This document shows, one piece after another, positions 1 through 64,000 of a stretch of DNA of 64,000 bases (positions are counted from its first letter, which is position 1; each line of letters starts with the position of its first letter). The stretch is taken from contig JAJKFJ010022139.1 in NCBI GenBank assembly GCA_027382625.1, positions 1 to 64,000 of the forward strand, read 5' to 3'. The notes under the pieces are model-generated. The model made no database searches. It saw only the letters and a list, made by a program, of their open reading frames with translations, and was not told where the DNA came from. Source of the DNA: Tetmemena sp. SeJ-2015. Lineage: Eukaryota; Ciliophora; Spirotrichea; Sporadotrichida; Oxytrichidae. A program made the translations under genes and the position numbers.

Positions 1-271
1 ATCATAGTTTGAATAAGCAGCCGCGGTATGTATATATTAATTTGGGCTTAAAAAATTTCCGGAATTAAATTGTAAATTTAATTCGATTAATTCAATTTTA
101 CATTTCATTCTGATTTCTACAATAATGCTTGAGTTGTTTAATTAAGTCTGATCTCTATAAAGAGGTTGGAACTTGATTATTCTTTTACATGCTCAATAAT
201 TCATCATTCATCATCATCATCAAACTTACTTCTCTCGAAGGCATGGAAGCTAAACAAGTTCCAATTCATTA

Positions 272-466
272 TCATAGATTTAGAGTAACACCAATAAGAG
301 CGCTCACAATTAGTCCCACCAGAACTAAAGCCCCAAGCAGGCCTTTCAAAGGTTTCAAAATAGTCAAATCGATGCTCAATTGTAGCACAAGAAGGGTTTT
401 GCTCATTTTAAACTCGAGCAGAACTCTTTCACTAAAGATGAAAACATGGCACTTAACTATCTTCAT
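272..466 (-). CDS. Possible short ORF with a hydrophobic C-terminal segment
   Basis: A 64-codon frame ends at TGA. The last 30 or so residues are strongly hydrophobic (LLGALVLVGLIVSALIG), like a tail-anchor membrane segment, and the preceding part is mixed. The frame stays open upstream without an obvious start, so it could be the last exon or segment of a larger gene. With only TGA as stop, a chance frame of this length is quite possible. Function unknown; low confidence. Confidence 0.25.
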   Translation of the reverse strand: MKIVKCHVFIFSERVLLEFKMSKTLLVLQLSIDLTILKPLKGLLGALVLVGLIVSALIGVTLNL

Positions 467-612
467 TCTTGTTAAATGTAAACAAAAGCCAGTTGTACAT
501 GCTAGCAGAAATGAATCGAAACTAGCAGCTCTCAGATATGTCCATAGATGAGAAGATCAAAATGAATAAACTCAATTTCAAGTTAAAATTTAATCACAGT
601 CTATTAAATTTC

Positions 613-882
613 ATGAAGACTAGACTGCCTGTGAAGAATAAGTAGCTTTTGAAAAGCCTGCACTATTTTAATAAAAATCTAATGAATTCTCAACTTTAGA
701 GTAAGACTGAAATTAATGGTGATGCAACCAAGGTTGAGAAAGCAGAGGAGTAGTAAGAGGATATGATCAAAGGCAAATCTTACAATAAAGCATATTAAAT
801 TTAGAAATAAATCACTCGAATTGCATTGATGAAAATGAAAGAAGTAAATTTTAAAAGGTAGTTTAAATATTTCTTTTCATGA
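613..882 (+). CDS. Small hypothetical protein, Lys/Gln-rich (89 aa)
   Basis: The frame runs from ATG to TGA and contains eight TAA/TAG codons read as Gln. It is hydrophilic and basic in the first half, with acidic KVEKAEEQQEDMIKG in the middle and a basic end. No domain is recognised. The Gln-codon richness resembles the real genes nearby, but the short length leaves chance open. It may be one segment of an interrupted gene. Confidence 0.3.
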
Positions 883-904
883 AGATCTATCAATTCTAAA
901 TAGT

Positions 905-1108
905 TCATAATGCATGCTTATTGCCTGCGAATTTACTCTGGGGATGGCCAGATATCTTGGCGCTCTACTGAAAATTAAGGAAATTATTGATCACAGGAGA
1001 GGCTGTGCTATTTTAAATGTTTGTAGTTTTTCCGACAGAAACCTCTGGTGAGCAGATAATGCCTCCTATCCTTTGGTTGTTCTTACTTTGCTGTCTCATC
1101 ATGAGCAT
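905..1108 (-). CDS. Small hypothetical protein or C-terminal gene segment (67 aa)
   Basis: The minus-strand frame starts at one of three clustered ATGs and ends at TGA. Composition is polar (Asn, Gln, Ser, Gly) with no recognised domain. The frame is open for a further 70 bases upstream, so this could be the 3' segment of a split gene. Confidence is low because only TGA terminates frames here. Confidence 0.27.
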
Positions 1109-1371
1109 ACTTTTATTTTAATGAGTGTTGTGTACCTCCGTTTACCTCCTTTAAAAACATAAGTTTTTTATGTTGACAGGATATTCCAAAAGCTATAATA
1201 ATTTTTCTTTAATTATAATATAAGAATAATTAAATTACTTTTTTAAATTTGATAGTTAAAAAAAGAGGCTTAGCATTTTTAGTTTAGAACAATTTGGAAA
1301 AATAATAAATCGATAAATTGTTGCTTCTTAACAAAAATAAAAATTTAAAGAAGTTAAATAAATAGCAATCT

Positions 1372-4300
1372 TCAGTTCTTGTAATTTTTTATTTCAAATT
1401 CTAAATGATTAATTTAATAAGTTGTTAAAGAAGTTTACAATACAAAAACTATATTTAGAATAGTTGAGACAACTTTAGTCTTGTGCTTATTAAATTGCCT
1501 CTCAGTCTTGGGAGTGGAAGTTCTATGCTAATCTAAAACTACGCTCTTATCAGGGTTGTTGAGTTTGAGTTTGGGCTTGAACGGTCCACTCACATCTATC
1601 GCCGATGAAATATACTGCTACTGAGACTGACTATAATATAATTAAATCCACATTAAACTATCATATTTGAGCAGATTCACATCATCACTCTCATTTCTCT
1701 CTAAAAGATCTTCCTCATCTTCGCTATTCTCATAATCTTCGCCCTCTATGTCTTCTTTTAAATAGCGATGTGTGGCTCTTCCCAGCACTTTATACTCTTC
1801 CTCTGAGTTCTATTCCTGGCTCTAATTAAGGTCTATCTTCTAAACTTTCGTCTTCTGGTTTAGCTTTCCAGTGCTCTTTGTGAAAGTTTGGTTCAATCTG
1901 TTATAAAAATATATGCTAGGCATAAATAAATAAAAATTATCGCTTGATATGTAGCTATTAATAACTCCTGAGCTCTCCTTAAATACTTAAGAAGACTGGA
2001 GGGAGGTGAATGGGTTGGTAGGGTTGAACAATTTCTTCTTTGAGTTTGTAGAACTCAGATCTATTCCAATATTCACGAGTGTGTGATTAACTTTGCCCTA
2101 GTTTGACTTGTTTTTACTAAGCAGCACGGAGGAATTGAGTGACTAATTGTGTAGGTTTCTGTTGACGCTAGTTTTATACAAAACACTCAGATCTAAATGC
2201 GATTGAGACTAAGTCAGGTGTAAGATAGAGGCATTCTAGTTTTTAGTGACCTTGATGTCTATTACTTGTGGGTTTTAAGCTAGTTTTTGCTGGGATATGG
2301 CTATTTAGAGAGCACTTTGAGTTTTTTAATCCTTGTTTACTTTCTTTATAGGTTGAGCTAATTTTAGTGCCAGTGATATTTTTTCTTCAGACTTCTATGG
2401 AGGTGGGGAAAACAGTCTGTTTGAAGACTTTTTGGCACTTTGTAACAGCTGTTTTTCTTTTTAAATATAAGCAGGAACATCAATTATCAGAGAAAAGATA
2501 AAATAAATTAATTCACTAAGTATTCGCTCAAAGTAAAAATATTCAATTAAATCGAAAAGAGGTAAACTTAAAGACATATTTCAAAAATAAAGTAAAATCT
2601 TTATAAAAATTAAACAATAAGTTAAATCATATAAAGGAAAGTATTTAAATTTTGACTTTGAATATTTTCCTATTAAGAAATTGGCAATATTAAATAATTG
2701 CTCTGCCTAAAGATTTCTCTCGTGATGTCAAGAAATTACTGTTCTAACTCTGTAACTTAGTTGCATAAAAGCTGCTGTTGGTTGAAAGTATCTTTTATTC
2801 TTACTGAAATTTAGAAGAGGGGAGCTTAGCTTAAAAATAAACATTCTACTTGAGATGAAAGTTGCGATGGAGTGGCTTTTAGAGCTTTCATAAGATTCTG
2901 CTAAACTTTCCTGCTTTTATTAAGCTATCCTTGGCTAGTAGTCATGCTTTGATCCTTGCTTACACCTTGAGAAGAAGTCTCGTGGTTGCTGATTTGTGAC
3001 TATTGAGTCATTCTTCTTGAGGTGAAAGTTTTAAGCTTATGAGAGAAGCTCGGAAGAAATCCCTTTTGTTCTTTAGGCTATTGGAAGTCTCTTTAGCTCT
3101 GCTGTTCAGTCTCAACAGGAAGTACAGTCTGCATAGAGTACTTGTCATACTCAAATCTGGGAGAAGTATGCTTAGAGGTAAAAGAGTTTAGACCCATTTG
3201 AGAGGTATAGTTGCTCGACTTGAACATAGACATGGGAGTGTTTTAGCGATAATCAATTAACTCTCCGTCTTACCCCTCTTGAAGTATGCATGAGGGATTA
3301 TCAATTACTATCTTTCTCACTTCATCAACCTCAGCATCAAACTCAGTTATGCTATCCTCAAGATCGTTGCATTAAGTGAGTGGCTAGCTTGATCTTTTGC
3401 CGTCTAGACCCTCATTCATAATATTGCTTGTCCTCTTTGCAAGTATCTGCTTTTGTGTTTAGATTGGAGTGATATGGGTCGAGGCAGAATTTTTCAACTG
3501 CTTATCAGTTCCTTTCCTATTCTGCTATACCTTCTTGAGCTAGGAAGATTGCTGCTGGTTTCTCAGTATTTCTGGCTTTATTAAGTCTAATGTTCTCTGG
3601 GTGAACAACTCAGTTGTTTATTGTTTCGTTCTAGTAAAAATAAATTAAGAATAAAAAGACAAAATTAAATTGGGTAAACAATATTTTTAACGATAAAGAG
3701 ACGATTGAATTCAAATTATCTTTTTAATTATTTATCATAAAGTTTTTATTAATTTAGTAGTTGATTTTTATCTTTAGACTTCGAAGGCATATGCATTAGA
3801 CTTTTGACTTTATCTATCCATATTGATAGAAACATTTCCAGCGCTTATTTGCTTTGAGGAACTATTCATATCATTTATCTTGAATCCTTTAGACTAGGTC
3901 TATTGCTTCAGTGTCGTACTATATTTAGTGTCCTATTAGTTCATGAAATTTTTCTGACTTTATCTAGAGGTCATTGAATTCACTGGTATAGCAGCTGAAA
4001 AGAAATTATTGTCATTCTTTTTACCACTTCTCATTTAGAATGTCTTATCTCCAATAAAGTCATGCCGCTATTTCTTATTGCTCTTAGGCGATAAAAGCAC
4101 TTAATTTTCAATTTTAGGTCTAAAGTTCTTTAACTTATGGGCCAAAGCACTCTTCAATAAAGTTTCCTGCTTAAAAGCATATACAGATTTGCTGTTATTT
4201 ATGATACTTGGCCTTTTAGACTGAGGCGCTTAAGTCTTGAAAGCCTGCAAGAAGCTTTCTTGATCTCCTCCACTATAAAAAAAATAAACTTGTACTTCCC

Positions 4301-6981
4301 TTTTAGGTATCAAGAAGTTGAACTTAGCTCAGTTTAGCAGTCACTGGCGTTTAATTTTATCTGCCTGAGCTCTGACTCAACAGTCTTTTTAAGTTCTTAT
4401 TTTCTTTGAGGGATGCTTTTGGTAAATTCTAGAGAGGATTCTGAATTTGATCTGCCTGAGATTTAACATAGTTGATAACATTGTTTCTTGACTTTTACGG
4501 GATCTCAATCTTTCCATTTGTCTCCATGAGCCTTTGACTTTCAATTGATGGTCTAGCTGAGAACAGTCGTTTCAAATTTGAAACCTCCAAGTCTGGGGTT
4601 TCTAGCTTTGGCTACCGCATAGTGTTGGTCTTGAAATATAAATCCTACTGAGTCTAAAGATTTTCTCTTCTGTAATTTTGCATTTCCTGGATCTAGGATT
4701 TCACAGTTTGTGGAGTTTAGTGATACTTTAGCACCTTTTTGTCTTTAAATATGTGAAAATATTTATCAAGCATTCCATATTTTAATTAGGTTTAGCTGTG
4801 TGCTTGTGTCTAGAGATGCTTCTTTGAGAATAAATTTTCTCTTTAGAGTCTTTTCTAAGGCCTTGATTGCTACTCTCTTCTAACTTACTAGAGTTCTTAT
4901 TTACACCCAGTCTCAACTGATCTTAGGCACCTTTCATTTTTTAACTGAAATTGGAGGGCTGGTTAACTTCTCTATAGGTTTCTATGAAGTTAGAGATCAA
5001 ATTAAAACACAAAATGAAGCGATAAAATTGTGGTCACTGCTTTCGTGCTTTAGGTTTTAAGAAATTTGATTCTTGATAGATATGAGAGTGAGTCTAGGCT
5101 CATCCTTGCTTTCCTATTTAATAGGAGTTAGGTCCTCGTCTTGATAGGGAAGTATTTTCAAATTTAAGTTACCTCCTTAGTACTTTGGAGCTAAAGGCAT
5201 TCCATAATGGTTTTAAAAGCTCTCCTTCTCTTGATTTTAATAAGGATTCTATTCTTGAGTTTAGAAAGGCTACTGATCTTGCAGTAGTTAATTATTCTTT
5301 TAGGCCATTCCTCCCTTGTTGAATGAAACGAATAAGTTAGACTCTCTTCTTCGCTCCGAAACAATTAAAAATATTCTTAAACAATTCCATAAGCTTTCTC
5401 TGCATAGTTAAACATGTTTTGAGATTGTTAAATTATAGAAGATAAAATTAAAGTTTTTTGGAGACGACCTTCGAATCTTTATCCTCCGGTTGCTGAATTA
5501 TGAAATGCTTTATGTTAGAAGTTCTCTTCTTACTTTGCATGCCCTGTCTATCAATTTGAAGATTTTGACTATTGGTACTTTGCATGTTCTTCTTATGATT
5601 TTGAGGGAACAAATTGATGGTTCTTTTGTTTTACTCTTTCAAGTTATGAGCTGCTGAAGATTGATTGTACTCGCCTGCGTTCTTGTTCCAGTTGAAATCT
5701 CTCTCTATCATTTATTGTATGTCTATCTTGTTTCTCCTTCTTGCGGGGGAGAAGTCATCTGACTGGAGAGTTAGCACTGGATCAAAAGCTTCCAAATAGT
5801 CATGATGAAGTAAGTCTCCTCCACGTCGCTCATCTTGAGTTTCGAAATAGTTTTCTGTATCGAATTCCTAGTCGCCCCTAAAAGGTGGTTGCTTGGTAGA
5901 GGGATTGGCTTAGTTGTTATTTAAATTTAGCTTTATTTCATCAAGATGGTGATCATCAGTTTGAGAATGAGAATCCCCATCATCACTCTTGCTATCCAAA
6001 GATCTGAGAGAGGAATCTTCTTCGAATTTCAAATGGTTATTCTATAAAAGTTAATGAATCACTATTGCTAAAGTCTTTTATACTAAGAAATAAACTTTAT
6101 AATATTTTCCTCCTAGATTTTTTCTAAAAGAGACATTGTTTTAATATTGCTTTGGCCTTAGAATCTGAGAGCAGATTTAAAATAAATTTGTCCCACCCTC
6201 TTGAGTTTTATTCATTTGTGTACTTATGCTCAATCTGGTTGTTTTTATTATATTCTAATAATGCTAATAGAGCTTTCTTTTCATGCACTTCCATCATCTA
6301 CTCTAAATTGCTCTTGATTCCATCTACGTGCTCTGTCAATATGGATTACTGGAAACTGCATTCGAAGTTTGTGTTCTACTGAACATCTCTAATTTCACTC
6401 TGATCCACTAATTAAACCTGAATGGAATCTATTCTCTGTCTCTATCTCTGCTATTGGCTCTGATTGTTAGAGTTTTAAGGACTGAAGTTGTCAATGTCGT
6501 TGTTTATTTAGAATTAAGGCAAGTCCTTTAGAGTCTACTTTCGGTAAATAAAGTCCTTGAAAGTGGGAGTGCCAATTCTTTTGAGTCCAAAAGCAGAACT
6601 CCCTCGCAGCATCATCCCTATTTTATCTATCGAGGTGTTTGGATCTATTGATTACTTTTGGACCTGCGCACTGAAATTTTCCTCTACGCCTTAAAAGCCA
6701 ATTTCTTCTATCTGATGAATATTTTTGGCAGTCTGTATTTCTCTAATGGCAAGATGTAATTTGCTCTAACTTGGGTTAATCTGAGGACCCATAGAGACTA
6801 CAGTATCCAAACGCTCACAGTCTTCGTTTAGCTCTCTGGAGTGTGATCTTGCTCTTTTGTATTTGCCAGTATTGACTTAGGTTCTTGCTTTGTACAGAAT
6901 ATCCTCCTCTTCATCGGGGTTTATATTGATCTTCATTTTAGTGTACTCTTTCTCAAAATTGCTTTGATGAATATATCTCAT
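1372..6981 (-). CDS. Very large Gln/Ser/Asn-rich protein of unknown function, interrupted by IESs
   Basis: A minus-strand coding region starts at an ATG (MRYIHQSNFEKEY) and runs for most of 5.6 kb with dozens of TAA/TAG Gln codons. Two frame jumps are resolved by pointer pairs: AATA at 6063-6066/6038-6041 and AGT at 4294-4296/4272-4274 (plus-strand TATT and ACT). A likely GT..AG intron lies near 3640-3710. The product is low-complexity, with acidic stretches (for example SDDGDSHSQTDDHH and EGEDYENSEDEEDLL) and no recognised domain. A frame shift near 5130-5300 is unresolved. The last part (1372-2577) is an uninterrupted 401-aa frame with its own ATG, so it could be a separate gene; the AT-rich 2490-2700 stretch between the two parts looks like an intron or IES. 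No homologue recognised. Confidence 0.55.
4272..4296. other. Short IES, pointer ACT (plus strand)
   Basis: Direct repeats ACT at 4272-4274 and 4294-4296 bound a T/A-rich insert. Removing 22 nt restores the minus-strand frame (TQKGS to GGDQESF). Removing it as a GT..AG intron (23 nt) would break the frame, which favours IES excision. Confidence 0.65.
6038..6066. other. Short IES, pointer TATT (plus strand)
   Basis: The direct repeat TATT at 6038-6041 and 6063-6066 flanks an AT-rich insert with no splice sites. Removing 25 nt joins two open minus-strand frames of the large Gln-rich gene (...KDFS to NNHLKFEEDSS). Confidence 0.6.
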
Positions 6982-6984
6982 AAT

Positions 6985-7200
6985 TTACTGCGAATAAATT
7001 AATTTAAAAATAAAATGGACTAAATCAGATTAATAAAAACATATTTTCCCTTCTAAAGAATTTAACTTTATTTCACTTAAATGTGACTCAAACGGCATCT
7101 TTAATCCTTAATTAGTTCGGTTAGCTATTATTTTTTTTATGCATTTTTATATAATTTTATCTTTAAATAATTTGATCCAAAAAGCTTCACTTGACCATTT
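6985..7200. other. AT-rich intergenic stretch
   Basis: No gene seen. The stretch separates the start of the large Gln-rich gene from the end of the kinase C-lobe segment. Both lie on the minus strand, so it should hold the promoter of the former in the processed chromosome. Confidence 0.4.
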
Positions 7201-7201
7201 A

Positions 7202-7848
<647 letters not shown>

Positions 7849-7849
7849 T

Positions 7850-9707
7850 TCATTATAAGGAGAGTAGTTTTTATATTATCTCCTACTTAGCATTTTCAGC
7901 ACCAATTAAATTCTCTAGTTTGGCAGCCTCTAATCTGGCTTTCTCATTTTCAGCTTCTTGCATAGTTCTCTGTGCTCCTTGTGTTCTATCTTTGTAATAC
8001 TTGTAAAGAATCTTTCTGATGTCTGGAGTTAAGGATACTTCTTGCAAGTCACCTGGGTTTGGAACTTGTCCCAAAGTATAAGGTCCATACTCTGTCCTAA
8101 TGAGTCTATTAACTCTAAGACTGAACTTTCTCATCACTCTTCTGATTTCATTATTTTTGCCTGAGTGAAGTTTCATACTCAGCCAAGTGTTAGTAGACTG
8201 TCTTTTTTAAACCTCGCACTAAACAAAGAAAATCATATGACTTTAGAATTTCTTACGATGTAGGGTCCATAAAGCTGACCACCCATGACTACTCCCTTTC
8301 TGATCTTCATTAATTTATCCTCGTTGAACATTCTTCCAAATACTCTCACTTTATAACTCTACAGGTGGAATGAAAACATCTTAAGCGAATTCTTACTCTC
8401 TCGACTTAATGTAAAGGCAGTTCTAAGGCTCTGGCGAGCTCGCCATCATTTAGAAAAAATAAAAATTTGTAATGATGAGCAATCCTTCAGATAGATAATC
8501 TAATCTTCCCTATTTTATCATGAATAACTTTTGAAAAAGCTTACAACACTTATCACATGAGGGATAGTGAGACCTTTGTTATACAAATACTAAAAGACTG
8601 TAGGTCTTCCATGAGTGTCTGCATGAGTTGTAACCCATCCTTAAGGTTTATGGAACAGCCAAATTCTTGTGTTTTCTTTTACAGGTGTATATATTCCAGT
8701 CTTAGCTGATATTTATAGAAGATTTTGATTGTTAACTTGCATGTTATGATCAATTATTTTTCCATCAACTTTCACCATTCCTTGCTCTATTATATGAAAT
8801 ATTTATTTTGTTATTTAATTAGCTTTTCAGCTTATCTTCTGCTACAAACTCCCATTCTTGCTAGTCTTTTAGAAACACGCTCACTATCATTGAAATCATC
8901 TATCTTAGATACATTTATGAACTCACTCAACGGAGCCTCGTTTTTCTTATTTATCGTTTTTACTTTTTGTATTTATTTTTCAGCAGCGTGAGCTCTTACA
9001 AAGTCCTCATTAAACCTGTCGAAAGTCTATAATCTTCTTTCATGTTCAGCTAATTCTAATTTTCTAGCAACTGGAGCATTTAATTGTTTCATCTTCTTTC
9101 TTTCCTCATTTGTCATCTTTTTCTAGAATGTCTCTTTAGTTTCCCTGGCTTTCAGCTCCATTTATTTTGCTTACTTCTCCTCGTTTTCTCTCTCCCTTTT
9201 AATAATTGGGTTCTCTTGCTCAAAGTCTTTGGAGGTGAATTCCTTGAACATCTGTTCATTTTTGAGGTAATCTGGTGCTTTCTATCTCATTTTTATAGTC
9301 TCAGTGTTATCTTTTTCGTTTTGAATGGAGTATTTTGACTGCTTTGCATCAACTATCTCAAGCTTGCCCTTCTTTTCAACTTTAATTTCATGCTTTGAAA
9401 GCTTCTCTTTGACTTCTTATATCTTAAATTACTAGACCTTTTGATTGCTCTTGATAAGCATGTTGATATTCTTTGGATTATCGGATTTTACTTCTGCTAA
9501 GCGATCAGACCTCTAGTATTTTGAATTATCTCTAGTTTAAGACTTATTTTAACTGCTTTCAGTTGCTTAATAGCCTTATGATTCTTTTCTATTGGTGAGT
9601 TTATGTGCATGCCTGGCTGATCTTCCAAAAGCCTACGCCTGTCTATAAATCAACTCTCTTCCATTAGAGAGTCTTAGAAGCTAAGTTAGTGGTATTAATT
9701 TAATCAT
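7850..9707 (-). CDS. RsuA/RluB-family pseudouridine synthase, probably organellar
   Basis: Predicted to isomerise uridine to pseudouridine in rRNA. The N-terminus from the chosen ATG (MIKLIPLTQLLRLSNGREL) is basic, lacks acidic residues early on and resembles a mitochondrial targeting peptide. A long charged, Lys/Glu-rich extension follows, then an S4 RNA-binding motif (RVSKRLARMGVCSRRQAEK) and the catalytic region WLFHKPQGWVTT...GRLDYLSEGL with the catalytic Asp. The C-terminal motif is GKNNEIRRVMRK. Introns: about 35 nt before GRLDYLSEG, 38 nt before the segment ending STNTWLS, and one inside the NDGELARAL-GRMF part. A 17-nt pointer-flanked insert sits after LLIITN. A further AT-rich interruption near 8780-8810, inside the S4 motif, is not precisely resolved. 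Ends at TGA. The family and active site are clear; the compartment is inferred. Confidence 0.85.
8448..8468. other. Very short IES, pointer ATTT (plus strand)
   Basis: ATTT at 8448-8451 and 8465-8468 bounds a 17-nt unit with no GT..AG ends. Its removal joins LLIITN to NDGELARALEL in the pseudouridine synthase, where the family is continuous. Confidence 0.6.
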
Positions 9708-9786
9708 TTCTAATTCATTACAAGAAAGCACGCTTTGAATTTATAGATAGAATCTTGATTTTAAAGAGGAATTAATCTTGATACAT

Positions 9787-10562
9787 TCAGCGATCTTAAT
9801 TCACTTTACTGCTCTTAGAATCAACTTGCCTTGGAAAATCTAAATTATTATACTCCTCCTATTTGATCCCACTTATCTGCATCTTTTAAAAGGAGTCGTT
9901 ATACAATCCTCCTGCATGATGAATAACCTCATCTGCTGGTCTAATTGAGTCTACTAAGTGACCCTCCTCAGGTTGTTTAAGCTCTCCATCCTAGTTATAA
10001 TCTTCAGGCTTGATATTGTAAATTCCTTCTTCTATTTAGCGAATAAGTCTGCTCTTTCTTGGCTGCTGTTGGAAATCTGGGTCTACCATCACGAAGTCAT
10101 TTTCAACCATCTTAAACTTTTCCAACTGAGCGAGTCTTTCCTTCCTCTCCTCGATGTACTTAGTGCCATTCAAAAAGTTGTCTTATATCCAATACTAAGA
10201 AGAAAAATAAGAGAAGGAAGGATTAATTACCTGGATGGAGTTCAAAGTTAAAGGTAGAATCATCATTACGAAAACGAGTTCTAGTTAAGGATTGTCTTTG
10301 AAGTCCGTGAGAGCATATTCACCTATCAACTCTAACTGATCAGAGTAGTAAAGCTAAAATCCAAAGAGGATGATCTTAACTAAGACCACAATGATGCACC
10401 AAACAGTGAGTTGCACCACCCATATTCTGTAGTCAATATATTCATCTGTCTATGGATCGTTCTCATTAAAGTATACCCCACTTTTTAAAACCTAAAGGTT
10501 TAGCTTCATGGAATCAAACCTACCTCTATCTAGTTCTTATTCGCGATGTAGTCAATAACTTT
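9787..10562 (-). CDS. STIMATE: STIMATE/TMEM110-like membrane protein, 3' segment of a split gene
   Basis: Encodes the C-terminal half of a STIMATE (TMEM110) family multi-pass ER membrane protein, in animals a regulator of ER-plasma membrane contacts and store-operated calcium entry. Seen here: VLKSGVYF, a membrane span around VQLTVWCIIVVLVKIILFG, a second span LELVFVMMILPLTLNSIQ, then YWIQDNFLNGT and a long acidic, Gln-rich cytosolic tail ending at TGA. Introns of 32 nt and 36 nt (GT..AG) are spliced to keep the frame. The 5' border is the 11-bp pointer AAAGTTATTGA (10552-10562, complement), which recurs at 18718-18728 at the end of the N-terminal half. Joining at that repeat gives ...FHKVIDYIANKNQIE... 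in frame. Sequence beyond 10562 no longer fits the family. Confidence 0.88.
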
Positions 10563-10735
10563 TATATTTGAATACTTTCGTTTGACTTAGAAGGAATCTA
10601 ATCGGATAAAGAGGTACGAGAGTGAGAAGAATTAATTCTATAGCCCATCTCTATACATTGAATACTATTTTGCGCATGGTTATAAGCACCTGGCCGAACA
10701 CCATAGCTGTCCTTCCGGAGCTCATAGTCCTTGTC

Positions 10736-11092
10736 TCAGTGTTCAGAATATTGCATGAGCATTTCTCCACAGCCGAGAGTCTCCCTGGTCTTACGCTGCT
10801 TCCTAATCTCAGTGAGATCCGAAGCTAGCTACAGTTTGCGGGGAGGTTATTCCAGTTCCAGCGAGTTGATGCCAGGGGAGCGTCTCACACCCACCCATTG
10901 GAGTGCGCCTCGAACGGCCAAGTCTAGGTCGCTCATTTGACCTTTCGAGCATATTGTTGCTAACTTCTCAATCGATTCCCACAACTTGGGCAGAGCAGAA
11001 AAGCACCTGTCTCCCCGCCTCAATCGGATGACCTTCATGTGCCAGATCGCCGGTCCAGTCACCCCCTCTGATGAAGTCATATGTCCTTGCAA
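10736..11092 (-). CDS. Hypothetical ORF in the GC-rich island (118 aa)
   Basis: A minus-strand frame from ATG (MQGHMTSSEGVTG) to TGA includes in-frame TAA and TAG read as Gln. It is basic and polar, without a recognised domain. Its position just upstream of and divergent from the transposase would suit an accessory transposon gene, but with one stop codon and GC-rich DNA a chance frame of this size is not rare. Confidence 0.28.
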
Positions 11093-11166
11093 AATCGCCT
11101 ACTGAGAAGTATCTAGTCGCGCGTAGCATGCGTACCAAGTTCTAACTGGTGAAGCAAGGGTGTTGA

Positions 11167-11821
11167 TTCACTCAGTCCGCTGAGCCCAGGCTCGCATATG
11201 CAGGAGGAAATACGTGGGACACAGCCTTGCGTGTACTAGGAAGATGTCGTCTAGGGAGCGAGAAGGCGTACATCGTCTACCTCGACGAAACGATATTCAA
11301 GCCGTACCACGCCACCATCAGGTCCTGGGCCAAGCCCTTACCAAAACTAAGTGCTACTCAAGGAGGGGGTTAAGCTCGACACCATGGCTGCTCTGGTCAT
11401 GATAAGCTCGCACGCAGGCTTGGAGGGCTTCGCCCTTCGCGAGATGTCGATCACCATAGAGATCCTCGCACGCGAGCTGCGGCTGCTGCGGCTGCGCCAT
11501 CCACGGGAAAGGCTATAGGTCTTCCTAGACAACCTCAGAGCCCATCACTCTCGCTCGGTCGCCGAGGCTTGCTATGAGTCAGGCATAGAGCTCATCTTCA
11601 ACGCTCCGTACTCCTCGTGCTTCAACCCCATCGAGGAGGTGTTTAGCAGAGTGAAAGGCCACTACAAGCGGGCACTCGCGCGAGAGGACTTCCGGGTGAG
11701 CCAGGCCTAGCACGTCGACATCATAGCTGGCGCTATTCGCTCGATAGAGCAGCAGGACTGCCAGCGCACCATAGCACGTGGCCTCAGGAGAATGGAAGAC
11801 AGAGTCAGAGAGTTGGAGTGA
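11167..11821 (+). pseudogene. Tc1/IS630-family DD34E transposase (one frameshift)
   Basis: Encodes the catalytic part of a DDE transposase. Seen: YIVYLDETIF with the first Asp, VFLDNLRAHH with the second Asp, and SSCFNPIEEVFSRVK with the Glu. There are 34 residues between the second Asp and the Glu, the DD34E spacing of Tc1/mariner-IS630 elements, the class that includes the TBE and Tec elements of ciliate germlines. Several in-frame TAG codons are read as Gln and the frame ends at TGA, so it is in host code. A single-base shift lies in a run of five G at 11365-11369, either decay or an assembly error. The N-terminal DNA-binding part is not evident upstream. Confidence 0.8.
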
Positions 11822-11870
11822 TTAAGATTAATTTTAAAGCAACTTAAGCTTAAGTACCCTATTTAAAACC

Positions 11871-12212
11871 TCAAGCCAGCATCCTCTTGGCGGGAGGGGA
11901 CCTCAGCAATCCCATCTCAACGTCAAGCGGCTTCAGCCCACCGATTGCGCTCCCGCCCATGAGGCTGTCTTCCCAGGCTCCCTCGTAGGCACAGCTGATC
12001 TCAAAACGCTTGCGCTCCTTCTACTGACGCTTCCCAGTAGAGGTCACCTTCAACAATGCCAGGGCTCTGCCCTTCTTTTCTAAAGCATAATCTGAGGGGC
12101 CTGGAATTCTTACTCGAGTAGTAGGGTTGCGCCTCAAGGCTTCCGGAGGTACATTCTGGGCTAAACCTCGATTGTTTTGTCTAGCTTCTCCTCCTCGAGT
12201 CTGCCCAGACAT
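11871..12212 (-). CDS. Hypothetical ORF in the GC-rich island (113 aa)
   Basis: The frame runs ATG to TGA, opening MSGQTRGGEARQNNRGLAQ, with a basic RVRIPGPSDYALEKKGRAL middle and one in-frame TAG. It is convergent with the transposase, 50 bases from its stop, like the tail-to-tail gene order of ciliate TBE transposons. No domain is recognised; it may be part of a transposon accessory protein. Confidence 0.35.
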
Positions 12213-12302
12213 TCTGAGTCATGTTTGACCTGTGCGTGAACGAGCTTTCTATAGAAGTCCCCCCGAGAGTGTCCGAGGTTTGGATAAGCTGTAGCTGTCC
12301 GC

Positions 12303-12701
12303 TCAGGCAGCTCGCCCCATTGTCTCGTTAGTAGTTGACGGTAGCTGGTAGCAGCTCCTGACCCCCGCCCCACTCATCTCGAAGATGCTCGCCCGGAGAA
12401 GCTCAGAGGTATGTTGGAACGTTGTACTGAGGTATGAGCTCGGCACGTCCTCATCAGGAGGCGTCGTCTACCCCAAACTCATGAGAGGATCATCCCTAGA
12501 AGCGAGGCTTGGTCCGCTTCTTGGACGGGAGGTGATTGCCTAGCTGTAGCAGGTAAGCTAGTATTTGAATGCATTTACTTGGAACTTGAGGTAGGGTAGA
12601 GGTCCCCCTTTGGAGCGAACTTCGATTCCAGCCTGCTTGGCGCGACGATTGTGAGTCTGTGTTGATGATCGTGTTGAGCCCTCTGGTTTGAAGTTCATCA
12701 T
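12303..12701 (-). CDS. Hypothetical ORF in the GC-rich island (132 aa)
   Basis: A Ser/Thr-rich polar frame from a double ATG (MMNFKPEGSTRSSTQ) to TGA contains in-frame TAG codons. It lies in the same frame as the next ORF upstream (12711-13094), separated by one TGA, so the two may have been one protein. No domain recognised. Confidence 0.3.
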
Positions 12702-12710
12702 GACTGTAGT

Positions 12711-13094
12711 TCAAAGTTCGTGTCGTTCTGGTCCTCCTTTCAAAATAAGTTAAAGTTTTAATTAATGAGGTACAAAGATTCTACATTGAAGCTTGTGGTA
12801 CCTTAAATAGGTCGCGCTCTTCTCTATTAATAGCTTGGCGACCCATATCTTGCTGTGATTATAAACTTGTGTCTCCCTAAGCTGTGCATAGCCTGGTAAT
12901 GATTGGGCTCCTGCTGGGTAGGTTGCTTTCTCTGTCTGCAGCGGGCTCGAGCCTCTTGCATGGCTTGAGACTCTATAGAAGGAATTAGGTATGGTTTTGG
13001 ATGTTTTTTTTTGAGGAAAGGTATCTTTATTGGACATTTCAGTGAGGTATTGTTGGATTTTATCCATGAGCGAAAATGGTATATCTATGGTCAA
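12711..13094 (-). CDS. Hypothetical ORF in the GC-rich island (127 aa)
   Basis: A frame from ATG (MTIDIPFSLMDKIQQYL) to TGA includes in-frame TAA codons. The amphipathic N-terminus is followed by a basic region. No family is recognised. It lies directly upstream of and in frame with the 12303-12701 ORF. Confidence 0.32.
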
Positions 13095-13248
13095 CTGCTT
13101 ACCTCGAGGGAAAGCTAAGGAGCGCTATATAGCCATGCTGTGGCTGAATTGTGGATGGTGTCTCATCCAGGCTATGGTTCTCAACGCTGTGGGTGACTAA
13201 CCGTTTTAAGTGCCTGATTAGTTTTCAATTAGGAATTAATTTTACTAT

Positions 13249-13530
13249 TGCATCGACTGCGACCTGTGCGTGCAGGTGTGCCCCACGGGCATCGACATCC
13301 GCCAGGGCCTGCAGTACGAATGCATCGGCTGCGGCCAGTGCGTGGATGCCTGCAACACCGTGATGGAGAAGATGAATTACCCGAAGGGTCTCATCCGCTA
13401 CGACACGGTCAACGGCATGGCCGGCCACTGGAGCCGCGCGCAGCTGTGGCGCCGCGTGCTGCGGCCGCGCGTGCTCATCTATGCCTCGGTGCTCATGCTG
13501 CTGGTGGTGGGCATGCTGGTGAGCCTGGTG
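13249..13530 (+). CDS. ccoG: Embedded fragment of bacterial CcoG (RdxA/FixG) ferredoxin-type protein
   Basis: This 94-codon stretch of very GC-rich DNA with bacterial codon use encodes two 4Fe-4S cluster motifs (CIDCDLCVQVCP and CIGCGQCVDAC), then a KGLIRYDT segment and the start of a membrane span. This is the central part of the cytochrome cbb3 oxidase assembly protein CcoG of proteobacteria. Both gene ends are missing and the borders fall abruptly into ciliate-type sequence. No IES or intron can supply the rest. The best explanation is a chimeric assembly or amplification join with bacterial contaminant DNA; a real transferred fragment is less likely. It cannot be functional as it stands. 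Confidence 0.9.
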
Positions 13531-14105
13531 CCATGCGCCGCGCCATATAGGGCTGCTAACCACACAATTTAAAAATCAGCAGGGCACTCGTATTTAGTTT
13601 ACGAGACCAGCTCTGCAGCCCAGACTGGAGCGAGCGGCTCTGCCCTTCCTTACCTCTCCGCTGCCCTCACTACCGGCGCACCTGGCTATGCCATAGCAAG
13701 TGCGAGAGTGGGCAGTCTTGCGCCTCTAGCGTTACAGCCCTCTAGATGCCTGAAAACAGTCTCTTAAGCTTCCGACGCTCCTCTCCACTAGGCTCTCGCT
13801 CAACACGCCCTTCGCATCGCAGCAGAGGCGCCGCTTATACCCTGCGCGCTGATCACGGCACTTCGAGCTGCCCTGGTCCCACTAAGCGGCACATTCCCTA
13901 TAGTCTGGTGCTGACTACGCTAGCTGGGCGTTATGTCAGGCTCCGTTGCAGGAGCCCGGAGCCCTTCACAACTGCGAGCGATGCCAGTACACTGCCTATA
14001 TCTTAAAGCTGAGCCTCTTAGTCCAGGAACTTATGCGAATTGGGTGTATCGCGCGGAGCTCCTTTGATTGAGCCATGTGAAGTCCCATTCACAATTCGGA
14101 TGGAG

Positions 14106-14840
14106 TCAAACGATCTTTAGAGCACGATCTTGTGAGGGTCTAGGCAGCCTTCTACTTGGTAGGAGCCCCAGAAGCAAGTGGAGACGAGGCACCACTCGCA
14201 CTTTCAGCAAGCAGGGTCGCAAGCAGGATGCAAGATGAACTTGATGCGCTCTGTCAAGTACTTCAAAGGTCACCACGCTACCCTCAGGCAAGGGTAGGGC
14301 GTGCAACTGCTTCCACGATGGTTGTTGTTATTGTTTCAGGCAGTCTACATCTGGCGGTGAGGGGATACTATCATCTACCAGAGAGGTTGACTACAGCTTT
14401 GCCAATCTTTCACCACAGGGAACCCCGTCCAGGCCTGGCTATGCTCGTCGACAGGTACTTGGTTTATGATGCGCGCAGTAGTCGGACAGGTTGCACCAAG
14501 CATGGAGGTCACACACCGCGTGTCTCAGCCTTCCTACTTTTCGCATCATAGGGAAGAACCCCGCCCGAGGTCTTTCCTGTGCAACTTTCCATGCATCAAG
14601 GCGCTAAGGAAAGCCTGGACAGTGGTCTGCCCGCGCCAGCCCTTGGATAGACACCGGCGGGAGGCAGAGGTTTGCTTGGCGCCATAGCCTTCTTCTTGCG
14701 ACATCATACGTCCATGGCCTCATCGTCTGCAGCGGCTTCCTCAAAGACACACTCCGTCCGTCACCCACACATAGTGGCTCCGGTTCACACCGCCCTGAGG
14801 CTGCAGTACATAGCCTTCGGGCTTACCACTAAGAAATCAT
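14106..14840 (-). CDS. Possible Cys/His-rich transposon protein (244 aa)
   Basis: A minus-strand frame of 245 codons with several in-frame TAG/TAA codons ends at TGA. A central cluster (VCDLHAWCNLSDYCAHH, followed by a further Cys) could bind metal, and the C-terminal third is Leu/Pro/Arg-rich. The opposite strand is also open over nearly the same interval, so the coding strand is not certain. If real, a zinc-finger accessory protein of the GC-rich transposon is the natural guess; TBE-type elements are known to carry one. Confidence 0.33.
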
Positions 14841-15010
14841 GAGGTGGTGCCTAGACGATTCTCATCCATTTCCCAAAGACGAAGCTTGAGGCCTAGACAA
14901 TTCTGCAAAGAAGCTCAAGTAAGTGTATTAAAATAGACATTGACATATTTATTTTGTAGATTAAATTTTATCTCTATTTTTCTTCATGATTCCAATATTA
15001 AATATAATCA

Positions 15011-16573
15011 ATGGTTGAGACATATAAGCACGTTCAAGAGGACAAAATTATACTTGGCTTCCTTTAAAAGCCCCAAAACAGTTTGATCACCACTGCACCT
15101 TACACTCCCTCTAAAGTTGGAGGCAAACCAGTAAGAATTTTTTCTATCTCTAAATTTTAAGGCTTGGATTGTTCCAAAATCAGGAGTGCCAGAGGAGAGA
15201 TGCCAATACTGTGGATACTATAAGCAATTCCTGCTCTAACTCTACGCAAACTCGACAGATCCCTCAGTTTAGGACTATCACAGAACTCTTTACGTTTTCA
15301 CCTGTCTATCTCCTCAGTGCATAGGCACTCAAAGAGCAGTCTCGATCCACCGTGCAATCATTAAAGGCAAGAATACCTTGGGAGTTGAGTTCGCAGATGA
15401 AGATCTCTTTAATGAAGTGCAAGACTCTTATCAGCAGCAATTAATAGACAGAGGACTAATCAATCTAGAAGATGAAGTAAGAGAAGCTGAGGAAGATGCC
15501 AAAATGCAGGAAGGCAAAGAGTAGAAAGATATCAAGATCACTTTCAAAGAGTACATGATCCTTAATGAGCCAGAGGATCCTTAGACCACCAAGTTCTATA
15601 TTAAAGAGTCTGCTAAAATCAAGACCAAATAGCCAACACAGAGAAAGTAAGATGATGCAGAAGATGACGAAGATGGAGAAGATATTGATGATGAGGATTA
15701 TCTTGAGGATGTCTTTTATTGAATTTTTAAACTTTAAATTCATAATGAGTCTTCTTGAAGAATCAAGCTAACACCAACAAAGATAAGAGATAGCTTGAGA
15801 AGCTAGTAAAGAAAACTCTGAAGCAGCAAGAAGATGACGAAAAAGAGTTAGCTGATTTAGAGGGAGACGATAAAGCTAAGATTGATTAAGTTGAGATGGA
15901 GGAATTAGAAAAATTCATTAAGAAGAACCACAACAACTATCAGAGCATAGATAACCATTATAAACTGTGCGAAGTTGTGTGCAAAGCAGATCCAGATCAA
16001 GTATTGAGATACGTTAACAATCGTGAAGAGGGAAATGTTGAGCCCCTCTGGGTTTCACAAAAGAATATTATCGATCCCTCTAAAGTTTTGCCTTGCGAGA
16101 AGTGCGGACAAGCTAGAACTTTTGAGTTCTAAGTTATGCCTTAAATTTTCGATTACATTTAATAGCTGTTGCTTGTCGACTGGAGCACAATTGTGTTCTA
16201 TACCTGTCAAAACCCTAAGTGCTTGCCCGATTATTAAAATGGAGAATTCCTCATCAAAGAGTTCAGTTACATCTAGTTCTCTGATGATTTCGAGAAGGTT
16301 TAGTATGGAGATGATAAACAAATTGAATAAATTAAGTTTTAAATTGAGAAATAGAAGCAAAGAAAGAGAGAGCAAGAGCAAAAGGAGCAATAAGAAATGC
16401 AATAATTGCAAACAGAAGAAGTTAAAGTCGCTCAATAAGCTCCAAAAACCGAAGATAAAAAGACAAAGAAGGACAAAAAGTCTAAAAATGCATAGTAAAA
16501 CAATATTAGAGAAGAAGTGAATTCAGAGGTTTAAAACTAGCTCTCTGATCTAATGAAAGACTTAAAGTTCTGA
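15011..16573 (+). CDS. PDCD2: PDCD2/PDCD2L-like zinc-binding protein
   Basis: PDCD2-family proteins act in ribosome biogenesis as chaperones for a small-subunit protein. Seen: an N-terminal Cys-containing domain (RCQYCGYYKQFLLQLYANS, then FTCLSPQC), a long acidic linker, and the C-terminal PDCD2 domain with CEKCGQARTFEFQVMPQ, LLVDWSTIVFYTC and NPKC. A charged Lys/Gln-rich tail ends at TGA. A 31-nt GT..AG intron lies at 15131-15161. A 38-nt IES with pointer GTCTT (15711-15715/15749-15753) interrupts the acidic linker; its removal gives EDYLEDVFLKNQANTNK. Start chosen at the first ATG after AT-rich DNA. The whole gene lies inside the interval that splits STIMATE. Confidence 0.85.
15711..15753. 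other. IES in PDCD2-like gene, pointer GTCTT
   Basis: The repeat GTCTT at 15711-15715 and 15749-15753 flanks AT-rich DNA containing an in-frame TGA. Excising 38 nt restores the frame. Confidence 0.75.
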
Positions 16574-16638
16574 GAAAATGCGTACTATTTGCAATAACAG
16601 CAATTAATTAAATTAAGTTAAATGCTCATAAGTAATTT

Positions 16639-16991
16639 TCATTTTTCCTCGAATCCCTAGCGCACAGGCTTAATTATATAAGACCATATAAATCTCTTCT
16701 TCCTATCTTTATCAGGATTGTTTAACATTTTTTCTTTGTCATAAGTTTTGTGTTCATCCATCAATGTTCTCACTTCTAATCAATAATTAACTATTATGAA
16801 CTTTACTTTGGAGTCTTGTATATTCAAAATGCTCATATGGAATCCAAAATCGATTTTTTAATATCCATAGTCTTTTCAGATCATTCTTCCAGTCTATCCT
16901 AAATAAGATAAGCTCTAATTGTGCAGAATTTACAAATTAACAAGGTTAGTCTTGCTTAAGAGAGAAGACCAATCGATTTTGAGCCATTCAT
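16639..16991 (-). pseudogene. Unassigned coding-like stretch with in-frame TGAs
   Basis: One minus-strand frame reads as protein for about 110 residues (for example DWSSLLSKTNLVNLQILHN, KDYGYQKIDFGFHMSILNI, MDEHKTYDKEKMLNNPDK) but is broken by two in-frame TGAs, one before KDYGYQ and one before LEVRTL. No GT..AG intron or clear pointer explains them, and other frames here are open too. It could be an interrupted gene with unresolved tiny IESs, a pseudogene, or chance. No function assigned. Confidence 0.3.
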
Positions 16992-17094
16992 GATTAATTA
17001 TATATTAGCAAATTAAATTACTTAATAGAATAAGACTCTAGAATCAAGTTCTAATCAAACATATGCTTGCATCTCTTTGATAAAACTACTCATC

Positions 17095-17676
17095 TCAGTT
17101 GAGAGTGACCTAAACTCCTAAGAGCTCAATGAATTTCTTGAGCACATAAGGATTTGAAGGCCAGGCGACTCCACTGATGATATTTCCATATACAACTGCA
17201 TCTTCGACTTCAGCATTTTGATAGTCAGCACCAGCCAATTTCAATTCAACTGCACATGCGGGATAGCAAGTGACTTTCTTTCCTTCAATGCCTCCGACTG
17301 CAACTAGCAATTGTGGTCCATGGCATACTGTGGCTATAGGCTTGTTTGCAACCATGAAATGCTTGATTATCTCGAGCACTTTGTCATTCATTCTCAGATA
17401 TTCAGGAGCTCTTCCACCTGGGATCCAGAGACCGTCATATTCAGTCACATCGATTTCGTCAAAAGTTGCAGTGAGGGTAAAATTGTGACCAGTCATTTCC
17501 ACGTAGGTCTGAAACTGAGTGAAGTCATGAACTGCAGTAGCAATTTTTTCTCCCTTCTTCTTTCCAGGGCAGACAACGTCAACTTAGAAGCCCAACATCA
17601 CTAGTGCCTAGAATGGAGCAAAGGTCTCCATATTTTCAGCGAAGTCGCCGCCTAGCATCAAAAGCTTTCTGACCAT
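17095..17676 (-). CDS. DJ-1/PfpI superfamily protein
   Basis: A single-exon gene of 193 residues from MVRKLLMLGGDFAENMETF to TGA. The family motifs are clear: LWIPGGRAPEYLR, the nucleophile elbow ATVCHGPQLLVAVG with the reactive Cys, and GKKVTCYPACAVELKLAGA. Length matches one PfpI/DJ-1 domain (glyoxalase, deglycase or protease-type members), so the exact activity is not decidable. In-frame TAG and TAA near the N-terminus and one TAG near the end confirm the reassigned code. No intron or IES. Nested in the STIMATE-splitting interval. Confidence 0.88.
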
Positions 17677-17778
17677 TTTTTTCTTTGAGAGAAGTAGATT
17701 TAATTATATCCTTATTATGTTAATTAAGTTTAAATAGATACATCATGATGCAGTATCTATAACTCTTACATCACTTTA

Positions 17779-18630
17779 TCATATTATATACTTAGGGATC
17801 ATTTATATCAAACTCATGGCCTCAGGAGTTATTTGACTTTGATACTTCAATGCTTTAGCAAAGCAGAATCCTGCTTTCTATAAGTTAAAGCTTCTCTCCT
17901 CGTTCTTTGATATCTGCATCTCTTTAAATGTTGAAAATGTTGCGCTATTGAATCCGGATTTATTGCTTAGAGAACTTTTCTCGGTCTGAATTTAGTAAAC
18001 TTCTCCAATTAAGCTCCAGATTAAAGAGTTTCTGTATTCAAACTTCAAGCAGTAGTTTAGATAATAGAAAGCCTTATCCAGTTTTTTGCATATTCCACTT
18101 TAGGGTCCACTTCTCTAAGATTCTGTTATCAAATTGCGGGCTTCCTCAATCAAGATTTGAGAATAGAAGACCATAGCTTCAACATTCTTCGACTAACTTA
18201 GCCTTATTAGCTCCTTAAGTTTAGATTTAGCAGTCTTTTAACGACTCTCTTCAGAGCCTTAAATCGTTTGATCTAGGTATAAAACCACATTCTCAAGGAC
18301 TCTTATTTACTAATTCACCGGTGCTAAATTTTAAAGATGAGCTTAAACAACTAGCTTCGCTTTTTAAATATTTCCTTCTGAGATGAAAAAATTAATAAAT
18401 ATAGTTGTACTGTTTGGCTGTGTATATGGCAACCATTATATAAAGATATAGGAATAATAAACCTGTGAAAGTTCCTGAATGGAGTTAGAGGGTATTCTCT
18501 AAGTGTCTATTTGCACTTGTACTTCATTCGGTTAGTCAGTAAGAGATTTGATGAGTTTATTGAGAGTTTGGAAGCTCTTTGGATCTCTGTCGCCTTCTAT
18601 GTTTTCGATGCTCTGATTCAATGCCAACAT
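17779..18630 (-). CDS. Unknown mostly helical protein (283 aa)
   Basis: A continuous frame from ATG (MLALNQSIENIEGDRDPK) to TGA with many TAA/TAG codons. The sequence alternates hydrophobic and charged residues in a helical-repeat-like pattern (for example CKKLDKAFYYLNYCLKFEY, AGFCFAKALKYQSQ), suggestive of a TPR-like scaffold, but I do not recognise a defined family. The frame is open a little upstream, so the start is only the most likely one. It begins less than 100 bases from the pointer that ends the STIMATE N-terminal segment, on the same strand. Confidence 0.6.
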
Positions 18631-18717
18631 ACCATTTGGTGCTTAGTTTGATTAGAAATCTTAATCTTTTAAGAATATTTTTTAAAAAATTTCAAGATAA
18701 AATACTTTTGTATTAAT

Positions 18718-19133
18718 TCAATAACTTTGTGGAAAGCGTAGCAGAGAGTAATTCCAAAGGTTGTATCCATGCACAGGTTGACAAAGTACCAAATGCAGCC
18801 ATCTCCTCTCTTTACCATTTGCTGAAGAACAATTGCCAAGAATAAATTCAAGCAGTGAGCTAGGAATGCAGAAAACCCTTGCTTAGAAACGTCCTATGTT
18901 CACAATTAAAAATCAAAAAGTAAAGATTAAAATAGTCACTTACTAAGAAGAATATTCTCCAAGACCTTCTAGGGAATTCAAAAAATCTTTTCACTATAAG
19001 TATTAAGAGTATGGTAATATTTACCTAGCAGAGATGCAATAGAGCCTATTCCTAAAATGATCTAGATGAACACTCCGAAATCACCGAAGAGTTCGCACTC
19101 ATCTGTGATTTTTACATCTTCAGTTAAAGCCAT
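18718..19133 (-). CDS. STIMATE: STIMATE/TMEM110-like membrane protein, 5' segment of a split gene
   Basis: Encodes the N-terminal half: MALTEDVKITDECELFGDFG, a first membrane span, VKRFFEFPRRSWRIFFLDVS, a second span (AFLAHCLNLFLAIVLQQM) and GDGCIWYFVNLCMDTTFG. This matches the order of conserved blocks in STIMATE. Two GT..AG introns (31 nt, and about 50 nt after the LVKR block) keep the frame. The segment ends at the 11-bp pointer shared with 10552-10562, beyond which the reading diverges into a frame that does not fit the family. Together the two segments give an apparently complete gene of about 300 codons. Confidence 0.88.
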
Positions 19134-19267
19134 TTCTAAATTAATTTAACTCTTTAATTTAAATTTCGATTGCAAATTACAAGAATGAAACTGTAAAAAC
19201 TTATTTTAATTTTTAACATACGTGCCCTAGATAATAATATTATTAGTTGGGAACTTGTGATAAAGTA

Positions 19268-23082
<3,815 letters not shown>

Positions 23083-23409
23083 TAATTCACTCGCACCAGG
23101 TTTAAAGGATAGTGAGGATAAATCTAAGCAAAAGAAAAACAAAATTTAGCGCAATAATGCAGCAAATTTATATTTATAAACAAGTTGAAGAAGAAAATAG
23201 TTGTTAATCATATAGTTAAAAAGAAGAAGGGAGGTTTGAAAGTAAAAACTAATGAGGGACTCTCAGATTTATCAAACTTATAGCTTGAGAAGAATTTTTC
23301 TCAAAGTTGAATTTGTGATATATTAGTAATTGAGAGTTTAGAATTGTCAGGCATTAAAGTTATTATATTATAGTACTAGTAATAATTTTATAAGTATTTA
23401 TTTTATTTA
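23083..23409. other. Region between CDPK and coiled-coil gene
   Basis: An open, Lys-rich plus-strand frame at about 23190-23308 (KKKIVVNHIVKKKKGGLKVK, ends TGA) could be an alternative CDPK tail. The remainder, to 23409, is AT-rich and looks like a promoter/terminator spacer. Confidence 0.35.
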
Positions 23410-26400
23410 ATGCAATATCAGTATCAACACTTATCCTCCTCTGGTGGAAACTTAATGGTAGACGCCTTTATCGAATCGAAGATTGATCTCACTCGCTTTG
23501 ACGACATCTTGCACTTTAGCTGCAACTTTGAAAAGCTCTCTTCGATCATTAAGATCTTGATTTTGCAATCGAAGCAACAAACTGACTCCATCAACAGTCT
23601 TTTCAAATAAACTGCGCTCATGGATAAGTAAGAATGGGAAACAGAGAAATGATTTAAGATATCGAATAAGTGATGTTCATCTCATAATTCTATTAATTTC
23701 TAGCAAAGCATTGACTGCTTTATAGGTTCAGAGCCGATTAGAAAGCCATGAAGGATTAATTGAAGTAATTCTAGGATATGCTATCTGCTCACGATGATAG
23801 CTTAAATAAGGTGGGAAGCACAATTTCAGACGTCAAAGCCAATCTGGATTAAACTTCGAACAGTCTCGAATCAACGAGAATTGAATAGGATTCGCACCTA
23901 GAGAGAATAGAGAAGTTCGAAAACGATTTGATACTATTGAAAGACGAAAATGAAACTAAATAGACAGAGATAGTTGCTGATATCCAAAGTGTGAAGGATA
24001 ACTTCGTTTCGAAGAAGTTCCAAGAGGAGAAGTTTGAAATATTGAAAAGAAATCTCAATGCGCAGATATCAAGCCATGAGGATTCTATTCATGGACTCAG
24101 AGACAGGTTTAAGATTATTGAAGAGGGGTAGACAGGAATAGACACAAAAGTTAAAAGTCAAGTAGACAAGATGAGATAATTAAATGAGAAAGCTGCTGAA
24201 CAGGAAAGTGTAATTGATAAGTAAAGAGCCGAATTGGCTTAAAGTTAAACTAACATAGCAGATTAACTTGCATTGATTAGAGAACTTCAAAAGAAGTTAA
24301 ATGAAAAAGTGGCATGCGATGTTTTCGATAAGGAGATAATAATAATAATTAAGGGAATTAAAGGGCCCCCGGCATAAATAAGATAGGCCGTGACGTCAAT
24401 GATATTGCTGTGACGCACTTATCTGACGCACACAAACCTACCAGCCGAATAGGGATATTAAACACGTGGCACCCCCGCCACCTCACACTCTGAGCAGAAG
24501 CCCCCGGCTTCACCATCCAAAAAAACCTGAAAGGAGAAAAAAAATCCGGTAGCTTCGGACCGGGAGCAAGTTGCTGTTCCTTAGCGTCTGGCTTCGCTGT
24601 CCAACTGCATGGGCTGAGTGTTTGCCCATAGATCTCGTCCCCCCACGCCTAAAGGGTTAGGAGGGGGAGTGGGAGACCATTCACCTTTGATTATCTCTCC
24701 AGTGAGCAACTCACCACCTTCCCCAGGGCTTCGGCTGCCATTATCCCTTGCCCCCTTTTAAACACTCACCCACCAGCCAATGGATTACCAAACCAGAAAG
24801 CCTTCAGGGAAAGGGCGACCGGTGCCTTTGTGCCGGTCGTGTGCGTCCTGAATTTTAACTTTCTAATTTAATAATGATAAGGAGATAAATTACTTGAAAA
24901 GCATGTTAACTCATCTCAAGAAGTAAGCAGCCATCTACATATTTCCATATTGCGATTTTAATTCTTTTTCCATAGTAAACAGTAAGACGATGATAAGTCT
25001 CAAAATGACAAGAAAGCTCAAGATCAAATGATGATTGGTTCAAAGTAGATGAATTTGCTAAAAGATCTTGAAGATAACTTCCTTGGCTTGTGAATCAAAT
25101 GAAGGATCTGTCTATGGAAGTTAGCAAGATCCCCAGAATAGAAGACTACATTTCAAAGCTAACTTAGCAGATAAAAGAGGCAAATCTGGTTGAGATTTCG
25201 TTGAAAATTAGGGATCTCTAGACTGGAAAACTCGACAAGGAGTATTTCATGCGCAACTTTATCTAAATTTAAGAGAAGGTTGAAGAGCAAGAGAAGATGA
25301 TAAGAATCTTAGATTTAAGAGGAAGCGGGGGAAATTCAGAAGGATCGCTTGGCCTAACTCAGAAAGTAGAGGTGTTATTCAAGAAGATTAGTGATTTAGA
25401 GAAGGAAATTACAGATATGAAGAAAATGAGCAGGCCCTAGAATAACATTTCCATTAACGAAACGGTCAATAACTCTGACCTTGAGGCAATGAAAGAGTAA
25501 TTGAATAACGTTAAAAGAGAAATTGAATCTCTTAGAGCCGCATTTGGAAAGTAAATGAAGGATATGGAAAAGATTGTCAAAAAATAATTTGCGTATAGTC
25601 TTTAATTGAAAAGACTATGAAATAGAAAGCTGATCTTAATTAACTAAATGCCCTAGAAAAATTATTCATGGATCAATTGAACGAATAGATGAATGTTCTT
25701 AACAATAAAATTGATGACTTGAAGAAACTTAAACCACAGATGGCTAAATTAGAAGCAGCACTGAAGAAGCTTTAAGAATTTTTGATGGAGCAGCTATCAC
25801 TGTTAAATGGATAGCAAGCTGCTCAAACTCACGGAGAGGAGGAAGATGCTATGTTTGCAAAGCGACCTCTGCAAGGATGGTCTTGTGCCTCATGTGATAA
25901 AGATATAAATAACCTTTCAGGAAGGCCAGCTGACTTCTAGCCTTGGATGAAAATGCCAGCCAGAGACCCCTCTGATAGAATTTCAAGAGTTGGATAAGGA
26001 TTTTCAAGAATGCTATCTCAAGTAAAGCCTGAGTTCTTGGAGAGAATTAAGAGACAGAGGATGAATCAAACAATTTAGCACTTCACTTCAGGTGAATAAA
26101 TACTAGATGAGCTTGGACAATCAACTGCAATTATGGATACAATTGCAGAAGAAACTTTACTAAAGCCGACAAGTTCTCATAGCAAAGTAAGCAGATCTCA
26201 AACAAGACAAAAGGGAGGAAGAACTGTGAATTATGCTATTTTATTCTCAGATACTTAGCTAGATGAATACTGGTGCATAAACTGAAAGGATGAATTCCAC
26301 CTTACACTCAGGTGATACCCCTTAATTTACAAAGCCATTTGGCAGAAGCATGTAAAGTGATGAAAAATATAAGAGAGATATGCTATCTCCACTGTAAGAA

Positions 26401-26544
26401 AAGGCTAAGAAGCTTACTCTTCATGAGACTGAAGTTACAAACTCACCAGATAATTACTATCAAGGAAGTTCAATGCCAAATAGCAGATCATAGCCCACTC
26501 TTCCTCCAGTGGTCGTACAAAAAACACCTTCCAGATAGTAGTGA
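23410..26544 (+). CDS. Coiled-coil protein with a DUF4795 (QRICH2-like) region
   Basis: Starts MQYQYQHLSSSGGNLMVD. About 600 residues of heptad-type coiled coil follow (for example QLNEKAAEQESVIDKQRAE, VKREIESLRAAFGKQMKD), then a Cys-containing block GWSCASCDKDINNLSG and RDPSDRISRVGQGFSRML typical of DUF4795 proteins such as QRICH2, which are ciliary/flagellar structural proteins. A polar Ser/Gln-rich tail ends at TGA. Introns of 23 nt (after KDMEKI) and 25 nt (before ILSQMNTG) fit the frame. A 549-nt IES with pointer GATAAGGAGATAA splits the coiled coil. A 5-nt repeat-flanked insert near 25085 and the segment at about 23635-23720 are not securely resolved. An axonemal role is inferred from the family. 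Confidence 0.75.
24327..24888. other. 549-nt IES with 13-bp pointer and GC-rich structured core
   Basis: GATAAGGAGATAA occurs at 24327-24339 and 24876-24888. Collapsing to one copy restores the frame ...ACDVFDKEINYLKSML... The outer edges are AT-rich (weakly inverted), but about 24362-24850 is GC-rich, unlike every neighbour. It contains hairpins such as CGACCGG..CCGGTCG near 24818-24840 and CCGGTAGCTTCGGACCGG near 24545. No coding frame is apparent. It may be a germline-limited non-autonomous element or RNA-derived insertion whose target-site duplication doubles as pointer. Confidence 0.8.
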
Positions 26545-26718
26545 AAGTAAAATTTATCTTCTTCTTACTTGTCAGAATAATCTATTTATTTTTGCACTAA
26601 AATTGCATGAAATTCAGCAGGTATGAATTTTGAATTTGAGGTTACTTAGAATTGGGTGATATGCATTTTTTTATTTTTCCTCTTTGTGACAGTTTTTGCA
26701 ATTAATATAAGTAATTCA

Positions 26719-28055
26719 ATGGAATAATAAATTGAGCAAGAGGCTCTTCAATAAGTAGATGAGCAATTAGATTATGGAACTTCTTAGGCAATTAAATTTT
26801 ACGACTAACTTTCAGTGACTTCTAAAAAGTTCTTTGAGTACTTCCATTCTTAGAATCTCTGCTTCAGATGCATCTTCATGCTATTTAAGGAAACTTGTTT
26901 ACATGTGTATCGACTTGAAAGCTTTGAGAGATTTCGCACTCACGTAGGCCTGCCAGAAAATAAACTGAGCCCGAGAGACCCTTAAATTAGATGTAGACTT
27001 TGTATGGGAGTGATTCAATTCTGCGACACTCCTTATAATATTGACTAAGTGATAGAGAGAGTTAACAAACAAGAGTTTGAGTATGAGGATTTCAAAATTA
27101 CCTTCAGTATTTCGATTGTCTCATACATAAGTAAGATGATTATACTAATGGAGGCTGAGCAATTAATAGGAGAGATGTTTATGTTTTCTTCTAAGGACTT
27201 AAGTAAAGTAAGACACAAGTATTTTTAACAATTTTAGAATTAATTGGACTTCAAAGAGATCTACAAATGGATAATGTCTCCTAAGATAGCGAGAAGACTA
27301 GAGGTCCATGCTAATCTAGAAGGTAGATTCCTGGTCAATGTGAACTTTTGTAATCGTGATAAAACTGCTATTCATGATCAAGACAGCGAGGTTTCAATAA
27401 TAGCTGAGCTACAAGAAGACTTGGGAACTCTAGGTATTTCCAAAATGAGGAATGCCTCCCAGATGCAATCTAAATGGAAGAACAACAAGAAGCAGCAAGA
27501 AAAAGATGAGCTCAAGGCTGCTAAGACTTAAATGGGAGCTGAATAGATAATTAGTCTACTTACTAAAGCACCTTTGTCATTAATTAAAGAGTTGAGGTTG
27601 GTAAAGACTCAGAGAATAGAGAAAATAGATTTCATAAACATGATGCAAGTTGAGTGCTCACAGGATAGTATTTTACTCTATGGGAGATACATCAAGCACT
27701 CAAGAGAGGTTAGTTAAACACCCTGGCTAATTGGAGATAGAGAAATTGTAAGCTTTGAATTATGATGTGTTGAGATAAATTTAGAAAAATGTGCAGGATG
27801 AAATTTCAAAAGGCTTGCTAGAGACTTTTGGCTCTAAGCAAGTGTATTTGCATGCAGCAGGGAGAGAGGACATAGATGTGAGAATGCTGGGCATAGGAAG
27901 ACCTTTTATTATGGAATTTATGAACCCTAAGAATGTGAGATCTTCCTAGGATGCAATTTAGGATATAGCCAATAAGATATCTTCATTATTTATTTATATC
28001 CAGCTCCCTAGTCTATTGCCATGAATTCAAAATCGTTGATAAGAGGTTCTTTGAT
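26719..28055 (+). CDS. PUS10: tRNA pseudouridine synthase PUS10, 5' segment of a split gene
   Basis: PUS10 makes pseudouridine 54/55 in tRNA. This segment carries the N-terminal zinc-binding region (CFRC and CRLC Cys pairs), a middle region with a Lys/Gln-rich insert, the conserved SILLYGRYIKHSREVSQTPW block, and the catalytic core HAAGREDIDVRMLG with the catalytic Asp, followed by GRPFIMEFMNP. A 19-nt IES with pointer ATATC (27977/27996) is removed to give ANKISSSLVYCHEFKIVDKR. A one-base shift near 27724-27733 breaks the frame (assembly error or decay). The segment ends at the 11-bp pointer GGTTCTTTGAT (28045-28055), shared with 37428-37438, where the rest of the gene resumes. Confidence 0.9.
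27977..28000. other. Very short IES in PUS10, pointer ATATC
   Basis: ATATC at 27977-27981 and 27996-28000. Removing 19 nt restores the PUS10 frame across a position with no splice signals. Confidence 0.65.
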
Positions 28056-28082
28056 TTCTATAAATTGAATAGCTTATAGTGA

Positions 28083-28295
28083 ATTTAAATTAAGTAGGAG
28101 ATTTAATTACCTCACTAAAAGAAACAAAGAAAACTTAGTAGTCCTTCTAAAAAGAGAGATAGCTAGGCTGAAGAAGACGATGAAGAAAACTTAGATTTAT
28201 TGGAGGATTCAGATAGCAACTTCTCGACAGTAAAACAGGGCCAGCGTTTTGGATTCGGTAATCAAATTCTAAACGAAAACGCTTCCTAAAAATGA
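28083..28295 (+). CDS. Orphan coding segment (acidic C-terminus of an unknown protein)
   Basis: Directly after the PUS10 pointer, a frame without a start codon reads QLPHQKKQRKLSSPSKKR, then an acidic EEDDEENLDLLEDSDS block, then QRFGFGNQILNEN, ending at TGA. The composition is that of a real protein tail and it is not PUS10. It is most simply the 3' MDS of another gene whose remainder lies elsewhere in the germline. Unassigned. Confidence 0.4.
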
Positions 28296-28538
28296 CTTAA
28301 TTAATTAAAACTTTCTCATTAGCATTAAAGCAAGGATATAATCTGTGCCATATGCAAATCTGAGAAATTAAAATTCGAGTTCAGTAATAGTAAGTGAGTG
28401 CGTTTGAGCGTGGAATAGGAATCTGAGTTGATAACTTGGTGTTGATTAAAAACTTAGGCTTCTCCAATAAATAGTTAAATTATAATTAAGCGCTGTTTAT
28501 ATTGCTTAGAGAGTCAATAAAGATTATAAAATACGAAA

Positions 28539-31500
28539 ATGAAAAATACTTCTAACTCTAAGACAAGATCAACCTAAAAATCTTCTGACTCCAAAGAAGA
28601 ATCCAAGCATAAGAAATCTGAGACTTTTGATTTTGCTATATTTTTATAAATCCTTTTTTTTTATAATGACTATTTTATTTTTTCAAATTCGTGAAGGAAT
28701 TATTTTTTCTTCTTTATATTTTTACAAGTATAAATCTCTTTGATTTCTCATAGTACCAAAAACAGAAAGCATAAGGGGAGGGCGAGTGACCCTCTTAAGT
28801 TTTGAAAATAGCCAAAGGCCAAAATAAAACTTCTAAAATAAAGAAGATAAAGTTGCTGAAATCCGTGCTTGAAAGTGATTTGTAAAATCGAGAAAATAGC
28901 CAATTAAATTAAGATCCCATCAAACTGGATTAAGAATAATATTCCACTTCAAAATTTAGAAATCATTTTTAATTACATTTCTTTTTAATTTGATGCGCCT
29001 ACTCCTTTAAATTTAGAAAAAGATGGTGATTAATAGCGACTTAAGATTGTTTATCCTTATTAAATACAACATAACAACAGATACAAAAGTGGGAGCAGTC
29101 ATTAATTAGAGGACGAAAGTTGAGAAGAGAACTTTCAGAATCCTCGAACCGCTGAAAAGATTACACCAAATAACAGGAAACAGTTTAATTATGGGTTGAA
29201 TATAAAAACTCAAGGGGTTAGTCCCAGATCTTCAAATTTTGTAAACATCTAAGAAAATACTGATAGATAGCCAAACTAAAGTTTGATTTCAGTTTCAATA
29301 TTTTTTAACAGCAACGTAGACATGGTGGCTGATGGCGGGCTTTAGCAGCCTTTTATTTATATCAATAATTCAGTCAGCTAAAATATGAGCAACGACTAAT
29401 TCATTTATCTTCTATAATACAAAATTATAATTTAATTGTCTTTCAGCCAGTTCACGAAAGCCAGAAGTTTTTATCTGCGAGACAAGATTCGCTTGAAGAT
29501 CTCAAATCTGTTTAATAAATATATTCGGCGTTTTCAATAAGATATAATTTTTATAAACTAGATGATTTTTTCAGCTTGAAGTTGTTTATTTTTAAAATTT
29601 GATTATCAGGAGTTTAGAGAGGTTGAAATTTTATGATTGCTAATTTAAACTGTCTGTTTTAGAACTCTGGCTTCATTTTATGAAAATTTCTCTTTGTAGA
29701 AAAATAAACAGTCTTAACTTGCAAATATATCCTTCCTTATGAAAATAATTTTTATCTTCTTCAAATGACTTTTATAAACTGTTTAGGACGAAATTCAGAA
29801 GCAAATCAAGGATATGGAAGTTTAACTTTTGCAGAAGATTGACAAATTGAGGTAAATAAAAAACAAAGAACATAATAACTTGGAGACTATCTCCTACGGC
29901 GCTTACTCCTTCACTCCAAATACAGTACCTTTACAGATTTAACCCTCAACCAGAAACACAAAGGATGAGAGCCTGCAAGTAAAAATGGCTTCGACTTAGA
30001 GAGGAGACAATACTACCAAAACTTTAAATAAAGAGCAGCATTCGCTACTGGGATCAGACAATTCACCCTTCGGTTTCAAGCCTGCGCATCTTAATCTACC
30101 TTTTGAACAGCAACCCTACTTTCAGCTAGCATCTACCCCACAGAGTAATATCACAAGAAATTCCTCAATAAAAAATGTTCTAATTTCTTTATTCATTAAG
30201 GCCCTCAGATAAATCATTAGAGAGGACAACCCCAATGTCTCAAAAGAATCACAATCAAGAGCTTTCATTCTAGAATCAGGCTAGTGGGTTGCCAATAAAG
30301 TAGCAAAATTTTCAAGGTATCGTTAAATAGGCAACTAGAAAAATCCATAAAGGGTCGCTCCTAAAAACTGTGGACAGTGACTAATTCAGCATATCAAATA
30401 CGACAACAACTCCTCAAAGCTAAAATCAGTAAACTTTCACTCAAGCCTCGAAGGAGAGCTCTTAAGTTTATCAACTTACTTAGCAAGTAATTCAACTGAG
30501 TTAAATGGTTGTAGATCTACAAAAGTAGAATCAAATCAAAGAGGAAATCAATAGAAACACATAAGCATAAGTTCAATTGGGAAACCTGCATTCTTAGCGC
30601 ACTCGACCTAGAAATTAGGGTCAGGATCTAGTTGGAAGAACTTCAAGTCTTGGATAAAGTGAGAGCTTAACAAAGAATAGTTCGTAAATAGTAACTCGTA
30701 AGAATACTAATAACGAAGCTGGTGCTCGAAATCAAAGTGACTATATCCAATTTTAGTTTCCTTTTCTTCAAAGTAATGTGCTGATATCTAGGCTTGAAAA
30801 TCGAATAAAGGAGTGCGAGGATGATAGGAAATCACTAGAACAGACTTCTGCTTAAGCCAATCAGGGCTTAGATAGTAAATAACACTTATTTCAAAATAGT
30901 GTGCTTTAAAATTGACATAAGAGTCAATCTAATCTCAATACCTACCAAAACTCGGAAGATGAAGGCTAGTTCATTTTGAAGGCCAAGCTTATTTCTGATA
31001 GTGAGAGTGAGCTCCTCCTTCCAAAGTCTCAGAAATCTTCGAACTTTGACGTCTCACTTCACACAACGAAGCATATTGATTTGAATAAGAGCAACCTGAT
31101 TTTGGATTCAGGCACTTATGCTCACAAGATTTAAAACAGGCTCACGCAAGGCCAAGAGTATAATGGAATGGTTTTTGGGGAATTGCTGTACAAATAGTAC
31201 GAGCCCTCTTTCTTTGACATAAGAGAGAAGGAAAAGGACCCCCAGTATTAATTTGAAAAGGAAAAGCGAGATAGAATGAAGAGCTATTGGAAGAAAGTGA
31301 ACAACTCTTTCCTTCCTCCAATTGACGAAAGAAAGAAGACTGAGTTAAAGGAGAGAATTTCCATGCTCAAAGCTCGTGCGGAGGGCAAACGAGTTAAGTC
31401 TCGCACGAGGTAGAATTCAGAGGAGGGATTCAAGATGTTCCCTAGCTCCTCTGTGATTATGAGTGAATCTCCTTCTCAACTGTAGAGTTACAATAATTTC

Positions 31501-34500
31501 AATTCCTCTTTGCAATTTGACCCTTAGCAGATTCTATCGCTCAACTAAGATCATCATCATTCAAGCAGTGCTGCTTCAATTCTTAGACTCCGCCATAAAA
31601 AGTCTAACTCCTAGTAACTTTTGACTGAAGCATTTCAAAATTAGAAACAATTGAAGAGCAAGGCTCATAAAGTTAAACTTATCAAAATGCCCCAATAAAT
31701 CTAAGAGGGTATCTCTTAGACTTATTAGAGTTTCAATTAATCCCAGCAACTATCTCAAGTTTCTCTTATTGCAGAATTAAAAGATGAATAAATGGGATTT
31801 AATGAGGATTGATTTTAAGTTGTGAATAAGACCTTTGACTTGAATAAGATCAAAGTTATAAAAAAGAATAGAGTTAAATTATCAACACTATAAGACTACT
31901 AATAAGAATATTGATTACTATCTAATCATTCAAATCAACTCCAGCTTATTTTCTCATCGATCTGATGAAATCTTAGTTTAATGAAAGGAATTCAAAAGAT
32001 GAAGATAGTTCTTGAATTCACACAAATTATTTATTGACCTATATTAATTTGTAATATAGATCCAAGACGCATCAAAAATATAATGGTAGAGAGAAATCAA
32101 AGTAGAGCTGAAGCAGATTCGGTTTTGATAAGTCTGCAACTCTCAGAATCCAATTCTCAGCCTTCTAAGCAAGGCCTATTACAGTAACTTGGTCTAAACT
32201 AAAAACAGTAAAGTGGCACTGACTATAAGGTGGATGCATAAATAAAGCACAAGAGCCAAATTTACAATTTTTTGGAACTTCTTGGAGAAGGAGCCTTCTG
32301 CAAAGTGTATAAGGCTATTTATTTGCCAACTCAGGAGGAACTCGCTGTCAAAGTAAGAAAATCTATCCCTTAATTATCATTAATTGCATTAATTGTATTC
32401 ATTCATTCAATATATTGATTTGTGTGTTATCATGGTAAAGGTAATAAAAAGAGAAAGAGTGAGTAAATCAGACTACGAGAGGATGATAAGTGAGTCTGAG
32501 CTGCTCCAGTAATTAGATCATCCCAATATCGTAAAGTACAAGCATGTAAGTTGAGTGTAATCAATTCTAAGATTTGAATGATGTCACCACTGCCATGGAA
32601 GTAGCAATTATTTGATAGAATCTAGGATCTAAGTGTTATTTATAGATCCATCAAATTAATGGGAAAATATTCCTGGGTATGGAACTCATAGCAGACGGCA
32701 GATTAACTGACCTCATCAGAGAGAAGCAATAAGAAAATGCGAAGTTCACTGACTTCGAAGCTAGTTCCCTCATGAGGGGAATCCTCCAAGCTGTTTCTTA
32801 TATGCACGATAAAAACATAGTCCACAGAGATTTAAAACCTGGTAACTTATTCTATAATTAAGATTCATTCTTAAAATAGAAAATATTTTGATCGGGGACA
32901 AGCAAGATTTAAGCTCCTGCAAGGTTATTGACTTCGGGCTAAGTGCCAAACACCAAATTAGCAAAGGAGCAATGAATATTATGTGTTTATTATTTATAAT
33001 GGACTTACATTGTGGTACGCTGATTTACATGGCCCCTGAGGTAGCATTCAATTAAGAGTATACTAAGTGCGTAGACATATGGTCTTGCGGAATAATATTG
33101 ATTGGGTATTTTTTATTGTCCATGAAATAATTCAAATTTTAGACTGAGATTCTATACTTCTTTAAATCGGAAACAGATCTCTTCTTCTCCAAATTAAATT
33201 TTAGCTCTATCTCCTATTTCCTAATTTATTTAATTTCATCTTCACTCTCATTAAGTATCTGTATATAATGTATGAAATTCTAACTGGAGGGAAACACCCC
33301 CTATATGAAAGTGAAGAGGACACTATAGAAACTTATAAAAAGAAACTGCAGGGCGTTTCTTAAATTGAAGGGCCCTCAGAGCATTTCTCTTGGCTTGCTA
33401 AATCCCTATTCGAGAGGCTCACTAAGCTTTCATCTCACCAGAGATATTCAGCCAAGGAGGCTTTGCTCCACCCTTGGATTACTAGGAACAACCAAGGCAA
33501 TATCCCAGAAAGATTAGCTGATCAGATTAACAAACTTGAGTACGAGTAGATATTAGCAAAATATAATTAAAATCAAATAATCATTAGCAAATTTATGATA
33601 ATTCTAAAGAAGTTAAAATTTATTTCCTTAAGTTTTTCAATTAACTGATATTTATTTAATTGAATTATACTGAGAAAGAAAATGGTGCTTGTATACTTTA
33701 TAGGCATGATCAATGACTCAAACAAAAAAGAACTGGAAAAAGATCCAAGAGACAAATCTAAAGAGCGACGTGATTACATCTCCACCCTAAACCGAGTGTC
33801 TTTGAAGATAGATAAGTGGCACCATTAAATGATCTCACTCAAGCAGGGAACCTTCTAGGACGATAATGAATTTGTGACCTTAGGAAACAGTCCCAGCAGA
33901 TTCCATTCGAGTGATGAGGAAACTGAAGATATGTCAGACACTCAGCCCAAAGAACACACAAAGCAAAAGGGCCTCAAAAGGAAAATGATGGGGCTCGCTC
34001 TCGGAAATCTAAATAACTTCACCCTCACCAATTAAACTGACTTAAATAGCGTCAGCCAGACAATGGCTAACACCTCACCTGAGAAACCCTATTCAGTATC
34101 GAAACAAGCTGGCTAGAAATTCACCTACTTCAAAAATAATAATCTCTCGGTGCCTAAGAAGGATTAGCTCACAGTTCGAAAGGGGAGAGATCTCTCCAAC
34201 CCTAAAGATAAAGACAATTAGAAGAAATTTTCAGTAAGCCCTGCCAATAAAAATGTGTCTTCGAATAAGCAACTTCTTCTAGATAACTAGTCCAATAAAA
34301 ACTGAATAGAAGAGGAAATGGAGACTGACATATCTCCTATTATAAAAAATAATTGCGAAGATTTAAAATTACAAAAAGATTTTTCTAATTAGCTCAACTA
34401 AGCCAGGAAGCTCTCTTTTCTAAAGCAAAAGCAGCCGAGTCTTTTGTCACAGGAGGCATACGTCTCAGAGCATCCTCCATCGAATCAAGCGTTTAAATTT

Positions 34501-36760
34501 TCCGAGAAACCTTAAATTTGTAAATGTTGTTGTCAAAAAAATTTATATATATTTTGTCTATAAATTGGAATGATTAGGGGGCATATTTAGAAAAGGAAAA
34601 GTGAATCTAACACTCGGAAAGAGTCATAGGCAGAGACAACCAGCTCAGTGAATTTATCTGATCTCCATTAGAAATTATCGTCTATGCAACCAGAGTTGAA
34701 GAGAGTGTTTGTGTCCTAGAATATCATCTCCTTCTAAAACTAGATCAATTCTACTTCTAAAAAGAGGAAACAAAGCTCAAATTATATTTGAGAATTTTAC
34801 CATTATCAGATAAAAATGAAGAAGTAAATCTAAGAGGAAATTATTATAAATCAAATTCTTTGATAAGCAACATGCTCGATAGCTAATAGCAACTTATAAT
34901 TATCTTTAACTTCTTAAATAGCACTTATCTGAGGGAAAAAAAAGATATATAATCTTAGAAACTCACAATTATCTCGGTATATTTTCCTTTAGATTGCTAT
35001 TGTTCTCATTCAGAGATTATCTTAAAGAAAAATACTTACTTCAAATAAGAAAAAGTCTTAACATCTATTATTTACGATTAGTTTGGTTATCAAGTAAATT
35101 CTCTTTTATATTTCGAGAGTTAAAAGAGTAACATCATAGAAAGGCGGCAAATTTTATTGATTATTTATAAAACTTTGCTGGTATAAAATGATAGTTTTGA
35201 AAAGTAGAGTGATCTAAACTAATCTCAACTTTAAGATACCAGCTAGAGTTTTCTAAGTAATAAACGACAGATAGGAAAGATCAAGTCCCAAGAGCTAAAC
35301 ATAAGTCTCAATAATCAACTAAGCGGCAATTACAATCATATTAAAATTAATTCTATTTGATGTCAATGATATAGAATGAATATTATTTTAAATCAACAAC
35401 AACTCCCTCCTGAAATAGTTTAAAAACTGGGAAACAAATTCCTTCTGAAAAAGAATCAAGAAAATAGCAGACCAGCCAGAGGAATACGCAGTCATTATTC
35501 TGTAGATAAAAATAGTCAGTTTAATATCACTAAGAACACTTAGAACTTTAATAGTCATCACTAATAATAACAGCAGAAAAATCATTTTTCCACTCTCGAT
35601 GAAAGTGATTTGAATGACAGTTTCTAGGTAGCACTAAATATGAATACAAACCAGCAAGCTGGAAGTTATAAGAATGAAAAAGCTTTGCAGGAATTTGGTT
35701 AAAGAAGCGACAAAGTTATTCTCCCTTCTATAAGTGGATTTTTCTAAAGGCAGTAAACATCCTCTTATCAGCAAAACCAAATTGACAGCTTCAGTATGAA
35801 CCCTAAGAACAACAGTTAGAACATTCCAGCTTACGCTTAAGCGCCAAGTGCAGAGAGATCTAACTATTCTAAAGGTATCAACAAGTAAAGAGAGTTCAAG
35901 ATAGGTGGCAATAAATCTCTATCTAAACCAAGTAACTCTTTCCATGTTGAAGCTCCAAATTTGGCAAAGCAGCCCTTCCAAGAAACTGTAAAAATATAAG
36001 AATTACTCGCATCGCACTTACTAAAAGACTTTAGAAGAGAGCTTTAGGCATAATAAGAGCTGGAGGATGTGCTGAATATCTCAGGCATGAAAAATTATCA
36101 ATCAGTTGGTTAGCCAAGTAGAAACATCAATTCTTAAGCAGCTCAGAGTTTCCAATGCAATAACAATTCCTTTGTAGCGCAGAGGGAAGTCTAGAAGAAG
36201 TAAGGAACTTAATTGCATGGAAACATCAGCTTCAGATAGAGTATGCAAATTTAGGGTAGCAATCAAAGGAGAGAGTCTTAGATCACGAGTGCGTTTTAGT
36301 TATCAAGAAATTTTCACGCAAATACAGGTGTGAGACAATCTATGATAAGCTAGCTTGAGATTTTAAATTTAACATTTAATATATTCAGGATACACTCTTA
36401 TACCAGAAACCTAAAATCCCTTAGAATGAAGGTCTCTCCACTAACTTCTCAGTTGGAATAATTGGAGAAGTTAAACCTCTAATCATAGATGAGAAAAGCA
36501 ATCTTACTTGCTAATTAAATTAAATATTGTATTTTCTTACGAAGAAGATAACATTAAACTAACGACTTCAAAATAATACTCAGTAAGAGAGCAAAGAGGA
36601 TTAAAAATTATAAGCAAAGCCTTTTTCACCTCCCTCTAACTTTTCTTCAAATATGAATCAATCCTAGATAAACCACATCATTGCTTAGATCAAGAGAACT
36701 GCATTTATATTTATACTCTATAAAATATTTTAAGCTTTGGGAGGCATTCTTAAGAATTGA
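28539..36760 (+). CDS. Large Ser/Thr protein kinase with long Gln/Ser-rich flanks
   Basis: From MKNTSNSKTRSTQKSS the gene runs over 8.2 kb. A long Gln/Ser/Asn-rich N-terminal region is followed by a kinase domain at about 32.26-33.49 kb with [49 protein letters not shown] (Glu codon split by a 38-nt intron), VIDFGLSAKH, CGTLIYMAPEV and VDIWSCGIIL. Then comes an extended Gln/Asn/Ser-rich C-terminal region. Introns: about 89 nt after ELAVK, about 100 nt after KYKH, 38 nt in DLKPE/N. Ends at TGA. Many frame jumps in the flanks coincide with AT-rich blocks and are not all resolved. An in-frame TGA sits at 29121-29123 between EDES and EENFQNPR. Kinase subfamily uncertain (CAMK/ULK-like). It lies wholly inside the PUS10-splitting interval. 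Confidence 0.75.
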
Positions 36761-37070
36761 TAATGTAAAGTGAGTCAAGAGAGAGAGTCTCAAGCAATGT
36801 ATCCAATAAATATATGAATCTTCTAAAAGTATGAGTGAGAGCTAATATTTTAAATTAATATTTTATAATTATAATCATGGCATTTTTGGATAAGCTTCAG
36901 TGGATTATTTAAGTTTAAAAGTTAAATAAGTTGCATTCAAGCCTCTCGATGACAAGTTACTTTCGCTAACTTATTGCTGAGAGATTCTGAATAAGGCTTT
37001 CTATTGCTGCTGATCTTAAATTAAAAAAAAAGATTGTCAAAAATTTAACATCAATTTATTGTATTTATAA

Positions 37071-37345
37071 TCATTCGAAGTCAGCTCTCTTGTGGAGATT
37101 TTCGAGTAAGGCCAAATGAACAGGTCTGTCTGGCTTGGAGAAAGCATTTTTGCACTCATCGAAGTAGTAGTTGTACGACTTCTGGTATCTCTCAGGTGTG
37201 ATACCTGCCTACTTTCTCCAGAGTCTGTCATTCTCGCAGTAGGAGAATTTGAAGTAAGAGTTGGGGCCTATAAAAGTTATAGTGAGTGTGAATTTAGAAA
37301 AATACCAGTGATGCCAAACACCTTGTAGGTTGCTTCTTCACTCAT
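37071..37345 (-). CDS. Small unknown protein (78 aa)
   Basis: Two exons joined over a 38-nt GT..AG intron (37268-37305): MSEEATYKVFGITG, then PNSYFKFSYCENDRLWRKQ, TPERYQKSYNYYFDECKNAF and RPVHLALLENLHKRADFE, ending at TGA. It is rich in aromatic and charged residues with two Cys; the size and composition resemble small accessory subunits of mitochondrial complexes, but I do not recognise the family. It is antisense to, and less than 100 bases from, the PUS10 3' segment. Confidence 0.72.
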
Positions 37346-37427
37346 TGATAACTAAATTTATTATAATTACTTATTATAAACATTGAGATATGCTACTCAT
37401 TCGAGAAATAAACACACTCATACAAAT

Positions 37428-37912
37428 GGTTCTTTGATGATCTGAAGGAGATTGAAAATTCAAAGGCCAAAGCTTACTGTTGCGTGGTTTGGGTGAGCAA
37501 GAAAATTACTAAGAAGGATTTGAGTCGCTTGAACTCACACTAGGATATACAAATCAAACAGACAACTCCTGTTAGAGTGCTTCATAGAAGGTCACTCATG
37601 GTCAGAGACAAAATGATTTACAGAGTTCACGCTGAGTAAAATCATTTCAAATATTTTGAAATGAAATATTTTTTACATGAGGGATACATAAACCAACACT
37701 ACTTTGTTCTCAAAGTTTTGGCATCGGCTGGAACCTACATCAAAGAATTTGTTCATGGTGATTTGGGTAGAACTGTCCCAAGTATTGGCTCATTGCTAGA
37801 AAGTGAAGCAGATATTCTCTAATTAGATGTATTACAAGTATATGACTCAGTCCACGATGTAGATTTACAGAACTAAGAATGGCACAATATCCAATTCATA
37901 GATAGGGATTGA
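37428..37912 (+). CDS. PUS10: tRNA pseudouridine synthase PUS10, 3' segment of a split gene
   Basis: From the pointer GGTTCTTTGAT the frame reads FFDDLKEIENSKAKAY, CCVVWVSKKI, TPVRVLHRRSLMVRDK and ASAGTYIKEFVHGDLGRT followed by SIGSLLESEADILQLDV, the C-terminal blocks of PUS10, ending at TGA. A short AT-rich insert after HAEQNHF may be an in-frame IES. Upstream of the pointer the frame does not resemble PUS10, so this is the partner of the 26719-28055 segment. Confidence 0.9.
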
Positions 37913-38006
37913 ATAATTCTAGGACTTGAGCAAAAAGCAAACACCTCATTAATTAAAGATTGATTCGTTTAAATCTTAAAATTATATTAAAGTCATTCAT
38001 TCTATG

Positions 38007-39237
38007 TCACTCAGGCAAAATTTATTCTATCATTTTCCTCTACTTCTCAGTCAATGTCTTGGGGAAGTTTACAATCATCTTTGAGTGAAGATCACCAAAC
38101 TCACTGTAAACATTTCTCTTAGGCATGCCTTCTCCCTTAATGATCTTCCAGCTGAAAGGTTGGATGATCTCATCTTCCTTGGAACTAATTTCCACTAAAT
38201 GGCCATCTAGATGGTTAATTCTCTTTTTGAATCCAAGTAGTGCCTCTTCAAGGCTAATGGTCAAATCTTGATATAAGTTATCTCCAACTCTCTTAAATCT
38301 GTTGTGAGTCTGCTGCTTTACGGTGAAGATGACGTCTCCTGGAATCATATCTGGGATCTGTTCAGCTTCTTTTTAGAAAACAACCTCATCCCCATCTTTC
38401 ATTCCTCTCTCGACGACTATGTTGAGCTGCTTCACATCGCTTACTACCTTTCTTCCTCTACAGTGTTAGCAATTAGCGGCATTCACGTTTCCTCTGCCTC
38501 CACACTAGTCACACTAGACTTGCATCTGCATTTACATTCCAAAGCCCATTTGCACCTTTTACAGGACTTGACCTTATCCGTGGCATTTTGAACACTGCTT
38601 AGTCTTTCCATCCTTGGCTCCTGTACCTCTGCATTTAGGACAGTAAACATTTCTTGTGATGGACATGTCTCTAGTTGTTCCCAGATATAAGTCCTCAAGT
38701 GTCAAATGCAACTCTGCCTTAGCATTAGGTCCCTTTTGCCTGTTATCTCCTCCTCTAAATTCAAATGATGAGCTTTTATTATTCCAATAGATACCTTTCA
38801 AGTCTCTCTAAGCCCTCTTGTCCCTACTGATCGTAAATCTGTCTTTTATCGGCATCTGAAAGCACTTCATAGGCTCTGTTAATTTCCTTGAACTTGTTCG
38901 CTGCCTCTTCGTTAAATCGAGAATTAAAAACATAGAGTGGCAAATTATAAAATCTCTATGTTTACCTGCAAAATATTAAGAAAGGCGCTGAATTACCTGG
39001 ATTTTTGTCTGGATGGTATCTTAGTGAAAGTTTTCTAAACGCTCTCTTGATGTCTGCCTCGGAAGCCTCCTTATTAATCTCAAGTAGTTCGTAGAAATTT
39101 TAGGCAGAGATTGCTTGAATCATCACGAGGACTGTCATCAAGCACAGAAACTTGAATTTCCTCAGACCCTTAGTCTTTGAGAGTCCACACGTGTCGAGCT
39201 ATTTGAATGCTGAAAGTGAAAGCCTTGAAGTAGCCAT
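38007..39237 (-). CDS. DnaJ/Hsp40 co-chaperone of the ER type
   Basis: Starts [18 protein letters not shown] hydrophobic signal-anchor ([16 protein letters not shown]) precedes the J domain with [10 protein letters not shown]; a Gly-rich/Cys-rich zinc-finger region follows ([32 protein letters not shown]), then the C-terminal peptide-binding domain ([27 protein letters not shown]). This is a type I DnaJ that recruits Hsp70; the signal segment suggests the ER lumen (ERdj3-like). A GT..AG intron follows EGLERLE. A 79-nt IES with pointer AATTC (plus strand GAATT 38921/39000) falls within the J domain, and its removal restores [15 protein letters not shown]. Ends at TGA. Confidence 0.9.
38921..39004. 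other. IES in DnaJ gene, pointer GAATT (plus strand)
   Basis: GAATT at 38921-38925 and 39000-39004. Excision of 79 nt rebuilds the J-domain helix after the HPD loop. Confidence 0.75.
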
Positions 39238-39424
39238 CGATATTACTTAATTATCTAAATTAAATTCACTATCTCAGAATTTTCTAGACACTTCCATACT
39301 TACTATAGGGTGAATATGAATGCATTATCGTGGATTGGTTTAACTTAGAAATACATTACGTTTGAGTCCTTGTTCTGTGATTCATATTATATTACGCTTT
39401 ATATATAGAGTTAATTTAATTTAA

Positions 39425-39765
39425 ATGTCTACCTCAACAACTACATCTACTACAACATCATCGACAACTACAACAGCATCAACAACTAAAAACCCAACTT
39501 GAAAGTGACCTCTGAGGAGGCAAGCGTCTAGGACAAGTAAGGCATCCCTCCCGATCAACAGAGACTCATCTTCGCAGGCAAGCTCAAAGTGTTACAAAAG
39601 TATGCTTTCATTTGCGTACTTTTGAACAGCATTAGTAAAGAGATTAACATCATGCACAAGGAAATACAGCACTGACTACAACATCAAGAAGGAGTCTACT
39701 CTCACCCACAACTACCAACCCTCTTCAACGGGGACAAAAAAACTAAAAGTTAGACTCAGGCAGTA
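39425..39765 (+). pseudogene. Degenerate ubiquitin-like sequence with Thr-rich leader
   Basis: An ATG opens a Thr/Ser repeat (MSTSTTTSTTTSSTTTT). After a frame break come the ubiquitin-like pieces QDKQGIPPDQQRLIFAGK and, about 100 bases on, DYNIKKESTL. The first strand, a short stretch before QDKQG and the C-terminal LRLRGG are missing. The pieces lie in different frames and the intervening bases show no intron or pointer that would repair them. It looks like a dead germline copy rather than a working ubiquitin gene. Confidence 0.6.
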
Positions 39766-39834
39766 TTCGATGGCTATCTTGCACTAAACTAGTAGGAGCT
39801 CGCTCCCTCATTAATTTAAAATACATAATCAATT

Positions 39835-39842
39835 AAAACTAT
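39835..39842. repeat. Left 8-bp target-site duplication (AAAACTAT)
   Basis: Identical to 40653-40660 on the other side of the inverted-repeat element. Confidence 0.85.
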
Positions 39843-40652
39843 GGGGGGGCCTTTCCTCGTCATCCACTTTTTTTCATGAATATATGAAAAATCACAATAT
39901 AGACTAAAATCACCCAAAAACATCAAATTTTTAGTCCAAATTCAAATTAAAAATGCCTATCCTACTCATATTCTTTATTTTAGAGAATTATCAAAAAGAT
40001 TTTAGAACATCGGGATTGAAAATTTTATCTTTAAGGCGGCTTTATAGAGAATTACCTTTATTTTCATGCAAAGATTATTATAAATTTTTTATTGATAACT
40101 AACAAAGATATTTCATGCTTCAAGTCATTTATTGATATAAATTTCTTACAAACTAGCTTTAAGTAATTTAAAATAATAATTAGTTTATTAATTTAAAATC
40201 TTTGACAGATAGATAAAATAAAAAAGACTTCTTTATTTATTATGTTTATATAGAAAAAAATGGTTGCAATAAATATAAATAGATTTAAATATAAAATTTA
40301 GATTAACTAGCTTTTAATAGGAGCTTGGAGCTTCATGTAAGAAGAGAATTCTATAGCTCTTAAATAAAACATAAAAGATCTATGAGTTATTTTTTTTAAT
40401 TAGAAATTTTATAATCTTAAAGATAGTGAATTTATTTTAATTAGATGATCTTTCATTCACAATTTAATTTTTTTGAAATTCGTTTTCATTCAAGGTTCGA
40501 CCAAATACTCGACAATATAGAATATGAGTAGGATAGGCATTTTGAATTTAAATTTGGACTAAAAATTTGATGTTTTTGGGTGATTTTAGTCTATATTGTG
40601 AATTTTCATATATTCATGAAAAAAAGTGGATGACGAGGAAAGGCCCCCTCCC
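39843..40652. mobile_element. 810-bp non-autonomous element with long terminal inverted repeats
   Basis: The first about 135 bp (39843-39980), starting with a G-run and CCTTTCCTCGTCATCCAC, are repeated inverted at about 40517-40652 with few mismatches. Flanking direct repeats AAAACTAT (39835-39842 and 40653-40660) form an 8-bp target duplication. The AT-rich interior has no coding frame of note. An 8-bp duplication is typical of hAT-like or P-like transposases and is not the TA/TTT duplication of Tc1-type ciliate elements. A germline MITE is the best reading. Confidence 0.88.
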
Positions 40653-40660
40653 AAAACTAT
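40653..40660. repeat. Right 8-bp target-site duplication (AAAACTAT)
   Basis: Identical to 39835-39842 on the other side of the inverted-repeat element. Confidence 0.85.
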
Positions 40661-40864
40661 CTCTAATTTAATATATATCACTTTTTTTAAGAACTCTATC
40701 TTGATTAGGTTTTGCAAATCCTCGATCATGTAATCATATTTACCCTATAATCATATACCTAAACAAGATAAAGGTAACTTTTCTAATCAAGATATGAAAA
40801 GTCAAATTAAACCTCATATTAAACGTTTTTATAGATGAAATATTTTACAATAGGTTAAGCTTAC

Positions 40865-42417
40865 AGATGTGAAAGAACAATGAAGTTGCACGATAAATGG
40901 ATGATCAAGCATGGTGAGTATTTTTCTCTCGGCAATAATTTACTGAACCTTGTTAGTATCAACTATGTGCTTTTTATTTATGACTTTCATAGCGTAGAGC
41001 TTCCCCGTCACTTTCTTCCTCACTAAATTCGTAGTTATCTTAATCCCATCTACACTTACCCATCAGTACTTACGAGAATCCTCCAGTGCCCAATACTTTA
41101 ATCATCTCATAGTCTTTCAAGGAAGGAGGATAACTTAAATATATAATCTCATTTTCAGATAGAGGTTAGATCTTCTCGATCTAACTCTTCTCTGTTCAGC
41201 CTAGAACTCCTCATCTGTGATAAAATTTATTTTGAGTTCTTGATCTGCAAATATCTATAACCGATTTTAATAAGATTATGGCGAGAGTGAATATGTAATC
41301 TTCGAATTTATAGCTTACGATCTCAATGGATTAGCCATCCTATTTGACATCTTCCAATTTTTTAATCTTGAATGTTAGGAAATTGATGAGTGGCTCTTCC
41401 CTCTATGTGAGTAGATAGTCTATGCATTCTTATTCATCGTCTGTGGTGGATAAACTAATGGGGTGTAGCTTTCTCATAAAAGGCAGAGATGGTTGCAGAG
41501 CTCTAAACTAATCAAGAACTTTATCTTATAGCCAACCAGAGGTGCGATTCGTTTAAGACTCTCCTTCGTTTAATAAAAATATAATTTTCATCAATAAGTA
41601 CCACATTCATAGTCCTATAAAGCCTTAGAAAGTATTCTAACTTACTCCATCACCGAGTAAGATAAAAATATAACATACAAAAATATATTCCTAAGAGTAG
41701 TAAACCTTAATGCAAATCCTTTAGCTTTTTCTTTGAGACCGGAAGAAAGCGCTGATTATGCTGTTCTGCGTTACTCCAGAAAACAAAGCGATCTTCTACT
41801 GCAAACTACGAGCTGAGAAAAAGCCTTAATCTCTATAGTCTTCTTAATCTATTTATGCTTTCTCATTTTTATTTTTCTCTTGCTTATCTTTATCCAACTC
41901 AAATTTTAAGCTAGTTATGGGTTATTTAGGTAGTCTCTCCTAAGATAAACTATTAATGTGATTATTTATTCATTAAAAGAAAAGATTGAGCATTCTTGAG
42001 AGTGTTTATATTTGGCGTAATACTGACTTTCTGATTCTTTTTTAAATTGGTTTTTTACTTTTGAGGTTTACTGATTCTCCCATCTACAATTGCTTATTAT
42101 TTGAATTAGTTACCTTCATGCACCCCCTCATCAGGTTGTATGAGTTTGGGCTGTTTCTTATCTTTTTAGTGACTTTTCAGTAGTTGATCCTACAGTTATA
42201 TATTTCATAAAATGTTTACCTTGGTAATGTTGGTTGCCTGCAATATGGAAGAAGTTTGAGGGGTAAAGAAACTCTGATCCTCAATTTTATTTGGAGAGGG
42301 CGTTAGAGAGAGAGGTCAGGAGGGTGAGAGTTGAGGTATCTATTGGAGTGGCACGAATCTGTGAGTGAGGTAGTTTTGATAAGGCCTTGATATAATGTCG
42401 TTTTCATCTATGTGAAT
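40865..42417 (-). CDS. AGC-family Ser/Thr protein kinase, N-terminal region and N-lobe only
   Basis: A polar N-terminal region (about 350 codons with several introns or IESs; start uncertain, an ATG lies at 42417) leads into a kinase N-lobe: MIKVLGTGGFSQVLM, VRKKVTGKLYAMKVINKK (catalytic Lys), AERKILTMLDHPFIVQLH, ending CSFTS at a GTAAG intron start. A 37-nt intron splits the glycine-rich loop region. No catalytic loop, DFG or APE sequence follows before the repeat element at 40.65 kb. The C-lobe at 7202-7848 on the same strand begins just about where this one stops and is of the same AGC class, so they may be parts of one gene 33 kb apart. A shared pointer could not be fixed. Confidence 0.8.
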
Positions 42418-42419
42418 AC

Positions 42420-43037
42420 TTATAATAAAAGCAAAAGATGGTACTCTCTGAATGCAAGTTTTCGTGTTAGAGATTGTTACCCATTAAGAATTAATTACTT
42501 GTAATTATACTACTGCTTGCTATAGTAATATTGCTATTTAATTCAGATTATATAATTATATGATAAATAAAGCTTGGTAAGATTTCTCTGTAAAAAAGAG
42601 TAGCTAGAATTTAACTGAGTAAAGGAAGTGAAGAATAGAGGAACTCTATCCCAAACGATTTTAATAGAGTATGACCAAATTTAAAGAAAATAATCCTTTT
42701 TCTGTATGAAGAGAATTTATTTTCTTAAATAACTTAAAGTAAAACTCATAGATTAACCTTTCATTACATTCTAGGAGGTGGTAATGCATCTCTTAAGAAC
42801 ATTTTATTGCAGGGTCAAAATAAATTGAGTCTATTAAAATCCTTTATTGATTAGAGAAGACGATTTAAAACAAAGAATAATGATTAATATTGGTTGAGCA
42901 AATATCTATATCTATTGAAAAAATATTCTGTTTTTAATATGATCCTGATAATATTCTATTGGATCATTTATTAAACCTTAAATTTCTTTTAATTCCTGCT
43001 GAAAATAGAAAATTTTTCTTAAAATTATATAATTATA
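42420..43037. other. AT-rich spacer between divergent genes
   Basis: No convincing coding frame. It lies between the kinase N-region (-) and the PUF gene (+), so it should contain both promoters in processed form. Confidence 0.4.
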
Positions 43038-46000
43038 ATGCAATAATAATAGCAGTAGACATTTTGGTAGAATTAGCAGTAATATCAAACTAACTACAAC
43101 CTAAATCCAAAATACTCATTCACATTTTAACTTAGTTATAGTTGAGAATGTATTAGATAATAAAGTTAAGAGGATAGAGATTTTTTGATTTATTGAGGTA
43201 TTGTTATTTTAATAAATAATTTTCTTTTTAACAAAAGCAAATAATAATTTTATCCTTTTAAAATTATAGAGGGACCTCTTAACTCAAAGCTATAATAGCA
43301 GCAAGTTTCAAATATAAAATTGAGGAGTGAGAAAGAGATACTCAAACAAGAATCAGTTTTTAATTACTAATGGATTATGAAACAAGACTCATATATAAAT
43401 TGGACTCCCAATAAAGATAATTGGCATTTTATTAGAGCAGCATCTTCTTATTTAAACCAATCTTTTCTAGTAATTAAGTTCTTTTTATAATTTATTCCCG
43501 AAAAGTGAAGCTCAATCAAATGAGGCGAATTGATTCGGTTAAGATTAAGCAAATCATTTCATGCAAGGAAACGCTTCCCAATAATTCCAAAATTAGCCTT
43601 ATATGCAACAATTGTCTCAGTTTGACTCAAGGATTCAAGCAAATTAGGATCAAAGAATCTATCAATAAAATGGAATTAATCAAAACTATGCATAATATCT
43701 AGAGCTACCAAATTAAAGAGCCGGCTCTGATTTACGCCATCAGTAGCATTCTTACTAAGACTTTATATTATTTTTATAAAACCAGAACTATATTTCCCAA
43801 TCCCAGCAAATGCCTGAGTATTAATTCGCTTAGCAAATAAACTTTCTGCAAGGGAGCAAAGTGGATGAATAGAAAATCTAATTGTAATAATCATCTCAGC
43901 ACTCTTAAATTAGATAGAATGAAAGTTACAAACTTTAGTCAAGTACAAATCAGCCATATTCTTATACTTCCTAAAATACACTAGAAAGTCAAATCAAAGA
44001 TAATGGAATAATGCAAGGAGGCTATACTGTGAATAGAGATACTTTACTTAATACATAAAAATAGACATTAAACGCACTTAAAAAAGAAAGTGAAGATGAC
44101 ATTAAATTCTTCTTGCCTGGCTGTCTCAGTGAAGATTTAGATACAAAGACAATTTCCCAGGAGAATTATTTACTTTCTAAGACGCCTTTTATGGATGAAA
44201 ATTAATACAACGAAACAGAAACTCTAACATTCAAGCCAGTTTAAGCGACTCCACAGAATCTGGATTTATATTAATCCCAGCATTAGAATAGTAGCATCTT
44301 TCCCTCTCCTTAAAGCCTGGTTCCTTAAGTTTAAAAAGTTTGCAGAGCATGTGGAATAATCATCTAGTAAAATGAGTTATCTGCTTCTTTGGAATAAGGA
44401 CCGGGACTTCCTCAACTTTATTATCATCGTCACTGTTTACACCTAGTCAATTTAACTCACCCAAGTATATTAAATTAAGTGCATATCCATAGCTTTAAAG
44501 GCCTTCACTATCACAAATAGTTCAAATAACTCCGGACATGTTAGTTTTTGATTTCTAAATCATACATCCTCTTACGATGACGACCATCTTTTAAATTTAA
44601 AATCAATCTCCTAGCTACTTCGTCGACAATTAAAAGCAGCTATAATGCTTTTAATTCTATTAGTGATATAAATCGATTTAGTTATAATTACTTTCAGCAA
44701 GCAATTGTGTAGTTTGACAAATGTGCCTTTCAATGTTGCAATAGTTAGTCTGAAGTATGATTTTCTAAGAGATCCCCAAGCTATTAAAGACCAACTTAGT
44801 ACATTTGATCCTCAGTATCATATAATTTTTATATTAAGGTTGCTAACCTACCTCAAAAGCCTCCCTCTGCTAACTTTATTCAAGGACAGATAAACTTTGC
44901 AAATCTGTTCTAATTAGTAGATAAGAACTTAACCATATCCTTAAAGCAAGAAAATCCTTTTGGCTTAAGCGTAAGTCCATTTCCTGAACCCGTACTCCAC
45001 ATGAATTTCACTTACCAACGGCTTATTGAGGATGTTCCCACCTCTCTTCATCAAACTTTGAGTCACGGCAGCCATAATAGCGGAAGTGGCAACTCAAATA
45101 CAAGCCCTTACACTCACTTGAGTCATGCAAGTTAACTCCAATAAACTCACTTAGTAAGGAATTTGTACATGAGTCTTTTGATGAGCAGTCCTTATTTTGA
45201 ATAACTGCGCCAAGAGACATAGAGACAAATATAGATGAACCCTGCTTTGATATAGCTACTCAAGTAGCCATCTATAATTCAGCAAGAAGAGCTGACTTAG
45301 AAGTTTAGAGCAAACTCTATTGGCTAAAGTTCACTCCACTACTTGTTCGAGAGTAGCAAAAATTAGAGCTTATCACATAATTAAACGCATGACTTAACTC
45401 AAAGTAAGTTTTATTGGTCCGCTAAATTATTTTTTTAGACTTAGAGAGTTAGATATAAAACTAGTAAGAGAGTCAGAAACTTAGCAATATGATAGAAAAT
45501 ATGACAATAAATTAAACCTCTTAAGATTTCAATAAGCAGGATATGAACTCTTATGAATTGGCTAGAGTGCAACATGTTGATAATTTGAAAAATTATAATC
45601 ATGCTACAAGCTTGCATTCAATCTTGGACTAGAACCTTCAAAACTTCAATTAAGTTTAAAAACTGCAGAATGATCCTCCTCAATTTGATTAAAAATAATC
45701 AGACTCTAATACTACGTCAAGCTAAGTAGAAAGCAGTTTAATGAATCAAAATAGAAGACCTAGTTATTTTTCGAATAACTCAAACGGATCGGACTTAAGT
45801 AATAATCTTAATAAGTCCTCCTCTAATGGATCACTATCAAATTCTTAACAAGACCATAAGAAGTTTCAAAAAAGTCCAAATTAGTTCGTAAAGAACAATT
45901 TAAACAAGCAAAAAGTAATAATTCTATTTAAATTATTATAGCCAAAGTTTGAGGAGGAACTGAAAGGCATAGATTTCTCAGAGGAAAACAAAGAACTCAA

Positions 46001-46985
46001 AAATCAACTAAAAGGAAAAGTAGTTGAGATGGCTCAGTAATAATTTGGATCAAAGCAGCTTCAAAAAATGCTAGCAAAGGCCTCCCCAGATTTCATAAGT
46101 TTTGCAATTGATGAGAGTCTATCCTAACTTCACATCTTAATGTCTGATCCCTATGGTAACTATTTTATATTTCTGCCAAAAGCTGATGCAAAGTAGCAGT
46201 TCAGCCTAAAGACATAAGATCTTGAATGCATTAAGACCACATATTTTACAAATCTCCTCAGACAAGAAAGGAACGCACTCCATGTAATGCCTCATTGAAA
46301 TGGTGAATATGCCTGAGGAAGAAGAGGAGCTAAGAAAAGGAATAGAAGATATAGTCATTCCACTTGCATTCAATCCTAATGGTACTCACGTGCTATAAAA
46401 AGTCCTTCTTTGTCTCAAGGAGGAAAATTCAGATTTCATTTTTAAGCCAATTTTGGCGAATATGTCCAGAGTATCTATGGACTAAAATGGTCTCTCTGTC
46501 ATTAAGAAGATAATAGCCAAGATACAATCAAGAGACAGAAAATTAGAGTTTTCATTTAAGATAGGTCAGCATGCAGTTGAGTTAGTTCAAAATCCTTATG
46601 GCAACTATGCAGTTCAAATGGCTGTGGAAAAATATTATATTTATTTTGAAAATGGGAACCAGAATTTTGCCAGCCTATATTTGAATCTATTCTCCCTACT
46701 TTGTCACAACTTTCAGTCTAGAAGTTTTCATCAAATGTGATTGAGAAAATTTTTGAGAAAGCTCCAGCCCAAATGATTGAGAAATACCTAGAGCATCTTT
46801 CTTAAAAGGAAATCATTAGAACTCTGATTAAAAACAACTATGGCTTTTTTGTAATATCAAAGCTTGCAATTGTTTTAAAGAATCATGGGTTCGACTCAAC
46901 TTAGCTGAAGCAGTCAATAGAGGAGAATATGCAGTATTGCAATGACAAAAATCTTAAACAAAAATGGAATCTCATTCTAGTATGA
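43038..46985 (+). CDS. PUF-family (Pumilio) RNA-binding protein
   Basis: A Gln-rich N-terminal region (MQQQQQQTFWQNQQQY; Gln mostly TAA/TAG) is followed by a Cys/His block (KVCRACGIII...YYHRHCLHL) and a long polar stretch. Pumilio repeats lie at about 45.96-46.95 kb: MAQQQFGSKQLQKML, SDPYGNYFCQKLMQ, KGTHSMQCLIEM, FNPNGTHVLQKVL, DQNGLSVIKKII, NPYGNYAVQMAVE, FSSNVIEKIFEKA and NNYGFFVISKL, ending at TGA. PUF proteins bind 3' UTRs and control mRNA stability and translation. Inside the repeats, a 7-nt TATTT-flanked unit (46161/46168) and a 20-nt AAAA-flanked unit (46629/46649) must be removed. An in-frame TGA sits at 43531-43533. Several N-terminal introns are unresolved. Confidence 0.88.
46161..46172. 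other. Ultra-short pointer-flanked insertion (TATTT, 7 nt)
   Basis: TATTT at 46161-46165 and 46168-46172. Removing 7 nt turns a frameshift into the canonical PUF motif YGNYFCQKLMQ. Confidence 0.5.
46629..46652. other. Very short IES in PUF repeats, pointer AAAA
   Basis: AAAA at 46629-46632 and 46649-46652 flanks an AT-rich insert without GT..AG. Excising 20 nt joins AVQMAVE to KWEPEFCQPIFE. Confidence 0.55.
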
Positions 46986-47116
46986 TCAGTCCAGTCACAC
47001 ATTTAGTCTAGTATTCTACTTCAACTCAATTAACTTTATAAGACACACCTTAACCTTATTTTTACATGAATACGGCATTATGAAGGACCACATTTTAATT
47101 AAATGAATAATGAGAA

Positions 47117-47722
47117 TCACTTTATAGTCTCATAATTGCTGACCAAATGATAAGCCTCCTCAAACTTCTTGTTAATTAGGATCCAGTGCTTTAGGTTATT
47201 TTTTCCGTACTGCTGTCTTATCCTAGTTTTGTACACATATGGGAAGATAAGAGGAATCTAAGAAATAGATGTCGCATAAAGAACTACATTCACATATTGA
47301 TAGCCAGGTCTGAACTCACAAGGAATGCTTTAAGATATCAGGATGTTAGTAACATTATTGAAATCGAACTCTGAATTGAATAAGACTCTGTTTATTTGTT
47401 TCTTCTTTCCCTCAACGAGTAATGCCATATCCATGACGTGCAAATCAATTGGCTCAACTCCTAATTCCTTGAGTCTTTCTTTTTCTTTGTGCATTTACTC
47501 TACCGACCATTCATAAACCTTCTAGACAATAGCTTCTTCTTTAGAATCTGCCAAAAGCTGCTCCTTTGTATTTATCAAACTTCCTTTTATCGAATTTGGT
47601 GCACCTTAATTTGGATTAATCTCCTATGTATTCTAATTTTATTTATTCTCCTCAGGGATAGTCTATTAACTTAGATTATTACTAAGATCTTAGTTTTGTT
47701 CTATCTAGTTACTCTATTCCAT
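47117..47722 (-). CDS. Unknown protein (201 aa)
   Basis: An uninterrupted frame from MEQSNQIEQNQDLSNNLSQ to TGA contains many TAA/TAG codons. The N-terminal third is polar and Gln/Asn-rich. The C-terminal two thirds look like a folded alpha/beta domain (ELGVEPIDLHVMDMALL, FRPGYQYVNVVLYATSIS, HWILINKKFEEAYHL). No family recognised. Convergent with the PUF gene and divergent from the small membrane protein gene. Confidence 0.7.
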
Positions 47723-47968
47723 TACTTATTAATATATTAGAATTAATTAATTGCAATTTAACTTGGTATTTCGTCCTCACAAATAAAACACAAGCTATAA
47801 ATTTTTTTCTTATTAGGTTAAAAAATAATACAATTTATTAGAGTTTTTAAGCCTTATACTAAAATTTTTAAGTATATATATATATACCATTAATTTTGAA
47901 TTTCTAGTTCATTTTTGTTTAATAATTTGACTTGAATTTGTTTTGAATTCCTTCGACAATAGTTTAAA
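47723..47968. promoter_or_regulatory. AT-rich divergent intergenic region
   Basis: It lies between the starts of two divergent genes and so should hold both promoters. Highly AT-rich, with a TATATATATATA run near 47875-47886. No specific site identified. Confidence 0.4.
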
Positions 47969-48556
47969 ATGTTAAGATACAATACAGTAATTAAAAGAGA
48001 CTTCCTCCTCTTAGGACTGTTGCTGGCTACGACTATTTATGGGTACTACAGCACTTCAAAGCAATTAACAGGAGGAATAAATAAGTTCTTCCTTATAGAG
48101 GGAGTGCTGCTTGTACTGCTTTAAATAGGTTTATTGGTCGCAGCTAACCTTCAACATAAATCAGTGCTATTTGCCCTAAGAATAGGACAAATTTTACAAG
48201 TCTTTGGATATGCGATTCTGATGTTCGTTTTTGGGTTGATAACTTTCGTCAACATCATTCTCATCGCAATCATATTGAGCATAAACCTCATACAAATAGT
48301 TGACCATCACTAACTTCCCAGAAAATTCAGCACATAAATGTACAGATAGAGGCTTATAGATGACTCAGAAGCAGTGTAGAGACCTGGAAATATGGAATCG
48401 AGCGTCAATTATCCTGATAACACATAGTTGAATGAGAGACTTGCCAAACAAAGAGAACTATTTATTGAGGCGAGCAGAAAGAGATTAGAAGAGAGAAGAA
48501 AGAAGGAAGAGGAGGAAGAGAGAGCTAGAATAGCTGCTGTTAATGAAATTTAATGA
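47969..48556 (+). CDS. Small multi-pass membrane protein with charged coiled tail (195 aa)
   Basis: A continuous frame from MLRYNTVIKRDFLLLGLLL to TGA. Four hydrophobic spans (about residues 11-28, 39-62, 70-87, 90-112) are separated by short loops. A cytosolic Arg/Glu-rich helical tail follows (KRLEERRKKEEEEERARIA). The layout resembles small tetraspan membrane proteins; no named family recognised. No intron or IES. Confidence 0.72.
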
Positions 48557-48589
48557 ATCTGATACTTAAAATTTCCATTGAGTTGATAT

Positions 48590-50038
48590 TCCCTTTCATG
48601 CTAATTGTAATTTGATTAGCCACCATTTTCGAATTCCATTTATTCCTCATTCATAATGGTGCTATTCTTCGATTAAAAGTAATCTTTTGACTGCTCTTGG
48701 AAAATACTCTCTGAAGTCAACTATGCCTAAGTAGCTCTATTATCATGAAATTGTTTTTCCAAGTATGATCTAATGAAAATTAAGAACGGATTCCTTACTT
48801 AACAAGATGCAGTAGAACTAAAAGTTAAATATTTTTATTGTTTAAACTTGGCTTGAAGGTCTGAGCTTTCTCTTCTTAATATAGCCTACTAGAAGATCAT
48901 ACTGATTAAGTTAAATAAATAATTTGCAACTCCAGTCTATTGTGCTAACAAGATGCATCTTAGTGCAATTGCCATCTCGTGAGTGTTTTGTATTTTCAGA
49001 CAGAGCTCAACATATTTTATGGCTGATTGAAATTTGTAAAGTTCAGCCAGAGTCAAAGCTGTCTAAAAGAGGCAGTGCGGGTTTTTGTCATCATACTATA
49101 GAAAGTTAAAAGAAGAAAGTTTGCTTACCCGTAGAGACCTCTTCAAGAAATCTAGAGCTCTCTGCTTCATGAGCTTTCTCTTCCCATAGAGTCTGCACTC
49201 TTCTGTGTCTGAAAAGAGAGAATAAGTTTGTCCTGCAATGAAATAGTAGTATGCTTTTTTCTTGGGATCATCGAGGCGCAAATATGCCCGCACACTGCTC
49301 TTTAATTTAGAAGCGTCTTGGTCATAAAGAGCATGAAGGAGGTACTCTACGATTTCTATTCCTTTCTATCAAATGAAGTTACTTTGAAGAAAAGTTATTT
49401 ACTACAAAATCGAGATGCACATTCATAGACAGCTTGAGCTTCATCAAATAGACTTGAGGAATTTTCGACTAGCGATATAGATCCTCATCAGCTAGCAAAA
49501 ATTATTCTATTAAAACAAGAGCTCTCTTTGACTTCTGCCTTTTGTAATAGATCAATATCATGTTGAATATGAACTCAGGTCTTGTCTAGGTTTCCCAGAA
49601 ATGGCTACAAGCAGTTATATATAACTTCTAGAATCTTACCTCTGAATTATCTTTTGCTGATCCTTTAAATCATTTTAGAATATTAGCTAAGCCAGTTGGC
49701 AAAATTGTTCCTCAACAGAGTTGAAAGTCTTATGATTTATAACCAAGCCAAAGTTGATTCCTGCTGCATATTTTTTATTTATTAGGATTGAGCCTACTTT
49801 GGACATGGTTTATTCAGTTAGCGTCCTCTTTATTTTTACTTCTTGATTGAGTTCATTTAGTCTCTCTTTGTAGTGCTAAAGCATTGTTTTGTTCAAGTCT
49901 TGAAGTATCTGTGCAGATTGATTCTGGTCCCCAGCTAAATGCAGTAGTTTCCCCTTGGTTAAATAAAATTATGACAAGCAGCCACTTAAGCTTTTTCCTG
50001 TAATCATTCTTAGTCTCCAAACTCTAAATTGTATTCAT
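48590..50038 (-). CDS. TPR-repeat protein
   Basis: From MNTIQSLETKNDYRKKLKW the gene encodes tetratricopeptide-like helical pairs, clearest in KKKAYYYFIAGQTYSLFSD, KQRALDFLKRSLRYDDKNP and CLFQTALTLAELYKFQSAI with IKYVELCLKIQNTHEMAIA. A 33-nt GT..AG intron lies between FLKRSLR and YDDKNPH. Frame jumps near 49365-49400 and 49600-49640 indicate further introns or IESs. The pattern is reminiscent of TTC7-type scaffolds, but the assignment stops at TPR. The 3' end is unclear because the frame runs on toward the end of the convergent membrane-protein gene. Confidence 0.65.
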
Positions 50039-50166
50039 TATGTCCTCGTGCTCTTATCTCTTTAAGAATGCATAAATTACATATCTAGATATTAAAATCA
50101 CAGAAAAAGGAATTTCATAGGTTGTTGTGATTATTTTCAAGTAAATTTTTAATTGCAAAAGAAAAC

Positions 50167-50752
50167 ATGGAACAAAATTTGCAACTTGATAACACAATCT
50201 AGTCATTAACTGAGTTGGATAAATTCTTGGATCCTACAATTTTGGGTTAAGTCTAAATTTTATTATTTTAATTTTGGATCAGACTTAATCCATAACTAAA
50301 CTACTTGAGAAGATTGAAAGTTATCTCATAGCTAATTTGAAATAGAAAAAGTCTACTGAAACATTGCTAGAACAAGATATAATAAGGAGCATTCAAAATT
50401 GCAAATGCAATTATTTATTTTATATTCAAATAGAAATAAGATTAAGGTCTATAAATATGCAACTAGGCGCAAGCTAAATGGACATACCTGAGTAAGGTGA
50501 TGCAAAGCCAAATCAAATTCAGCTAGGCAAAAACTTTATTGCCATTCAAGAGTTGCAAGAAAACGTTTAGCTCATTTCTTAAAATAGTCTGGTAAGAAAC
50601 TTACACTTAACCACTATAAAATTAAATAAAGACTTTGATTTAAACTTTAAGTATCTTTTTTATAAATAATTAATGCCTTCTATATTCAGAATGAATTGTT
50701 AAAGAATAGTTTTAAAAGTATTTCTTTAAGATATCAACACTATAGCTGCATG
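50167..50752 (+). CDS. Small unknown protein with coiled-coil character
   Basis: Starts MEQNLQLDNTIQSLTELDK. Helical, Leu/Lys/Glu-rich segments continue (TKLLEKIESYLIANLKQKK, STETLLEQDIIRSIQ) and later FIAIQELQENVQLISQ. A 32-nt IES with pointer AATTTTGG (50239/50271) interrupts codon 24 or so; removal gives LDPTILDQTQSITK. The end is uncertain: the frame is open to a TGA at 50750-50752, overlapping the end of the convergent gene, and may stop earlier through an intron. Family not recognised. Confidence 0.55.
50239..50278. other. IES, pointer AATTTTGG
   Basis: The 8-bp repeat AATTTTGG at 50239-50246 and 50271-50278. Removing 32 nt gives a continuous frame. The insert starts GTT and could look like an intron but lacks AG at its end. 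Confidence 0.75.
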
Positions 50753-51300
50753 AATTAATGTTTGTAAGACTTGAGCTGGTCGATGAAAGCTAAAAGAGCA
50801 CTAGACACGTCAATGTTGGTGCAGCTGATTCCTCTTAGCCCGCAATCTCTAAATTCCAGACCAGTTTTGAAAAGATCCATAACGGCCTTAAATTTTGGAA
50901 ATTTAACGAAGAGATTACCCTAATAAGGCACTAGTGTCCTTATCTCTATTGCCTCATTATCAACACTCTTCTTATGCTGTAAGTCTTATTATCATTCCAA
51001 GTAACTTTAATCCAGTTATCAATCAGAAGAAATACTGTGCTAGTCAAAGCTGTAACTTCTCCTATCAGTTTTGTATTTTATATAGAAATTACAAAATAGT
51101 ATTTGGAGATCGCTGGCTACTAACTAGAAGATGAAATATACTATGACAAAGTTGTGGAGAGATAAGTCTACTTTGCCATAAGTTAACTCAGCTCCGAAGT
51201 TAAGAACAGACAATCACAACCTAAAGAGAAAATGAGATAAGAGCAATTTAATAATCACATTACAACATTGAAATTCAACATGTAACTTGTGCCTTAAGAA
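50733..51300 (-). CDS. Unknown protein, two or three exons
   Basis: Read through a GT..AG intron after FLLIDNWIK, the product includes LTSELSQLMAKQTYLSTT, YYFVISIQNTKLIGEVTAL, then RTLVPYQGNLFVKFPKF, AVMDLFKTGLEFRDCG and SSALLAFIDQLKSY, ending at TGA. The first exon near 51.26-51.30 kb is tentative. It reads like a folded cytosolic protein; family not recognised. Confidence 0.5.
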
Positions 51301-51391
51301 GAAAAAGAATTGTGAAAGATTTACTGCAAGAAAATAAAAACTACAATCCCCATAATTTTAGCTGCCTCTTCTTCTGATATTATACTCTCCT

Positions 51392-52200
51392 TCAGTCTTG
51401 CCTCACCTTAAGAGATCTGACGGTGAGCTCAGTGGGAGTAAGAATATAGACCTTTGCGCCCCAACCAGAGAGTGAATCTCTGTCGAGAGCAGATAGCAAA
51501 CTGTTAGAGATGACTTCGAAAAGCTCCTCTGGGCCCAAGTCTGGCTTGTAGAAAGTTTCACAAACACCGAAGAGAAGATCAGATCCAGTTCCTGCTACTT
51601 CGAAAACTCCACTGTGCTCTCTGTAGCCGATGCTGTCATAGGTGCAAATCACTGGCTTCCATTCAGTTTCTGAGACCTTGTCAAGACCTGCAATCAAGGG
51701 AGATACGAAATAGGGTCCGAATCTATATCGTGAGATTAATTATCTTTGTTAGATGCTTGAAACTTAATTATTGAGGATGGTTGCGGGATTAACCAAAATT
51801 TTATTATGGCTATATTTCTCTTACCTCTTCTCATAGAGACTTGTTGCAACTAGCTTTGAGAAAGTATCTGCCTTCATGTCTCTTCCCTCTTTCAATTTGT
51901 ACATGTTGAGCTTGAATTTCATGAGTGCATTGCTATTATAATTAGATAGTCAAGATGTCTTACAAAGTCTGGACATCAGTTCCAAGTCCTGAGATACCCA
52001 TGAGGCACTGGGTCATTGACCTTGAATACTCTTTGGAAGGCGGTATCAATAGTCATAAGTTGGGTGGAGAGTCTGGTATCAGTTGCAATAGCGACGCAGT
52101 TTTTGCCAGCCATAGCGACCATGGAATTTCCGTTGTACTCAAAGATCGACTATTACAAAAGTGTAAGGAATATTTCAGAGATGATTCAAAAATTTACCAT
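51392..52200 (-). CDS. PSMB3: 20S proteasome subunit beta-3
   Basis: The encoded protein forms part of the inner beta ring of the 20S proteasome; beta-3 is non-catalytic and has no active Thr1. Seen: SIFEYNGNSMVAMAGKNCV, AIATDTRLSTQLMTIDTAF, MGISGLGTDVQT, MYKLKEGRDMKADTFSKL, YEKRFGPYFVSPLIAGL, DLFETI-like PEELFEVISNS, RDSLSGWGAKV and the terminal VRSLKVRQD. The start codon is alone in exon 1 (ATG, then a GTAAAT..AATAG intron). Two more introns follow QT and EKR. One extra base in a GGG/CCC run at 52010-52012 shifts the frame in a conserved block and is probably an assembly error. Ends at TGA. Confidence 0.9.
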
Positions 52201-52596
52201 TTTGCTTAACTTGTTAATTTAAACTTTTGTTTATTATAGCTCGTTAAATCAACCAAAGTATTTTAGACCATCATACACTAGATAATGAATTTTCAGTGTA
52301 GGATTAAAAGAACAGATTCAATAACTTCTTAATGAATAAGGTAACTTTCAGTAAAAGATTCTTAATTGATTTTTGCGTAGTTTTTAAACTATAATATATC
52401 TTATAAAATAAGTATGGCAACTTACAATAATGAGTAAACTTAAAATATTAATCATTTTAATCTATAGTATAGATGATATTTAAAGTACTCTCAAATTATT
52501 TTATATGATAAGATTAATGGGAAAAATAAATTAATGATAAAGTACTTATTTTCAAGTTAAATAAATTATTCGTATAACTTTTGAGAACATAGAGTT
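52201..52596. promoter_or_regulatory. AT-rich divergent intergenic region
   Basis: About 400 bp of very AT-rich DNA between the start of the proteasome gene (-) and the start of the next large gene (+). It should carry both promoters; no specific motif recognised. Confidence 0.4.
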
Positions 52597-55500
52597 ATGT
52601 TTGAAGCAATATATTTCATATTTAGAAAGCAATAATTGCATTTGGAGAATTATTTTTAATAAATTTTGATAAGATTTGAATAAGAGGTTATTTTTAATTT
52701 GAAAAATAATCGATTTTGGTTTATTTATGATCTATAGTATAAAAATGAATAAATCTTTTACTTTGAAGATTTGAAGAATGAGTTTTACAAGACTTATTCC
52801 CGAAGCTTGGATTGCTCGCATTAGAAAATCTTATTTGTGACTTCTCACCCTTGCCAGAAAGCCACAGAGCCTTTTTAACTGATAGTCCTTGAGTAACTTT
52901 ACTATCCAGCAGATTCTCTCTACTCAGAAATCATAGATGAAGATCAATAGGAAAGGGCTTAACAAAGAGAATTAAAGGCTAAGATAGCTGCTAGTAAAAA
53001 TACATCCACCGTAAATTCAGAACTAGCTCATTAGAAATCCAAGTTGCTAAGTGCTGTTGAAAGAAGTGTAAAAAATAATCCACTTATTACTGCTAATTCA
53101 CTTGATTCTGCTGCTAGAGCAGGTCTCTATATTTATTTATTTATTTTCATTTGTCCTTAAGTTACAAACTTCTAATCTCAGTCCACTGGAGGCAACTTGG
53201 AGAGAAAGAAACTAGTTAAAAATATTAAGATTGAAGATGAATCTGAGGATGATAAGCTCTCTCAAGATAGTGGCTCTTCATTTTGATTCCGAGGAGTAAT
53301 TATTTCTCCTAGTCTATTTTTTTAAGTTAATAATTAATAAGTAAGACACAGTAGCTAATATAAATTAGAAAAGATAAGTAGTCAGCGATATTTTTGCCCA
53401 GATAAATAGTAAGAATAATTCAAATGACCTTATCGCAAAACCCCTTTCTTAAAATTTTGTCCCTTCAATCAACGGAGAGATATATAATGATTAAGATACA
53501 AATAAGGATTTAAAAAAGAGTGCTAAAATCTAACCCTCAGAGAAAAATGCAAATAATATGTTCCTTTCTGTACTTCCCAAATAGCAACTTAATATTATTT
53601 TTAGATATAGGTAGCTCCTGCTAGATAGATAATCAGCCAGAAATTGAGTATAGCAAAAAATAAAATGCCCCGCGAATCCAAATAAATAGAGACTGCAAAT
53701 AAAGTGCACAAGAGTATCTATTTTTATTTTTCTTCAAACTTTAAGACTTATTTTTTAATTAAAAAGTATCGTAGATGAATAGAGACTGAATAGTTACAAA
53801 TTAGAAAATATCTTAGAGCCAAGCAATTTGTATATCAGCAAATTATTCTTCTATTGAAAAGTATTTAATCTATGAATGTGGATGTATGCTCTATCGCCAT
53901 TTAACCTCCTTAATAAAAAGATAGGTACACAAAATATTTTGAGATAACCTTCTGGAAAAATGATAATTATGGGAATTTCAAAAATTATAACTCTCTAAAA
54001 TTTGAGCTCTCACTCACTTCTGAAATTAATGATAAAATTATTTAGTATAAATTTACCAAAAAAGGGTATTCTTTAGCAACGATGGACAATAAATATTTTT
54101 ACTCATTGTGGATTCTGATGAATGCATTTTGCAAGAACTTTTGACCATTGAAAATTAAAATTTATTTAATTTTGGAAGAGAATTAATTAGATAAGATTTT
54201 TCTCCCTCATAGAAATGCAGTTGTAATTTAATTTCTTTGACAAATTTTAGTGAGAGGCTTGTAAAAAGAACCATAGATATCACAATTCACTCATTTTTAA
54301 TCAGAAAATAATCCATATTCTTTGTAAATTTTAAACACCATAACATTCTAGGCTACTTTACTTCTAGGATCATATTAAAATTGTACGGACAGAAAAGAAG
54401 GATGGCTCATAAGATGTTTTGATCAAATAAATCGTTTTTTAATTATTAAAAATTAGAATGATACCTCTTTAGATCTAAGAGAATTTTTTGAACGGGCAAT
54501 CTTAAACTTGTAATTCTTTTTTGCTGGTTTATGAATATTTTTAGTGAAGATAGTAGATGTGCTCTTCCCAACTTGGAACATAGAAGACAGATTTAAAAGC
54601 TTGGGAGATACTATGATCCTCATAGTACACTTTTAATAGAACATCTAGGGCTAAAGAGCTTCTATTATTGCAGGCAGTTCAGATATTTTATTCATTCTTT
54701 GAATTTATTTTGATAACTTCAAATTGTGCTACTGCTCTTTCAAAGCTGTTTATCTTAAACTTGTTGCGAAAGAAAGTTTAATTCTATCTCAGATTTCTCA
54801 AGAGCAGCAAGAAATTCCCACTAGCTAAATTGTACTGGAGGATTATGAACCTAAGTTTTTTCAAGAATTAGAGCTTGAAAATATCGTCCTCAAGCTTACA
54901 AGAAAAGATGCTTCTGAAACAGGTTCTACAGCTTTCTATTTGATATCGGTGCTTTGCCAAAGCAAGAAAGCGAACAAAATGCAAGGGTAGAAATATTTTT
55001 ACATTCATTTTAAGGTAGTAAAGTATTCAACTTAAATTCGAGAAAGATTTCATAGTCCCTGATAATTTCAAGATGATGAATTCTCCATTCATCATTTTTG
55101 AAAGTTAGATAACAAAGAAATTTGTTGCAGTTCTTTACGAGAATATTAAGGGTCTAAAAGAAGTCAAAACAATAGAAGCTAATCTGAAATGTTAACATTA
55201 TTTTTAATCATCTAATTTTAGAGAAATCTTATGAAATTTCAAAACCCCAAGAAGGTGCTGAAAATTATTACTCTCTTTCCAATTCATTTATACAAAATGA
55301 CAATTTATTGATGATTGAAGACCTGATAACAAATGATTGGAGTTAAGAGAATCAGGTCAATTTATCTCTTATTATATTTTTCTTATTAAGAGCGAAAGCT
55401 CAAAGCAAGCCAGCAATTAATCCCAGAACACTATAAATCTGTTTGACGCTTTCTATTTAAATTACATAATTTAGATAGTAAACAAGAAGAGGATAGAAAT

Positions 55501-58500
55501 AACTAGCATCTATCAGAAGGATTTAATATTTAATTACGACCTTAATGATGATAGTAAGCATTTTTTTTTTTAATACTCTTTAGTATTTCTGTGCCAAATT
55601 ATGGAAAATTATTTAAAGGGTCTTTCGAGTATGATTAAGAAGTATTTTTAGACATAGTAACTTCATTTATTTGAGTGCTTCACCAAAAAATGAGCTCCTT
55701 CTAAATATTCTAAGTCTCCCAACTTTACAAGAGATTGGAAGTCAAAGAAATAATCTGAATAATAACCTTCAGTGCTTTTAATTATCACTTCGCTAGTCCT
55801 TAGATTTTCCAATAAAATATAAAAATATTTCTAAGTTCATAGGTTAATTGGATAACGAAAAAATACCCATAACCTTTTACATTAAAATATTTATTTTAAA
55901 TGTATGATAAGCTGATAATTGAGGAGCTTTCAGGAAATAAGGGGAAGCTTACTTATACCCTTCCCGATTATTGTATTATAAGTTTTTTTTCCCGAATAGC
56001 AATATTCCTTATGCTATTTAAACTCCTTCTAGAATAATCATTCAGAAACGATTTGGTTCTTCATTTTGCACCTTAATAGCCAGAAGAAGCAGCAAGTAGT
56101 GTCTGTCAGCATAAATGATGAGTTAAAAATCGAGAAAAGATTAGTCGTGAGTCAAAATGAAAAGAAGATAGTGAATTTAGAATGCAATCACAACTGCCTA
56201 CTAACTCTGGATGAAGAGAATATTCTCAGAATTTAAATTTTTAAGTTCTATTTACAAGGCTTACAACAACGGGAAGAGATTCAAATTTAAAGAAGAAAAG
56301 ATCCTTCTAATGAATTAGCATTATCTTTATGTTTTTACATCAAAGCTATAATATGGAGAAAGCTTTACTCTTTAAAGACTGCATAGTGATTGATGACTAG
56401 CTACATATGGCTATCTCTACTAAATTGAAATAAAGTGATCAGGAATTGTAATTTGAGCAATAACGTTAGAAGACTATTTGGAGATTTGGATAGCTTCCAA
56501 AAGCTCAAGTTAGGCCTATAATAAGCGATGACAAAACTAAGCTGCTTTTTAGAATTAAGGGCAATTTTAAGCAGTATGAGGGTGAAGAATAAGTTGAAAA
56601 TGCTAGATTATAATTTTTTTTGTAAGGTTCAGCAACTTCCTTCGAAACTAAAATGAAAAGAGTAAAAAGATGTAAGAGTAGTTGTAGTCTAAGTAAGACA
56701 AGAATAGATTCACAATGAAAACATCGTCAAGACCTAGCGATGTCTCATAACTTAACTAAACCACTCTCGATTAGAAGAAATTTACATCGACTAACTTATC
56801 GACCATTGGATATATAATTAAAGTTTAAATTTAAGATAAGAAAATTTAAATTCGTAGAAATGCCGATTCCTTGCTCATGAAGGGTCTCTTTGTTCCATTA
56901 AGATGATTTTTGACTCACAAAGTCATCTTCTCAACTTTCATTATAATTAAAATTTCACACAGAGGAGTGACATCTTGATATGCACAGAAGATGGATACTT
57001 GGTCTTTAACAAAAGGAGTAGGCTTTTGAAACTAGAAGTTGACGATTAATTATCCTTCTCCCATATAAAAAATGAGGTTGTTTTTAATCATAGAGAGTTA
57101 TGCAGGTCTTGCCTAGAAATAAAGCTGGTAAATAATAACTCTAAGATAGCTTTGCTCTTCCAAAAAGCAAATGATTATGTGATTGCCACTCTAATTATAA
57201 TTTATGATATATCTATCTCTCACATATGACGAGGAGGCAGATCTACTGAAACTTTAAATTTCAAGCACCATAAGAAGATACTAAATTTAAGATAGGGATG
57301 AGTTCGACTTATATTTTTTACTACCAAGTACAGTTTGAAAAAGCAAGACTTGATGAAAGAGCAAGTCTATTTCAAATCTCCATTTTCTAGAGTTAAATTG
57401 AGAAGTAAATTTAACTTACCCTTCAAAAGGAAAAGGAGATTATGCCAGAGTTAAGTTAATAAATTCTCTCAATAATTCGAAAATCTATTGGTTAGGGACG
57501 AAAAGTCATCGATAAAAAGAAGTAGTCTAAGAGAAGAAAGACTCTAGACGCGTCAGAAAATCTCATCACAGAGAGGTTAGATACTACTGTTTTACTAGAC
57601 GAGGAAATTCAAAGAATCAGCTTTGACTATGAAATTTTATTAATCATTAGAGATAGATACATCCTCTTTAGATGTGGCAAAGATGTGTATTTTTACACTT
57701 AAAATGGCTTAACTCTAAAAAGAGTCAATATAGAGTTGAAAGCCGATTGCTTCATATAGCTTATTTAAACCGGAGATAGAGATCTTGCATAGATAGCGTA
57801 CATAAATTCTTAAAAGCTTCATTTGATAACTTGGGATTTAATTAAAAATTAGGAGGCGAAATTAGTAACTATAGGCAACTTCAATATCAATGACTATCAA
57901 AGAGTCAATGATAGACAGAGAGATAATTTAAAGCAGGGCTCGTTTTATCGATAGATGACAAACTCAAATAATTAACAAAGTTAAACATCTACCGATTAGT
58001 GGATATTAGAAAGTCCTATTGTTACAAGTTATTTTTAAAGAGGGGTTTCTGAATATCTTAACTACTTTATATCTATTAAAGGAGATGCAATATACGATTT
58101 AAGATACTAGTTTGCCTCAAACTTTTACAGAGCTAAGGATTTATACAATGTCAAAGCTTAAATTTCCTAAAAGGATCTGATAAATTCTTACACTTGCACA
58201 TTAGGCTCGGCTTTGGGTTATAAAATAGCTGAAAGAGGTTGCGCTGTTCTTGGAATTATTATTCTATTTTAAATGACAAGATCCTTGCTCTGTAGCTTAA
58301 CTTAACAATACTCTATCCTTGAACTCCAATACATCCAATATCTGAATAGTTTAGTAAATTAAGAGATGCAATCTAAAAAGTTGGAGATCATTCTTTTCAG
58401 CAAACTCAATTTCTAATTAGGCAATGGTGAAAATTTTCTTCATATCTTTAAGCAAAATGATGCTCTCATTTTAAGATAAGTTTAATTTATGATTTTATTA

Positions 58501-58686
58501 ATTTTCCAAATGTATCAACAACTCTCTTCAAAGGACACTTTAAGTAGCTATGAGAATTCTTTTCTCACTTATTCGTTGATTAGAAACCATAATTAACCCA
58601 CAAAAACTCAAATTATCTTAATTTAATATGCATACTTTCCAAAAATTAAATTATTTTTTTAAATCATTTTTATAATTTAGATATGA
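52597..58686 (+). CDS. Very large unknown protein, many introns/IESs
   Basis: Starts MFEAIYFIFRKQQLHLENYF and stays coding in patches for 6.1 kb to TGA. Recognisable coding blocks: DCSHQKILFVTSHPCQK, a Ser/Lys-rich region ending NIKIEDESEDDKLSQDSGSS, YFEITFWKNDNYGNFKNY, HNLNLETI-like beta-rich stretches, KQLPKAQVRPIISDDKTK-type segments, then DILICTEDGYLVFN and YEILLIIRDRYILFRCG, which look like beta-propeller strands, and a helical C-terminus (GSALGYKIAERGCAVLG onward). An intron GT..AG lies at about 53125-53160. A T-run at 53281-53284 gives a one-base shift. I cannot name the family; a scaffold with N-terminal propeller and C-terminal helices (nucleoporin- or coat-like) is only a guess. Confidence 0.5.
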
Positions 58687-58882
58687 ATGAGTTGAGTCCT
58701 CTCCAACTATTCATGCTATAAATTCATTATTTTTTCTTCGCTTCTATATTAAATGTTAATAGTTCTGTAAAATAAGTAGCTAGCCTCAATAAATTAGATG
58801 CGCCAACTATTAGCGCTCCAAGATAATGAAGATCATATCTAAATGATTTATTTATGATTGAATTTAAATCTGTCACATAAGA

Positions 58883-61308
58883 ATGTGGCTGAATAAATTA
58901 ATTGACTTGAAAAATCCTGAATTCTTAAACTTCTTTGACAAATGCAGTTCAAAGGAGGTCATGCAAATTTAATGCAGATGGAAATTCAACAAAAGCCATA
59001 CGTTTTTCGAATCAAATACCTAGATTCTTATTTCAATTTATTCTTAACGAAAAGACTTTGGCAAAGGCGTTGAAGATTTCCCAAAATGAAATAAGTGATG
59101 TTATGAAAAAGTGCAGCGTCATCTAATCTAACTAAAATGAAGAATTCTAGGATATCGAAGATTTAATTATAATTTAATATATTATTTCTATAAGAAGACG
59201 TGACAGCAGATGATTATACCTCAATCTATCAGCATTAAGATGGACAATAAAAAACTAACCTTTAATCGGTCATGCTAATAGAAGAAACCCCCAGAGATTT
59301 TTAAACAGACTTCTTGGCTGAAGAGTACTAGAAAACTATTAAAATTTAAGCATATGATTTAGGTTGGGCTTTATAAAAACCTTATGGCTTAAACTTTCTT
59401 CACTATCTAGAAAATTTAGAGGGAGTTGTTTAAGACTACAATTTTTCATATTTTATTAATTTGATTTTGTAAAATTTAAGATTTAAGCAAATTCCTTTTT
59501 AAATTATTTTTAAAAAATCATGGACTAGTGAGAATTTAACACTTAGTTGGGGCTAAAAATAGATGAAAATAAAACTGTACTAATATTTTTTTACAATAAA
59601 TATTTTCCCTAAAAAATCAAGATTTTGATTCCATACTTTTTCAATCTAGTACAATAAGACTCTTATCAACTACTAATGGGGTAAATTTAGAATCCAGTAT
59701 ATGAAGAAGTAATTTTTACCCTATCTGTCATATACTTACTTCTAATAAACCTATCGACATCAGTTTTCAATACAGCTCTAATGTCACATAAAACTTTAAT
59801 GGATCTCTCCGATAAAATATTTAAGAAACATAGATATCTTAGTAGAGTTTTTATGAGCATGCAGGAGACGTGTCTAATATTTTAGTGGCCGGGCTAGCTT
59901 GCTATTTCATAGCTTTTGAAATTAGGAAAGTATTCAAGTTCCGCTCCCTTCTGACCATCTTTTCAATTATTTTTCATATACTGGTATTCGTATTCGTCTC
60001 AATCGCTTTCATTCTTAGAAAAGTTGAGGCGAAAGATGAGGAGGACATTATTCATTTGAACTTAGTGATCATTTCCTTTTTGGTATTTTTCAGCTACTTT
60101 AAAATGAAATCTGTTTTTTTTTTAATTAAATGTAAGCAGCTACGTCTAATTCATGATTCAGTTGAGGCTTTTTGACTTTTTCGCACAGATGATAAATCTG
60201 TTCTTCTATGTGCTGAGAGGAATCCTCCCTTTAATGCTTATGTTTGTGATTCTCATAATAGGATTCAGTAATGTTTACTATATACTTGCAGCCACTTAAG
60301 ATCCATTTAGTGCCAAAGATAGATTTTTAGGAGAAAATTTTAATTCAAAACTTACTTTAATTTTTGTTTAAAATGTGGTTTATACCTTCCTATACACTTA
60401 CATGGGAGTTTTGGGACAGATCTAAAATGACAAGTTTTAAAACGTGCGAGAATATCGCCAAGTTTTCTTTCTGTTTTTGGCCGTTCAAAGCTTTCTTTTG
60501 ACTGTGGTGCTTTTGAATTTACTGGTGGCCCTCATGAGTGACATCTACTCTCAAATCATTTGCTAGTCAGAGGAGGAGAGGTACCACTCCAAGTGCACCA
60601 TTATGTTTCAGAATGAATTATTTTTTTAATTATCATTATATTTAATTCCTGTTCCCTAGAGATCAGATATACAAGAATTGCAAGTTCATTATCAAACTTG
60701 AAACTGTTTAAAAACATAACCACAAAAAGAGAACACTGAATGTTGGACTTATAAACACTATGATAAACAAACTTATGTAGCTTTTGACGCCATAGCTATA
60801 GGCACACGCGGAATAGATACACGATATTTAGAGGAAAGATTAGGAGCTCAACAGTAATTTTATCTATAACATTTTATATAAACAATAACCTGTAAGAGAA
60901 GATTGAAAATCAAGGAAAAGAAATTCTAAATTTGAAGGCGATGCACACATATAATTCACATTTTTCGTTAAACTTATCCACCAAAAGCATATATGTAAAA
61001 TTGTTATTTCTCAGAAGGTAATATATTTTTGCTTAAATTTTATAAATAATTCTGTTATCTCAAATTAAAAATAAAATTATGGAGAATTATAAATAGCATG
61101 ATTATTTAGTTCGTAGGAAATATTTTAATCGATGCTGTTCTAAATTTCATCCTAGCTTGAGTAAATGCAAACTCAGAAATTAGAAGAAGAATAATTATCA
61201 AAGAAAAAAAGACTCGTCGAGAAATCCAAAAAGAAGGCCATTTCAAAAGTTACTTAAAATTCGCAAAATCCACAAATTTAGGGTCCAACTTTACCTAGAA
61301 AAGTTTGA
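58883..61308 (+). CDS. TRP-like cation channel (ion transport family)
   Basis: The cytosolic N-terminus MWLNKLIDLKNPEFLNFF is followed by a polar region and then six or so membrane spans. The last span carries LTVVLLNLLVALMSDIYSQ, typical of TRP/polycystin-type pores, and an upstream pore-domain segment reads FFYVLRGILPLMLMFVILI. A Lys/Gln-rich coiled C-terminal tail ends at TGA. Three pointer-fixed IESs restore the frame: CGAA (59008/59048), GAAGA (59157/59194) and CAGCTAC (60091/60137, within a membrane segment, giving VFFSYVQFMIQLRLFDFF). Other AT-rich breaks at about 59480-59640, 60620-60720 and 61000-61110 are less certain. Selectivity cannot be predicted. Confidence 0.75.
59008..59051. 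other. IES in channel gene, pointer CGAA
   Basis: CGAA at 59008-59011 and 59048-59051. Removing 40 nt joins KSHTFFE to KTLAKALKISQ. Confidence 0.65.
59157..59198. other. IES in channel gene, pointer GAAGA
   Basis: GAAGA at 59157-59161 and 59194-59198. Removing 37 nt joins FQDIED to VTADDYTSIY. Confidence 0.7.
60091..60143. other. IES in channel gene, pointer CAGCTAC
   Basis: CAGCTAC at 60091-60097 and 60137-60143 flanks a T-rich insert. Excision of 46 nt restores a continuous membrane-domain frame. Confidence 0.8.
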
Positions 61309-61411
61309 ATTTTAAAGTCTTAATTTGTTCACTTATACATTTTATTATCAAGTTTAGAAATACAAAGTATGAGCGATTCATCATTATATTGATAAAATGT
61401 AAAATAAAGAG

Positions 61412-63509
61412 ATGATGTCTCCGAATTTTAGTTCGAAAACGGAGATGCGAGTTGACGAGTTTAGAAATAAAAAAATTCTTTCACTCGCAGGATGCATGAT
61501 CTGTCACCTTGTAACTTATTTTAAATTAATTATGATGACTAAAGAATATAATTTCACTAAGATTTTCTAAAAAATATAAAAATAAAGAGTTAAAATAAAT
61601 AGAAATAGACTGCTTATAAATTAGCAAGATAAATTTGTAAAAAATTATTCTTAAAAATTGGAGCTTTTAGAATTAATTGAGATTGTTGGTATTGATAATT
61701 TTTAGTAAAAAACTAAACTATATATCTAATGAAGTTGCCAAAATTTTCTAATTTAATGCCATGATTTTAATTATTTAAGCTTTTGATAACTTTCTTTTAT
61801 CCTAATCTTCTTTTTAGATATTTGGAACGATGAACGTTTGGGGAAACATCTCAGTCTATATTTGCTCCTACTTAAGAATATTCGACAGAAGTGTTGACCA
61901 AGATCAAATGTTTGCAATTTATCCCATCCAATCTCTAGTAATGGCTATTGGAAGCGCCCTAGGAACAAAACTCGTTTTATATCTTCATCCCAAGATGTAA
62001 TTTTTGTCAAAATTTGATAAACTACAGAATAATATCTATCGGACTTTCATTCTACGTTACTTCTACAAAATTTAATATATACTATAACTTCCCAGTTTTT
62101 GTGCAGCTTGATTTAGAACTATTCTATTTTCGTGATGACTTATAGTATTCTCGGCGGGTTAGGACTAGGAACTATGGTAAGATTTTCACTTTTTATGTAG
62201 TATAGTTCATGTTGCCTCTCTTTGTGGGCTGGAAATGCTTTCCTAACAACAAGGGCTTAGTGAGCAGCTTGATATTCCTGTCAAATGGTCTTGGAACTAT
62301 AGTTGGCAATATCTATTCATCTTTCTTAATTTTTTTCTTTCGTGATAAATCCAAACTAAGAAGCGGCTAAAGGTGACTCATCTAGTACCTCAATCTATAA
62401 ATACTTCTCTGATGAGGTCAGCATCAATATACCTAGCTACTTCTAAGTTATCTAAAAAAATTATAAATTCTTAATCACAAAAATCTGAGATTATAATTAT
62501 CTCCTTCATAGAAGTTATTCTAATGGTGATATGTATTTCCTTTATATGGATACCAGAATAGAACACTCTTGAAAAGTAGAGAACTATCATGTATCAAAGA
62601 AAGCAACAATATAGGGGCTCTTTCAAAACCTTGATTTCTAGTCAACAATTCATTTACAGTTATATCCTACTTTTCTTCTCAGTCATGTTTGGTCAATATA
62701 CCTTCATTTAATTTAAGGGAATTGGAGAAAATTTCGGCCATTCTGATCAGTTTCTAACATTAGCAGGCTCGATAGCTATGGTATTTAATGCCCTCTCTAG
62801 ATTATTCGGTGGGCTAATACTTGACTTTCTCCCCTTTAAACTTTTCATGGGAACCTTAATGACCTTTTCAATAATCTTGTCCATGACTTTCTAGTTTGTG
62901 GGATCAAGCCAAGTATTTTTCACTATCTATCTCTGTCTCATATTCTACATATATGGTTCTATCTATGTGAGCATGCCCACATTTTTCGCAATAGTTTTCG
63001 GTCCAGAGCAAGGTTCCTACCTCTACTCTTATTGCTTCACTGCTAATTGCTTCTCCACTCTCATCCTCTCAGTTATTATCCTAGAGTTTCAAGTGATGAT
63101 TGGCTTCAATGGCATCTTTTACATAACAGCTTGCTCTTGTGTAATCGCTTTAGTCGTGCTAATTTTGATGAATGACACCTCTATTGAAACTGATGAGCCT
63201 CTGCTTGACAGAACTAAGACACGACTTTCCATCTATGATAAGGGTAGAAACGACTTTACTGCAGTAGATTGCTTCCATGAGTTCTCAGTTGTTGCTTTAA
63301 GAAGTGGCACAATTCAAATGAGTAGAATAAGTATATTTAACTGTATATATATGAGGAGACAAGAGGAGCTCAATAAGACTCTAATGCATCCTAATCTTAG
63401 CAAGGGCATGTCATCCTACTTTGATTTTAATTACAGAAGACATTAAAGGCCAAATGATGTCACCTCCAGCTAATATGGTGGAGATTCTTACGTCAATACA
63501 AAGGCTTGA
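61412..63509 (+). CDS. Major facilitator superfamily transporter
   Basis: Starts MMSPNFSSKTEMRVDEF. About 12 hydrophobic spans are broken by AT-rich interruptions. Recognisable blocks: VWGNISVYICSYLRIF, GGLGLGTM then LPLFVGWKCFPNNKGLVS (the loop 2-3/4-5 style basic motif of oxalate:formate-type MFS), RLFGGLILDFLPFK after FNALS, and YVSMPTFFAIVFGPEQG. It is therefore like the OFA/monocarboxylate branch of MFS; substrate unknown. A 310-nt noncoding interruption after the first span (61508-61818) has GT..AG ends and may be an intron. Another, with ATG repeats near 62176, joins GTM to LPLF. A hydrophilic C-terminal tail ends at TGA after in-frame TAA codons. Confidence 0.8.
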
Positions 63510-63597
63510 TTCTAATTACATTCTATTTAAAAAGATGAATTAAATAGCTAAAGATTAATGAAATTGATAAATTTTATTATGTTATCTTCATGTCGTT

Positions 63598-64000
63598 ATG
63601 TTGAAAGCAAACAGCAAATTTTTCACTTCATTTGTCTCTTTCTTTATTAATTTTGTCAAATCCTAAATTAACGTCAGACCAAATTTAAAACTGAACTTAC
63701 CTAATCTTTATAAATGAAGTCAATATCAAACTCCTTATAAGAAGATCTTAACTTTTCGATCAAGTTTATAATATTTCTTGAAAGCTCTACAACTTTATTT
63801 CCGTTATTTGTGAGCTCATCTTCATCTTCTGAGTAATCAATGTCTGGTCCTTCAATAATTGAGATCTTGGCTTTGATTGATCTCACTAGTTTTTGTCTTA
63901 AATTGATGTCAACGAATAAAGGCATCATTATCTCCCTCAGCTGGAAATACTTCTTGCACAAAAGAAGTAGTTTTTAAGTATTTAGAACAGTCAACTACAA
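63598..64000 (-). CDS. Partial gene at window edge, unknown protein
   Basis: The last exons of a minus-strand gene whose start lies beyond the window. Residues include MPLFVDINLRQKLVRSIKAK, an acidic EGPDIDYSEDEDE stretch and SRNIINLIEKLRSSYKEF. After a 38-nt or so GT..AG intron comes DLTKLIKKETNEVKNLLFAF, ending at TGA (63598-63600). It is helical and charged; no family recognised. Confidence 0.65.

Follow-up and report, generated by a model that had tools for sequence, protein, structure and literature searches.

In the window, as we call the whole stretch of 64,000 nucleotides analysed here, the gene for PUS10 is split into two parts on the plus strand (26719 to 28055 and 37428 to 37912), and a protein kinase locus lies between them. 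We consider it very probable that the window comes from the micronucleus (germline) of a hypotrich ciliate and that PUS10 is cut by a very large, gene-carrying IES; the features of the sequence described below lend good support to the nesting of a kinase locus, in the DNA of a ciliate germline, within an interval putatively deleted from PUS10. A gene for an AGC kinase is likely split by another very large, gene-carrying IES, and this IES encloses PUS10. The two splits thus appear, from their positions in the sequence, to be layers of one nest, which would have three layers if the AGC kinase layer is correct. Several traits of hypotrichs were found: TAA and TAG encode glutamine (62 times vs 68 times for CAA and CAG among 1,657 codons in seven window segments), C4A4 repeats are present in the assembly from which the window was taken, and Stylonychia and Halteria are among the three best PUS10 relatives listed in a protein search. 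The C4A4 repeats, which are telomere-like, include one long array at C2828:3805-4156, and among the contigs that begin with the repeat at base 1 are C298, C586, and C672; contigs of this kind perhaps represent germline telomeres or somatic chromosomes within the assembly.

The 5' part of PUS10 extends from M1 to KRFFD and contains a 37-nt GT-AG intron (27748-27784) and a 19-bp IES with the pointer ATATC (27977-27995), while the 3' part, which matches Pus10_C from profile position 114 to 231, is completed by removal of a 48-bp IES with the pointer TA (37637-37684). The preliminary description had reported the same repeat at both borders of the interval, and we confirmed that the window contains the 11-mer GGTTCTTTGAT exactly twice, as plus-strand matches at 28045-28055 and 37428-37438. 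These two pointer copies leave 9,372 bp between them (28056 to 37427), which we assign to the gene-bearing IES without a strand. In dinucleotide shuffles of the window, the mean number of copies of this 11-mer was 0.03, and 0 of 100 shuffles contained two. Moreover, GGTTCTTTGAT is the sole 11-mer common to the 300 bp around either border (27901-28200 and 37301-37600). Repeats of 11 bp or longer at a distance of 5 to 15 kb are frequent, with 449 maximal pairs in the window, and we therefore regard the PUS10 repeat as meaningful because it falls precisely where the PUS10 homology stops and resumes. Among 400,000 random draws of pairs of 24-bp stretches compared in a fixed register, a shared run of at least 11 bp occurred with a frequency of ~1e-5.

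Upon removal of one copy of GGTTCTTTGAT together with the 9,372 bp, the intron, and the two small IESs, the joined PUS10 sequence translates with genetic code 6 into 568 amino acids with a single stop codon at 37910-37912 and none internally. The fusion at the pointer reads ...HEFKIVDKRFFDDLKEIENSKAKAYCC..., so that KRFFD continues into DLKE. The restoration of PUS10 at KRFFDDLKE, as originally proposed, is borne out in that the fused protein aligns without gaps through the junction with five relatives picked from the match list, provided that the intron and the small IESs are also removed; the frame into KRFFDDLKE is open only once the 19-bp IES and the 37-nt intron are taken out. Consistently, the separate pieces gave Pfam Pus10_C scores of 61.2 bits (5' frame, profile positions 22-95) and 142 bits (3' piece, 114-231), while the fused protein scored 259.1 bits over positions 2-231 of 232. 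In a protein search, 251 proteins matched PUS10, and among the best 120 of these 251, which were listed, the closest relatives were a EukProt protein (68% identity), which based on its protein number we take to be from Oxytricha trifallax, and proteins of Stylonychia lemnae (57%) and Halteria grandinella (51%). The Pfam analysis, the search for relatives, and the alignment were done with a 569-residue model with an extra glycine at the 48-bp IES; the corrected protein has 568 residues. Using a pattern search allowing up to three mismatches, we detected no fused PUS10 junction in the source assembly (146 Mb, 5,213 contigs), and a 203-bp piece of the 3' part (37430-37632) had one match in it, i.e., the window itself.

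The interval within PUS10 had been described as holding an 8-kb protein kinase gene on the same strand and a small antisense gene. We identified a complete kinase domain on the plus strand (32083 to 33564, with both ends chosen by us), which in the germline DNA is spread over three plus-strand frames. Removal of three GT-AG introns (32353-32440, 88 nt; 32546-32645, 100 nt; 32842-32879, 38 nt) and two IESs (32984-33010, 27 bp, pointer TGT; 33099-33259, 161 bp, pointer TG), all of which we placed where homology and frame demand, results in an unbroken stretch of 356 amino acids that matches Pfam Pkinase over positions 1-263 of 263 with 216.7 bits, while split fragments matched before the removal. 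The nested kinase gene thus itself looks organised as germline DNA and, judged by its restored frame, appears intact over its recognisable part. This part spans ~1.5 kb, and the proposed extent of 8 kb for a single gene was not confirmed. The open frames upstream (29851 to 31812, plus strand) may be a separate gene or the N-terminus of the kinase, and the Q/N/S-rich open frames downstream (33670 to 36653, plus strand) its C-terminus or another gene; the regions 29851-31812, 33670-34305, and 35370-36653, submitted separately, matched no Pfam family, and in the three plus-strand frames of 27001-37001 only Pus10 and protein kinase families were found. Residues 940-2080 of one frame that was read through the interval and holds only part of the kinase had no match among proteins searched. 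Within the source assembly, 30916-31809 had one weak second match, and 35370-36350 matched only itself.

For the antisense gene, we predict a frame of 78 amino acids on the minus strand (37071 to 37345) with one 38-nt GT-AG intron (37268-37305). It had no Pfam family and no convincing PDB match, and Pfam detected no family on the minus strand of the interval, for which one whole frame and all three frames of 37071-37366 were scanned. We regard this frame as a plausible small gene for which the Pfam and PDB searches gave no known relative, and the earlier claim stands as a prediction. The search for kinases took in all six frames of the whole window. The Pfam scan extended over the window apart from 16-27 kb on the minus strand, all but one of the whole minus-strand frames in the 9.4-kb interval, and some of 37-40 kb.

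The entire PUS10 coding region (26719-37912) lies within the gap of the AGC kinase. On the minus strand, a kinase at 7.3-7.85 kb lacks the N-lobe, and an orphan N-lobe, likewise on the minus strand, is present at 41.0-40.8 kb, which before intron removal scored 25.4 bits, i.e., under the Pfam cut-off. We assigned the N-lobe part to 40761 to 41195, with introns at 41059-41023 and 40864-40783, and the C-lobe part to 7205 to 7840; the former probably extends further upstream, and the latter probably continues downstream. Without its two introns, the N part reads ...LHCSFTSKSYLYLV and then leaves the kinase homology, and in the C part the homology resumes directly after an in-frame stop codon. At these borders, the 10-bp candidate pointer TATCTTGTTT is found at 40770-40761 and 7840-7831, i.e., 32,930 bp from pointer to pointer; apart from these two copies, the 10-mer occurs once, on the plus strand. 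The fused junction reads TSKSYLYLVLDL. An initial junction model, HCSF-TS-TFLYL, was dropped since it was one residue short compared to SGK1; a second intron was then recognised, as was the 10-bp repeat. In Pfam Pkinase, the N part alone matches positions 1-77 (61.3 bits) and the C part alone 73-262 (190.6 bits), while the fused kinase matches 1-262 of 263 with 259.4 bits. The uninterrupted paralog L017 from the same assembly is 51% identical over 281 columns and aligns without a gap at the junction. Order, orientation, repeats, restored frames, and restored domains can thus be read from the germline DNA for both layers, with the rejoined products being conceptual translations. A second, independent case had been said to make nesting a regional property of the window; if the split AGC kinase was the case meant, it encloses PUS10 and so is not independent, the two appearing to be layers of one nest, and it lends no support to the idea of a regional property.

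The outer gene-bearing IES (7841 to 40760, without a strand) holds, in addition to PUS10 and its nest, a PDCD2-like gene with the PDCD2 C-terminal domain at 16001-16276 (plus strand), a calcium-dependent protein kinase with EF hands at 21038-22884 (plus strand), a DnaJ gene, and a transposon. The latter corresponds to a GC-rich element at 10600-14900, in which the GC content is mostly 0.5-0.6, with ~0.39 near 12.8 kb, compared to ~0.33 in the rest of the window. It contains a DDE_3 transposase-like match at ~11357-11671, and 12000-14500 has at least 59 matching pieces in the source assembly, its own copy included (74 candidates, 40 of which were scored). By sequence, we classify it as a multi-copy, diverged transposon. 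At 13243-13404, the element has a bacterial-looking Fer4_18 4Fe-4S match, and in several of the element's other copies, the sequence on either side of ~13250-13523 aligns and that in between does not. This stretch looks foreign and appears to have been replaced in this copy, by either foreign DNA or an assembly artefact. A pseudouridine-synthase-like frame at 7850-8879 (minus strand), with S4 and PseudoU_synth_2 matches under the Pfam cut-offs, has its stop codon ~10 bp before the outer kinase pointer copy; the somatic ends of this locus and the AGC kinase might overlap.

Other candidates were set aside. A kinase-like match at 60318-60476 (E ~0.005) was dropped since we read its frame, without a test, as membrane-channel sequence; the hydrophobic frames at 59705-60700 (plus strand) resemble, on our reading, a TRP or polycystin-type channel, and Pfam returned no channel family for them. 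A segmentation of the window by codon usage called just 8,978 bp as coding and was considered too conservative. Scanning for direct repeats of at least 9 bp whose fusion lengthens an open frame, we obtained 270 candidates on the plus strand and 281 on the minus strand; because such candidates are this numerous in the window, repeats and open frames without homology prove nothing.

We considered four other explanations of these data. If the 9.4-kb interval were a spliceosomal intron of PUS10 with a nested gene, as in animals, then the GT present at one cut position and the normal short intron of PUS10 would be in its favour, but none of the 12 possible cut placements within the repeat gives GT...AG, the 11-bp direct repeat at the borders would be left unexplained, and the six introns placed in the three genes are 37-100 nt in length; we find this explanation scarcely credible. 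It is very improbable, too, that an assembly error joined unrelated pieces. The evidence comes from one copy in one assembly, which moreover includes the foreign-looking stretch at ~13.25-13.52 kb; against an error, the window is without any N, the halves of PUS10 follow each other correctly along a single strand with an exact repeat in common, and the enclosing kinase has the same pattern. We give hardly any weight to the idea that PUS10, the AGC kinase, or both are broken germline pseudogenes with a working gene elsewhere: the interruption does destroy the frame in the germline copy, but fused PUS10 has an open frame of 568 codons in which conserved residues are present, its 3' piece was matched once in the source assembly, and that assembly had no full-length match with more than 54% identity to the fused AGC kinase among the matches listed.

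It is also unlikely, albeit less so, that the N-lobe at 41 kb and the C-lobe at 7.8 kb derive from two different AGC kinase genes, in which case PUS10 would be nested alone and the nest would have one layer fewer. Kinases are numerous in this genome, with at least 163 matches in the source assembly. (Within this assembly, C1866 and C3720 have kinase matches with identical coordinates and scores, at 3616-4251 and 6077-6505, which suggests that they are duplicate contigs.) Part of the 10-bp repeat TATCTTGTTT codes for a conserved Tyr-Leu-Val, for which we estimate a probability of identical codons by chance of ~0.02. If the stop codon at 7852-7850 is read through, the Pkinase match of the C part starts at profile position 29 rather than at 73; we take this weak extension into the neighbouring frame as spurious. 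In a protein search in which the 7,989 candidates sharing most words with the fused kinase were scored, none of the best 120 was named as a ciliate protein, and these were mostly animal S6-kinase-like proteins, so that this search is no test of orthology. Against two separate genes, the halves complement each other (profile positions 1-77 and 73-262), are correctly ordered along a single strand, and have the repeat at both homology borders, and their spacing agrees with that in L017.

Given a nest of two gene-bearing IESs, development of the somatic nucleus would bring together the germline pieces of PUS10 at the 11-bp pointer GGTTCTTTGAT, of which one copy would stay, and those of the AGC kinase at the 10-bp pointer TATCTTGTTT. 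Somatic chromosomes of their own would arise from the kinase and the small gene inside PUS10 as well as from PUS10 inside the AGC kinase. Excision at these points, its order, and separate somatic chromosomes as the products are what we infer from this arrangement. At 3,232 bp in Stylonychia lemnae and 1,761 bp in Halteria, the contigs with PUS10 leave no room for an additional 8-kb kinase gene, which fits with separate chromosomes. The pointers are 10-11 bp long at the two gene-bearing IESs vs 2-5 bp (TA, TG, TGT, and ATATC) at the four small IESs of PUS10 and the inner kinase, which we positioned according to the homology. According to a published idea, longer pointers serve longer distances (PMC9797194), and the lengths observed here fit with this idea as stated there, in a comparison of two with four pointers that is without testing power. 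Tentatively, and as a possibility that we consider doubtful, the 32.9-kb and 9.4-kb intervals could be precursors rather than waste, with the outer interval being excised either whole or in a fixed sequence from the inside outwards, no fewer than five other genes thereby surviving as somatic chromosomes, and pointer length reflecting the distance bridged even in unscrambled genes.

An apparent three-layer nest of unscrambled genes in a germline assembly bears on questions presented as open by Braun et al. 2018 (PMC5940158), i.e., the origin of such architectures and a possible relation of nesting to the rearrangement pathway. Orthologous germline loci could show whether nests grow one insertion at a time. 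Our observations also carry a warning for annotation, as genes whose parts lie tens of kilobases from each other can escape plain translation of germline contigs from hypotrichs.

In hypotrichs, germline segments are described as being joined at pointers, of which one copy is retained (PMC5940158). The arrangement in the window resembles the Russian doll loci described for Oxytricha trifallax, in which loci belonging to one nanochromosome lie within an IES of another, pointer repeats are present at the segment ends, and the nests are layered (PMC5940158). In that species, Braun et al. 2018 reported that 1,301 of 15,811 MAC contigs enclose others, that 125 of the 15,811 have an index (IDI) of 2, and that 1,847 contigs are embedded only (PMC5940158). 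On this index, as defined there, PUS10 would have an IDI of 1 and the AGC kinase an IDI of 2. Unlike most hosts with these values in O. trifallax, 62.3% of which at IDI 1 and 74.4% at IDI 2 are reported to be scrambled (PMC5940158), PUS10 and the AGC kinase appear unscrambled in the parts seen. The species also differs from that of the earlier study, and the O. trifallax maps are described as resting on macronuclear chromosomes (PMC5940158), while the somatic products are inferred here.

Feng et al. 2022 (PMC9797194) described Russian doll loci conserved between Oxytricha and Tetmemena. As in these, long pointers appear to bridge the nests; there, other unscrambled loci are reported to be inserted between the layers, and the two loci named have maps other than the one presented here. 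The arrangement in the window would also match the definition of B-type alternative fragmentation in spirotrichs given by Lyu et al. 2024 (PMC10901763), in which an MDS of one chromosome is nested by an IES of another; their calls are described as based on assemblies of somatic as well as germline DNA from four named species, ours on germline sequence. Our literature searches, which were worded without the name PUS10, found no paper titled on this case. The PUS10 locus is a new example of the already published Russian doll nesting.
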